DNA from: Prosopocoilus inquinatus
Taxonomy: Eukaryota; Arthropoda; Insecta; Coleoptera; Lucanidae
Assembly (NCBI GenBank): GCA_036172665.1
Contig: CM069874.1
Coordinates: 55,410,707-55,474,706, forward strand
Length of the DNA stretch: 64,000 bases
Direction of reading: 5' to 3'
This document shows positions 1 through 64,000 of the stretch, piece by piece. Position 1 is the first letter of the stretch, and each line of letters begins with the position of its first letter. The position numbers and the translations under genes were made by a program. The notes beneath the pieces are model-generated. The model was not told where the DNA came from and searched no databases. It saw only the letters and a list, made by a program, of their open reading frames with translations.

Positions 1-88
1 GCAGTGGGAATGTCGAGCTACGTCTCTGCTGAAGAAGCCCCAGCAGGGCTGAAACACCTGTCCAGAGGCTGCTCGAGGTTTTCACTGC
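1..88 (+). ncRNA. Type I hammerhead self-cleaving ribozyme, copy A
   Basis: The catalytic core CTGAAGA is at 29-35 (CUGANGA with N7=A). Stem II AGCCC/GGGCT is at 36-40/46-50, GAAA at 51-54. A two-pair stem III with an ACCT loop (the other copies have AGCT) ends in the GTC cleavage site at 60-62. Helix I is CTCTG/CAGAG, an internal loop, TCGAGC/GCTCGA, and an outer part ending in GCAGTG (1-6) with CACTGC (83-88). All conserved core bases are present. Confidence 0.8.
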
Positions 89-260
89 AATCAAGAACGA
101 TTTGCACAAAATTTTTCTAAAAACTTTCATTATGCTTTGACAGCAAGCATGACCGCCTTCCGTGGGGGACTTATTAGGAGTAAATCCCGCTTCAATTTGT
201 ATATCCTACTGCAATGTCAGGTCAAAAAGCGATAGTAAGATGTCGCTATTTTATCTGTTT
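1..260 (+). mobile_element. Hammerhead-ribozyme repeat, copy A (cut by window edge)
   Basis: This is the ribozyme block (Y) at 1-125 followed by the X block (cattatgctttgacagc to tattttatctgt) in the same orientation. It shares both blocks with copies at 731, 10656, 35638 and 45489. The left end lies outside the window. Confidence 0.8.
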
Positions 261-730
261 AATTTTTTAATTTGATGATGTTTTGTTTGATGAAAAAAGC
301 TCACAGACCAAATTCAATCTGTATCATTATTAATAAAATCAGTAATTCCAGATTCCGAACTTGGAGTTACTTTCCGAATAGTTTCAGATAAAGTACAAGA
401 ATTGCCACGAGATTAATTGCAATAATAATGTTTGTTTTTGTTAATGTTAAGGCAAGGGGATGTTGATTCAGTTCGACATTATTTTACGTTTGAATTTTGT
501 GTTTGATTCCTTTCAGTATTTTCTTTTGTTCAAACTTTCGATTACAAATTTGTCAGTGCTCTTAATTCGATTTGACCTATTATTACAGAATTTTTACTTT
601 CGCTTTATGTTCATCACTGATCATTCTTTATTTGATTTTCAATTAAATTCAATTTGTTTTGCACATTTTAAAGTTATGTTTAATTTTTTATTTAACACTA
701 GGCACTTGATGTTTAACTTTAAAGATAAGA
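261..730. other. AT-rich spacer between two ribozyme repeats, no gene
   Basis: This is AT-rich, T-heavy sequence. The open frame at 460-735 is a low-complexity F/L/N string with no domain. I see no further structure. Confidence 0.5.
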
Positions 731-930
731 GATAAAATAGCGACATCTTACTATCGCTTTTTGACCTAACATTGCAGTAGGATAGACAAATTGAAGCGGG
801 ATTTGCTCCTAATAAGTCCCCCATGCTACGTCTCTGCTGAAGAAGCCCCAAGCAGGGCTGAAACAGCTGTACAGAGGCTGCTCGAGGTTTTCACTGCAAT
901 TAAAAACGATTTGCACAATTTTTTTTTTTA
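731..930 (+). mobile_element. Hammerhead-ribozyme repeat, copy B (inverted X block, truncated Y block)
   Basis: The X block is on the minus strand (ataaaatagcgacatc to the cccccatg at about 824), followed at once by a Y block on the plus strand that has lost the outer half of helix I. The right end is a T-run after gatttgcaca. The X/Y orientation differs from copy A but matches copies at 10656 and 35638. Confidence 0.7.
825..897 (+). ncRNA. Truncated hammerhead ribozyme, copy B
   Basis: CTGAAGA is at 837-843, stem II AGCCC/GGGCT, GAAA at 860-863, stem III ACAGCTGT and a GTA site at 869-871. Only the inner helix I (CTCTG/CAGAG) can form, because the 5' outer strand is missing. Confidence 0.6.
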
Positions 931-1989
931 AATAACATACACATCCTCTTTGCAGTAGATATTATATTGCTATAAAATAAATATATTGTGAAATTACTCC
1001 TTGCTTTGTGAATTATTTACAGAAAAGCAGAATTTCTCTTTCTGAAAACCTGAACTTCTCATTAATATTTTCTTGAAAAACTATGTTACAAGATCAGGGC
1101 GTTTGTACTCATACATGTATTTTTTTATCGAAATTCCTTGTACTACTTTCCATTTCATTCCATAATTGTTTGCGCCTTCCGAAGAAAGCGTTTGCTCAGG
1201 TAGAAAGCGAATTTTTATTTAATCTACGTCTCGTGTAGTCTTTGTCACCTCAAAGTGTCGCCTCGACATTCTTTGAATTTGTTGTATGTAGTACATACCT
1301 GTTCTTTACAATTGTTGAAGGCATTGTTTGCTGACCATGGGAAACAGTAATAAATAACTCAAAAAAATTTAGAAATTCACGCGTTCTCGTATTCCGCAAC
1401 AGTTAACAATTGCCTTACGTATGAGGAGGAATATGAGGAGAAGAGCTTGAGACACGCCATAAAGTAATCAGAATCAGTTACGAAGTGTTCTGTTATGTAA
1501 GTTACCTTGTGGAAGAAGACGTAAAAAAAGGGGCCAACATTAACCAATTTCGTAATAGCTAATTAGCGTGGAATTATTCTAAGATGAGTTGTGTTCTGTG
1601 ACAAAAGTTTGAATACAATACACGTATTTTTTTAGTAAAAAAAATGCATTTGCACTGGATATTTCATAAGGAGAGGACTCTCCGAGATATAATTTTCCTA
1701 AAGTGCTCTTAACTTGCGGTGTGTGGGTGATTTGCTCTCATCTGTAGGTTGTTTTTTTTTTTTGACGATTTATACCTAATATATTTATTTTATTTTTCAG
1801 GATTTTTAGGCCTTTAGGTATCAAATAATAGGGAATTATATTCTTATTTATACGTTAGAATAAGAAGTTTTTTCAGGGTCTTTGGACTATTTATTTCCGC
1901 TTTTGCTTGTTGTTTGGTTAGCTCTTATTTGTAGGGGTTCTGACAGTAAATTTTAGGTGTTCACATATTTTTCTTCCCGATTTATACAT
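931..1989. other. Non-coding AT-rich DNA, nothing recognised
   Basis: No open frame, tRNA or repeat boundary could be supported here. Confidence 0.5.
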
Positions 1990-2017
1990 AACATATATAG
2001 TTTATTTTAGATTTTCA

Positions 2018-2120
2018 CATATTAATTTATATTTACTTAAAAGATATATATGTCTAAATGTAAATAAATATAAATTAATATGTAAATATATTTACTTACA
2101 TTTAGACATATACATCTTTT
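2018..2120. repeat. Overlapping AT-rich inverted repeats
   Basis: ACATATTAATTTATATTTAC pairs with a copy about 45 bases later, and AAAGATATATATGTCTAAAT pairs with a reversed copy ending near 2115. The two hairpins compete and form a cruciform-prone block. Confidence 0.6.
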
Positions 2121-2216
2121 AGGATGATTAGATTGTTGTTAGGTTTAACATTTTTATGATTTTGTCAGTGTGATTAGGTTGTTTTTTAGAAATTTTTTAG
2201 TGCTTTTAAGTTGGTA

Positions 2217-2261
2217 ACGTACTGAAGATGGCAGCTTAGCTGCCGAAATACGTATCTACGG
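2217..2261 (+). ncRNA. Hammerhead-like motif (Penelope-type)
   Basis: CTGAAGA is at 2222-2228, stem II GGCAGC/GCTGCC at 2230-2235/2239-2244, GAAA at 2245-2248, then palindromic ATACGTAT ending in a TC cleavage position at 2255-2256. Helix I is CGTA/TACG. One unpaired T (2229) sits between the core and stem II, which is not canonical. Motifs of this form are known from Penelope-like elements; no reverse transcriptase was found beside it. Confidence 0.45.
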
Positions 2262-2339
2262 ATATAAAAATTATTGTGGGCGGAGGAATTTCAATTATCT
2301 CTTAAACCACAGTCTCCTTTACTATTTTAGTTAATTTTA

Positions 2340-4500
2340 ACTATTTTAAGTGGACAAAAGTTTATCCAAAATAGTGGAAAATGCATTAACTTTTAATTAG
2401 AATTAACAAAACATCAAGTTTTAGTTTAGAAAATTACGGAGGGAACGAATTTCATTCCGTAAAATTTTTCGTTTTGTAGTTAACTAATAATAAAAACCCT
2501 GTAATACTTTAAATATTTTCGAAGATACTTCCATTTTTCAAAAAAAAAAAAACGGACTGGTTGGTTATTACTAATAATCTGCCATATTTCAGAATGGTTG
2601 AGAAACAAAAATAATTTTCAATTTTTAAATAGAAGCCCCTATTTTTTATTACGGATCACACTGTTTACGTGTTTCAACATAAAAAAAATATACTGTTAAA
2701 AAGAATTCTTTTTAAATAAGCGCAGTGCAAAAATTAAAAAAAAAATATGTATACATATAAACCAAACCAAATCGATGAATAATACTTAATGGAGATTTCC
2801 ACATCAACGTTCCTTGTAACGAAAAATGAGAACATTTTCATTACCTCTTAAAAGAATCAAATATAAAAAAGTAAATCCGGTGCAGGTTCATCGTAGTTAT
2901 CGAACTAAAAATAATGTCCAAAAACGCATTCGTTTTCTTTTTAATTTTTAAACTGCGATTATTTAAAAAAATTCTCTTTCGGAATTTATAATAAATAATG
3001 GCTAACTTTAACTCATATTTGAGCTCTGAACAGAGGCCTCCTTGGGCAGAGAACTTGTCTCCGATCTCATTGCAATCGGTGCCCCCCGCAGAAAAGATAA
3101 GAAAACGCTTCGCTTTTTTAATTTTTTTTGTTTTTTTCAATTGTTTCTTTTAATTTTTTTAATATTTTAATAATTGACCGTTTTCGCCCTTTGCATGCCC
3201 CAACTCATCTGTCAGAGGGCGCTGAAATATGGAGTGTCACGCGGCGGAAATCGAAATCTAAGGAAAATTGATCGGAACAGCATAACATTTTTTGATAGCT
3301 TTTCGAGAGATTCATTTTCGGAACAAGTCCAAAATGCCATCAACAGTCGAAGTTTATTGGTACAACCTTCTAAAAAAAAAGTAGAGTACTTACTAATTTT
3401 ATATTTATATAAATTTGATTTGACAATCAAGTATTACTCCTTAAATTTAAAAGTTTTGAAAATTTTATTATAAATTTTGAAATGCAAACGGTTTTTTTAA
3501 TAATAGCACCGATCATAAAAAGAGTGCCGTATTTAAACTCATTCTCCAGCGTTTCGTAATAAAAACCACTGATATCGTTTATTACAATGCCTGGGCCCTA
3601 TGTACGTTTCCGCGGACTTCCCAGTACAAAAGTAACATATCTGTTTTTTCGTAATTTGTAAATGCCATTACGATCTTAATATGCGTTTTTACGAATTAAA
3701 AATCTTTCTTCCTTTGTCAAATTTTTCGTATCTGCAGAACACTAATGTAATACTGACCCACCTTAAACGCGTTACAGCGGCCACCGTTGTAAAAACACAA
3801 AAAATTGCCGTAATAAAAAGCATCAATAGAAATGCGAAACTGCGGCACTATCGAATGCATGCGAGAATACTTTAAGATATTAATCAATTTGTAAATTTTG
3901 GAATTTCCAATGCAGGCGCGTTAAAAATGCTTTACTTGGCCGAATTTCATAATTGAATGAATTGAAATTGTAAATTTAATGTCAGTCATATTGGTAGTGA
4001 GCACATATCAGTTTTAACAGCTATTTTATTCTCCCTAGTGTGATTACGTAATGCGGCCGATTTCAAACTGTACAAACAGTAGATAAATTACTACATTATT
4101 TTAAAGTTTCTTTATTAAACTAAAGAATTCTTAATCTATTTAATTAGAAATGGAAAGACAATTTATTACTTGTGAAGGTAAATATCCGGAAATAAAACAA
4201 TGAATGACGGTGATGTCATTATTTAACTCATCCGCATTTTTTGCCCAGTAATTAAATCGCCGGTTTATAATTTAAAAATACCTAAAATTGTAATTACTTG
4301 GAGGGAAGTGGCACTTGTTTTAATTAATCCATGCGCTTTGTGAGCGCGTTTAAAATGTTTCGACTGTTACAATCTATTAATAGGCCTCATACGAATCAAA
4401 CAGATGTTCGTTTGCGACATCGTAAAACACTGACCTATATTCGGGTCCGTCATTCACACAGGCAAGGCGGCGTACCATCCAGTCTTTAGCTATGCCAGCA
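2340..4500. other. Non-coding DNA; right part is a diverged TA-flanked MITE
   Basis: From about 3550 to 4568 the sequence resembles the MITE family at 38814, 47063 and 57149 (gtttcgtaataa..cactgatatcgttta; a right end tttgcacacaataaaagaacactctg). Its left end could not be placed. The open frames at 2841-3473 and 3681-3875 show no domain. Confidence 0.4.
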
Positions 4501-4649
4501 GTTCTCAAACGGTTTGATGGTGATGTATTACAGGTTTAAATATTTGCACACAATAAAAGAACACTCTGCATTTTGGACGCTGACTGAGCTTACTTACAAT
4601 AAGTGTTAAATTAGTCACCGAAATTGCAAAACTTAATTATAGTTGACCG

Positions 4650-4797
4650 AGGGCTCTATTCTGTATCAAAACCGTTAAATTTTAAAGAAGTGTTAAATTT
4701 TGTTGCTACGGTAACAACCAATCATGGAACTGTATTTTAAATTTTAAAGGACCTCTAAATTTAAACGGCCGGTTAATAAGTTATAGAATCTCCCCCC
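4650..4797. repeat. Hairpin MITE
   Basis: The left arm gggctctattctgtatcaaa and following AAACCGTTAAATTT roughly pair with the right arm (AAATTTAAACGG...GTTATAGAATCTCCCCCC). It resembles the cleaner hairpin at 33259-33433. Confidence 0.5.
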
Positions 4798-5158
4798 ACA
4801 AACCGTAAACTAAGAAAAATTTACCAATAAAAAATTTATAGCGTGTTCCTACAGTTCAACAGCAGCATTATAGCCCCGAGCAGCACTACAATTTTTTGTC
4901 ACTATTTTATTTTGACTAAGCGAAAATTTATTATTTTATTTGAATACGTTAATAATAATAAACAGGAATGTGATTTCCAATTCACAACAACCACGATTGT
5001 AAATTTAATTTTAATTTCTTGTGGGAAGTCTGATCCAGACGTTCGCAATGATCCGATGTGATCCGTATTTACATTGCTTTTATAATTTAAATTTTTAACC
5101 TATTTTAATTTGTTTATTTGTTGCGCTTAAGTCTATACTTCTTGGTTTTAAAGTTCTT

Positions 5159-5195
5159 GCCTCTGATGATGGCGTTTAGTCGAAACTAGTAGGGT
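5159..5195 (+). ncRNA. Weak hammerhead-like motif
   Basis: CTGATGA is at 5163-5169, an unpaired T, a three-pair stem II (GGC/GTC), GAAA at 5182-5185, palindromic ACTAGT then A at 5191. Helix I is GCCT/GGGT with wobble. The core is complete but the stems are short. Confidence 0.3.
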
Positions 5196-5648
5196 TACAA
5201 AGTAATTATGTGGAATAAAAAATTTCCTTATTCTAATATTTGTTTCTTTTTATAATGGCTATTGCGATTCTAACATAACTGTAACGTTGTTTTGCTAATG
5301 TTTGTTTATGGAGCACTTTTTTGTGAGATAATTAGCGGTGAAGTAATAATTATACGGACAAAATAAAAACCGACTGATTATGGGTCTGTTTTCATTGATT
5401 TATGGTTGAATTGTTGCACGCGCGTTTTTCTGCGAATAGACGAAGAAAATTACGTATTTCCTTGCGCAATCTTCAAGCACTTAAGTTATACTTATTAATC
5501 GCTCCATTATATATTTTAACCGTCTACTCATTGATTAACGATTCTTACTGTATTTTAAAAAACAAATTAAAAAGTGTGAAATGTGTTCAAACCGCAAAAT
5601 CTCCAAGATGTAGACCATGTCAACTGGAGCAAAATGCTTTCTCCTTAC
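5196..5648. other. Likely intron downstream of exon 4, no exon found
   Basis: No acceptor followed by FAS1-like coding sequence on the minus strand was seen here or further left. Confidence 0.45.
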
Positions 5649-5850
5649 CTTGTAGCATATCTGCAAGGCCCGACGAGAAGATCGCTCGCAGAAAGCTGGT
5701 GAATCTTCTTTCTCTGTCGGACTGGAGGGTTTGCACGATGTCTCCCACAGGTAGAGGGAACATGACTCTATCTACTCCATGCGCTATTCCCTGGGGAATC
5801 TCTACATCTTGCTTGTCTTCTAGAACCTTGGCACCGTTGATTGTCGTAAT
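5649..5850 (-). CDS. Exon 4 of FAS1-domain protein (end of FAS1 domain 1, start of domain 2); gene continues off window
   Basis: This 202-base exon has its acceptor (aatttcag|ATTACG) at 5850 and donor (CAAG|GTAAGG) at 5649. It starts in phase 0 and leaves one extra base at the end. It reads ITTINGAKVLEDKQDVEIP and then the H2-type box GIAHGVDRVMFP, which closes FAS1 domain 1. The following RRFTSFLRAIFSSGLADML resembles the first helix of a second FAS1 domain, so at least one more exon is expected. I found no matching exon between 5648 and 1, so the remainder should lie left of the window. The open frame on the other strand here (5402-5854) is a shadow. Confidence 0.85.
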
Positions 5851-6033
5851 CTGAAATTGCGTTTATTTTAATTGCCAAAAGATTTGCGCAAACTGGATTT
5901 GTTCTTAACAAATTGCTCAATTTGTCTAATTAGCTGAGAATGTGTTTTTTGATGATAAGAATTAAAAAGCTAACCTTGTCAATTATAAAAGCATAAATTT
6001 AGTTCTAATAAAGATTTACAAATCTTAACAAAC

Positions 6034-6171
6034 CTTAACATCATTCCACTCAACGTCATGCATATTATACTGGTTGACTCTGAGTTGTGTTCCTGCCAGC
6101 GAAACTCCCGTCATTTCATCTTGCAACGATCCAATTTTAAAAGCTCCCGGAATTACGTGATGTAAGAGAAG
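6034..6171 (-). CDS. Exon 3 of FAS1-domain protein (middle of FAS1 domain)
   Basis: This is a 138-base exon of 46 codons, phase 0 at both ends. The acceptor is tttttgcag|CTTCTC at 6171 and the donor AAG|GTTTGT at 6034. It reads LLLHHVIPG then AFKIGSLQDEMTGVSLAG, the usual FAS1 core strand pattern (a HHVIPG-type box followed by a short loop and a T/S-rich strand). It was missed as an open frame because it is short. It links exon 2, which ends in the FAS1 helical part, to exon 4, which carries the H2 box. Confidence 0.85.
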
Positions 6172-6225
6172 CTGCAAAAAAATACTGTATCAAATTTTAC
6201 ACCCAATTTTGTACTTTTCACTTAC

Positions 6226-8640
6226 TCCACTCAGCAGTCTAGGATTTTCTTTGAATTTTTCTTCGGCCTTATCCGGACCACCCAATTGCACTAAAAGCGT
6301 TCTGAAGGCTTTGTCGTTAGGGGCGAAAATAGTGTAGGGGCCCGTCTCGTTTAGAATCGTGTCCAAACCGGACTGTCTCAAAAATTTCGCCATTGCATAT
6401 AACCCGCTTTTTCTCAAAATTCCAACCAATTCGTGATCACCTTCATGATTATCGTTAATGATGTTACTGTCCTGTGTTGGGACGGGCAAAATTGGTGTAA
6501 TCAGTTCGCTTTTGAAAATTGTAACCGTGGATGATGGTATTGAAGGTGACTGAGTTGGTTTTGCATGTAGTGTGGATGGGTTGAAAATGGAATTTTGTCT
6601 TGTATGAGAGATGGTGGATGCTTGCTTTTGTAAGTCGTTACTTATTTTGTAAGATTCCGACGATGTTTCTTTTGTCGTTGGTGGTTCTTTCTTGAAATTA
6701 TTGAGAATCCTCGGAGTGGGCGTGCTGGTACTTCTTTTGGTGATATAGAAATTCGTCGTAGGTAAAGTTGATGAAACAGAATCTGTGGGAGTGCTGGAAA
6801 ATGTGTGAGATGAGGCAAACGAGTTTGGCGTAATGGTAACAGAAGACAATTTCTCGTCAAAAGTAGTTTGCTTAATGATTGGTGTTGGATAAGTTGTGCT
6901 GCTGATTGGCGTAGGGGAAGTGACATACGTTGATTCTTTCGGGAGCAAAGTTTTTTCCGTTTCGTACGTCAAATGATCACCTGCATATAACAGACGATTT
7001 TTATCACCAACGATTGCTGGTTTCTCTGTGATTAACGTAGAAGAAGGAGGCAGTTTTATTTCACCATCTTTTATCTTCTTCAATATAGAATCTACGTCCA
7101 CGCCTTCTTTTTCTTGAGCTCCATTACCTTTAACTCCCTGAACTTTAAAGCTTCCGTCATTTTGTTCTTCCAACAAAACAAACGTAACTTTCTTCTGATT
7201 TGGCAAATTCGACGGTAAACCACCGATTTCGGCCAGGCCTCCGTTTTCGTGCCTTAAAATTTCGAAGTTCGCCCCTGGAGGAACGACGCCTTTCGTCAGC
7301 TCTTCAAAAATTTCTTTGGGGGGTTTCGCGGTGGTTGTCGTCGGCTTGTCTGGCAATAAAGCGCCGAGTTCTAAGGGCTTCGCACCCGGGATTAATTTAG
7401 GATCGGTGGTTCTGATGATTTCGACTTTCTGTCCGTTCGGCAAGGATATTTCTCTCGACGTTAAATTTTTACCCAAATCTACTTCCGGATTCTCACCAAT
7501 TGCCTTACGAAGTTGCGCGATTAAGTCGTCTTTAGCAATCTGCTGGGACTTGTACTGCTTTTGAAGTAAACTTAAATCATCCAGAGATTGAATTTCCTTA
7601 ATTTTAACTTCCGGTTGTGTTGGTAGCACCGTAGGAGCGAAAACCAGTGGTTTCTTTCTGTCACCCTCTTTCGTTATTTCGGAGTACAATGTAGTTTGGC
7701 TTGGCAAAAAAATTTCACCGCTATTTCTGACGTTTAAGATCTTCGCTTCCCTTTCACTTTCAATTTCCTCGCTGGAAGTTGGAGGTGAGGATGTTGTTGT
7801 TGTCGTTGTTGTAGTGGAGGTGGTCGTGGTGGGATGCTCTTCGTAGTATTTCCTGACGGCTAAACCGAACAGTTCTGTTTCTTCTGGGTAAATAAATCTC
7901 GAAACGCCTTGTGTGTACCTCAAATTACGAGACCCTGTCGGTTTATACACTTGCTCGTACAATTTCTTTTTTTGTTCCTGCTGGTCTTTGACGAATGTCA
8001 AATGGTCTTCCTGCGCTTTTTTTAAAGCTTTCTCGTATTGCTTCTCGACATATTCATTGTGCTTATCGATGATGGCTTGCTTATCTCTTAGTTCCTTCAG
8101 CTTTTCTTTCTGTTTCTCTGGATCCAAAAGCGAAAATTGTTGGAGTTGGTCAGTATTGAACAGAGGACTCGATGTGACTTGGAAAAGGTGTTGGTGAGCA
8201 TCTATTTGGCTCAAGGAAGGAACTGTCGCTTGTGGCTGTTGATGTTGGAAATTCGGTGTGAATCCAGTTTGAGTGTGATGTTGAATGACCTGTGGTAGCT
8301 GTGTGTTGAGTGGATTTGAAGAAGTTTGGACCGTGGGGAGTATTTGTTGTTGGGCTTGCAAATGCGTTTGTTGTGTGGTCAGAGGTGACGATAATACTTG
8401 AGGCACGTTAGTAGGTATAATGGGTTGCGAGTTTATGAAGGGGGGGTTTTGCTGTTGATTAACGAATTGCTGGGGCTGGTTGTACGTGTTGGTGAATTGC
8501 TGCGGTGGGAAAACTTGTTGTGGAGTATTTAGAACATTTTGGTGCAGGTTGAATCTGTGTTGGTGCTGTTGGATGTCGCTGAGGATGTGACCTTGTTGTT
8601 GGGGTGACAGTTGCCTTCGCTGATTTATATCCGAGAATTG
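6226..8640 (-). CDS. Large exon 2 of FAS1-domain secreted protein (low-complexity region and start of FAS1 domain)
   Basis: The exon holds 805 codons, open throughout. The acceptor (ttttacag|CAATTC) is at 8640 and the donor (GGA|GTAAGT) at 6226, both phase 0. The open frame has no ATG at its top, so it is an internal exon. Order of parts: a glutamine-rich stretch (about 150 residues); a charged segment likely to form a coiled coil (EKQKEKLKELRDKQ, EKQYEKALKKAQEDH); a threonine run near 7800; a long T/S/P-rich, mucin-like region with likely O-glycosylation; then a FAS1 domain start with HELVGILRKSGLYAMAKFL and the H1-type box YTIFAPNDKAF. FAS1 proteins are extracellular adhesion or matrix proteins. 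An extracellular-matrix or cuticle role is inferred; the ligand is unknown. Together with the flanking exons it gives a protein of more than 945 residues. Confidence 0.88.
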
Positions 8641-9970
8641 CTGTAAAAGAACGAAATTTTTTGAGTAACAGAAATCAAGACGTAGTAAAATATTTACAGA
8701 TTAATCAAATTCGCGTTCCAAAATAAATTTTATTTTACACGAATCCGAAATGTAGGAAATCGTGACAATGTTTATTACGTGAAGAGATGCAACTTTTTTT
8801 TAAACGGCATCCCATATTTTTTTCTTTACTTATTTCTATAGAGCATTTTCTTGTGCAGTCGTTGGTATTCAATAAATTTAATTAAAATAGATTAATTTCT
8901 GAGAAAAGAAGAGTGAGTGAAAGAAATGGTACAAGCAAAAGCTCCGTTATTTATTATCTGATTTTAATGAATAAAGTAGTGTTGTTGATAGTCCCTAGAT
9001 TTTTAAAAATTATGAATATTGTAAAAGTAGAGAGATCTTGTAAAGCTTTGGTCTAATGCTGACTGTCGTATCATTAAAATTGACAATTTGGCAGATGATC
9101 AAACATGATCCATTTTTTGCATAAAATTAAAAATAATTCGTAAATACTAAAAATAAGTAAGTACAATGATATATCATTTTTATCGTCTCTTTAAGGGCTA
9201 ATCGAAACTGCAATAAAAAACATAGTGTTCCATTTAAAAAATAATAAGTTAGGTTTGTCACTTATTAAATGAACAACCTGTAGATTTGAAAATAATTTTA
9301 AATTATGAGGAATGAAAACCTACACAATTTTTGTTAAGATATTTTCTTGATAGAATGAATTTAAAGACGCATTTTGGGACTTTTCCAGAGGTTTGGGACA
9401 CCCTGTACATATTGTCGGCATTATCTCCATGTTTAGAATTATTTTTGCAATGGAATCAAGTTCTTTTCATTCTTGTTAAAATCAGGTATTTTACTAGTTT
9501 TCTTTTTAGTAGTCCATTAAAACGTGACCAAGAAGATTCATATTATTAAAAATGACTTTTTTGGAAAAACGTAACCTACACAAATCTTACGATTAGATTA
9601 AAACGCGAAGTTTGGGTCTCCTTTTAGTGAGTTATTTGTGTTCTTTTTGTTATTTTATTAAAACAGCAACCGGTTAGTAACGATTGGAGTCAACTTTGAA
9701 TTTTTTTGTCATCTGCTAGTTGTATAACACGTTATATATAACAATTTGTAAATTTCCGCCTATCAATAAAAAATAGAGTATATGTCTTTTAACTTCTCTG
9801 TAAATTTATTTGCCTTGTTAATATCTTTAGAAACCATTGCCGATACGTTCCCTCATGGAGTTTATAGGGTATCTAAGTTTAAAAAGAGGTGAAAAGACCG
9901 GGCCTTACGAAAATAACGAGCAGATAGCCTGAAAAAGTGAATAAAAGATAAAAAGTTTAGAAGAAACCTC
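8641..9970. other. Intronic DNA with a decayed foldback arm
   Basis: The stretch 9180-9420 (ending ttgggacaccctgtacat) matches, in reverse, 41570-41790 (gtacaggatgtcccaaaaac). Both look like arms of the CAGGRTGT family of elements. The open frame at 9331-9549 lies in this arm and is not a gene. Confidence 0.5.
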
Positions 9971-9974
9971 CAGA

Positions 9975-10560
9975 AACCCTACGTCCCGATTTTGACGGGA
10001 CACTCCCGATTTCTAACAGTTTGTCCCGCGAAATTTTCAAAATGTCTCGTTGTCTTGACAGACTATACTTTCGCCAATTTCCAGCAAGAAATTAAAAAAT
10101 ATGTTGCAGATTGAATTACGAAACTGGTAAATTATTCGACCGGGTAAATTAAGTTATTTATTTTATGTTTAAGTTTTAGTTTAGGATAGTTTATGATGTA
10201 TATTTTGTTATTTTATTAATGCCAAGACGACATGGTTTCATAGTACAGTAATATATGCTTTTGAATATCAAATTCATTATTTATACAATCAACTAATTAT
10301 TCAAAAATTGGTTCATTTGGATTATCGCTGTATATTGTTTTGGTAAACGTATTGTCCATTTATTTTGCAATGTTTTCATGTTAAAAAACGAACACTTTGA
10401 TCTGATTTCTGTGCAGAAATTTCGAAGAGAGAGGAAGACAACATTTTTGTACAGAAATTAGAGCAAAGTATTAGTTATTGAGCACTCTTTAAAAGAAAAT
10501 TTGATTTTATTAGTTGAGTTTTTCTGCCTTACGGAAATTAAAACCTTACATTTTATTCAA
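9975..10560. repeat. Dispersed repeat, CCCGATTTTG type
   Basis: The sequence tcccgattttgacgggacac, the following gttgcagattgaattac and a distal accttacggaaattaaaacc region recur at 39860-40200 in the same order. This looks like a nonautonomous element pair; ends not defined. Confidence 0.45.
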
Positions 10561-10655
10561 TTGTGAAACCAAATTGCGAGTTAAACGTAGGGTTAGAGAT
10601 AGAGTATGAGCAAATTGGAAATTGCGCGGAAAAATACAAAAACACAAAAGTTATA

Positions 10656-10875
10656 AACAGATAAAACAGCGACATCTTACGATCGCTTTTTGACCTGACA
10701 TTGCAGTAGGATAGACAATTGCAATTGCGAATAAATTGGACAAGTCGTTTTTGTTTGCAGTGGGAATGTTGAGCTACCTCTCTGCTGACGAAGCCCCAAG
10801 CAGGGCTGAAACAGCTGTACAGAGGCTGCTCGAGGTTTTCACTGCAATCAAAAACGATTTGCAACAATTTTTTTT
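10656..10875 (+). mobile_element. Hammerhead-ribozyme repeat, copy C, with 12-bp target duplication
   Basis: It is flanked by ACAAAAGTTATA at 10644-10655 and 10876-10887. A short reversed X block (ataaaacagcgacatc) is followed by the plus-strand Y block. The ends are AACAGATAAAACAGCG on the left and gcaacaa plus a T-run on the right. Confidence 0.8.
10757..10845 (+). ncRNA. Type I hammerhead ribozyme, copy C
   Basis: The core is CTGACGA (10785-10791), so the freely variable position 7 is C here. Stem II AGCCC/GGGCT and GAAA (10808-10811) are intact; the cleavage site is GTA (10817-10819). In helix I one C-G pair has become a U-G wobble (TTGAGC/GCTCGA), so pairing is kept. The outer clamp GCAGTG/CACTGC is intact. 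Confidence 0.78.
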
Positions 10876-10887
10876 ACAAAAGTTATA

Positions 10888-12023
10888 TTTGACATTTTCT
10901 TACGACTCCAAATTAAAGATGTTAGTGACACACATTCTGTATCAAGAAGATTATGGGTTGCAAGAACAAAATCATTTCATTTCATTTTGCTTTGTAAATG
11001 CATAAAAGAAGTGCATTGCTTTTTTCTCAAAAATATCATAATGTTCTTCATTGAAGCTTCAGTAAATAATTTGCTTTTAACGTGGCTTGTTTTTATTTGT
11101 TTGTTTTAAGAACAAATTACAAGACGGACTCTCTCTTACCCTTAGATACAAGTGCGATGTTTTGTAATTATTTTGTTTACTACTGACGATGTATGCATTG
11201 CGTACGAAATGTACATCCAGTTTTTAATAAACAGTTTTCGCTTCTTGCGTTTATAAGACAGACTTGGAGGAACGTCTTTTGCAAAAGCAGTATATTGTAA
11301 TTTGCAATAAAGAAAAGAGAATGTCAAGCATGTCGGGATTTTTTATCTTATGTGATTACTGATTAGTTGGCATTTAAGTGTATGTTTAACATTTGCCATC
11401 ACCATCAGTGAACGTTACTGTTGTATAATACGAGAAGGCATAATTTATTAATTTCTTGTGGCTGCCATCAGCCGACCTAGTGTGAAAGTGACATGAGATG
11501 CAAATGGTATAAATGGTCATGTATTTCGTCGAATAAAAAAAACATAAGATTCATTGTAACTAGTTAAACGCTATCAGTAACGAATAGCTAAATTTTGCAA
11601 TTCTGCATCTTGCGCAAGGAGTTTAATTAATGGTTCGTGAAGCAAGAAGGAATCTTCACGGCGCTTAACAACAAAATTCGGCGTTGCGTAAACGATCTAA
11701 TAACTGCAAAGGAAGAAATATATCGGCGCGTGTGAATGCTTGAAGCCTCGTAAAATCCATTCTTTTCTTCTGGGAAAATCTCGAGCGATAAACAAGAGGA
11801 AACAGTTTTGTGTATCCGCGTGTTAACGCCTGAACAATCGAAATAGAAAGTCTGGAATGAAGTGTAAAATTGTTCTGCGTCTGCGGAATTTTTGAAAGAC
11901 AGGCGAACGTGTTGAAATATGAATCGATGTTTCGAGAAAATTTTCTTTTACAATTTCTAGTACAAATAATTTTATTATGAATAATAAATATTAAACCGGC
12001 TTAATAGTGTTAAATAAAGCATT
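10888..12023. other. Intronic DNA, nothing recognised
   Basis: No coding or repeat feature could be supported. Confidence 0.5.
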
Positions 12024-12031
12024 GACATGTG

Positions 12032-15000
12032 CAGGGCCGTGCCGTGCTATGATACAGAGAGGCGGCCGCATCAGGCGGCATCATAAGGGGGCGGCTTAAG
12101 CAGGGATATCAAAATAGAATTTTAAATTTTCAGTAATTAAAAATCTTTAAGCATCGCTTTTCTATATGTTATTCTGATATTGATGTATACGATTTATGAT
12201 TTAACACGTTCCTCTGCCTAAACTTTCGGTACCCTTTGATATCGGATTCTGGAAAAGTGCATTGTTGGCGAGCGCTGGTCGAAAAATGCGCTAAGCCATT
12301 ATTTTTGTTTGTAGTATACCGCGCGGCCGTTCATAAAAGCTGAGGCGGCAATTATCACAAAAGACATTTGCACGTGTTACGTGTTGATAGTTCTTAAAAT
12401 GATTCACAATATTTGACTTTAATGTTAGTTTGTCTCCAGAAGTAGCAAGTTACTTATTATCATTGAAAGTGATTGTGTTGTGGCTCTGCAGCTTCGAATT
12501 AAAAAGGTAGGATTTGCATGGACTGAGTGCATCACACGTTTAAAATGTTTGCCAATGTATGATTATTTAATATTTTTATTAGAGTATGGAACATAAAAGG
12601 AAAAAAATGTCTGGAAGTCAATACAAAAAAAAGCGTTTAAAGAAAGAGGAACAAGAAAAACAGTTAAGCTATGTTATGAAGGAATTCTTGGTACAACAGT
12701 CCTGTTTAGAGGAACCGTCCGCATCCACATCAACAGTAACCACTCTGGATTTGGAAAATAAAAACTCAGTGCCGCTCTAATCAATTCCAGAAGTTGTGGA
12801 AAGAAACCAAGAAATAACACCATGAGAAATTCATCAAGAGCCTGGTAGCAGTGGCAGTGACAGCCAGCTGATTCCTTCTGATCCTGCATTATGGAATCCT
12901 TTCTGCATGTCATCCGAAACTCGTCAAATATTGGTTGAAAGGGGTCCACATCAAATTAAAGAATTCGAGTTTCCTATTAATAAAGGAAGGCGCAGATTTT
13001 CGCCCTCGCATTATTTAAAAGTGTTGAGCAATGGTGAAGTCGTTGAGAGAAGTTGGTTGATTTACTCTGTTACAAATGATGCCGTTTTTTGCTTTTGTTG
13101 TATATTATTTGATAATAATTCGTCTAGTATTAGCGACTGGCCCAAAAAAGGCTATTCTGACTGGGGAAATCTTATAAGAGCTCTCACAATGCACGAAAAG
13201 TCTGTAAATCATAGAAATGCTTTTAGAGCATGGAAAGAATTGGACATTCGATTAAAGCAAAAAAAAAAAAACTATTGACGCTGAATATCAACGAATTATG
13301 GATATGGAAATTCAGCATTGGAGAGGAGTTCTAAAAAGAATTATTTCAATAATTAGACTATTGGCCTCACAATATTTAGCTTTTCGTGGAACAACTGAAC
13401 ATTTGTTTCAGGCTAATAACGGAAACTTCCTAAAATTGGTAGAATTGCTTTCCGAATTTGATCCAATTATGGAAGAACATATCAGGAGAGTTCAACGCGA
13501 GTCTAATAAATGGTCTGTGACTTATCTAAGCAATAATATACAAGATGAATTGATAAATTTGATGGGAAATACAATTTTAAACAAAATTGTCGATGTAACA
13601 AAAATCGCTAAATATTTTTCGATAATGGCAGATTGTACCCCAGACGTAAGTCATATTGAACAGCTATCATTAACAATAAGAGTTGTCGCTTTTAATTCCA
13701 CTCAAGATAAATATGAAATTGAAGAATTCTTTATTGGCTTTTTTGAAGCTAGTGACTCAACCGGAAAGGGTTTGACAGAACTTATTCTAACACATTTGGG
13801 TAAGTTAGGTTTTGACTTAAAGTGGCTTAGAGGGCAAGGCTACGACAACGGAGCTAATATGAAAGGAATAACAAAGGGTGTACAAAATAGAATACTTGAA
13901 AAATATCCAAGGGCGTTTTATGTGCCCTGCGCATGCCATTCTTTAAACCTAGTTGTGAATGATGCAGCATCTTCTACAGAAACAATAACTTTTTTTTCTG
14001 TTGTACAAGAACTTTACACTTTTTTTTCTGGTTCTACAAATATGTTTCACAATTAACTCTAAAACCATTGAGTGCTACTAGGTGGTCAAGTAGAGTAGAC
14101 GCGTTAAGACCTTTACGATTTCAACTTTGCGAAATCTATGATGCATTATTTCATATGATAGAAAACGTCAACATAGATGCAGAAATTAAAGTTAAAGCAA
14201 AAGGGTTAGCAAGAAATATTAAAAATTACAAGTTTCTATGCGGTGTAATTCTTTGGTACGATATTTTATTTGAAATAAATTCAGTCTCGAAACTATTGCA
14301 ATCTGTAAGTATAAATTTGTCAGATTGCGTAAGAATGTTATCAGACACCATACAAAAGGTGAAAAGTTATAGACAATCTGGTTATGAACAAATGAAAATT
14401 GCTGCTAATGAGATTGCACAGAATCTTGAATGCACTACGGAATTTCCTGCCGAAACTGAAGTTAGAGCCAGAAGAAAGAACCGTCAGTTTGACTATGAAG
14501 CTATTGATGAACCCTTAACAGTGGAAAATAAATTTAAAATAAACTTTTTCTATTACATGCTTGACATTACTCTTAATTCTCTGAATGAACGATTCACACT
14601 TCTAGAAACACATAGCAAAAATTTTCAGTTTTTATATGACATTTTCAAACTCAAAGGTACAGATGATAAAACGTTAGAAAATTATTGTAACGGTCTCCAG
14701 TCAATACTTTCGGTCGAAAATGAATCAGACATAAATGCAAGTGATCTTCAAGAAGAATTACGTGATGTGTCTCGCATGCTACCGTATTCTATGAACCCTT
14801 TCGATGTTTTAAATTATTTATCCCAAAATAACTTAATTACTTTGTATCCGAATACTGCTGTAGCTCTGAGAATTTTATTAACACTTCCTGTCTCTGTAGC
14901 TAGTGGAGAAAGAAATTTTTCAAAATTAAAATTAATAAAACATTACTTAAGAAGTTCAATAAGCCAAACAAAACTTAGAAATCTGTCATTAATTTCTATT

Positions 15001-15252
15001 GAATCTACACTGGCTGCCACTCTAGACTACACATTCCTAATTGACGAATTTGATAAAATTAAAGTTAGAAGGGTAAAATTGTAGTAGGTAATTGTAACTA
15101 TTATATTTGTTTAGTTTCCTAAATAAAAATAATATTCGTAAATTTTGTGCAGTTTTTTCTTTAAAATGCAATCGAAGGTTATTAAAAAAAAACATAAAGG
15201 GCGGCATTTCGAAGACTTGCATCATACTGAGAAGATTTACCACACGGTCCTG
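12032..15252 (+). mobile_element. hAT transposon with 8-bp target duplication
   Basis: It is 3221 bp long, flanked by GACATGTG at 12024-12031 and 15253-15260. The terminal inverted repeat starts CAGGGCCGTG on the left and CAGGACCGTG on the right. The 8-bp duplication, CA-start ends and transposase content all fit hAT. The perfect duplication points to a fairly young insertion. Confidence 0.93.
12586..15084 (+). pseudogene. hAT transposase (zinc finger MYM-type 1-like), broken
   Basis: This was the transposase that cut and joined the element. It starts MEHKRKKMSGSQ with a lysine-rich likely nuclear signal. A TTF-type zinc-finger remnant (VFCFCCILF) sits at about 13088, followed by a DUF4371-like catalytic region with MADCTPDVSH and GQGYDNGANMKG (candidate acidic catalytic residues) and CHSLNLVV. 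The C-terminal hAT dimerisation region has SGERNFSKLKLIKHYLR. Breaks: in-frame TAA at 12778 and TGA at 12823, a frameshift in the A-run at about 13262-13272, and another near 14050. It cannot make a whole protein, although most of the sequence remains readable. Zinc-finger MYM1-like hAT proteins are the closest family I recognise. Confidence 0.88.
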
Positions 15253-15260
15253 GACATGTG

Positions 15261-16169
15261 TATTTAAGCAACACAAAATAGACTAAGAAAGAACGTAGTT
15301 CTAAGTAAAAGTGGTAGTGCTAGTCTTAATGTCAGTGATTCTGACGAATACCAAGTAATTGAAAAAGAAATAAAAATGTAATAGCATTTAAAAAACAAAA
15401 AAAGTAATCTGTTTTATTTTGATAATAGCTGCTTTCCCTTCACAATTTTTATAACGATAAATCATCTTTTGTAAGGTACTCGGTCTCAGTTTAGAATAGA
15501 AGATAACTGACTGGAAAAAGAAACGAGAGAACTACATGAGGTGACTACCGAGGATTCAAAAATGCAAGTTGACGAAGGGAGAGATGGAATGTTAAGGGAG
15601 AAGGGATGTTAAAATCCTCAGATCATTTTGACCAGTCGTTGGTAAAAGGAAAGAGCAGGATAGTGAGGAGAGGTAAGTGAGGCCAACTGGGTCAAAGGAA
15701 AGCACGAAACGTGACTGGCAAAAGGGCAAATGCAAACAGGAACACTTCATGGACTGAGAATTTGACGAAGTAGATGGGGTTGGTAAAACTTCATTTTGAC
15801 CAAATAGGAACCAATTTTCAATTACTGAATTTCTTGTAAAGCATTTCTCATCTTGCTACCGACTTTCTTGACCTTCTAATTGCGGAATGAGTTTAATTGC
15901 GAAATTAAATTGAAAATCTAAAATCAAGATGAGATGAGATTATTTAGAGCGCTATCTTATGACCAAAAACGCAAGCTATTTTGTTCCAACTTCGAATAGT
16001 AGAACATCGTATTTATTTTTACTAAATGATACTTTGATATCAAAATTAGATTGCAATATAAAAGTGAAAGCGCTTGTTCAAAACGCGATATTTTGACCAA
16101 AACGGAAAACCGTTTCAATCGAATTTTAAATAATAAAAAAGAAGAATTAAGAGGATTTACAAAGGAGAG
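15261..16169. other. Intronic DNA with one member of a three-copy dispersed repeat
   Basis: The stretch 15660-15790 (gaggtaagtgaggccaac..gggtcaaaggaaagcacgaa..ggcaaaagggcaaatgcaaa) recurs at about 17250-17370 and 17450-17590. No gene. Confidence 0.5.
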
Positions 16170-17230
16170 TCAATTTTCAATTTTTTTTTGCTGGGTTCGA
16201 TCTGCGTTGAACTTAATTTTAATTAATTTGTTTTATTTATTTTTTTTTCTTTTTCGATTGACCTTGAGATAGGCCGATTTTGATTTTCATTGGGTTTATT
16301 TCTTTTAATTTTTTGTTTTGTTTGGTTGGGCTCATTTGGATTAATTTCAGTTGGATTTGGTTGACCTTGAGACCTCTTTAGTTTCAATTTTTTCTTGTTG
16401 GGTTTTAAGTTTTATTGATTTTTTTTGCTTTTTAGATTGACCTTAAGATGGGCCGAATTTGACTTTCATTGGGTTTGTTTCATTTAATTTTTATGTCTTG
16501 TTTGTTGTCATTTGGAAAGATTTCAGTTGGGTTGGGTTGACTTTGAGAACTCTTTTTTAGTTTCAATTTTTTTTTGCTGGGTTCGGTTTTCGTTGAACTT
16601 AATTTTAATTGTTTTAAATTTTATTTTGCTTTTTAAGTTGACCTTGAGATAGGCCGAATTTGACTTTCATTCATTGGGTTTGTTTCATTTAATTTTCTTT
16701 TGTTTTGTTTGGTTGGGCTCATTTGGACTGATTTCAGTTGGGTTGAGTTGTCCTTGAGAACTCTAGTTTCAAAATTTTTTTGTTGGGTACAGTTTGCATT
16801 GAACTTAATTTTAATTGTTTTAAGTTTTATTTTGCTTTTTGGCTTCACCTTGAGATAGACCGAATTTGACTCATTGGGTTCGTTTAATTTAATTTTTTTT
16901 TATTTTGTTTGACTGGGCTCATTTGGATTGATGTCAGTTGGGTTGACCTTCAGAACTATTTTTAGTATCAATTTTTCTTTACTGGATTCGGTTTGGCTCA
17001 TTTGGATTAATTTCAGTTGGGTTGGGTTGGCCTTGAGAACACGTTTTAGTTTCACTTTTTTTTCTGGCTTCGGTTTGCGTTGGATTAAATTTTAATTATT
17101 TTAAATTTTATTATTTTTTTTCTTTTGCTTTTGTTGAATTGACCTTGAGACGGGCCTCATTTGACTCTGATTGAGATTATTTCTTTTATTTTAGCTTCGT
17201 TCTAAGTCGGGCTCATTTAACTCGATTTCG
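16170..17230 (+). repeat. Tandem repeat block, unit about 180-210 bp, about five units
   Basis: The phrase gaccttgagataggccgaat or a close variant recurs at about 16260, 16440, 16640, 16845 and 17142. Between copies come a run with tttggttgggctcatttgga, gatttcagttgggttgg and a T-run with tgctgggttcggttt. The last interval is longer because part of the unit is repeated. The block is strongly T/G-rich on this strand. Confidence 0.75.
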
Positions 17231-19377
17231 TCTTGGTAAAAGTAACAAGTAGAGAAGTGATGAAAGGTTAGGCCATTTGGTAAAATGGGTAAAAGGAAAG
17301 CAATAAATGTCTCTGATAAGAGGGCAAACGCAAATAAGTGCACTTAATTGAAAAGATAGAGATAAATAAATGGAATAATGATTTAGGGCGACATGTTGAA
17401 AGAATAAATGAAAAAACTGACATGAGGCTAGATGGCTAGACCAGCTGTCGGTAAAAGAAGTTGAAATGTGAAGAAAGGTGACGCCCTTTGATATAAACGG
17501 GTAAAAGAAAGCAGTAAATGCATTTGATAGGAGGGCAAACGCAAATAGGTGTTCTTAATTGAAAAGATGGAGATGGGAAGAGAAAACTTAATAAAATCAA
17601 GTACAAATAAATATAGGACATGTCAGATGTAAGTCAGTGTGCAGGAAATATTATCTTTGAATAACCTTTTACTAGATACAGAAATAAACGCTTGCCAAAT
17701 CTAATTTAAAGTTTAAACATTATTTTGTTTAATATCCACGCCGTAGAGCTTCACCTTTTCAATCCTACTCATAAAGCACTATTTATTACACTTAAATTCT
17801 ATTTCCCCTTTACTTTATTAAGAATGCTTTTTTTTACCTTCGCTTTCTTTCTGATATTGAAATACTTGGTCCTTCCTGTATTAAAACTTAGATATGTTGT
17901 TCGAAGGTATTGGAGATTTAATTAAAAAAAAAAAACTTAATTATTTTATCGTTATTGTTTTATTTCATTACATAGTAATTGTGATATTTCGTTACTTCAT
18001 ACAATTTTAATTCTATATTTTTTTTCACTTGAACTTCTTTTTCTAACAGAATTCAGTTATTAAGGGCACGAATATTGAAGTGAACAACATGTGGGGAACT
18101 CCAGGAGTATTTTTTTATCTGAAAATAGTGAAAATAGCCAGAAAAGAAGTGATGCGGATGCGGAGAAAGCACTTAATTATAAAATTTATTAAATTAAATA
18201 TTACGATCATAAGTGACAAAAAGTGAAAGTGTGGTAAAGAACTTTTAAATATGCAAGGAAGAAGATGTCAGCGTCATAAATAAAAATGAGGACTATCACA
18301 ACACAATTTAGTCGAGAATAGAAATTATGTCTCAGGTGCAATGATAAATGATAACATAACAAAATATAGAATAAAGGTAAAAAAGAAATAAATAGCTGAG
18401 AGTGGCATGAATGGTTGAAGAACAAGGACAAAAGAAATCTCGCCAATGGATAAAATAGGCTAAAGTGCAGGAGAAAAGATAGAAGAATTATTAGATTAAT
18501 AAAAACATATATACGTGACAATAAAAAAGAAAACCAAAAGAATGAGAATTGCAACAAAAAATGTCAAATGAAAGAATTTAACCATGAGAGTTAGGTCTGA
18601 CCGTTAGGATGGTCTACCCCTACGAAGCCGCAGTTCTAATTCTGCAGACTTACTTGGAAATTGGAGAAATTAACAAAATGTTGCCAAAGATCTTTAGTTT
18701 TCGTATTTCTTTCTATGCATTGAATTGAATAAGTTGAATAAGTACCTAAAAGCTGTTATTAGTTTTTTAGCAAATAGTTACAAGTGTTTTTTAGGCAGCA
18801 AAATGCTTAAATCCAATTGGTTAGATTCCGATTTCACTTCAAGAATATATATGACGAAATTAAGCAAGAAATTCTTTGCTTGAAGCATGAATACTTAGCT
18901 CCAATATAATAAATATCTGAACCAAATGCCATCAAGGCATGTCATCATAATTCTATCAAATTGACATTTCTGGTTAACACTTGCAGTCTTTACATACGAG
19001 AAATTTTTCAACCTGAATAAATCTTCGAGCAGATGAACTTTGATGACTCCGCCGGCGGCCAAGAGAAAGTAAAGTAGCATCTGCGCGGTTTCAAAAAAAG
19101 TAGATGCGCTCTCAGGTATTTAAATGTGGCACGCGTAAATGCCGGATCGGTATTGCTCCGGCTTCGGATTCTGCAATCATCAAATTTGATTGTGCAATAG
19201 GATATTGCTTCAAAGACAGTTACAAAATGTGCTTTACTCGAACTCATAATTAAATATTTCAAACATTTTATTAATTCTTGACGAGTTTTCCAAAAGAAAT
19301 AGAAAATTAAAATCCCCTTTTTCTTTTTTTATTGATGTTTGTTCAATTTTAATGGTAGCTTCTTCAAATCTTGAACA
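17231..19377. other. Intronic DNA with two more dispersed-repeat members
   Basis: Repeats at about 17250-17370 and 17450-17590 share gggtaaaaggaaagca and gagggcaaacgcaaatagg with 15660-15790. The open frames at 17725-17925, 18207-18557 and 18895-19262 are low-complexity or domain-free. Confidence 0.45.
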
Positions 19378-19653
19378 TACGTGGGCTGCTGGAAAAGTTT
19401 CTGGAAACGGTATGAAAAAACGCATATGAAATTTAGTAAACGGTATCATTGTTTTTCGAAGTATTCGCCTTTGACGTCAATACACTTTTGCATACGCTCG
19501 AACCAATATCTAAAGCACGGTTTCCACTCTAAAGGTGGTACCTCAGGAACCAGTGTCCGGAATGTTTCAACCGCTGCTTCAGCCGACGAAAATCGCCCAC
19601 CACGCATTTTATTTTTGATATTTGGGAACAAAAAGAAATCGTTAGGTGATAAA

Positions 19654-21907
19654 TAGAGAGCGGATTTATATGCGAGTAATTTTGATGAAATATGCGCATA
19701 TATATGCACTAAAAAATGATGAAATATGCACATATATATGCACTAAAAATGGCGAAATATGTGCAAGATAGGCCGAACACTTCAAATAATGCAATAACTG
19801 GTCTACTGTGTTTTATGGGCATTCTTATTCAAATAAAAAACATTATATTTTATACAATTTATTTACATTTATTTGTAAACGCTTATATGAAGGAAGTATG
19901 TATATTATGTATGTACATTATTAAGTAAATATTATAACGACTAAAAAAATCTTCGATTATAATTTACAACAATGTGTTTTTCCAAGTTCTCTACCAGGAA
20001 ATTTTGCCTTTTATCTGACAAAATATTTTTATAAATTGAAAAACTCCTTTCAACATCCACGGCGGTAATTGGGGCATATTTAAAGTGACTCATAGCTGAA
20101 AATTCTACACTTAAGTCAATTTCAAAGTTTCCATTCAAAATTTCGTAAATTTCCTCAAGGGTTTTGAAGCCGCTATTTTTATCTAAAACGGATAAACATT
20201 TTTTATTTACTGAACTGCCGATTTTACCTGGAACTTTTGAAATATTCTCTTTAAATTCTTTAACAATTTTAACGGATTCTATTAAAGACATTTTCGGTTT
20301 TTCTAAATTGTTTATAGTTTGTATTACAAAACTGTAATGCATTTTGATGAAGTTCAGTTGATTTGCCAATGAAGTTTTTGTTACAATATTTTGTGCCTTT
20401 GCAATAGCAGCACTATCTTGGGCATTAAACTCTACAACCAATTCCTTAATTGCTACAAAATGTTCAGCATAAAACATTGCCGCTTCCAACCAAGTTCCTC
20501 ACCTAGTCAACACTGGTTCGGGAGGTAAAGGTACATTCGGCAATTTTTCCCTGTACAACTGAACTCGTAGGGGACTTTTGACAAATATTTTTTTAATGGT
20601 ACTAATTAGTAGATTTACATCAGAAAATTCACATCTAATATGTTCAGCTACTCTGTTACATTCATGAGCTAAACAACTCACGTGAACTAAATTTTTATAA
20701 ATTGTTTTAAATTGCTGCCCGGCTTTAACCATGTAAGGGGCAGCATCTGATACCATAAGTAAAATTTTTTCAGTAGGAACTACATTAGGTGAGAAAAATT
20801 TCATAAAACATTCATTAATAGATCTTAAAATACTTAAATGATTAGTTTTGTCTAACTGTGTACAGGCTATTAAATAAGATTCACTAGGTTTATCTTCCCG
20901 CAAAGACCCTATTAACAAATTTACAATGTAACGCCCACAAGAATTAGTAGTTTCATCCACAATAAAATAAATATATTGATTTTCTACGATTTTCTTGACT
21001 TCTTTTAGAGTATCGTTGTAGATGCGAGGCACGTAATTTTTTCTTAACGTACTTTCATCGGGAACATTTTTCTTGGTATATTTTTCCAAAAAACTTTTAA
21101 AAATAGAATTTTGCAGTTTTTTCAAAGGTATGTTTGCACAAATCATCGCCTCGCATAAATCAGCATTAAATTCTTGTTGTTCATTAGATGAAGTCATCAA
21201 CGACGGTCCACTTTCTAAGGGTAATTGAAATGTTTTCGATTCATTCATCTTCTTGCATTTTGACTTGTGTAGTTCTGTCTCGACATGTGTGACCGAAAAT
21301 TTTCGTTGGGTTGGTATTTACAACAAGAACTTGAATTTTTTTAAACTGTCTGAACTTTCAATATTCAAGAACCAAGCAAATATTTACCTAAGGAGGAAGA
21401 AAACAAACTTAAAACTTACCATTTTACTACAGGCTTTACAGAATACGCTTCCATTGGTGCAAGCAAGCTCGGGATAGCTTCTGATCCAGGAATTAACCAG
21501 GTTCGAATTGTCTTTCGGCATATTGCACTTCTCACAAACAAAAATACTTTTACGGAAGAACTAAACGTTCGCAGCAATAACCGACTAATAATCCGTGAAG
21601 AAGTGATGAAACAATATTGCAAACATGAACGCCCCACCGCATCGTTAAGAAAGTACTTGGAAATCCCTAATTCACTACTTGGAAAATTCTGGCTGCCTAA
21701 GCCCAAAAAGGGTGCAAACTAGACCCTAATTAATGCAACATGTTCTGACGAATTAAGAATTCAGGAAAAAATTTACTCACTTCGACACAAATTCTTTCAA
21801 ATATGCATATATATGCACGTTTTTAAGAAATATGCGAAAATTGAACAAAATGCTCAAATATGCAAAATATGCATGCAATATGCATTTAGCATAGAATCCG
21901 CTCTTTA
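19654..21907 (-). mobile_element. hAT transposon (CGGBP1-like) nested in the mariner
   Basis: It is 2254 bp, flanked by GTGATAAA at 19646-19653 and 21908-21915. The ends read TAGAGAGCGGATT on the left and, reversed, TAAAGAGCGGATT on the right. Multiple aaatatgca-type subterminal motifs lie at both ends (19685-19760, 21798-21895), likely transposase binding sites. Removing it rejoins the mariner frame at SPDLSPND. Confidence 0.92.
19941..21521 (-). pseudogene. hAT transposase (CGG-triplet-repeat-binding-protein-1-like)
   Basis: A short first exon, 21521-21420, starts MPKDNSNLVNSWIRSYPELA and holds the first cysteines of a BED-type finger (VFCKACSKM), ending in donor AAATG|GTAAGT. The next exon starts near 21345 (KFSVTHVETELHKSKCKKMNES), with a frameshift near its start. 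It then runs through YFIVDETTNSCGRYIVNLL (candidate catalytic D), MVSDAAPYMVKAG and CLAHECNRVAE to the C-terminal VDVERSFSIYKNILSDKR. A single TGA at 20499 replaces a probable tryptophan (TR-stop-GTW) in an otherwise continuous frame to 19941. Only a few changes break it. Confidence 0.85.
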
Positions 21908-22255
21908 GTGATAAATCAGGTGAATATGGACAATGAGTCATTAATTCAACATTTTTGTTGGACAAGAAATCAACTGTTTGACGGGTTGAGTGAGACCTGG
22001 CATTGTTATGATGGAGAATAATTCGTCGATTTCGATTGTTTCTTCTTATTTGAGCGATGACTTCCGGCAAACAAATTGTAGTATACCAATCAGCATTCAT
22101 GGTTTTTCGATCCTCTAAAGCCACGGTTGCTACATGTCCAGTTAAACCAAAGAAACAAGCAATCATTTGCTTCGCAGCACTGCGTGAACGGACAACTTTT
22201 GTTGGTCTTGGTTCATTTTGAAATACCCAAACGGTAGGTCGTTGTTTACTGGTGT

Positions 22256-23750
22256 ATACCCGTGTCAACTTAAAATATCTAAAGTGATTCCAGTCTATAA
22301 AAAAAAGGGCAACCGACTCGAGGCATCTAGCTACAGACCTATCGCTCTTCAAAACCAACTCGGGAAAATATTTGAGGAAGCATTCAACATACGGCTGACG
22401 TCCTACCTGAAGAAACATAGTATACTTAATAACTCACAAAATGGCTTTCGAAAGGGAAAATCTACCATAACTGCGATTGCCGATACATATAACTTTATTC
22501 TTAACGAACTAAACAACAAAAATAAGATTTTCATCCTCTTCTGTGACTTAAGCCGAGCTTTTGACTCCGTCAACCATACATTATTATGCACAAATTTGGA
22601 ACAGATTGGTATTAGAGGAACTGCAAATAAATGGGTAAATTCCTACCTCACAGGAAGAACGCAACAAGTAGCCATACAAGAACACTTATCAACTCCTTTG
22701 TGTGTTGATGTGGGAGTACCTCAAGGCTCAATACTCGGTCCCATTCTGTTTTCCATCTTTATTAACGATCTCACAGAATTGTGTCCTTCACCTTCAAAGA
22801 CCATCATATACGCCGACGACACCACCTTCATTATTTCCGCCAGCAACACTTATGACGCTATCTCACAATCAAACAACACTCTAGCCGAAATGAAGAATTG
22901 GTGCTTCAATAGCGGTCTGAAGTTAAACACCTCTAAAACACAAGTGATGCCCATCGTTACAAAAAACGTAAACGTTGACGTCTCCCCATTAGTGAAATGC
23001 GGAAGTACATCGATAACATGTGTCTCTAACTTTAAATTCCTGGGCCTGCATATTGACAATAAACTTACCTGGAAATATCACGTGCAACAACTTGAAAATA
23101 AATTAAGTGGAAATGTATTCTTAATATACCGTTTATGTAAAACTGTCACACCCAGTATATTACGAACCATGTATTTCTCCTTAATTCAGACTGTTATCTC
23201 CTATGGCATTTTATTTTGGGGTAGTTGTTCAACCGCCATAAATATATTCCGTATTCAGAGGAAGGTCATCCGAATATTGGCGGGCACCGATTTTCGCGCG
23301 AGCTGCAGAGATCTTTTTGTGAGCTTAAATATTATGACAGTTCCTTCACTACATATATATGAATCTATTCTGTATGCGCGGTCCATTGAGAGCAACACAG
23401 AAAAAAATAGTGATTACCACAGCTACATAACGCGTAACTGCGAGGATCTTCGGTTACCATATCATCGTCTGGCTATAGGACAAACTGGCCCCGTTTTCAC
23501 TGGCTTACTTTATTTAAGGAAAATCAAAAAAGTGTGGAAGAATAATGTTCCAATTTCGGATTCAGAATTTAATAAGAAACTTAAAAAGACTTTAATATCA
23601 AACCCTTTGTACTCAGCGGACGAATTTATGGAACTATGAATGTAGTGTGATTTGTTTACTGTACCACCTCTTGACATGTCAATAGCCACTGTACATTTTA
23701 CTGTTCTGGCATTATGACAAATAAATTATTATTATTATTATTATTATAAG
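22256..23750 (+). mobile_element. 5'-truncated non-LTR retrotransposon (CR1/Jockey-like), nearly intact RT end
   Basis: One open frame to 23639 encodes the reverse transcriptase. It starts inside the RT (LKISKVIPVYKKKG, SYRPIALQNQLGK). Palm motifs follow: FCDLSRAFDSVNH (catalytic D), VPQGSILGPILFSIFINDL and IIYADDTTFI (the YADD box), then FLGLHIDNKLTW. A C-terminal tail ends in EFMEL stop. The 3' end carries aataaa and an (ATT)n tail at 23726-23748. The endonuclease and ORF1 are missing. The open frame starting at 22218 includes mariner-derived codons, so the true LINE start is near 22256. The clade call is tentative. Confidence 0.88.
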
Positions 23751-23754
23751 AGAA

Positions 23755-24925
23755 TGTATTTTCAAACACTCTCAAATTTCAAGATTCAAGCTGCCTATCG
23801 TTTGAGAAAATAATGTTCAGTCTTTCAAATCATATCCTAGTTATCATTGAAAAATTCACAGAGTGGTCAAAATATGGTGTCGAACCTTGCTCTGTTCAAC
23901 TGCCCAAAATCCAGTTTTCGTAAATGGAACACCCTGTATATTTTTGCATAATGAGATGCAGAATCAAATTCTACATCGATTATTAGTAGCATTCCCTATA
24001 CCTATTTGCATTAGTTTTCTTGTTATGAATTATTGTTTCTTATAATGGCATATTGTGGTAAAACTATGATAATTTTTCGCAGTGTGTTGACAAAATAAAA
24101 ATATTTACTGAATTACAAGCTATATTAACAATATATTATATATGTACAAATAAAAAAAACAAAGAAATTAATAAAATTAACAAAAAAATGAAAAGGAACC
24201 GCAATGTTTAATCTTCACGAACTACGACACGATGATATTTTTTGTGCAAAATTTCTACAAAGTGAGAGAGATAGGTTACCATTGTAAATATTTATTAGTT
24301 GATTTGATTCTTGTCTCAGTTATTTGCAAATTTTATACAGTATTTATGACCTTATCATAGGGACTTGAGAATAATAAATAAAACTGTTTCATTATTTTTA
24401 CGATTTACCAATTTTAAGTTTTACTTTTGCTTTTTTGAAACAAAAATGTTAGCCTGACAAAGAGAATTGTTTTCGAAAATAGATGTACTTATTTTTTTAA
24501 GACCCTTGTTTATGAAAATAGTAAGTATTACGATAGGTATTTACCTATAGCTTTATTCCGAGATGTATTGCGAAATAATGCTATAGTTAACAATTATTTA
24601 TTTCTTAAAAAAAATAGGAATTCGATATTTTTCTTTTTTTTCAAAGCTAGCTACGAAAATAGGTATAGTTAATGGTCTACTACTAATCGATGTAGAATTT
24701 TATTCTGCATCTGATGAAGCAAAAATATACAGGGTGTTCCGTTTACGAAAACTGAGTTTTGTACAGTTGAACAGAACAAAGTTCGACACCATATTTTGAC
24801 CGCTCTGTGAATTTTTCAATTATAATTAGGATATGATTTGAAAGGGTGAACATTATTCTTTCAAATGACAGACAGCTCGAGTCTTGAAATTTGAAAGTAT
24901 CGTAAATACCTTCACTTAAATGAAA
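23755..24925. mobile_element. Foldback (long inverted repeat) element
   Basis: The arm at 23755-24025 is repeated in reverse at about 24650-24910, including tcatatcctagt, aaatatggtgtcgaac, ggaacaccctgtata and ctacatcgattattagta. The loop is AT-rich. The two arms pair over about 250 bases. The arm sequence resembles 30340-30500, so they are one family. Confidence 0.75.
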
Positions 24926-25857
24926 GACCACCGAATTAATTTGTTTCAGAAATTCGAAGATATCTCAAAAACCGTTACATTGAAGTGTAGGGAAGGCACA
25001 ACAACTTTTGCTTGGAATAACATGTGGAATCAGAATTTGCAATAAAAAGTATAGCATTCAATTTAAAATAAGAAAGTTAATGGCGACTTCCGGTATATAT
25101 ATAGAGAATATTTTATTCTGAAAGATTACTTCCTCCTAGGGCAGTGCATTAATTTTCAGAATGTTTGTATGTTTCTTTCTCCGAGAACTTTCAATAGGTC
25201 ACTCAACTTGGGAGACCCTGTACACCTTTGCCAGCTTTGCTATATGTTACCGTTTAGTTAGAAAATAGAAAATCTAAACGGCTAAAGTGCCTTTTTTTTG
25301 CAAAATCTTTTTAATTTAGAATTTTAAGTTACCCGACCATACACAAAAAAGAAACAAATGTCTAATACTAATTAATGACTAATACTAATTAATGACTAAT
25401 ACTAATTAATGACTTCTTCTGAAAATAAATAAATTAAGCACTTAAAAGGCAGCAAGGGATACCTGTTTTTAATAAAAAAATACTCCAGTCACTTAGATTT
25501 TCTTATTTTGTGAGCAAACCGTTAGAAACATCAAAAGTTACAAAGATACGAAAAATATTCCTAACGAGTGCTTTTTTCTAAAAATTTATTAACTAAAGTT
25601 ATCTTCCTAACCTCAAAAATGTTTTAGTAAGATATATGTTGTGGCAACCTTGTCTTTACGCTAGCGGTTCACTGCAAGTAACTAAAAGCACCTATAAATG
25701 TGACGTACTTTCTTGTAGGACCTCATACTAAATATCATTCAAATCGGTTCAGGCATTCCTTTATTATAAGAAAAGTTAACTTAACGAAACAGTTTTGGAT
25801 ATAGATAAGTTTGGTAAAATCGTCAGGATTCTGTGGTTAAAGCGTATCTATGGAATG
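24926..25857. other. Intronic DNA with a short tandem repeat
   Basis: A 17-base unit (taatactaattaatgac) is repeated three times at about 25362-25412. A decayed CCTGTA-type arm lies near 25100-25230. No gene. Confidence 0.5.
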
Positions 25858-27180
25858 TTACATCAGTATTGTATTACCCGTAATTGTCGACGTTAGACAA
25901 AAGGCAAATGCCATTTCGATAAAACGTTATTGCTTTTCTGTTTGTAAAGAAGGATGGCCACGAAATTCAAAAATTTAACTTATTATTTTGTGAATTAAAA
26001 AGAAAAAAAAAACAGTAGAAACAATAACAAAACAGAAAATCTCAAAAACCATTTATTTTTCTGATATTGCCATAAAATTGGATAGGAAAGATCCTGAAAC
26101 TTTCCAATATAAGGTACTTAGTAAAAATTCAAATAAGTAAGTTAGCTATTGTTGCGGCTTCCCGTGAACATTCTGTAAATTTTTATTGATGTGGACGCGG
26201 CTTGAGATATAACTTATTTGCTCCTGGATATAATCACTGAATATTAGTTTTAAAAGAGAGGTATATAGGTATTTTAGTTTTACGATGTCCTCATCGCTTT
26301 GCTCTTTGTAGGAAATTATGTAAAAAATGAATCTCTTGTCGATATAATATTATCTCCTGGCGATTTTAAAAACGTTTTGTTAATTAAAAGTCATGTTTTC
26401 TGTAGTTGTGATTCACGGAACAAAGGTGGAAGAAAAAGCAGGCTCTGCTTACGCGTTTTTTTTTTCATTTGTTCAGAGACACATACGTTTCAGTGCACGA
26501 ACAATTCGGTAAACAAATAGAAGTGATTATACCTATAAATATCAGTAAATGTTATTCTATTTGTCTGTAGTAAAATTCGCTTAATTGTAAATTAGAATAG
26601 TGTGAGTGATTACAACTGCGTTAGTGTCATGTAGAAGTAAGTGAATTTTGAAACCAGTTAAGCTTTTTTTGTGCAAATTACAATGAATGAAAAACTTGCG
26701 ATATTCTTTTTCAAACTTATTTTGTCCTGGAATGTGTATGCATTGTACAAGAAATCGCAGAAATCTATAATCGTAATTTAATAACAATCCTCTGGATTTT
26801 TTTTTAAGTTTCTCGTCAGCTATGTTCTCAGCCGGTCATATGGTAATGGCTCATACTTAAATTTTATTTATTTATTTCAGATTTTACTTCTTTGTATCAA
26901 GAATTGTGCTGAACTCAGACTGCCTCTTCTGCTTAGAAGTTCTACTAATTAATGTTTTAATAATTTTTTAATAATTTTTCGCTACTTTTTTCGAGCTAAT
27001 TGACTCTTTCAACTTGTAATAACATTTCCTTTTTTTATTCAAAAAATAATAAGATAAATCTTTGAGTTTCGTGGCCATGCTTGTTTACAAACAGAGAAGC
27101 AATAAACGCTTTATCTAAATTACATTCGCCTGTTGTCTAACGTCAACAATTACAGGCAATACGATACTGATGTATCTTAA
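25858..27180. mobile_element. Foldback element with a captured arm of another family
   Basis: The arm at 25858-25975 (acgttagacaaaaggc, gttattgcttttctgtttg, ggccacgaaa) is reversed at 27065-27180. Inside, 26040-26175 (aggaaagatcctgaaactttcc, gttagctattgttgcggctt) matches the arm of the 49109-50438 element. Confidence 0.65.
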
Positions 27181-28795
27181 GTGATTAGTGAATTTTTCTT
27201 TGACTATAATAGGTTTCGATAGAAGAATTTTTATGAAGAATAAGTTTTTCTCCTAAAACTCATATTAAAAAAGTTTTCCCTATAGGGAACCTTCACTTTG
27301 CATGCACACTGTATAAATATTTTAGAGACTATTTATACTTTATTTGTGCCTATTCTGAACATATAAGCCTTTTTCAGGCTAGAACTTATTTCTTTAGTGT
27401 CTAAACTTCTGCAGTCTAATGAAAGCAATTCATTGAAATAATCACTCAGAACCAAATGAAGTAATTGAGAAATAAAAACGAATTTCCTATTTCCCAGTCA
27501 TATTATTTTAGCGGACACTTTAATTCCACCAGTATTTCTTAATGTAGTGTATAGAGATTGGTTCACAATAAACTGTATTAACTTTTAATTCTGGCCTTTC
27601 CTATATCTTGCGAAATAAGGGCACTTTACTCTTAAGCGGTATTCATTTTTTAGTGTCCACGCTGTATACCATTCAAGATAAGTTGTCTGTCATTTGTCAA
27701 TCTAATTTTAGGAAATGCAGAAGTGTCCTGACTTAATAAATTTAAATAAAAATCCCCATTTGTAGCACACTTTTTCAAAGACACTGTATATTTATGGCAA
27801 TAGAAGACTTTTCTTATCATAATAATGATAACAAAGTGCTACGCTATAAGTATGTATTCGCATTTGAAAATAACAGCTTTTATTAATTTAAAAATATTTC
27901 TAAATTAAATTATTTAAACAAGTACATTTAAATATTTTTAATTTTCTAATATGAACATTTTTAAAAAATCGTTTCGTTTCCACGGAAATAAAAATAAATA
28001 GAAAAATGAAGCTTCTGTGCACAACCAAGAAATTTCTTTTGTTTACGTAACTGTATATTTAAAAAGAAATTATTTCCACCACGGTTCAATTACTTACGTG
28101 TTGTCAGAAATTTTACTACCTCATAATATTTAGATGTGTAAGAAGCCTCGGGCTACAACTTACGTAATTTACAATAGGAATATGCACGTAATCTGTTGAT
28201 ATAAATGTCAAGTATTCTTGTTATTTAAAGTATATTTGTATAAAAAATTATTACTGCGGGTGATTCTAAATTAAACGAGTGATTAGCAGCTCAATTACAA
28301 ATAGGCATTTAATCAGTGATGAAAGTTATTAGATTAAGAGAAAACTTTAAATTCACAATTTAGAAACAATTAAAATTAATGCTCGCATGTCAATTATGAA
28401 AATGATTTTTCTTATTTTTGAATAGGAATATGAACGGGATTAGAATCTCTTGTCTTTCATTTCATTCAGTAGGTCGCCAAAAAATATCTATTCATAAAAA
28501 TCAGCCCTTAATTACTTTATTGATCGAGTCTCAGCAATGTTTATCTACTTTCAGTAGTCATTTTATCTAATATTACTTTATACGTCTGTGCTAATAAAAT
28601 AGAACAGTTTTCATCCTTAATTTTCAAAAAGAAAGATTCTATTAATCATCTTAAGAATTGGATAGCACTACTTTATGAAACAGGCAGTGCTACAAATGGT
28701 AGGACGAAAAATAAAGAGTTGAGATAAAACTTCATCGTTTGTTACAATAACTTGACGACCCTTCGTGGAGCAGCTGCAGTACTTTTTACTTACTA
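27181..28795. other. Intronic DNA, nothing recognised
   Basis: It is AT-rich with no supported gene. A gtccacgctgtata at about 27655 resembles the end of the DD41D element at 46996. Confidence 0.4.
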
Positions 28796-28958
28796 AGGGC
28801 CGCCGATTTCATAATTGAACTCAACAATTTTACAAACTTTAAAGTAAAAGTCACATTGTGATGTGTAAATAACTATATTTTCATTGTCTTATTGTCTTGG
28901 CATATGGCTGTGACTTAAATTTAAAGTCCTCCTTTAGTTCAATTATGAAAACAGGCCT
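28796..28958. mobile_element. Short MITE with TA duplication
   Basis: The left end AGGGCCGCCGATTTCATAAT and the reversed right end AGGCCTGTTTTCATAATTG share TCATAATTGAAC. TA flanks both sides (28794-28795, 28959-28960). Confidence 0.65.
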
Positions 28959-29759
28959 TAAACGTGTAATATTTGTACTCATTAAATTTTGGACAACTAT
29001 TCTAAAGAACAAGAACTTATTCCATATTTGACGTTCACAAATTATTTCCACATCTTTTTCTGTAAAGGCAACTATTCTTTATTCTTTGACACTTTTTGTG
29101 TAGAAATAAAAGGACTATACGAATTCTCCCTTTTATTTATTAACTATTCTTTAAATGAATTTTGGATAATAATGTTGATGATTTGTTCGAAAGAACTTTC
29201 TCCTCAGACGAGGCTTAGTTCCACTTTTATTTAGTCTCCAAAATATAAGCATAAAACCTATACATATATTCTCGCTGAAATACTTCTTCAATAAAAAAAA
29301 GCCGATTGGTTAGGTCTCACTAGAAATACACTGATTGTCCATAATAAGAAAAATCTCTTTATTTTCGAGTTTTCAAAGAAATGTCATTTACAAAAAATGT
29401 TTTGCTTTTCCTAAAACACACAAAAATATTATCGAAATGATACATTCCAATTCATAACTGAGAAAAATTGAAAATTCTGTTTCGATTTTCATAAAATAAG
29501 TCGAAAAATTTTCAGTAAAACAATTCTGGAGAATATTTAACTTAAATGAGTGTTAGGAAATTTATAACTATTTGACATAAAATGCCAGTATCTCAATTTA
29601 AAAAAAATTATATATTTTGTTGGCTTTCATACTGCCAAGCTAGCCATAAAGACAGATTTTTTTGGATTAAAATTATAGCATTTTTGATATTGTGAGAACT
29701 AACATTTTTTTCTTTATGATACAGGCGAAACTAGTTGACGTGGGAAACTGAGGAAAACT
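28959..29759. other. Intronic DNA, nothing recognised
   Basis: The open frame at 28989-29234 has no domain and sits in AT-rich sequence. Confidence 0.45.
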
Positions 29760-32700
29760 GCACACTTTTACAAAAGTTAAATGGAATGTACCAATTTTTA
29801 TTGCAGATTTCCACAGACCTCTTAAAAATAAGCATTTTCTATTCAACAACTATAGCCCTAACTAGAACCATTCGCAATTTATAGCTGTTCGATTGAATTA
29901 AAGAGTTAGAATGTAGAGGTATTATACAGGGAGATTCAGGCAACACTTTCATTAAAAGTTTACGGACTTCTCCTTTGAATTTCTGTTTCATATTTTGTGG
30001 TTATAAGTTAGCGATAATGATCTATTAAAATATAATATTTCCAACTTTCGGACACTTCCGCTTGCACCGGAAGTTGCTGTCAGCTTTCTTATTTTAAATG
30101 GAATACTCCAATTTTTAATGCATTTTTGAAATCTTCATAAAATTCTAATAATATTTTGTGCACATGTGATACAAGAAAAATTAACCATTTCCGAGATATT
30201 TTAATTTTTTTTAAATAATTCAGACTTGTAAAACCTTGGTTATGATACTGCCATTTTTGTGCAACAAAAACCATGGTGCCGATTTTTGGCCTGTAAGAGG
30301 CTACAGTAACATTCTTTCAGATCATGTCCAGTTTTGCACTTAATTGCTTATAGGCTGGTTGAAAAGTAACTTCTATTCGAACTAATTTCAACTGTCGAAA
30401 AGTCATGTTTTTTAAATGGAACGGCTAGTATATTTTTATACCATGTGACTCAGGATTAATTGTTCTTTCGTACTGTATTAGTATTCCCTATACCTACCTG
30501 TTATAGGTAACTCGTTATCGATGATTTCTTTTTAACACGCATTTTTTTTCCATTTTTCAATATTATTTCTAAATAGCGGGCTATGAAAAGTAGAGAAATT
30601 ATAATTTTTGAAAACATCTGTCTAGTAAGAATTAAAAAAAAAACCATTTAATCGCTGCGAAGTATCCAAAAAATGAATACTCAAACACAGACATATTAAA
30701 GGTATTTGATGATAAAAAAATCGACAATTCAAGAAGTTAATAAAAAAAAGTTGTTATATCGAGGAAAATGCGTTATTACTTTGATACAGTAGAAAGTTAT
30801 TACTAATAAATAATAGTCGAGGATAACTTAGAGCCAATATTATATGTAACCAACAATTTGTGTATTATTTTTCTGATTTATTTATTAGTTTTCATAAAAT
30901 TTTGTATTGTAAGTGTAAATTTCTCCTTGTAAATGTGTAAATAGTCATACCAAGAATTCTAATACATGTGGCATATGTAAAAAAAAAGTTCAGATGATAG
31001 ATGTGTATTTAAATATTATTTATCGGTTTTTAAAATGAAATTGAAACTACAGTCAGAAATTAATTTAAAAAACCACTGTTTGTTAAATTTTCATAGCACA
31101 CTATACAGGAATAATACTGAAAAGTGACAAAATTGATGTGTCAAAGAGAAAATCATGAAGAAAAGAGAAAGAGTAAGAGATGGGTGTAGGGAATGCTAGT
31201 ACAGTTCGAAAGAACACTTAAATCTGATTCTATGGTATAAAAACATACTGGGTGTTCTATTTAAAAAACATGACTTTTCGACAGTTGAAATCAGTTCGAA
31301 TAGAAGTTACTTTTCAACCAGCCCGTAAACGATTTTGTGTAAAATTAGGTATGACCTGAAAGCTTATGAGCATAGCCTACTACAGGCCAAAAATTGAAAT
31401 TATGGCTTTCGTTACACAAAGATGGCAGCATCATAAACAATATACTACAACTTTGAACTTTTTTTTTTAAATGTAAATATCTCTAAAACGGCTTATTTTT
31501 CTTGTATCACATGTTACACAAAATATTTTTAGAATTTCATGAAGATTTCAGAAATGCAATAAAAAATGGGGTATTCCATTTAAAATAAGAAAGTTGACAG
31601 CCACTTCCGGTACAAGAGGATGTGTCCGAAAGTTGGAGATGTTATATTTTAATAGATCGTTATCCTTAACTTGTAACCGCAAAATATGAAATAGAAATTC
31701 AAAGAGGAAGTCCGTAAACTTTTAATGAATGGGTTGCCTGAATCTCCCTGTATTCATAAGCAGCGAATAAAAAAAATCTTTAGTGTACCTAACTAATTAC
31801 AAATATCATGTAGAAAGATCCTTATAAATAAGAACAACATCTTTTATGTACGTTTACACAGAAGCAATCGAAACTTAAAAGTTTAAATTTCTCAAAAAAC
31901 TGAAATGGAAGCTTACGGTTTTCGAGATATCGGCACTTAATGTTAGAACTACTGGCAAGAACCATATCTAAAGAAGTTAATCAAAAAATAAAGGGCACAA
32001 TTACGTTTATCTGTTAATTCTCAAGGAAATACTGACATTTATAAATAATCCCAGAACTTAAGTTCAGTATAAGAACTGCTTACAGCTGAAATTAACTACT
32101 TGCTAAAAGTTCTAACAAACAAATTCCGTGTAATTTTCGTTTAATGAAACTTGAACTCTATCAACCCTTCAATTTACTTCGAACATCTAATCGACATACA
32201 ACGCTAATTATTTGTTATTGAAAATGTTTTGGCCCCTAGTATTACTTTTGTTTTTTTAATTCAACCAAGTACGATTAGACAAGATTGGACAAGACAAATT
32301 TTTCAAAGATTAACTAAAAATTATTAGCAGATATTCTTCAATAGTTGTCAAGATATCGATTAGATGTTGAAAATAAATTGAAGGATTGATAGAGTTCAAG
32401 TTTCATTAAATCAAAATTACACTTTTTATTTCTTTGTTAGAACTTTAGCAGTTAGTTAAGTTCAGCTGTAAGCAGTTCTTATAGTGAACTTAAGTTCTCG
32501 GATTATTTATAAAAGTCAATATTTCCTTGAGATTTAACATATAAACGTAATTGTGCCCTTTTCTTTTATTTATTTTCTTGAAATATTATTTTTGTTAAGT
32601 ACCGATATCTCGAAAACCGCAAGTTTCAGATCAATACAAGTTGCATTTGTTAGAAACAGAATTTAACGAGCTCTTCGAATATGTTTAAATATATAGGGCG

Positions 32701-33005
32701 TTCCATTTAAATTTTTTGAGAAATTTAAACTTTTAAGTTTCGATTGTTTCTGTGCAAACGTACATAAAAATGTTGATTATTCTACACGATATTTGTAATT
32801 AGTTAGGTACACTAAAGAATTTTTTTTATCCGCTGATTATGAATAAAATACCTCTACATTTTAACTCTCAATTCAATCGAATAGCTGTAGATTGCGAATG
32901 GTTCTAGTTAGGGCTACAGTTGCTGGACAGAAAATACTTACATTTAAGAGGTCTGTCGAAATTTGCAAAAAATTCGTACATTCCATTTAAAAAAGTATAA
33001 GTTTG
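29760..33005. mobile_element. Composite of three nested or adjacent foldback elements
   Basis: Outer arms at about 29770-29930 and 32845-33000 pair (gtagaggtattata; ccctaactagaaccattcgc). Between them are two complete foldbacks. One has arms 29935-30445 and 31235-31750 (gggagattcaggcaac; cttccgcttgcaccggaag; aaaagtcatgttttttaaat). The other has arms about 31790-32200 and 32335-32830 (cagctgtaagcagttctt type; aaacttgaactctatca; gatatcgg). The open frames in this region are arm sequence. Confidence 0.75.
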
Positions 33006-33258
33006 ATAGATAACTCACTTATGGAACGTGCTGTACATGTGGAAATAATTTGCTGAGATAGAACTCATTGCAGGTGGTAACTTTTGATCGCGAATATTTT
33101 ACAAAACTATTAATTTCCCAAGAGGAAAACTTATGTCATACCACTTTAGCAATCATAATCATAATTATAATCACAACCATGACTTTTATTAATATTTTAC
33201 ATCTGTTGTTGATGTAAGACAAGTCAAGTACACTTTAAAATAATGGAGTAGTGACTAA
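33006..33258. other. Short spacer, nothing recognised
   Basis: Contains an AT-rich aatcataatcataattataatca repeat-like stretch. Confidence 0.4.
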
Positions 33259-33433
33259 CCCCCTTATTCTATAACTCGTAACGACATCGTTAGATGACGA
33301 AAATCGTTAAGTGGCTTGTTTTGACCAATCAGGTCTTAGATACATAGCTTTTCTATGCATTGATTGGTCAAAAAATGTCACTTAACGATTTTCGTTATCC
33401 AACGATGTCGTTATGAGTTATAGAATAAGGGGG
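33259..33433. mobile_element. Hairpin MITE, 175 bp
   Basis: Near-perfect inverted repeats from both ends (CCCCCTTATTCTATAACTC; AACGACATCGTT; GATGACGAAAATCGTTAAGT; GACCAATCA) meet at a short loop. A TA lies on each side, with one extra A on the left. Confidence 0.8.
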
Positions 33434-34495
33434 TACGTCATCTGAAAAGATCTGTTCACTTCAATTTGAACTAATCACATTTTTGGCTTATGCTGCATAC
33501 CTAATTATGCAAATTCTCTGATAGTAGCATGTTGGCAGCAGGTTTGACAGTCTTGTGTGAAATGTGGTGAAACAATTACTATAGTTATTAATGACAATAA
33601 GAAGATAAAAACGGATGGTTACCAAAATCGTATAGATCTCAGCTTCCCAGGCTTCCGGAGACCTCAGAAAATGGACAGCAATGTCATCCTCCTTCAAGAT
33701 TACCATACAAATTTCATTTCGACATTATCTAATGCCTTTTTGCAACTTTCACTATTCATTTTAATTATAAAACCTTATGCTTGCCTGTTAATACTACGAG
33801 TGCGTTAACATGAAACTGGTAAAAGAATACTAAACCTTGCAGGAAACTCTGAAAATTGTTAATTAACACTAACACTTTTGTAATTCAACATTTTAATAAA
33901 ATTTGCAAACGTAATACTGGAAAATTGCATTGTTTGTTGGTGATGCCCTAGGGGCAATAACTTTTTCCAATTAAAATGCCTGTGACTTTTCCGTTACAGT
34001 AGATTTTACATGCAAATCGCACCGGGTCTTTTACTTTGCAATTACACGGAAAATTGACTGTAATGATAGAGGAAGCGCTGGTCTTTCTACGAGTTGAATA
34101 AGAAACTTTTTGTGCTATTCAGAGCGTAGTAGCATTAGCTACTTGGAATAAATTATTATTACATTAGCTTATTTTACATGAATAGATTTAATGAATATGC
34201 ATATCTTAACTCAAGAAGACCTGGAAGGGTAATTATTTATTGTTAGTGCAATTATTAAAATCCGATCTCATACTTATAGCATGTTACTTAATGTTACGTA
34301 CTTATTTTAATAAGTGATTCTTGGACCAATTTTAAGTTGAAAAGTTTAATAAACGTATGTATATCCTAGAATGCTTGGTTTTTGATAAACAGGGTGCTAC
34401 AGTTTTTGTGTTTTTGCAGTTATCAGAAATCTAGAACACAGTTTCGGGTTATTTACAAAAGTAAAATGAAAATGTCTACTTCATATTTCTGTATA
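33434..34495. other. Intronic DNA, nothing recognised
   Basis: The open frames at 33488-33808 overlap on both strands and have no domain. Confidence 0.45.
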
Positions 34496-35637
34496 CAGGA
34501 TGACTGGTAAGTCGTCGTATTTCGTTGAGGGAGTGTTAGTAGAGCTCATTTGCAATTGATTTGACCATATTATGCGTTACACAAAATGCAATGGTTAATG
34601 AGATATTTTAATTTTTATGCTCTCCTTAGAAATACGCTCCCTACTAACAATTGTTTAACATTACTCAGAGAGTATAAAAGGTTTTCTTAATATTTATGTT
34701 TTCCTGGTTAAACTAAATAATAGTACGTACTACGCAACAAACATTAAGTTAAAAACTTTAATTGTTTGAAATACAATGGCTGAAAAGACACATCTCTAAA
34801 AAAATCCAACCTACTTGAACAGTCATTCTGACTTATTTCCAAAATTTGATAATACAATCAACTTGCAAATTATTCTAAAAACTTTTCTGATTTATTGCCT
34901 TTCGAATGAGGGTATTAAGTTTTTGTAAAAATCTGTATGCATCACACTTCCATCAAATAATAATTATTAAGTGCGGGATACAATATTCATTGTTTTCAAT
35001 TTAAGAGGACAACAGCTTCTCAAGGAATCGGCTTCAGTTAAAAACCGAAAAATTCAAACTTTGAGCTTACACTGGAATAATTTTGGTTAATTTCCAATTT
35101 TGTGAAGTCACGGGACTTCTCAACTGAAGTTTATAGAGAACTAATACTTAAGAGAAGCTGGTATCCTCTTAAATTGAAAACAATAAATATTCTATCTCGT
35201 ACTTAATAATTATTATTTGATGGAAGTATGATGTATACAGATTTTTACTCAAACTTAATACCCTCAATCGAGAGGCAATAACACAGAGATTTTTTTAGAA
35301 TAATTTGCAAGTTGATTGTATTACCAAATTTTGGAAATAAGTTAGAATGAATGTTCAAGTAGGTTGGATTTTCTTTTAGAGAAGTGTCTTTTCAGCCATT
35401 GTATTTCAAACTTATTAAAGTTTTTAACTTAATGTTTGTTGCGTAGTATGTACTACTAACATGAATTCCGTGGAATCCTGTTGCTATAAAGAATGATGAG
35501 CCATAAACTGCGCAATTATAATGGGCATAACTATGAAAAAAATTATAATGAATGCATGGGCAGTTACAATTTCATTATAAATTGTCTAACCAGAAAAAGA
35601 TAAATATTAAGAAAACCTTTTATACTCTCTGAGTAAT

Positions 35638-35923
35638 TTTAGAAAAATTTTGTGCAAATCGTTTTTGATTGCAGTGAAAACCTCGAGCAGCCTCTGGACA
35701 GCTGTTTCAGCCCTGCTTGGGGCTTCTTCAGCAGAGACGTAGCTCGACATTCCCACTGCAGACCAAAAACGACTTGCCCAATTTATTCGCAAAATAATGC
35801 TTTGACAGCAAGCATGGCCACCTTGCATGGGGGACTTATTAGGAGCAAATCCCGCTTCAATTTGTCTATCCTACTGCAATGTCAGGTCAAAAAGCGGTAG
35901 TAAGATGTCACTATTTTATCTGT
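35638..35923 (-). mobile_element. Hammerhead-ribozyme repeat, copy D, with 12-bp target duplication
   Basis: It is 286 bp, flanked by TCTCTGAGTAAT at 35626-35637 and 35924-35935. The unbroken opposite foldback arm (near 34665) shows the empty site. The Y block is on the minus strand, the X block on the plus strand. Ends: tttagaaaaattttgtgc on the left and tcactattttatctgt on the right. Confidence 0.88.
35671..35759 (-). ncRNA. Type I hammerhead ribozyme, copy D (best copy)
   Basis: On the minus strand: outer clamp GCAGTG (35759-35754) with CACTGC (35676-35671); TCGAGC/GCTCGA; internal loop TACGT/GCT; CTCTG/CAGAG; core CTGAAGA (35731-35725); stem II AGCCC with loop CAAGCA and GGGCT; GAAA; ACAGCTGT; GTC with the cut expected between 35697 and 35696. 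Outside the clamp a further 14 pairs form (GCAAGTCGTTTTTG with CAAAAACGATTTGC). Every conserved hammerhead core base is present. Natural type I hammerheads in animals also have a very short stem III. Cleavage itself is inferred. Confidence 0.85.
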
Positions 35924-36104
35924 TCTCTGAGTAATGTTAAATAAATGTTAGTAGGGAGCGTATTTCTAAGGAAAACACAAAAATTAAAATATCTCATTAA
36001 CTATTGCATTTTGTGTAATGCAAAATTTGGTCAAATCAATTGCAAATGAGCTCTACTACCACGCCCTCAAAGGAATACGTTGACTTACCAGTCGTCCTGT
36101 ATAT

Positions 36105-37458
36105 TTTTTTTGATTTTTTGAAAAAACTTTCGAAAAAACTTCTTACGGCTATAATGTCTGGTTGTCTGAAAACCTATTTAGCCCCTATCAGATATACCGA
36201 GTGATTTTTACATATTGAGAAAAATTGAGTTTGTCGAAATGGTCGATTTCTTTAAATTGGGTTAGTTTCAGCTTATTGGATAATATCAGAGCAGGAAAAT
36301 AACTTGGTTTTCTCTAAACTCCGTTAAAATAGAATTTTTCAATTTTTAGAATATCTGCATAATTTCGTGTACTAAAACTTAACTTCAGAATTTAATACTT
36401 TTAGGGTGAAAACTTCAAAGATTTATAAGTGGAAAAAATAATTAGAAACATTAATTATTGCTTCAGATATTTGGTTATTTACGTAATATTTTTGTAAATT
36501 TTTTACGTTTTTGATGCAACATGCCTTTCAGGAGAAATATTTTTCAAAGATAAAAAAAACGTATTTAAATAGCTTCTAAAAACTCTAATATATTCCTGTT
36601 AATGAATTATTTTCACAAAAAGCCTGTAAATATTCGTTTACAGTGGTTTAAACGAGGATATTTTTATTTATTTGGCTTATGTTTAAGTCAGTAGGCAGAA
36701 TATAGGATGGCTATGGATTGATTTTATATTGTAATGTGACTAGAAATCTCCTTTAGTCCTTTTATGAAAGAGGCCTTTAGTATTTTCAGCTGACAATTCA
36801 TGGCCATCTCATATTCTGCTTACTTAATTGACAAAACAAGTAAACTAAATAAGACAAAAATCTCCTCATTTAGGCAGCTGTAAAAGAATATTTATATGGT
36901 TCTTGTCAAAGTAAGTCATTTACAGGGGTAGATTAGAGTTTTTAGAAGTCATTTCAATACATGTTATTTATCAGTGAAAAATATTTCTCTTAAAAAGTAC
37001 CTTGCATCAAAAACGTAAAAATTAGGTAAAATATTACTTTTCGCTAAATAATTCAATATCTGAAGCTGTCATTAATATTATTTATTATTTTCTGCAATTA
37101 TAAATATTTGAAGTTTTGCACTCTAAAAAAAATGAATTCTGAAATTAAGTTTAAGTACGTGAAACTTTGAAAATATTCTAAAAACTAAAAAATTCATTTT
37201 TTCGGAAAATTAAAGAAAAGTAAGCTATTTTCTGGCCTTAGTATTATGCAATAAGGTGAAACTAATCAAGGTTAAAGTTAAATCTTATTTGAATCCTGTT
37301 TAGTTTCCGAGTAATAAAAATTTTACGATTTTGATCATTTCAAAAAACTCTATTTCCTAACTGAGTAAAATTCACTCGGTATATCTGATAGGGGATAAAT
37401 AGGTTTTCAGACAAGCAGAAATTATTGCCGTAAAAAGCTTTTCGGAAAAATCAAAAAT
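36105..37458. mobile_element. Palindromic foldback element
   Basis: The arms from about 36125 (ttacggctataatgtctggttgtc) and 37440 pair through cctatttagcccctatcaga, ctcggtatatct and cttaacttcagaattt, and on to a centre near 36770. A single arm of the same family lies at about 51830-52240. Confidence 0.75.
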
Positions 37459-38813
37459 GATCACTGTATATTCTTTATATATTCTGCTTTTTTCGAGATT
37501 ATTGGTAAAAACCGAAAAAACAAAGTTAGGAAACGGTATATCGAAAACTAAGGACCCAGGACAAATGTTTGTACGAACATTTCAAGTTAAAGCCGGCCTA
37601 GAAATCTACATTAAAAAAACGACCTCTATATTGTTTTAAACACAAGTATTTGCATTTATAAAAAAGCTTTTAAATTACTGTTTTTCTAAAGAAAAATGAG
37701 AAAGAAGGAATATATTAAGCAGAAGCTCGCGAACATAACATTTGCATTTAAGCTTGGAGAAAGTGCGTTAGTATTTACAGTGAAATATTAAAATGTGAAA
37801 ATCAACACAATATTAACAGTTCTTTATTGTCTTGTAACATCAGAAAAAAGTTCGGCCGTAAATAGAAATAATATTCAGATGAAATTCATACACGAAGAGA
37901 ACTGGTAAATTTGAATAGACGATTTATGAAGTGAAAGCGAGTTTATGACGAATTAAATCGCAACGGATAATAATACGCTGCTTCAGAGTCTCGATTAAAA
38001 AAAATAGGACGAATTTCGATTTGTAATATTGAAGCTGCTTGAGCTTGATTCTGAAAAGTAGAAGGAAAAAGACTTAAAGTTCATCGACAGAGAAAACTAG
38101 GGAAATTTGAATAACCGATTCAAGAAGTGAAAGCGACAGGTTAAATCGAAATCGAAAATAATGCGTCGCTTCTAAAATTAAGCCTGTGAAGTCAGAAGAA
38201 TTCAACTGAATTTGGAGAAAATCGAAAGTAAAAATTTCTAAAAAATGGATTATTAAATAGCACTCTATTATTTAAGCTTTAACAATAATTTTCGAATGAG
38301 CGTATCCCATCGGTTGCTAGGATCTGCAATATATTGTTCAATGAGTGACGAAAGTGACATTATTTTTAGGTTTCTGCATTTTATGAATTATTTTTTGATT
38401 GTGAAAATTTGTGAAACACTTCTGAAAAGTGTACTTGCTGTTATTTCTTTAGTTTCTTGGTTTTACTTGCTGTTTAATAGTTTCCTGAATTTATTTCATG
38501 ATCGCGTTTGATCAAAATAATTTTTGCTGTCTCGGTATATCAAACACTAAAAAGAAGGTAGCGCGTTTTTAATAGTGTTTTCTACTAATAACACATCCGA
38601 GAATATCTTCATCTTCTGTTATCACGTGAGGTTAAAAAAGGTGGAGATATACTGAGATTGTTCTAGAACAATTAATCGAAGACGATAGAGAAAACGTAGT
38701 ACATTATTTCACTTAAAAAAATAGTAGAAAATGATGGCAAGAAAGAAGAAATTAAAATTAAATTAAACTTTCTATTTCAATATTTTTGTTTTGTAAAGTC
38801 TGTAAGTGATCTA
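37459..38813. other. Intronic DNA, nothing recognised
   Basis: Two loosely similar stretches (37870-37960, 38080-38170: gaaaactagggaaatttgaat, cgatt.atgaagtgaaagcga) form a weak direct repeat. The open frame at 38296-38511 has no domain. Confidence 0.4.
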
Positions 38814-39416
38814 CAGGATGTTCTTTTACTGTGTGCAAATAGAAAACAACCTCAGTATAAGTACACGAAATGCTACCTTCTGCGGGTATTTTTTTTGTGG
38901 CTACCGTATCATAGCCAAAAAATTTCGGTTGGACCACTTGTTTGAAACTGCTGAAATGTGCGAGAAAGATAGAAAGGTCAACTTCGCCTTCCTCTCGGTA
39001 TAAACACGCCAACCTAAACCGATTTTCAACGCAGCGTTTCGTACTAATAATCACTGATATAGTTTATTAATTATTTTATTTAAAATTTTAATTCACTTAA
39101 TTTAAAAATACTTAAACTTGTAATTATTTGCAGTGAAGTTAATTTAAACTGTAAGCGGCTGATTTACCTGATTTACGGCGTTCGTGCTCGAGATCAAGTG
39201 AAATACTAACCCTGCCCTACTTCGGCTTCGGATCATAATTGAAGAGGCGGCCGCTTTCCATTTTTAGCTATGTCAGCAGTTCTCAAACTGTTTAGTCAAA
39301 ATCTGTCTTTCTCGAAAACTATTAAATTTTTGTTAAGAACATATGAGTTCAATCATTGCCGTTTATGGTGATATGTTACAGGTCTAAATATTTGCACAAA
39401 GGAAAAGAACACCCTG
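38814..39416. mobile_element. TA-flanked MITE, CAGGRTGTTC family, copy 1
   Basis: The 603-bp element has TA on both sides (38812-38813, 39417-39418). Terminal repeat: CAGGATGTTCTTTTACTGTG on the left, reversed CAGGGTGTTCTTTTCC on the right, then tgtgcaaata. The interior includes gtcaacttcgccttcctctc and gaggcggccgc. No open frame of note. Related copies are at 47063-47944 and 57149-58224. Confidence 0.8.
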
Positions 39417-40050
39417 TATATTAAACAGGTAATTTCTGGTGCTGTGACTGCAATAGACCCTCTAGCTTTTATCTTTCCTTCAAAATTCGTTCTGTAAACT
39501 AGAAAATGCAAAAAGCTCATTTGGAACGAAATGATAGAGATCCAAACATCGTTTTAGGGTAAGTTCGCGCTGACACAAAGAAACACGCATTCAAATGTTT
39601 GTGTTCATATCCGAGCTTCGAGTATAAGCGCTCACATAAGCGATTGTAGCAATTAGAATTAAACGGGATATTCTTCTGCGCGCAGAAAAAGCTATCGATC
39701 ATCACAGCTTCGCTCTAAACTTACCCTTAGTGTGAATTCGAGTGTGCGCTCTGAGCAAAAGTGTGAGGAAGAGCTACTGCGCTTCAGTGTATGTAAGAGT
39801 GAGAAAAAGCAGCACTCCAAGCGTTCCAAGCGTCAACTCGCATTCGCCCTCAGATTTAAGGTGACCATACGTCCCAATTTTGGCGGGACAATTCCGATTT
39901 TTACAATTTGTCCCGCGTTCCGCGGAATTTTAAAAACGCTTTTTGTAAAGAATACACTTTTTGCCATTTGTAAAATTTATGTTGTAGATTGAATTATAAA
40001 ATGTAAAAAAAGTTATTAACTGGTTAATTATTCTGTTAGTAATAACCAAC
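39417..40050. repeat. Second member of the CCCGATTTTG-type repeat
   Basis: From about 39860 (gtcccaattttggcgggac, gttgtagattgaattat) this matches 9975-10150, with the distal part reaching about 40200. The left part (39417-39860) shows nothing clear. Confidence 0.45.
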
Positions 40051-40056
40051 ACCCCC

Positions 40057-40081
40057 CTCTCTCTCTCTCTCTCTCTCTCTC
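40057..40081. repeat. (CT)n microsatellite
   Basis: Twelve uninterrupted CT units follow a C-run. Confidence 0.95.
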
Positions 40082-40199
40082 ACCGAAATTTGTTTCTTGG
40101 CATGTCAGTAGTGAGTATTCTTTAAAAGCAAAGTTATTTTATTGGTTAGGTTGGTTTTGAGTTGTCCTGTTTTGCCGGAATTAAAATCTGCTCGCTTTA

Positions 40200-40964
40200 A
40201 CCTAAGGCTTGTTTGGTTTACAGGAGTTGGGCAAAAAAAATCTCTTTAAAGATATAATTAAATCAAATTGAAGAAATAACAATCGATACTTTGCTCTAAT
40301 TGGTGTGCAAAAATATCATCCCACTCTCTCTCTTTTTCTCTCTCTGAAAAGTAATTTGTACCACGCGATCAACGGAATTTATAGTTAGGGCAGGCTGTAC
40401 TATTTCCAAAAACTTTTCAACACAGGCTTACAGTTTGAAGTTGAAAATTTTTAGTGTCAGAATTGTGACATTTATTATTTTTTAATGATTAATAATAAAC
40501 GAATTTGTCCTGCAGAACCGCCCCTAATGTTCTAAAAGAGAGGTTTGAACCAGCATCCGTACAACATAAAATAACAAAATAAAGATTGTATAAAGTACGA
40601 GCATAACCTCAAATATAACAACTGTCAACTTATTATTTTTTTTCTCATTGTATCAAACCACACAGCATAAAATAGCACCAATCGCAGCCTGCTCTAATTA
40701 TGAATTCCATCGATCACACGGTATTTTGGCATTTCATTGGTGAGTACTCTTTAAAAGCAAAGTATTTTGTTGTTTGGGTTGGGTTGGGTTGTCCCGCCTT
40801 GTCGGAATTAAAATCTGGTCGCCTTACTTTAGATGCTGAAAATTCAAATTTACACGTTAAGTTCGCATGTAACTGACACAGGATCGAATCCATGTTTAAT
40901 TGCTTGTTTCTCAAACGTAACATCAAATTTATTAATAAGTTATTAAAATTTAAGTAGCTACATC
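40200..40964. other. Intronic DNA, nothing firm
   Basis: A gagtactctttaaaagcaaag..gttgtcccgccttgtcggaattaaaatctgg block (about 40738-40818) repeats 40110-40195. No gene. Confidence 0.4.
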
Positions 40965-41335
40965 CTGATATTGCTTTTTGACCTGATATTGTATCAGAAT
41001 TGACCAATAGAAGGTATTCGCTACATAATAAGTTAAAGTTAGCCCGTATAAGTAGGCTGTGCTTGCTGTCAAAGCATAATAAAAGTTCTAAAAATCGTGT
41101 TGCAAAACGTCTTTTATTGCAGTGGATCCATCAAGCATCCTCTGTACAGCTGTTTGGCCCTATTTGATGCCTCGTCAGCAGAAGCGCAGCTCGTGAGTTC
41201 GCACATGCGAATATCCTCTGAGAAATCGTTTTAACTTGCAGTGGAACTCTCGAGCTACTTTTCTGCTGAGCAGATCCTCCCAAATAAGGCTGAAACAAGC
41301 AAACAAAATTTTTAATAAGTTATAGTTATTTTTTT
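40965..41335 (-). mobile_element. Diverged hammerhead-ribozyme repeat, copies G and H, head to head
   Basis: A reversed X block (ctttttgacctgatattg, gcttgctgtcaaagcataat) leads to a minus-strand Y block at 41119-41190. A second, partial Y block on the plus strand follows at 41238-41300 (gcagtgg..ctcgagctac..ctgctga..ggctgaaaca). The layout echoes the dimer at 45489-46169 but is older. Confidence 0.65.
41119..41190 (-). ncRNA. Decayed hammerhead ribozyme, copy G
   Basis: CTGACGA (41178-41172), the short stem III ACAGCTGT and a GTA site remain, and inner helix I still pairs. The base that should be G12 of GAAA is C and stem II is eroded, so it is probably inactive. Confidence 0.5.
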
Positions 41336-42542
41336 TTTATTTCGTGCCGATCTCAAGGGAAAGCTTTTTACGAAAGTTTAAAGGAGATAATTATATAAAA
41401 GTTATAAAAATTATCAATCGATCAATCTGCACAGTTCAGTTGTAATATGTTGAGACTAACTATTCAAGAGAGATGCAGATATCTCCAGTATTTTAATCTA
41501 TTTGGAACTTATAAAATACTTAATGGTAATCTCAAATTTCGACTTCAAATATTTTTAGACGTTCTATGTACAGGATGTCCCAAAAACTTCTGGAAAAGTG
41601 AGAAAATCTCTCTTTAAATTTATTTTATCAAGAAAATGTCTTAGCAAAAGTCGGGCAGGTTTTCATTCGGCGTAATCTAAAATTATTTTTAAAAATACAG
41701 GTTGTTCATTTAATAAGTTACAAATCAAGCTTATTATTTTTAAATGGAACACCGTATATTTCATTACAGCTTCGGTTAGTCCTTAAGGAGACAATAAAAA
41801 TGATTTAACATTATACGCAGTGTCCACGGATTTTTTGCAATAGAAGAAAAACTTTTTTATTTTGCGTTTCAGGAAAAAGAGTTATTCTTTATAAAAACTT
41901 TTGCTTGCATTAAAACCTTCAAAAATGATAGAAAAGTTTACGAACTGCCTCGTTTATGGCTTGAAATACAGAAAACATACTTACTCTCAAAAATTTGTCT
42001 AAGTTCAAATTACATTCAGAATTATCGCATTACCCGGATCTGTCAAAATGATTAATGATACTTATTCCCTAAGCTCTTGTTGATAATTAATACCTCTAGT
42101 TAAAGATATGGGAAATGACAAAATTATTAGCCCTTATTTGTTTGAAAGAAAATCTGAATCAATTCAGCTATTTGCAAATGTTAGAAAATTTTGCTTTGCC
42201 GTCACTGGCGGATGTGAGTTTGGAAAATATTTTCAACAGGATGGATGTCCTACACATTCCACAAATTTAATTAAAGGATAGCTTGACGACCATTTGCCTG
42301 GAAGATGGATCGGACATTTTAGACCAATACATTGGTCATGGTACAAATTTAGAAATTTTAAACTAAAAATACAAACGGTAATTATAATTGAAATAGAAAT
42401 TGAAACGTTAACAAACATGTATACGGAATTTAGGTACAGGGTAGAAACGTGCGTGGAGGTGAATGGGGATTATATTGAATAATTTTTCCCATATTAATAA
42501 CTTAAAAATTTTCAGTAAAAAATTTTTTTAATCACAGAAAAA
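41336..42542. other. Intronic DNA with a foldback arm
   Basis: 41570-41790 matches 9180-9420 in reverse. The open frames at 42233-42482 overlap on both strands and show no domain, though GRWIG..GPM-like residues hint at a faint mariner scrap. Confidence 0.4.
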
Positions 42543-42584
42543 CACCCAACGTTTCGCCATAGATTTATAGCTTCGTCAGGAGTG
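42543..42584 (-). ncRNA. Penelope-type hammerhead ribozyme motif
   Basis: On the minus strand: helix I CACTC (42584-42580) with GGGTG (42547-42543); core CTGACGA (42579-42573); one unpaired A; stem II GCTATA/TATGGC round an AATC loop; GAAA (42555-42552); minimal stem III ACGT; cut expected after T at 42548. The shape matches hammerheads described in Penelope-like retroelements, where stem III is tiny. A related sequence lies in the palindrome at 62598-62727. Confidence 0.55.
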
Positions 42585-43610
42585 AAGAAAAGTAAATAAA
42601 GAAGTTGTCAAGAGAAACAAATCGTCAAGAGAAACGAAAAGGTAACATGATTTTAAACTAAAATACGAGTTATAATACGAGAATAAAGGGAAAAGTAACT
42701 ACAACTAAATTAAAACTATTTTTTTTCTTGCGCTCACAATTTTCATCGGACAAGAACCAACTTCAATTAAAAATTTTCGTGTAATTTAAAAGGCCAATTA
42801 ATTGCGGTTTCAATTTTTTAACAAAGGAAATGCTTAAAGCAATTGAAACAATTAAGAATACACCAAAATTACATGTCACTCTGCCATTGCAGAAAATTTG
42901 TGGACACACAGTATGTAGTTACTTATTTTTAGTATTTACCGAATTAATTTTAATTTTATGCAAAAAATATGTCATATTTGGTCTGCCGCTAAATTGTCAA
43001 TTTTAATGACACATTAATCAATTTCAGACCAAAATATTTTTAAATCTCTCTGCGTTTACAATATTCAACATTTTAAGAAATCTAGCGACTGTCAACAACA
43101 CATTTTTTTTCAACAGCCCGTGTAATATAGCATATTTGGATAGCCCTTTCCATGAGCTTCCCAACCATACCATAACTTACAGTCCTAATGTTGATAACTT
43201 GGTCCACTATATTATATGTATACAAGTGTAAAATATTATATACAAGTATCATTAATATGTATATAAAAATTCAAGCTTTCGTTTGTTCTGAAGACGCAAA
43301 GTATTAGTATTTACAAATCGATGGTCTCAAATCAATACCATGTAAGTCTAATATAAATCATATTGGTATTGATGTAAGACCATCGAAAAACTTATTCTAA
43401 TTATTTTTGTAAAAAGTTATAAACATTTTGGTAAAAAAAGTACTCCTATTATTTTGCTTTTGTATAAAATCTATCCTGATCGATCATTGAAATCTCCTTT
43501 TAAAAATTTGCCCGAAACTGTTATTACTTTCCCCAGTTCTACACAAGTTAAGCCACACATTGAGCACACATGTTCGCATTGCGTTGGCAACATACGACAA
43601 AGAAACTCAC
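42585..43610. other. Start of the first intron, no other gene seen
   Basis: 42735-42775 (attttcatcggacaagaac) matches the left flank of the 62598 palindrome in reverse, so a Penelope-type fragment may reach this far. Otherwise AT-rich. Confidence 0.45.
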
Positions 43611-43691
43611 CGTCTGAGGTCCGAATATCTGCGCAACCGCAGCATTAAGACACAGCACCAGGAGAACAGAACTTTTAAAAGCGTTCTTCAT
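43611..43691 (-). CDS. First coding exon (signal peptide) of FAS1-domain secreted protein
   Basis: This exon encodes 27 residues from ATG at 43691. The basic start MKNAFK is followed by a hydrophobic stretch (SSVLLVLCLNAAVA) and then QIFGPQT, a classic signal peptide with likely cleavage after AVA. It ends in a consensus donor, CAGACG|GTGAGT on the minus strand, in phase 0. The next in-phase acceptor joined to a large open frame on this strand is at 8640, also phase 0, and the joined protein reads on into a secreted-type Q-rich sequence. The join across 35 kb is inferred from splice phase and protein logic, not from transcripts; small extra exons in between cannot be excluded. An upstream in-frame ATG (43733) would spoil the signal peptide, so the start at 43691 is preferred. 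Confidence 0.72.
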
Positions 43692-43731
43692 CTCAGCACT
43701 CTTTGACGACGGCGCGAATGGACATCCGTGC

Positions 43732-43737
43732 AACTGA
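43732..43737 (-). promoter_or_regulatory. Possible Initiator (TCAGTT) of the FAS1 gene
   Basis: On the minus strand TCAGTT matches the arthropod Initiator, 44 bases upstream of the chosen ATG. Its A (43735) would be +1. A downstream GTCA at about +29 to +32 is a weak DPE-like match. No TATA box stands near -30. This is a motif match only. Confidence 0.35.
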
Positions 43738-44361
43738 AGCTCGCGTGCTACAGGACTAATCTTCTTCGGATGGGATCCTTTCTTTTCACACTCTCCCTCT
43801 CGGTGAGACCAGACGTATCCCTCCTCGAGAAAATCGCCTTGATGCGGCTTTCTTATTTTTTTTTTTTTTAATTTTTAAGTTGTCGAAGTTTGCAAAGAAA
43901 AATTATGCTTATATTGTAGTAGTTTTCGAATTTATTTAGGGAGCCTTTGTGTAACTTCATTTTAAAAAATATGATTCGATATTAATTTTTCAGAAAACAA
44001 AAATTTAATTAAACGATTTACAGCGGTTATTAGAAAAGAAAATACTAAACACATAGTTTCTGACGTCTTCCTTTTGCAGCTTGTAATATGCAAAGCTTCT
44101 TGGAGGAATTTTAGAGATAATTTAAATTGTGTAATACATCTACCGCATGTTCAGTGGGGCAGATGGCGGGATGCAAGATTCTCAGTGTGCCTTTCATCAG
44201 TTGCCTATTTACACTTTGCATTTATCCACTTGGAACTATTTAATAGAGTAAAAGTTATTGTTTGGGCATGTTCTGCTGACTCGAATTTTTCGGATTGTAA
44301 CCACGGCGATCGGCAGGGGAAGGTCCGAGACGTACGGCGGTCAGGGAGCAGAACATGAATA
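43738..44361. other. Upstream flank of the FAS1 gene
   Basis: It is richer in GC near 43740-43850 than most of the window. The open frame at 44074-44358 has no recognisable domain and overlaps the start of the next element; not called. Confidence 0.4.
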
Positions 44362-45659
44362 CAGCGTGGAAACTAAGTAGCGGATAAAATCCATAACTCC
44401 GTTAATATTTGTAATAAAGCAAAAATCTAAAAGGGGTATAGCGATTCAAATTACAGCGCATAAGAAGAAGTATATTTTGAGATATTTTCATGAATTTTTT
44501 TTTAAGTTATGACGTCATCAAGATCTTTTTTAAATGACAACCTATATTTTTTATTTTTTATTTCGGTGGGATTCTTTAACCTGCTTTCAACAGTATAAAA
44601 TTTTGGATCGATTACATAACAAAAAATTCAAGAAAAACGGCCATAAAAGTTTAATTGTAAAGTTGAAGAAATAAACAGAACATCTAGTTAGCTAGGTTTA
44701 AAACGAAACAAAATTAAGGTGTAAATAAACAAAATTTGATTTTGACAGTCATTGAAATCACAATAAATGTTCAAACTGACGACCATGCACCAACTGACAA
44801 TACCCAAGACGCTCATAAAATTCATTTATTACATTTTGAATAGTTTGAGGTGTTATTAACCTACACTCCTGTCGAATTCTTTCTTTAAGATCGTCTAAGT
44901 TGTTAGGTCTATTTTTATACACCTTGCTTTTTAAATACCCCCATAGAAAAAAGTCTAATGGCGTTAGATCAGGGGGTCTAGCTGGCCATTCCATTGGACC
45001 TCTTCTTCCTATCCATCTACCTGGGAACATCTCGTCCAAATAACGTCGCACATCAACTGCGTAGTGTGGCGGAGCACCGTCGTGTTGCATCCAAATGTTA
45101 TTGTTTGGTACGTCACAGTCATTTTCATTAGGAAATAATATCGCCAATGCAGGTACTAATTCGAATTGTAAGAAGTGTAAATATTTCTCACCAGTTAAAT
45201 TACCTTCGATAAAGAATAGACCTAAAATTTTGTCACCGACAATTCCTGTCCATACGTTGAGCTTCTGGGGATGTTGAGTATGAGCTTCTTGCATCCAGTG
45301 GGGATTTTCCCTAGACCAATATCGACAATTATGTCTGTTAACAGTTCCATGTAAAGTAAAACTTGCCTCATCAGAAAAAATTATACGCTGCGACAACATT
45401 GGATCACGATTGCAAATTTCCAACATTTCTTCACAAAATTCTTGTCTATGATCGTAGTCAGTTTCTGCTAACTCATGGACTAATTTTAAACATATAAAAT
45501 AGCGACATCTTACTATCACTTTTTGACCTAACATTGCAGTAGGATAGACAAATTGAAGCGGGATTTGCTCCTAATGAGTCCCCCATGCAAGGCGGCCATG
45601 CTTGCTGTCAAAGCATAATGAAAGATTTTAGAAAAATTTTGTGCAAATCGTTTTTGATT

Positions 45660-45748
45660 GCAGTGAGAATCTCGAGCAGCCTCTGGACAGCTGTTTCAGC
45701 CTTGCTTGGGGATTCTTCAGCAGAAACGTAGCTCGACATTCCCACTGC
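45660..45748 (-). ncRNA. Type I hammerhead ribozyme, copy E
   Basis: Core CTGAAGA (45720-45714), GAAA, ACAGCTGT and GTC (cut between 45686 and 45685) are all present. Two changes weaken stem II (ATCCC/AGGCT). Changes in helix I turn U-G and G-U wobbles into U-A and G-C pairs. Confidence 0.72.
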
Positions 45749-46048
45749 AGACCAAAAACGACTTGCCCAATTTATTCGCAATTGCGATGTAAGAATGATG
45801 AACATATAAAATAGGTTCTCACTGCAATCAAAAACGATTTGCACAAAATTTTTCTAAAATCTTTCATTATGCTTTGACAGCAAGCATGGCCGCCTTGCAT
45901 GGGGGACTCATTAGGAGCAAATCCCGCTTCAATTTGTCTATCTTACTGTAATGTTAGGTCAAAAAGCGATAGTAAGATGTCGCTATTTTATCTGTTCATC
46001 ATTCTTACATCGCAATTGCGAATAAATTGGGCAAGTCGTTTTTGGTCT

Positions 46049-46137
46049 GCAGTGGGAATGTCGAGCTACGTTTCTGCTGAAGAATCCCCAAGCAAGGCTG
46101 AAACAGCTGTCCAGAGGCTGCTCGAGGTTCTCACTGC
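46049..46137 (+). ncRNA. Type I hammerhead ribozyme, copy F
   Basis: Core CTGAAGA (46077-46083), GAAA, ACAGCTGT and GTC (cut between 46111 and 46112). It shares the two stem II changes with copy E, so both halves of the dimer came from one template. The outer clamp GCAGTG/CACTGC is intact. Confidence 0.74.
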
Positions 46138-47062
46138 AATCAAAAACGATTTGCACAAAATTTTTCTAAGGACTAATTTTACTCTATACGGAGGAAACTT
46201 TTGCATTTTTAAAAGTTTCAGTACCGAGGTATGGCTCAGGTTGTGCTTTAAAGCAATGTCTCGACTAGTCGAATGCGGATTATTTTCTATTTCTAGTAAA
46301 ATATCAAGCTGCACATCGTCAATTAATTTTGTCTTAGGGTGGCCAGTTTTTGGAAGGTCTTTCACAATACCGTAATTTCGAAATTTATTTTCTATTCTGC
46401 TGACTGTGGATTGACTTATTTGCTGATCAGGATATTTGTCTATAAAAAGTCGACACACCTCTTGATGAGTTCTAATTCGATCGCCATACCCAATCATCAT
46501 TAGAACTTCAATTCTTTGTTTTTCAGTCAGCAACCCCATTTTGGTAAAAGGTTTTTAATAATTAGTATAACTCCTACTATCCACAGGGAATAAAAATACT
46601 CACTTTATTGTGATAGGTATTTACAAGTTCTTGTCAATCAAACAAATTTTGTTTGTTTTACACCTAGCTAACCAGATATTCTGTTAATTTCTTCAACTTT
46701 ACAATTAAACTTTTATGGCCGTTTTTCTTGAATTTTTTGATATGTAATCGATTCAAAATTTTATACTGTTGAAAGTAGGTTAAAAAAACCCACCGAAATA
46801 AAAAATAAAAAATATAGGTTGTCATTTAAAAAAAATCTTGATGACGTCATAACTTAAAAAAAAATCATGAAAATATCTCAAAATATACTTCTTCTTATGC
46901 GCTGTAATTTGAATCGCTATACCCCTTTTAGATTTTTGCTTTATTACAAATATTAACGGAGTTATGGATTTTATCCGCTACTTAGTTTCCACGCTGTATA
47001 AGCAAGCAAGCATCTGTGTGTGGTGAATGATTTATTGCAAGCGTAATTCTTTTTGTATTACA

Positions 47063-47944
47063 CAGGCTGTTCTTTTACTGTATGCAAATAAAAAAACCTC
47101 AGTCTAAGTACACGAAATGCTACCTTCTGCGGATATTTTTTAGTGGCTACTACACCTGTTTGGAACTGCTGAAATGTGCGAGAAAAATAGGAAGGACAAC
47201 TTCGCCTTCCTCTCGGTACAAAGACGCCCACCGATGTCGCACTCAATTTTCAATGCTGCGTTTCGTAATAATAATCGCTGATATCGTTCACTAATTATTT
47301 TCTTTAAAATTTTAATTCACTGAGCGAAGAATTATGTTTTACGATGAATAAATTTAAAATTTATGCACCAATTAGGCAAGCGCGTTAAAAATGTTCTTCC
47401 CTCACCCTTTTACGTAAATAAACTTTTACTGTAATCTCGCTGCTAGCTATGAAAGTATTACTACTTACGGTCCATAGAAAAAAAAGTAAATTTTTATAAG
47501 TCTATTAAAAATAATATGGGATGAGAAATTACAATTTGTTTGTACCACGCTTTTAATTTGTTCGGCAATTACGAACCGCAGCTTTTTGAATTGCACTAGA
47601 TTTTAATTCAAAAATACTTAAACTTGTAATTACTTGCAGTGAAGTTTATTTAAATTGTAAACGTTTTGACTGACCAGCTGATCGGAGCGGCTAATTTACG
47701 TAATTCGTGCTCACGATCAAGTGAAATACTGACTCTGCCCTACTTCGGCTTCGGGTCATAACTGAGGCGGCCGCGTTCCACTTTCAGTTATGCCAGCAGT
47801 TCTCAAACTGTTTAGTGAAAATCTGCCACTGCATTTTTCTCGAAAACTATTAAATTTTAGTTAAGAACATATGAATTCAATCGTTGCCATTTATGGTGAT
47901 ATATTACAGATTTAAATATTTACACACAGTAAAATAACACCCTG
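47063..47944. mobile_element. TA-flanked MITE, CAGGRTGTTC family, copy 2
   Basis: The ends are CAGGCTGTTCTTTTACTGTA and reversed CAGGGTGTTATTTTACTGTG. It shares gaaatgctaccttctgcgg, cttcgccttcctctcgg and gaggcggccgcgttcc with 38814-39416, and has extra internal sequence (about 47340-47640). Confidence 0.78.
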
Positions 47945-48189
47945 TATCTTTTGTAGTTTTACTTATAGGCTCTTAATTTTGCCCTAACAATATTTCACTT
48001 TTAGTTAGTTTAGTTCATTTAGTTCTTGTAATCAGTCTCACATACGGTCGTATGTAGACTGTCATGCCTACTACAGTACAGATCATTTTCTTTTGTGTGA
48101 CGAATACACTATGTGCGCCGGCTTAAAGCCCCTACAGAAGTATACCGTAAGACAATCTTGCATAATAGAAGGCAAGAAGTTGTTAAAAT

Positions 48190-48530
48190 TTGCTCTAGAA
48201 AGCGAATTTGAAAGCAGACACACACATTCACGTGAATGTGTCTTCTAAGTAAATGCATAGGAACTTAACTTCACTGGTAAAATTTAATCTGGTGTTATTA
48301 ATTTGTAAATTAAATTGCTCTGAGAATCTGTTTTGTCGAATATGAAAATGTGGACAACATGTCTTATCATTATTAAGATACAATATATACATATACAGTT
48401 CAGTCAGAATTTGGAATAAATCATTGATGAAAAGATTGAATAAACTAGGGCCAAGAGTAGATCCTTGAGGCACACTGACGTTGACTGTTGTTACCCTTGA
48501 ACGGATTTTCTCTCGAGAACCATCCGTTCC
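48190..48530 (-). pseudogene. Non-LTR reverse transcriptase fragment
   Basis: The minus strand reads VPQGSTLGPSLFNLFINDLFQ, then a decayed YADD-like stretch and EVKFLCIYLEDTFT, which corresponds to FLGIxLD in CR1/Jockey-like reverse transcriptases. Only about 100 residues of the palm remain, with no termini. It is a different copy from the LINE at 22256. Confidence 0.65.
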
Positions 48531-49108
48531 CTGATATTCAATCTACACAAACTGCTTCCTTTTCGAAGGTTAAGGTCGAAACTAATCAGAAACTATCCCT
48601 CTCATACTGTCACCATTTCGGGGTTCATAAATACTTCTCGTCATTTTAAAAACTTTAATCAAACACTAGCTTAACACCGTATAAATTACACGAACGATAG
48701 TTTACAACACTTATTTTGATAGATAACACTTAATATTTCATCGCTTGTTTCACCCAAGTTGTGCGCACTTCGTTCGGTGAATGTAAGAAAAAAAAACTGT
48801 TTAAATCGCGCGACGTCCTCCTTTTTATTTTTTTATTTCAATGCGGCTGTTACTGGAAATATGGAACTTTCTAGAATATTCCGGACAGATGGCGTGTCTT
48901 CTGGAAAACACGTAACATTATTTTGCCAACTGCCTATTAGTGCTGTAAAAGTAACGAAAAAGTTTGTACTCGTATGTATTCGTTACTTTAGATTTCGGTA
49001 CTCGTTACAAAGTATTCGTTACTCGTTACTTTCGTCACTCGTTATTAAATTATAATTTAGTTTATTAAAAAATACTCAAAATATAATTACTAGAGTAAAG
49101 TCGGCATA
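48531..49108. other. Non-coding DNA, nothing firm
   Basis: Contains a diverged cgttacttt/actcgttac short repeat (about 48950-49045). The open frame at 48759-49055 lies partly in it and shows no domain. Confidence 0.4.
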
Positions 49109-50438
49109 CAGGGTGTTCATGGGAATCCGCTACAATAGCTAACTCTCTTATTTGTATTTTCACGAAGTAACTTAAATTAGAAAAGTTTTAGGACTTCTCC
49201 TCCTTGTTTTTATGGTGCTTTCAAAAATAAATGACAATCAGGTTTTCGAGATTTTCAATCGTTTTCAACTTTTTTTAAATGGAATGTTAGGTTTTTTATT
49301 ATTGCATCGGGTTCAGGATGTCAAATTAATGATGCCTCTAAAATATCATCTCCCAAAGCCTATTATTTTATAAATGATTTAGTAATCTCGGTGTTCACGG
49401 GAAACGGCTACAATAGCTAACTTTTTTATTTGAAGTTTCACGAAGTGGCTTAAATTAGAAAAGTTTCAGGACCTTCCTTGCTCGATTTTATGATACCTTT
49501 GGAAAACAAATGACTATCAGGTTTTTGAGATTTTCAATTGTTTTCAACTTTTTTAAATGGAACATTACGTTTTTTATCATGAAATCGCATTCAGGATGTC
49601 AAATTAAGTATGTCTGTGAAATAATATCTCTCAAAACAGAATATTTCATAAATAATTCATAAATAAGTCTTAATATTCGCGGGATGAAGTGTATCGTTAC
49701 GATAGTCTTTTTACTCGCGAATACAATATGGTGCGCGTTGAAACAAAAGAATAAAGGAAGTGTGTTCAAACTGTTTGACCTTTGTGAACTGTCATGATTC
49801 AAAATTTGTTTAAATTTAGTTCAAACTAAAAGCCCTTGGGTCCAAATATTGAAAGCGCTACATGTTAAAACGTCTAATACCATTATTTACCAAATAATTT
49901 ATAAAATAGTAGACTTAGGAAGAGAATATTTTAAGAAGTACTTAATTTGACATCCTGGACACGATACGCTAATTATAATGTTCCATTTAAAAAAAGTTGA
50001 AAACAACTGAAAATCTCGAAAATCTGACAGTGATTTGTTTCTCCGAGGGTACCATAAAATCGAGCAGGGAAGGTCCTGAAACTTTCCTGATTTAAGCTAC
50101 TTCGTAAAATTTCAAATAAAAAATTATTGTAGCCATTTCCCGTGAACACCAAGATTTTGTTACTAAATCATTTATAAAATGGTAGGCTTTGGGTGATGGT
50201 ATTTTAGAGACATAATTAATTTAACATCCTGAACGCGATGCGATGATAAAAAAACCTTACATTCCATTTAAAAAAGTTGAAAACAATTGAAAATCTCGAA
50301 AACCTGATTGTCATTTGTTATTTTGAAAGTACCATAAAACCGATGAGGAAAGGTCCTAAAACTTTTCTACTTTAAGTAACTTCATAAAAATACAAATAAG
50401 AGAGTTAGCTATTGTAGCGGCTTCCCATGAACAACCTG
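49109..50438. mobile_element. Double-shelled foldback element
   Basis: TA lies on both sides. The end CAGGGTGTTCATGGGAATCC leads into an arm unit (gctacaatagctaac..gaaaatctcgaaaacctg type) that is repeated in tandem at about 49391. Both units recur in reverse at about 49880-50145 and 50146-50438, giving the order A A loop A' A'. Confidence 0.78.
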
Positions 50439-51829
50439 TATATGAAATACCCATTCTTTGGGCCGTCCTAAATTCTGAACTAAGATACTAAATAGAAAAA
50501 TAAAATAAAATAAATAAAAAAATTGCGAAATCAGGACACAAGAATTATTATGAAACATGACGAAACTGGTTTATTGCACATTTGCTGGTACATACATTGT
50601 TCATTTTACTTTATTTTGCCAAAAACGATTTGTTTAATTTAAGGCTGGTCGAACCCTGCTTCCACTTTGAAATTTGCGCCTAATATGCACACTACCAGAA
50701 GTATACCCGCGTTGCTAAGGAATCTTTGTTTAGATCTGGGGAATTCTTACTTATGGAAAGCAGTATAATTTATCGTTGGAAAAAGAGCTGCGTAGCTGCG
50801 ATTCTCATGAACTAAATGGCAGTTTAGAAGAATGTAAATATATAAATTAATCAAAATTGAAATGACTTTTAATATCGCTTATTAGTACACAGTTTTAAGT
50901 ACATTACGTCGTTTAAGTGGGCGTATTTTCTTGATCTAATAACTGTTAAATTTCGAAATATACCAGTATTAACATTAACAACGATGTTTAAATAATTTAT
51001 ATTTTATATGCATTAATATTAGTTTGGTCGTCTCTAGAATTACATCTTTTACTACTGTAACAAATTTCTTTTAATTTGCTGTTCATTTAGACATCTAAAA
51101 TAGGAAAAAAGAAATTAAAAAATGGTGTATGTATTTTGATATATTACACATTAACAAAAAGTTCAGTTTAATACCAAAAAACAGTTTTTTTTAGGTGGGT
51201 CAGACTAGCCTTAATAAAAAAAAAATTTGAAAGAAACTTTCAACTATTTTCGATGCGTTAGTTTCAGTTATTGTTTTGTTGTTAGTCAACATTTTTATTG
51301 CTTTCTAAATAATAACTATAGGTACTATTACATTCGAAAAAACTCCTGATGTCTCTGTAAGAGACTAAGCTCATCGTAACAATTTTGACTGGAGGCGTAT
51401 TTAATTGCCTTAATTACATCTTCTTCCTTAATAAATTTAATTACCAATTTGACCCGCTTTCAGCATACGAATTGCAAATGCAATACAAGATTCAAAATAC
51501 AAGTATGTAAAACTACTGTCAGATTGTTTTCCCATGAAATGAAAGTGAATTCAGCTTCCTATTTACATAACAATTAAAGTCAAAAGTTCTTTATTTTGAT
51601 AAATTTATTTGCTTTAATAAATTTTACTTACTTATTTTTATTACTATTTGTTTCAATGAATTTATTTCACCGATATATTGCATATATCATTTATTTGTTA
51701 AATTCACTTTTACGTATCCTTATATTTCTTTATAATTTCTAAATTAATTTTCTGTCTTATCTATGCGTTGCACAGTGTCTCGAAATGAGAAAATAACGGA
51801 CATTGTTATTTTTCTGAGGATTTTGCATA
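50439..51829. other. Non-coding DNA, nothing recognised
   Basis: AT-rich; no gene or repeat boundary supported. Confidence 0.45.
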
Positions 51830-52245
51830 TAATTCTCATACCAATAATTAATTTTTCTTATTATTTTTTCCACTTATAAATCTTTGAAGTTTTCAGCCTA
51901 AAAGTATTAAATTCTGAAGTTAAGTTTTAGTATGTGAAATTATAGGAATATTCTAAAAATTGTGAAATTCAATTTTAACGGAATTTAAAGAAAACTAAGT
52001 TACCTTCAGACCTAGATATTATCCAATAAACTTAAACTAACCCTATTTTAAGAAATCTCATTGAAATCTTGACTAGTTCTCGAGGAATAACAATTTTATG
52101 ATTTCGACCATTTCGAAAAACTCTATTTTTATATATGTAAAAATCACTCGGTATATCTGAGAGGGGCTAAATAGGTTTTCAGACAAGCATAAATTATTAC
52201 CGTAAAAAGTTTTGTCCAAAAATCAAAAATAAAGATTTTTGCCTT
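51830..52245. repeat. Single arm related to the 36105-37458 foldback
   Basis: It shares cacttataaatctttgaagtt, aattctgaagttaagttt, cactcggtatatctga and gctaaataggttttcagac. The partner arm is missing. Confidence 0.65.
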
Positions 52246-52606
52246 TTTGGCGATCACTGAATATTCAACTTAAATTAAGAGTTTGTCTCAAATTGGTCAA
52301 ATATGTTTTCCATTTTATTTTGTGGCAAAAATGATAAGCTACTAATTTGTTACTTCGCTAATTAATAGCTTAAATTTTAGACTAACAAACACAGAAAGAG
52401 CGACTTTCAAAATTATGTTCAGAAAAAAATTATGGAAAAAGAATAACTTTATCATGTAAATTATGAGATATGGAACATTATAAAGAGATTTATTATTTTC
52501 CCCAATTAGAAGTAAAATTTGCTCAAGTGATGCAGAAGTATCGAATCAACTAATGAACGTTCACTCTAGCAGTCTGTCTCTTTCATTTCGTATAAGATTT
52601 TATATG

Positions 52607-52939
52607 GTGGTGCGCCACCCAGCTCACTACGTCAAACTGAAGGCGTCAAGAAGTCGGTTCGTTATGCGTCATTGGCTGCCACGCCACCAGGGCCTACACC
52701 GAACAAACTAGACTTTTCCAGCGATTGAACAAACGAGAAGGCAGCGTAGAATATAAAATCGGCCGGGGTGGACTCAGGAATCAGTCAAGTTCCAATTAGC
52801 GATCGTCGAAGTTGGATTTAGTGTGTAAATAAATTGTTGCAAATAAATTAGATTGTAAGCATTATTAAATGACGGTTAAGTTTGTTACTGAGTGTTTTAT
52901 TCAATTAAATAAATTAATTTAAACCCTAGAAACGTAACA
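52607..52939 (+). promoter_or_regulatory. Probable solo LTR or TATA/Initiator promoter unit
   Basis: A TATAAAA box (about 52754) lies 31 bases before the A of TCAGTC, an exact core-promoter spacing. Several aataaa sites follow downstream. The unit is GC-richer than its surroundings, and ATAT stands on both sides (52603-52606, 52940-52943) as a possible 4-bp duplication. No gag/pol frame is beside it. It could also be a host promoter; nothing coding was found downstream. Confidence 0.45.
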
Positions 52940-52943
52940 ATAT

Positions 52944-54190
52944 CAACACATGAATAGTGTCAAACGAACCTTAGTATCAATTTCAATTTCGATGTTTTGC
53001 CGGAGATTCACATATTTTAATCTTTTATCGATTATAGTGGCTAATATTCTCTTTTTCAAAATGATTTATTAAATAGGAATCAGAATAACATATTTTGAAG
53101 TCATTCAGCAGCAAGCGCGAACAGAATTTAACCCCACTGACTTCCCTAACTGCATCGTGTCTCTAAACCTATGTCTTTAATTGAAACTACAAGTAGTAGT
53201 CAAGAGAAGAAGCAAAATTTGTTATACAACTATTGGTCAGATAGCAATAATAACGCATAATAAAAAATAATTTAACTTTTTCATAGAAATTGTTTGAGGG
53301 TCGCTGAATGCAGCTTAAATGTTCCGGCGGAGCTTGGCTTTCAACTATTCTCCGACGTTCGAGGCCATAAAAAGTCGTAAAAATACAGACCATGACCTAA
53401 TGCACAGATATTGTACTTAAGGCAGGTCACGTATCGTGCTTTCTGTTAATTTTAAAAGTAGATATATTTTGTAACTGGGTAAGTTCTTAATAGTTTAAAA
53501 TATTTTGTCCGTGTTGCATTAATTGATGATTAGTTTTGTGCTAATCCGTACTTTAACAGTTAAATTTAAAAAAAAATCCATCTAAAGGACTTCGAAAAAG
53601 TAGAAATTCTTACATCATATTAATTTATAAATTGCCAATAATCATCTTACGATGTTGATTACTAAAGTTTATTGTATTTGTACAACAAAAATAAATTTGT
53701 TTCTTTATTAAAACTTCGAATAAACGACGAAATAAATGTCTGCACTGGGCGAGAGCTTTTTATGTCTTTACGGTTTACGCCGACGCAGAAATTCAGGTTC
53801 AATATTATCCTTATAAAAACATGCGTTTTGTGTTGGGATGCAAACAATTAATAAAACAGTTCGATTCAGAACTAGCAAAGTTATTCAATCACTTATTTTG
53901 AACCCATAGATTATTGTGTGTACAGGCAATCTAATTTATTTAAATTCTTCATCGTATCATACTCCAATTCTTGCTTTCCGTTTTTACAATAGGAATAGTT
54001 TTTGCTCTTGCAATACTTATTCTGCAGCTGTTAGATTGCATTGTTAATTTGACAGAAGTGACGTACCAGTATGTCGGAACGGAGGTCATTTTCTTATACG
54101 TAACCAACGTCAATTTCAACTCACAATAAAGACATTAGTAAACAATGTGGAGCAAAAAATGTAAAACACAGATCTCTATTAATAATAATA
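52944..54190. other. Non-coding DNA, nothing recognised
   Basis: The open frames at 53187-53393 and 53662-53847 have no domain. Confidence 0.45.
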
Positions 54191-54332
54191 CCATGCCTTC
54201 AATTGAATTCCTCATTAAAGTGGGCTATGATTTTACTGTATTTTTCTCCTAAGATTTGCAGCACTGATAGCTGTTCAATTATTTAATTAAACAAATGTCA
54301 AATTGACACTTTGTATTTTCAATTAATTCAAA

Positions 54333-55523
54333 ATGTTAGAATTACAGCAGAAAATATTTATTGTTGAAAGTTATTTTCAAACCGGTAGAATAGAAAATGG
54401 ACAGTTAGTTTATTCAATTAATCAGTGTGTACAGAAGTTTCGACAGCAGTTTCCTAATTTTCCTATTACTCATGAACTGCTAGTTAAACATATCCGTGCT
54501 TGTGTTCTTAAATTTCGTGAAACAGGATCACTTGGTCGCAAAACAGGGAGCGGAGCAGCTAAGAAAAGGACTGCAGCCTGCATTGAAGATGTTCGGGATC
54601 GAATGGAACACTCTCCCAAGAAATCTATTGCGAAACTTTCACAAGAAGTTCAGCTATCAGTGGGAACATGTCACACTATTCTTATAAAAGACTTAGGTTC
54701 AGTTTTACAAATGGGGCTCAACTTTGAGCTGAGGCTTAAATCCTTAGCAACGATTATTTCAACAATTGTTGTGAGGGGTTTAGCTTCGGCTCAAAGTTAA
54801 ACCGTCATTGTAAAACTGGGCCTTAAAGCTTTATCCATATAAGATTCAAGCAGTCCACGAACTCAGGCCAGTAGATTTTCACAGAAGAACAGAATATTGT
54901 CAGTGGTTTCTTGATAACTTAACAACGACGACATTCTTGACAAGTGTTTCTTTTCCGATGAGGCCTGGTTTCATCTCTCAGGGTAATTAAATAAACAGAA
55001 TATGAGAATATGGTCAGCAGAAAATCCCCATGAATTTGTGGAAACTTCATTACATCCATTAAAAATTGGTGTTTGGCTAGCAGTGTCAAGAAGACGTATC
55101 ATCGGACCAATATTTTTTAACGACTCAGTAACTGCTGAAAGATACCGAAATGAGTTATTAGAACCTTTCATTAATCAACTACATGATGATGAACTTACAG
55201 AAGGGTTTTTTCAGCAAGACAATGCTACTGCCCACTCAGCTCATCAAACAATGACTTTCCTGCAGCACTTTTTCGATAATCGGATTGTGAATTTTCCTGC
55301 AAGGTCTCCGGATCTCACAATTATGGATTACTTCATTTATCCGCACATGAAAAACACAGTTTTTAGAACTACGCGTCACACAATCGAAGAACTTCGTGCG
55401 GGCATTACAGATGTGTGTGCTAACATAACCCCCGAACACTTAGCAAGCGGGTTTGAAAACATGAAACGCAGAGTACGCTTATTTATTCAAGCTGAAGGAG
55501 AGCACTTTGAGCATCTACTTTAA
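54333..55523 (+). pseudogene. Mariner-like transposase, broken
   Basis: The N-terminus (MLELQQKIFIVESYFQTGR) and helix-turn-helix region run to 54690, where a small MITE cuts in. After it come YKIQAVHELRPVDFHRR, a frameshift near 54940, the first catalytic acid in CFFSDEAWFHLSG, a stop (TAA, about 54986), FFQQDNATAHSAH with the second, and ARSPDLTIMDYF with the third (35 residues between, close to DD34D). It ends GEHFEHLL stop. It shares this ending with the DD41D element but lacks its extra loop. Confidence 0.82.
54696..54822. mobile_element. Small MITE, PIF/Harbinger-like, inside the transposase
   Basis: It is 127 bp, flanked by TTA (54693-54695, 54823-54825). The ends are GGTTCAGTTTTACAA and reversed GGCCCAGTTTTACAATG. 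A 3-bp TTA target and GG-start ends fit PIF/Harbinger. Confidence 0.75.
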
Positions 55524-55661
55524 ACTTTAATGTTGTGTTTTTATTTGACGTTATGATCAGTACTGACAGTTAATGACAACTGTTTTCTCTCGAATTGTGT
55601 CGCCAACTTCATAAAGAAATCACAGCTTACTTTAATGAGGAATTCAATTGAAGGCACGGTA

Positions 55662-57100
55662 TAATTATAACCTGACCTGTGCTTCTTGATTGTTGCTTAG
55701 CTTGTGGAATTAGAAAAAAAACTTTACGAATAGCGTTACACTATTACCTTTGCCTTTCCATAAATGCCTACCGATATTTTTACCGCAATACCCGCTTGGT
55801 TTCAATTATATTGTGCAACGAACTCGACCTATACACCTATAAACTACATAAAATCATCTTAATTACACGTGATACTACAACGAAATTTACGTAACTGAAA
55901 ATAGATTGTAGATGTTCCATTTACGGTGAACGGAGATCGCTTTTATGTGCGGCTGTCTGAAGCCCCCAGCTGAGGTTTCCGGTCGGTTCGTCGTCCTAGA
56001 AATGGGGCTAAAATTTATAATTTAGCGTCTGCAATTCCTCAGCTACAATGAATGGCAAGTTATGTAAGAGTGCTCATTCTTTCGAAGAACAACGACCCGC
56101 GGTTCCTTGGCAATTTTCGTCGCACTCTTTTCTCAAATTGCGCTTATTGTTTGCTAGTTAATAAGGAGAAAGTAAAGTTTATTTGACAGAATTTAAAGAG
56201 GAATTTTAGCAAATTCAAATATAAATTATTACACATAAACACTTCAGGAAGAGATAATTAAGAATAGGTAATCACAGTCCGATGGCGTATATCAAAGGTA
56301 ATAAAAATTATTTAAAATGCTATATGTCACAGGTAATTTCGCTTCTGAACGCTTTTCTTAAGCCATCGTACTTTTCATTGGGAAACTGACAGGAAATTCC
56401 TAATTAACTTTTAATAGCCTGTTATAACAAAGCAGTAAAAGTAAAAGTAAGTAAGCAAACATTTGGTCACGTTTTAAATATTATTTTGTGCGCTGAGTTG
56501 CTTTGCCATCGTGATGTACATACATACATATTTGAATATGATTTAGTTTTCATGTTAGAAAGCGCTCGATTTTCATATTTTGAAGGTAAATATAATACAA
56601 AAGGATATAAATATCTGTCTTAAAAATTAGCACAGTGTATGTCATGTGTATCGGTAGGAAAATGTTCTGAAAATTGTATAGAGTAATGTTGAATGAGTGT
56701 TTTTAAATTCCATTAAAAAAAATTAGTTATCGAAGTTTGAACTTTTTCAAGATTATTAATTGTTTGTAAGTTGTAAGGAATTAGACTTTTCTTAACGGTG
56801 TAAACAGACACTTTTGACACAGAAGGTATTTGAATTTGTTTAAAGTACTGCATCAGTGATATTTTTTTAATAGAGCACTATGTGTAGCACACATAGTCTC
56901 ATTAAAATCCAGTACGGAATTCGAAGATGTAAAAATATACAGTGCAGTTCACTTAGAATAACAAAGTGATGTAACTTCCAGATCAAACGAAACACTCTGT
57001 ATACACCAAAATATGATCGAGAGGTATGGAGTAAAACGCCTTAAATGGAACGGCCTGTATAACAACAAAGCTTTAAGTTGCAATTATTACTAGTGCCATG
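55662..57100. other. Non-coding DNA, nothing recognised
   Basis: The open frame at 55679-55894 and a GC-richer stretch near 55930-56000 show no domain or boundary. Confidence 0.4.
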
Positions 57101-57102
57101 TA

Positions 57103-58896
57103 GGGATGGCAACGATATATCGATGTATTCGCGAAAACTATCGATATACAGGGTGTTCTTTTACTGTGTGCAAATATTTAAATCTGTAATGCATCACCAT
57201 AAATGGCAACGATTGAACTCATATGTCCTTAACAGAACGTTAATAATTTTCGAGAAAAATGCATTAGTAGATTTTTGCGAAACTGTTTGAGAACTGCTGG
57301 CGTAACTAAGGAATGTATGATGGCTAAGCTCTCGGGCACGCCTGTTTGAACGAAGACACGAAAATGGGTCAGTCGGTGAGTGTTTAACGTTGTTTAACCT
57401 TGTGCATGAACCCTGTCGTGAACGAACATATGTTTGATTCGCATGATGCGTATTAACAGATCGTAATGGCTTTTGCAAGCAGGTAAAAAAACCTGCCGGA
57501 AGTCTCACAGACATTTGACAAATTTCTGCATACGGAAAGAAACGAATTTTGAAAACTTTCGGTTTACGTGAGTTCATGTTCATCTTCACGAAGTATTAAA
57601 GAGAATCGATCTTACAAATTACAAATTCAATTAATTGATTACGAAATTTTCCGGTCAATCAACATTTTAAACCCGCCTGGTTTTCTTAAAACAATGTAAC
57701 CTCACTCCAAGTAAGTAATTACATTTTTAAGTATTTTCCAATTATATGCCGACGATTATAATTACAGTTACAGAGTTACATAATCACATCATCGTCATCC
57801 ATCTTATTATTTTTCACAAATAATAAATAAATTGCGTTTCCATTTCTTAAGTGTGTTTTTACAACGCCGCGGCCGCCTATTCGATTGACGCGCTTAAGGT
57901 AGGGCAGTATTTAAATAAATGTAACATTAATTCCCTCAGTGAATTAAAATTTTGAATAAAATAATTACTGAACGATATTATTATTGATTATTATTACGAA
58001 ATGGGTTTGAATGCGGAACTCAGCGCTGTGTCGGTGTCGACTATAGGAGGGCGTTGCGACATTACTAGTATTTTTCTCTCGCACATATCAACAGTTCCAA
58101 ACAAGTAGAACCTCCGAAATTTTGTGGTTATAGTACGGTAACCACCGGAAAATACACACAGAAGGTAGCATTTCATGTACTTATACTGAGGTTTTTTATT
58201 TGGACACAGTAAGAGAACACACTGTATATTATATCGATATTATAATTCAATATATTGTTAAAAATATCGATATATTTTCGAATAACCTTTCAATATATTT
58301 TTTTATTCTGTGCAGTTTAAGAAAACAATAAAATTTGTTACCGTGATGGTAGAGTAAAGAATATAAGTTACGTATGTTGAACTTTTGCAGAAATCCACAA
58401 TCATGCATCCCCATAAAATATATTTTTAAAGATTAGCTATGTAAATCCCGGAACAAATTGATTTTATAAGCGGACGACAAAGAATTTTTTCGTCATTGGT
58501 TCTTGTGACTAGTGGAAGTAACGACTTAACATCTGAATTGCGATTTTGAAAATTATTCTTTTTTTTTAATTGTGGCGTGTGTTTATAAATTAAATACAAA
58601 ATCGTAATTTAACCACCGAAAAGTAAAATTTGGAAATATTTTCCCTAATAATTAATTTTGTTAGTTGTTATGTTATTCATTTTTTTTTTAGTATATTAAA
58701 ATAAAATCTACTTTATTAATCAATTGAAATCTAGGAGTATATGCTGGAACTCATTTTTATTTACCTTAATTTTAATTTACCCCAGTTAAATATATGGATA
58801 TGGATATATCGACATATTTGTAACGATACATCGAATGTATCGATATATGGTCAACGATATATCATATGAGCCGATATACATTTTTTCTGCCATCCC
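57103..58896. mobile_element. TA-flanked element with TATCGATA-type subterminal repeats
   Basis: The ends are GGGATGGCAACGATATATCG and reversed GGGATGGCAGAAAAAATG. Many ATATCGAT motifs lie at both ends (57110-57147, 58225-58875), likely binding sites. TA is on each side. Most of its length is the nested MITE at 57149-58224. Confidence 0.7.
57149..58224. mobile_element. TA-flanked MITE, CAGGRTGTTC family, copy 3 (nested)
   Basis: The ends are CAGGGTGTTCTTTTACTGTG and reversed CAGTGTGTTCTCTTACTGTG, with TA at 57147-57148 and 58225-58226. It shares gcatcaccataaatggcaac and gaaggtagcatttcatgta (reversed) with the other copies. It is longer because of internal sequence at about 57310-57850; the open frame at 57194-57589 within it is not called a gene. 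Confidence 0.78.
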
Positions 58897-58898
58897 TA

Positions 58899-59692
58899 AT
58901 GCAATCTATTGAATTACATCTACATTAATTTATACTGAAATATTTTTGCCCAGATTATAATTTTAACTTTAATTATTTTGATTTATTTTAATTGAGTTAT
59001 CCCTTTCGATTACACTGGTCAAACAATTCTTGTATGGTTGGAAAAAAATAGGTAATCTTACGTAACTGAGTCCCCCTGAACACGTTGGTGACCTTGAAAC
59101 TGACGTAAGACGTCCAGTTGTTGAGATGTTAAGGCACCGGGGCACCCTCACCACCGCGCTCATTGCATCGGAAGCAACCGTATGACGTAAATTACGTGTG
59201 TCACAGAACTGCCTTTATAGTTTCTTTCAAATTAATAATTTTGAAAACATTATAATTCCTTAATGTAACTTTAAAAAAAAAAACTGGCATAATATATTTA
59301 ATTTATATCAATTATACCGCCGTCACTGCAAAAAGAATGCGAGTTCGTTTGGGAATGATTCGGTTATGTAAACAAGTTTTTATATTCAGTCGACCAGAAC
59401 TGTAGTGATTACTGCGTGCCGTGTAGACTTCTCGGGCTTCGACTTGATTATTGTTTTGTTTTTACAGGGCAGATGCGTTAAAGATTCGAACTTTTTCCGA
59501 CTATGATCGCTTCAGCACATTAGTAGTTCCTCGTATATTTAACGACACCTTCCGCCTAAAATGCGCCTAGGTCTGGTTATAAGTGTTTACTTAGTTTGCC
59601 AGATCAACTTTCTACGTTTTTGTGTTAAATGATAACGTGAGGTAACGTACAAGGTGATTTACAATAAGTGGCCGACCCGTTAGGAGTGTATT
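58899..59692. other. Non-coding DNA, nothing recognised
   Basis: The open frame at 58969-59163 has no domain. Confidence 0.45.
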
Positions 59693-59700
59693 CACTAAGG

Positions 59701-62237
59701 CATAGGTTCTCAAACTAATTTCGTCTACCGCCCACTTTGAGAATCAATTATTTTCTAGCGCCCCCTAAAATTTTTAACTTTACTACATCTTAAAAATCAC
59801 AATCGCAATCATTACTTTAATAACTAGTTAAATTATAGCCTGCCGAGTCTTCTCTTGTTTCTGAGGTCAAACTTACATTTTAAATGAGACTGTTCTAATG
59901 AGAGCAATAAATTTATAAATAATATTTAGCAAAACTTTTATTCAAATTAAAACAAATATTCCAATTAAATTTTAAAACTAATCTAATGTGAAGGATGAAT
60001 CTGATGATTTTTAACAAGTTTGTTAATATCAGCCTCGAATTTAGTCAAAAACAGCCGTAAGTCACCGTGTTCAGTAACATGCAAACGATTTCTCTTTTTA
60101 GTTAGCAACGTTGTCACAGCACTAAATCCACGTTCACACAAATACGACGATGGGAATGCTATCAAAAATCGTTGAACAATTGACCACAATCCAGGGAACA
60201 ATTGTGGATTGGCTTTTGTAACCAAAATTCTTGGTAGCCATTTTTGAATTTGATTTTTATTTCCTCGTTTGTTGTCAGTTCTATAAGTTCTTCTTCCAGC
60301 TGGGATGATCCTGCTGTGTTGACATTTGAAAAAGGATCAACACCCAATCTGGTATTTCCAATTTTAAAATGTCCTGGAATCGTTCTTTGAAATCACTATG
60401 GAGGTTCTCCAAATGTTGGCAGTAAACAAGCAAGTCGTTGTTGTTGAAAGATGTTGCTGATAAATTAGGGAAATTGTGAAACTCAAGTCTGCCGATATTT
60501 TTCTTGTGTAAGAGCAATTTGGCTACGAAAGCAGCAACGACATTTTTTGTTTTAATCAAGTTCAAGTCGTCACCTTGAAGTTGGAGATTGATATCATTAA
60601 ACAATTTATACAGATCTGTCAAGTACGCAATATCATTCTTTGATGTGATGAGGCTGTCGTGCAACTCTGTGTGTTTGTTTTCCAAGAACTCTATCACAGA
60701 GTCAAACAGATTGTAAAATCGAGTGAAACAAGTACCTCTTGATAGCCAACGCACTTCTGTGTGAAGCAGCAATCGGTTGAAATCTTCGTCATTAGCAACA
60801 CAAAGCTGATTAAATAATCTGTCATTTAAAGAGCTGTTTCGGATTGTATTGACTGCTTTGATGACATGTTGCAGTGATTGAAACAGTCGTTCATTCAAAT
60901 TTCTCGCAACCAAATGTTGTCGATGAATAACGCAATGTACAGCGAGCACATCTGGAACTTTATTTTTTAAGTACGCTATGAAACCTTTGTGACGCCCTGT
61001 CATAGCCGGAGCGCCATCCGTAGCAGCTGATATAATATTCTTCAAGGGAATTTCTTTCTCATCACAAAACTTTTCCAGTGTATTAAATATGGTTTCTCCT
61101 TTTGTATCTGTCTCTAAATTTCTAGCAAATAATAGTTCTTGACATATTTTCTCATCTTTAATAAACCTCACGTATGACATCAACAATGCTTCATTACTTG
61201 GTAAAGTGGACTCATCCAACTGAATTGAGAATTGATTAGTCTTCAGATGATTACACAATGACTCTTCAATATTTTCAGCCATCTCATCAATTCGTCTTTG
61301 CACAGAACTGTTGCTTAAAGGAATTTTTCGGATAATATCTACCGCTGGTTTATGAAGAACAGTTGTTATTACTTCTTTTATTGCTGGTAAAATTAGGTCT
61401 TCTCCAATAGTGTGTGATTTGCCTGTTTGAGCAATTAACAAAGAGATATTGTACGAAGCTCGAAGTCCGTCATCGTCTTGCTTAGAAGCCGCTGAAAAAA
61501 GTTTTGATACAGTTGGCTGAGCTATATACTTCTTTTCCATGTCTTGAAAATAGGCCACATTCTTGTCTTTCTTATCTGAATGCATTTTATTCAAATGATC
61601 TTGTAGCCTAGAAGGCTTCATCGCTTCATTCGAAAACGTTTTTTGACAAACAAGGCACATAGGCGAAGATGGATTTGTGGGATTTTCAATAAATCCGTAT
61701 TTTATATATTCCGTATTGTATTGCCGTCTCTTCTTTTTTGCTTCAGACATGGTTTTGTCGTCACAAAAACGTAAGTAAAAAATCGAGTTTAAAAAAATTG
61801 CTAACGATTACGCGTTGAGAGCGAAAACGCTAATGAAAATAAAAGAAACATACGCGCTTTTATATAGATGCAATAATGCAAGTTAGAACAAGTATCGATG
61901 ATTCTGCTGCTTCATACAGGATTGCACAAATCGCGTTGTTTAACAAAAACTTGTCAAAACTTGATTGCTCACGAGCTACCTACGAAAGCCATGATAAATT
62001 ATTTATTTAATACAATCAAAGAGAGCAGGAACGTAATAATCGATGTAGTGTAGTAGACTAGTAGGTAGGTTTTGATTTTAGTTAATATACTTTAATTAAA
62101 ATATTAAAAAAACACAAATCAGCCATCGCCCTCCTAAACCGCTTCAAACCCCCCAATTTTCTCTGTGCCCTTTACCGCCCCCCTGTAGGGCTCTAGTGCC
62201 CACAAGGGGTCTTTATCGCCCACTTTGAGAAAGACTG
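59701..62237 (-). mobile_element. hAT transposon with 8-bp target duplication
   Basis: It is 2537 bp, flanked by CACTAAGG at 59693-59700 and 62238-62245. The ends are CATAGGTTCTCAAACT on the left and reversed CAGTCTTTCTCAAAGTGGG on the right. A second cgcccactttgaga-type match lies inside each end. Confidence 0.92.
59983..61750 (-). pseudogene. hAT transposase (ZBED5/FAM200-like), nearly intact
   Basis: It starts MSEAKKKRRQYNTEYIKYGF with a basic nuclear signal. A BED-type zinc finger follows (CLVCQKTFSNEAMKPSRLQDHLNKMH: C..C..H..H). FSIQLDESTLPSNE and AATDGAPAMTGRHKG carry candidate catalytic acids, then AVHCVIHRQHLVARN and EVRWLSRGTCFTRFY. The C-terminal hAT dimerisation region is LIAFPSSYLCERGFSAVTTLLTKKRNRL. 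The 489-codon frame shifts near 60340 and again near 60225, so the dimerisation end is out of frame. Such proteins have been domesticated in vertebrates; here the intact ends and duplication show an ordinary transposon. Confidence 0.88.
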
Positions 62238-62245
62238 CACTAAGG

Positions 62246-62597
62246 TCATGCAAGTGCGAAATTGCAAGAAATAAATCTATCAGCGATATTTCAAAAATCA
62301 CCCTCCAATCCACAATAGAAATCATAATTCATTTCTTACGTTCACATACACAAATCCGATATTCGATTGAATGAATTGTAAATTATACATTTTTTTTTCG
62401 GCAGAAAGCCATAAATAAAACAGTTTCATTTCAAGGTAAACGCTAGTGTTTCGTTCTATTCCACCCGAGTTCATTGCTCCCGTGACGCAATACAGCTATC
62501 CTAGTAACCATCAACCAATTTATATCTGAATCTTCAATGCATTTTATCTCAAAAACTATGATTGAAGTTTGTTCTTGTCCGATGAAAATTGTAAATA
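62246..62597. other. Spacer leading to a Penelope-type fragment
   Basis: 62560-62597 (gaagtttgttcttgtccgat) matches 42735-42775 in reverse. Confidence 0.45.
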
Positions 62598-62727
62598 CAA
62601 AGTTTTTTAATCTCAAACCGGACAGAAAAATGAAGGGAACGTTTCGCTATAGATTTATAGCTTCGTCACTCCTGACGAAGTGTGTTCCCTTCATTTTTCT
62701 GTCCGGTTTGAGATTAAAAAAACTTTG
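62598..62727. repeat. Palindrome with 43-bp arms holding hammerhead-like sequence
   Basis: The arms 62598-62640 and 62684-62727 are almost perfect reverse complements (TTTTAATCTCAAACCGGACA ... TGTCCGGTTTGAGATTAAAA). The centre, read on the minus strand, has TGACGA, a GCTATA/TATAGC stem and GAAACGTT, as in the motif at 42543-42584, but C3 of the core is G. The plus strand holds a second, cut-short CACTCCTGACGAAG. It looks like two Penelope-type ends joined head to head. Confidence 0.75.
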
Positions 62728-62805
62728 TGTTTCAAAAAATATAGATATTAGACCTCCCTGTGCATATAGACAGGTTGACGGATCGGACTCGGAACTTATT
62801 TTGAA

Positions 62806-62884
62806 TCACCCAGTATACAATAGTAACAAATGTTTAATATGACCACCACGAGTAGCAATTAATTGCTGAGCTCGTAGAATTCTT
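62806..62884 (-). pseudogene. Possible mariner-like transposase C-terminal scrap
   Basis: The minus strand reads RILRAQQLIATRGGHIKHLL, close to the ending of mariner-like transposases (RxRAxxxIxxxGxHxxHLL). No other part of the gene is present. Confidence 0.4.
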
Positions 62885-63588
62885 TTTAATTAATTTTAGT
62901 ATTAGAAACCGACGCAACTGTTTTTATTGCACCCTGAATATTTTGGAACGTTTTATTTTAAGTTATGTCAATACTCTAGTTATCATTTCGTGAAATTTTA
63001 AAAGTAGAATCGTTAAATGAAGTAATCATTTCAAAATTTGCTTTTTATACGGTCAAATTATTTAAAAAGCTTTTATAATCCAAATTTAATTTTAAACAAA
63101 TTCTGAAGTTTGTGAAGCAATACTAAAGAAGAAACATCTTATTCTAAGACTGATTTACTTACACGGTATTTGATGACGAAATTAGTAACTCCTATGTAAC
63201 TTAAAGATGTTATTTAAGAATTTAAATGAAAATCTGCTGGAAAATTTCTTCAATTCTTTTTAAATAACTTCCTTCAATATCTTGCACAAACTATCTCATG
63301 TCAATAAAATTTTCGACTTGCGTTAATTACTGGTAGACGTTCAGATTTACAATCACTGAGAAAGTTACTGATTGATCTTAGATTTTATAGTTTCTTGCAG
63401 CGGGAAAACAATTTTCCCTTTATGCTTTTTAAGTTATATGTACATGTACATACACATGTATGTACATACAAGTACTTATCTTTAACGAAGAAAAGCAACT
63501 TCCTCAGTTGAAGACCATAACTTCAAAAGGGTCTAAGTGCCAAAAACATGTTTAGATGTTATTAAGAAGAAACTGATTTACAAATCTT
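62885..63588. other. Non-coding DNA with a short ACATGTAC-type simple repeat
   Basis: 63437-63472 alternates tgtacatgtacatac and acatgtatgtacatac, a small self-complementary block. No gene. Confidence 0.5.
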
Positions 63589-63597
63589 AAACGCACA

Positions 63598-63933
63598 CAA
63601 GGTTGGTAGAGCTGGACCGGGTATTAGAAGGTTGCCTTGATCAGGGAAGGGTGCAGAGGGTACGTAACTCGTTACGTCACGCACGTCAAAAATTGAGCAT
63701 ATTAACCAGGTTTTTGCATTATATGATCAATAGGACCATAGAATTGATTCCATTTTTAGTGAATTAGATTAAGCTTTAGGAAACATATTAAAACTCACTC
63801 TATTTACTTCACTGTGACGGATAGAAGTTTCGTGTGATGTCACGAGTTACTTTTGAGGGGAGGAAATTTCAAACTGCATATTAAATGGGAACGAGGCAAC
63901 CTGCTAGATGCAATATCAGTTTTACCAACCTTG
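63598..63933. mobile_element. MITE with 9-bp target duplication
   Basis: It is 336 bp, flanked by AAACGCACA at 63589-63597 and 63934-63942. The ends are CAAGGTTGGTAGAGC and reversed CAAGGTTGGTAAAAC. A 9-bp duplication fits a Mutator-like origin; an 8-bp hAT-type duplication plus one chance match is also possible. Confidence 0.78.
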
Positions 63934-64000
63934 AAACGCACATACTGATATCGCCATCTGCTGTGATTTATTTATTACACCTTTTATTTAGTCACAGGTA

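Follow-up and report, generated by a model that had tools for sequence, protein, structure and literature searches.

Gene content of the window and a dispersed hammerhead family

The window, by which we mean the whole 64-kb stretch of beetle DNA analysed here, contains the following features besides the ribozyme-bearing elements described below.

4466-4574, 39244-39422 and 47764-47950: three copies of a further dispersed repeat family (families D12, D13, D15, D16)
6190-8700 (-): host gene with a fasciclin domain
12826-15084 (+): hAT-like transposase region
19941-21317 (-): hAT-like transposase region
22188-23639 (+): reverse transcriptase ORF
33230-33435: palindromic stretch
59983-61807 (-): hAT-like transposase region

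The best named relatives of the fasciclin-domain gene are proteins of the scarab beetles Holotrichia, Oryctes and Trypoxylus (52-54% identity over about half of the query; the unnamed top match has 53%), in agreement with the insect host assumed in the original prediction. The hAT-like regions were recognised by the Pfam families zf-C17orf113, DUF4371, DUF659 and Dimer_Tnp_hAT, the match at 59983-61807 having an E-value of only 0.0026, below its cutoff. The reverse transcriptase at 22188-23639 is the only such match in ORFs of at least 110 aa; LINE-1 ORF2 and R2 are among its best solved relatives, and the best 120 of its 5963 relatives carry PF00078, with the GIY-YIG accession in none of those 120. 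Being LINE/R2-like by its best solved relatives, it was rejected as a missing Penelope-like element (PLE). The palindromic stretch gave sub-threshold Rfam matches to plant microRNAs, including MIR1520 on both strands; it looks like a foldback or MITE element and is unrelated to the ribozyme family by the tests made.

The original prediction described seven copies of a dispersed repeat built around a complete type I hammerhead ribozyme. All seven, with the ribozyme on the plus strand at 1-88, 825-897, 10757-10845 and 46049-46137 and on the minus strand at 35671-35759, 41119-41190 and 45660-45748, are homologous as judged by a BLAST search with 35661-35775 as query, which recovered the six further copies at 76.7-97.6% identity, and also detected a partial eighth copy at 41223-41297 and two short fragments. 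Six sites in the window, every one of them among the seven named copies, satisfy a strict type I descriptor (5-bp stem I, CUGANGA, stem II of at least 4 pairs with at most 1 mismatch, GAAA, a stem III opening with A15.1-U16.1, and H17). Any match to this descriptor occurred in 1 of 300 first-order Markov random windows, a figure that gives the chance of the motif occurring at all, the six sites being homologous and not six independent matches. The description as complete thus holds for six copies but not for 41119-41190, where GAAA reads CAAA and G12 is lost. The cut triplets are those foreseen, GUC in four copies (1-88, 35671, 45660 and 46049) and GUA in three (825, 10757 and 41119). A relaxed scan for other hammerheads, in which stem III was left free, recovered only four known copies (0 in 100 random windows), and exact-pattern ribozyme scans gave no match in viral contigs (two patterns) or prokaryotic genome contigs (one pattern), collections outside the insects. 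At the level of sequence the type I motif is secure and its membership of a dispersed family supported; hammerhead activity is predicted from it.

The Rfam model Hammerhead_1 (RF00163; model length 45, gathering score 34 bits) was aligned to slices of three of the seven copies. It matched over its full length (1-45 of 45) in each, with 25.8 bits at 35691-35737 (-) (E 8.9e-5), 20.7 bits at 46071-46117 (+) (E 0.0063) and 20.3 bits at 10779-10825 (+) (E 0.0066), these E-values referring to about 100-150 bases only. The Rfam match expected for the 35671 copy is therefore present as a full-length alignment, but neither it nor the other two sliced copies reached the gathering score, and a search of the whole 64 kb gave no Rfam hammerhead at the gathering score and none at E<=10.

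The prediction that the copies fold into a hammerhead likewise stood in part: the structure forms when it is imposed, but in none of the six copies folded is it the unconstrained monomer minimum free energy (MFE) structure, above which it lies by 1.3 to 10.6 kcal/mol, on energies that leave loop-loop and other tertiary contacts out of account. Stem II has five of its five pairs in four copies and three of five in the 45660 and 46049 copies, both of which belong to the same element (E45 below); the 46049 copy is part of a strong hairpin (z -5.3). In six of the seven copies the stem III segment ACAGCUGU is palindromic, which would allow an 8-bp stem III formed jointly by two ribozymes. In the 35671 copy, but in none of the three others tested, this double hammerhead has the same energy as the dimer MFE (1/4). 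Hammerheads with a weak stem III acting as dimers have been published for amphibian retrozymes (PMC7229834) and, reportedly, for PLE hammerheads.

Structure of the elements and of the 312-nt unit

The sample from this one window comprises six elements, five with both ends and three of these sharp at both ends. Their arms are numbered on a unit whose reference is the E45 A-arm, 45813-46169 (+), with arm coordinates taken from a two-segment fit anchored to the ends of each element.

1-259 (+): E1, truncated at the window edge; ribozyme 1-88 followed by unit sequence to unit 184 (base 259, the BLAST and local alignment edge)
727-824 (-): E727 B-arm, unit 87-184 approximately; outer end placed by eye; target duplication absent
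825-926 (+): E727 A-arm, about unit 253-355; ribozyme 825-897, core 832-876, GUA; outer end by eye
10644-10655 (left) and 10876-10887 (right): E10 12-bp target duplication, ACAAAAGTTATA
10656-10720 (-): E10 B-arm, unit 119-184
10721-10875 (+): E10 A-arm, unit 200-356; ribozyme 10757-10845, core 10780-10824, GUA; T run at end
35626-35637 (left) and 35924-35935 (right): E35 12-bp target duplication, TCTCTGAGTAAT
35638-35793 (-, ribozyme sense): E35 A-arm, unit 203-358; ends at site A (unit 46)
35692-35736 (-): core of the hammerhead in the reference copy, spanning stem I to stem I'; cut predicted between 35697 and 35696; stem II 5/5; GUC
35794-35923 (+, sense): E35 B-arm, unit 54-183; ends at site B
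40932-40943 (left) and 41312-41323 (right): E41 12-bp target duplication, TTAATAAGTTAT
40944-41193 (-): E41 B-arm, older, about unit 250-498; ribozyme 41119-41190, CAAA for GAAA
41205-41311 (+): E41 A-arm, older, from about unit 193; alignment ends at unit 293 inside the ribozyme
44758-46554 (-): host gene interrupted by E45, a 367-codon open frame without the element and one copy of its duplication
45477-45488 (left) and 46170-46181 (right): E45 12-bp target duplication, GGACTAATTTTA; the insertion splits the open frame
45489-45812 (-): E45 B-arm, unit 173-496, more than one turn of 312 nt; holds ribozyme 45660-45748
45813-46169 (+): E45 A-arm, unit 1-357, longer than one turn; holds ribozyme 46049-46137

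The unit has a period of 312 nt, positions 1-45 coming back at 313-357 in 45813-46170, a GC content of 42% and a predicted ribozyme cut after position 299. Folded in silico as a circle it reaches -98.8 kcal/mol, and 0 of 100 mononucleotide shuffles were as stable. The ORF that covers the unit has no Pfam domain, and a protein search that reached only proteins of about 90-290 aa gave two candidate relatives of this frame, neither at E<=10. That the family is retrozyme-like, as had been proposed, is borne out by this closed unit without a recognisable gene: it corresponds to the metazoan retrozyme as defined by a type I hammerhead in a unit of about 170-400 nt that lacks an ORF, with an open frame of about 44 codons present. 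This frame (MSSYVSAEE..., 45878-46375, +) runs through the ribozyme and is frameshifted in copy 1.

In all five two-ended elements the two arms are arranged head to head, with the sense strand reading outward. Their outer ends recur: in the anchored fit, site B lies at unit 184, 183 and 184 and site A at unit 44, 46 and 45 in E10, E35 and E45, respectively, the three elements whose ends are fixed by target duplications. An unanchored local alignment gave the same ends, save for the E10 A-end, which became 41 plus three T, and BLAST ran 10-14 bases past the duplication-defined B-ends of E10 and E45. The other two elements are less exact. The E727 ends at 184 and 355 were set by eye, local BLAST edges being unit 191 and 353 (=41); the E41 B-end is at 186 only in the fit forced to the element end, local alignment halting at 176, and the 3' part of its A-arm could not be placed. 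The two end sites are 139 nt apart, which makes a one-sided extension. The inner join of the arms falls at varying unit points across the elements, with an ambiguity of 1-2 bases in four of them and of 11 bases in E41, the latter reflecting poor alignment.

Target duplications and an interrupted gene

Duplications of 12 bp flank four of the five two-ended elements (E10, E35, E45 and E41), and E727 has no clear one. They were sought over 85-base stretches, and in a chance test that allowed 3 bases of slack and skipped near pairs, a 12-mer was shared by 3 of 200,000 random site pairs. The E41 12-mer is AT-rich and has one further occurrence in the window, at 4773.

Deletion of E45 (681 bp) together with one copy of its duplication restores 367 open codons. 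The interrupted gene matches Pfam helix-turn-helix and DUF4817 on its N-terminal part and nothing on the remainder; by inspection it is a transposase. Near 54.8 kb lies a frameshifted relative of this gene, and its alignment spans the E45 junction; the score of 74 compares with at most 47 among 200 shuffles.

Evidence on the RNA template

The predicted ribozyme cut site is crossed by six of the ten arms, namely the A-arms of E10, E35, E45 and E727 and the B-arms of E45 and E41, while the remaining three B-arms cover other parts of the unit, and the E41 A-arm ends inside the ribozyme. No inner arm end coincides with the cut site (0/10, the E41 values being approximate). Since arms cross the cut and none ends there on its inner side, the templates would not have been cut monomers, but rather circular RNAs or uncut multimers.

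The two arms of E45 are 324-326 and 357 nt long, in both cases more than one turn of the 312-nt unit. They differ at six aligned places, which correspond to five unit positions; an A at unit 180 is private to the B-arm and present at both of its ends at a spacing of 312 nt, C being found in the five other places with that stretch. On the simplest reading, two RNAs served as templates for E45, and each of them was a circle or a homogeneous tandem multimer. The arms of E45 and of E41 overlap on the unit, and those of E10, E35 and E727 have no template position in common, as if two copies of a single RNA, begun at separate points, had been extended until they met. Although the E45 arms are longer than one unit, two complete direct-repeat hammerheads occur in none of the two-ended elements of the 64-kb window, and hence none of these would be able to release a unit circle alone.

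Discussion

Our analysis suggests that the family is probably a non-autonomous animal retrozyme mobilised by the enzyme of a PLE. The 312-nt unit, with its one type I hammerhead, would be transcribed as a multimer and cut by the ribozyme acting as a monomer or a dimer, and the product may be circularised by a host ligase, as in published animal retrozymes. Either this circle or the uncut multimer would then serve as template for the reverse transcriptase/endonuclease of a PLE located elsewhere in the genome. A staggered cut in the target would give rise to the 12-bp duplication seen in four of the five elements, and copying would begin at two internal points of the RNA, at unit 43-46 and unit 183-184, which lie 56-59 and 196-197 nt, respectively, beyond the ribozyme cut. 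The recurrent end points are observed; we propose that the two target strands prime one start each, and joining of the two copies at a variable internal point would yield the head-to-head structure found in the insertions. We make no claim of a resemblance between the start motifs ATTTTTCT and ATTTTATCT, which are of low complexity.

A layout like that of PLE insertions, which the original prediction did not describe, is seen here in the inversion of all five elements, the extension on one side and the 12-bp target site duplication (TSD) of four of five. Fixed internal starts on both strands, as read from DNA ends and not from an enzyme assay, are present in E10, E35 and E45 and less exact in E41 and E727. 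Against the retrozyme/PLE reading stand the Rfam scores below cutoff, the non-hammerhead MFE structures and the broken stem II of E45. Among its 26 ORFs of at least 110 aa the window supplies no candidate enzyme: none matches GIY-YIG, the single reverse transcriptase is LINE/R2-like, and the complete units of E45 hold no autonomous-PLE ORF (reverse transcriptase plus GIY-YIG).

Much of this arrangement has a counterpart in the green anole PLE (PMC11167929). The purified protein cuts and extends both target strands, and copying begins at two adjacent internal sites downstream of the hammerhead, the stretch between them forming the 'tail'; the start site is the same for both strands (PMC11167929). 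Hammerhead mutants leave insertion unchanged, unprocessed RNA is the main substrate, and the ribozyme cleaves only when the protein is present (PMC11167929). These results favour an uncut multimer over a circle as template, and they speak against any requirement for the ribozyme, as well as against each strand having a start of its own. For rotifer Penelopes, PMC3846280 describes an inverted pseudo-LTR (pLTR), a one-sided tail of 31 bp and TSDs of 8-10 bp, some elements having no TSD, as well as pLTRs that mobilise a host gene in trans; the inversions are attributed there, by the authors' preference, to self-priming on an antisense template, a source that is also compatible with the present data.

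The beetle family thus shares with Penelope/Poseidon-type PLEs a hammerhead upstream of two internal reverse transcription starts, inverted arms and a one-sided extension (PMC11167929, PMC3846280). A short target duplication is common to both, of 8-10 bp or absent in the PLEs described and of 12 bp in all four beetle elements that have one. The extension differs, however, with 139 nt between the starts as opposed to a PLE tail of 30-40 bp, and unlike PLEs the beetle family has no reverse transcriptase or GIY-YIG ORF. A more specific proposal, which we regard as tentative and somewhat doubtful, is the following: a retrozyme circle would be inserted by the PLE through obligate two-site priming, each start being used by one cut target strand and the copies converging until they meet (E10, E35 and E727), longer elements such as E45 would represent two circles read round more than once, and the PLE 'tail' would record a separate start site for the second strand.

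A retrozyme need not be invoked if the copies are remnants of the pLTR of an autonomous PLE, with the ORF in longer copies elsewhere, an explanation that we consider unlikely. PLE pLTRs do carry hammerheads, occur inverted and have short TSDs (PMC3846280, PMC11167929), and the phase of the frame of about 44 codons relative to GAA-AC is that of the PLE ORF in PMC11167929, an agreement to be expected by chance one time in three. It is possible that this frame is a relic of a PLE start region, although in so small a sample we do not claim that it is coding. Both E45 arms, however, traverse a complete unit and re-enter it with no PLE ORF between, which indicates that the inserted RNA would itself have been a 312-nt circle or multimer, and the unit-covering frame found no protein relative at E<=10 within the range of proteins searched.

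Mobilisation of a SINE-like element by a LINE, with inversion by twin priming, appears improbable. Twin priming also produces inverted junctions, and a LINE/R2-like reverse transcriptase is encoded in the window at 22188-23639. In twin priming the second start is not known to be fixed, whereas here both starts recur within a few bases in the three well-preserved elements; moreover, no poly-A tail is found at the element ends and all five elements are inverted. A chance resemblance to a hammerhead in the long hairpin of a DNA transposon of the foldback or MITE type is less credible still. The 46049 copy has its strong hairpin and E45 resembles a large inverted repeat, but E10, E35 and E45 lack terminal inverted repeats (in an ungapped comparison 10, 9 and 7 of their 25 terminal bases match, respectively), the arm joins vary, and the descriptor matched in only 1 of 300 random windows. 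We therefore rank both the LINE and the foldback explanations below mobilisation of a retrozyme by a PLE.

The proposed connection between PLEs and retrozymes has precedents. Animal retrozymes are described as type I hammerhead units of 170-400 nt, with circular RNA shown in three species, and retrozyme-like repeats in insects are already mentioned in general terms (PMC7229834). PLEs have been called a 'strong candidate' for moving animal retrozymes on the grounds of their type I hammerheads, tandem occurrence and coexistence (PMC7229834, PMC7761336), and a review of December 2024 still treats the link as a proposal (PMC11722881). The likeness of the beetle family to metazoan non-LTR retrozymes extends to the type I hammerhead, a length (312 nt) that falls in the published span of 170-400 nt, a GC content below 50%, the lack of a recognisable gene and a circle self-paired in silico (PMC7229834). 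Published metazoan retrozymes, in contrast, are described as tandem repeats of dimers or more and have been shown as circular RNA (PMC7229834), whereas the five two-ended beetle elements are all head to head. Plant LTR retrozymes resemble the family in having a ribozyme-bounded RNA that is thought to be a retrotransposition template, but they contain type III hammerheads, form circles of 600-800 nt and have LTRs with PBS and PPT and 4-bp duplications, as opposed to type I, 312 nt and 12 bp here (PMC7229834). The pDo500 hammerheads of Dolichopoda cave crickets are likewise insect hammerheads in repetitive DNA, but of a satellite family, unlike the dispersed insertions with target duplications of the beetle (PMC2837043).

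Among the titles and abstract openings listed in searches of a literature with few subscription papers and without Repbase, there was no beetle retrozyme and no PLE footprint on a retrozyme; the family may be undescribed, as the original prediction supposed. If the reading proposed here is true, these copies bear a physical footprint linking PLEs and animal retrozymes, and indicate that circular or uncut multimeric RNA was the template. The predicted start points are precise, which makes the idea directly testable in beetle genomes, in RNA-seq data and with purified PLE protein.

At the left edge of the window, the ribozymes of E1 and E727 (1-926) point the same way; 809 nt separate their cut sites, and the B ends of the two elements enclose about 470 bp of other sequence. 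E1 and E727 may be two insertions or, by analogy with rotifer pLTRs, one composite with captured DNA.
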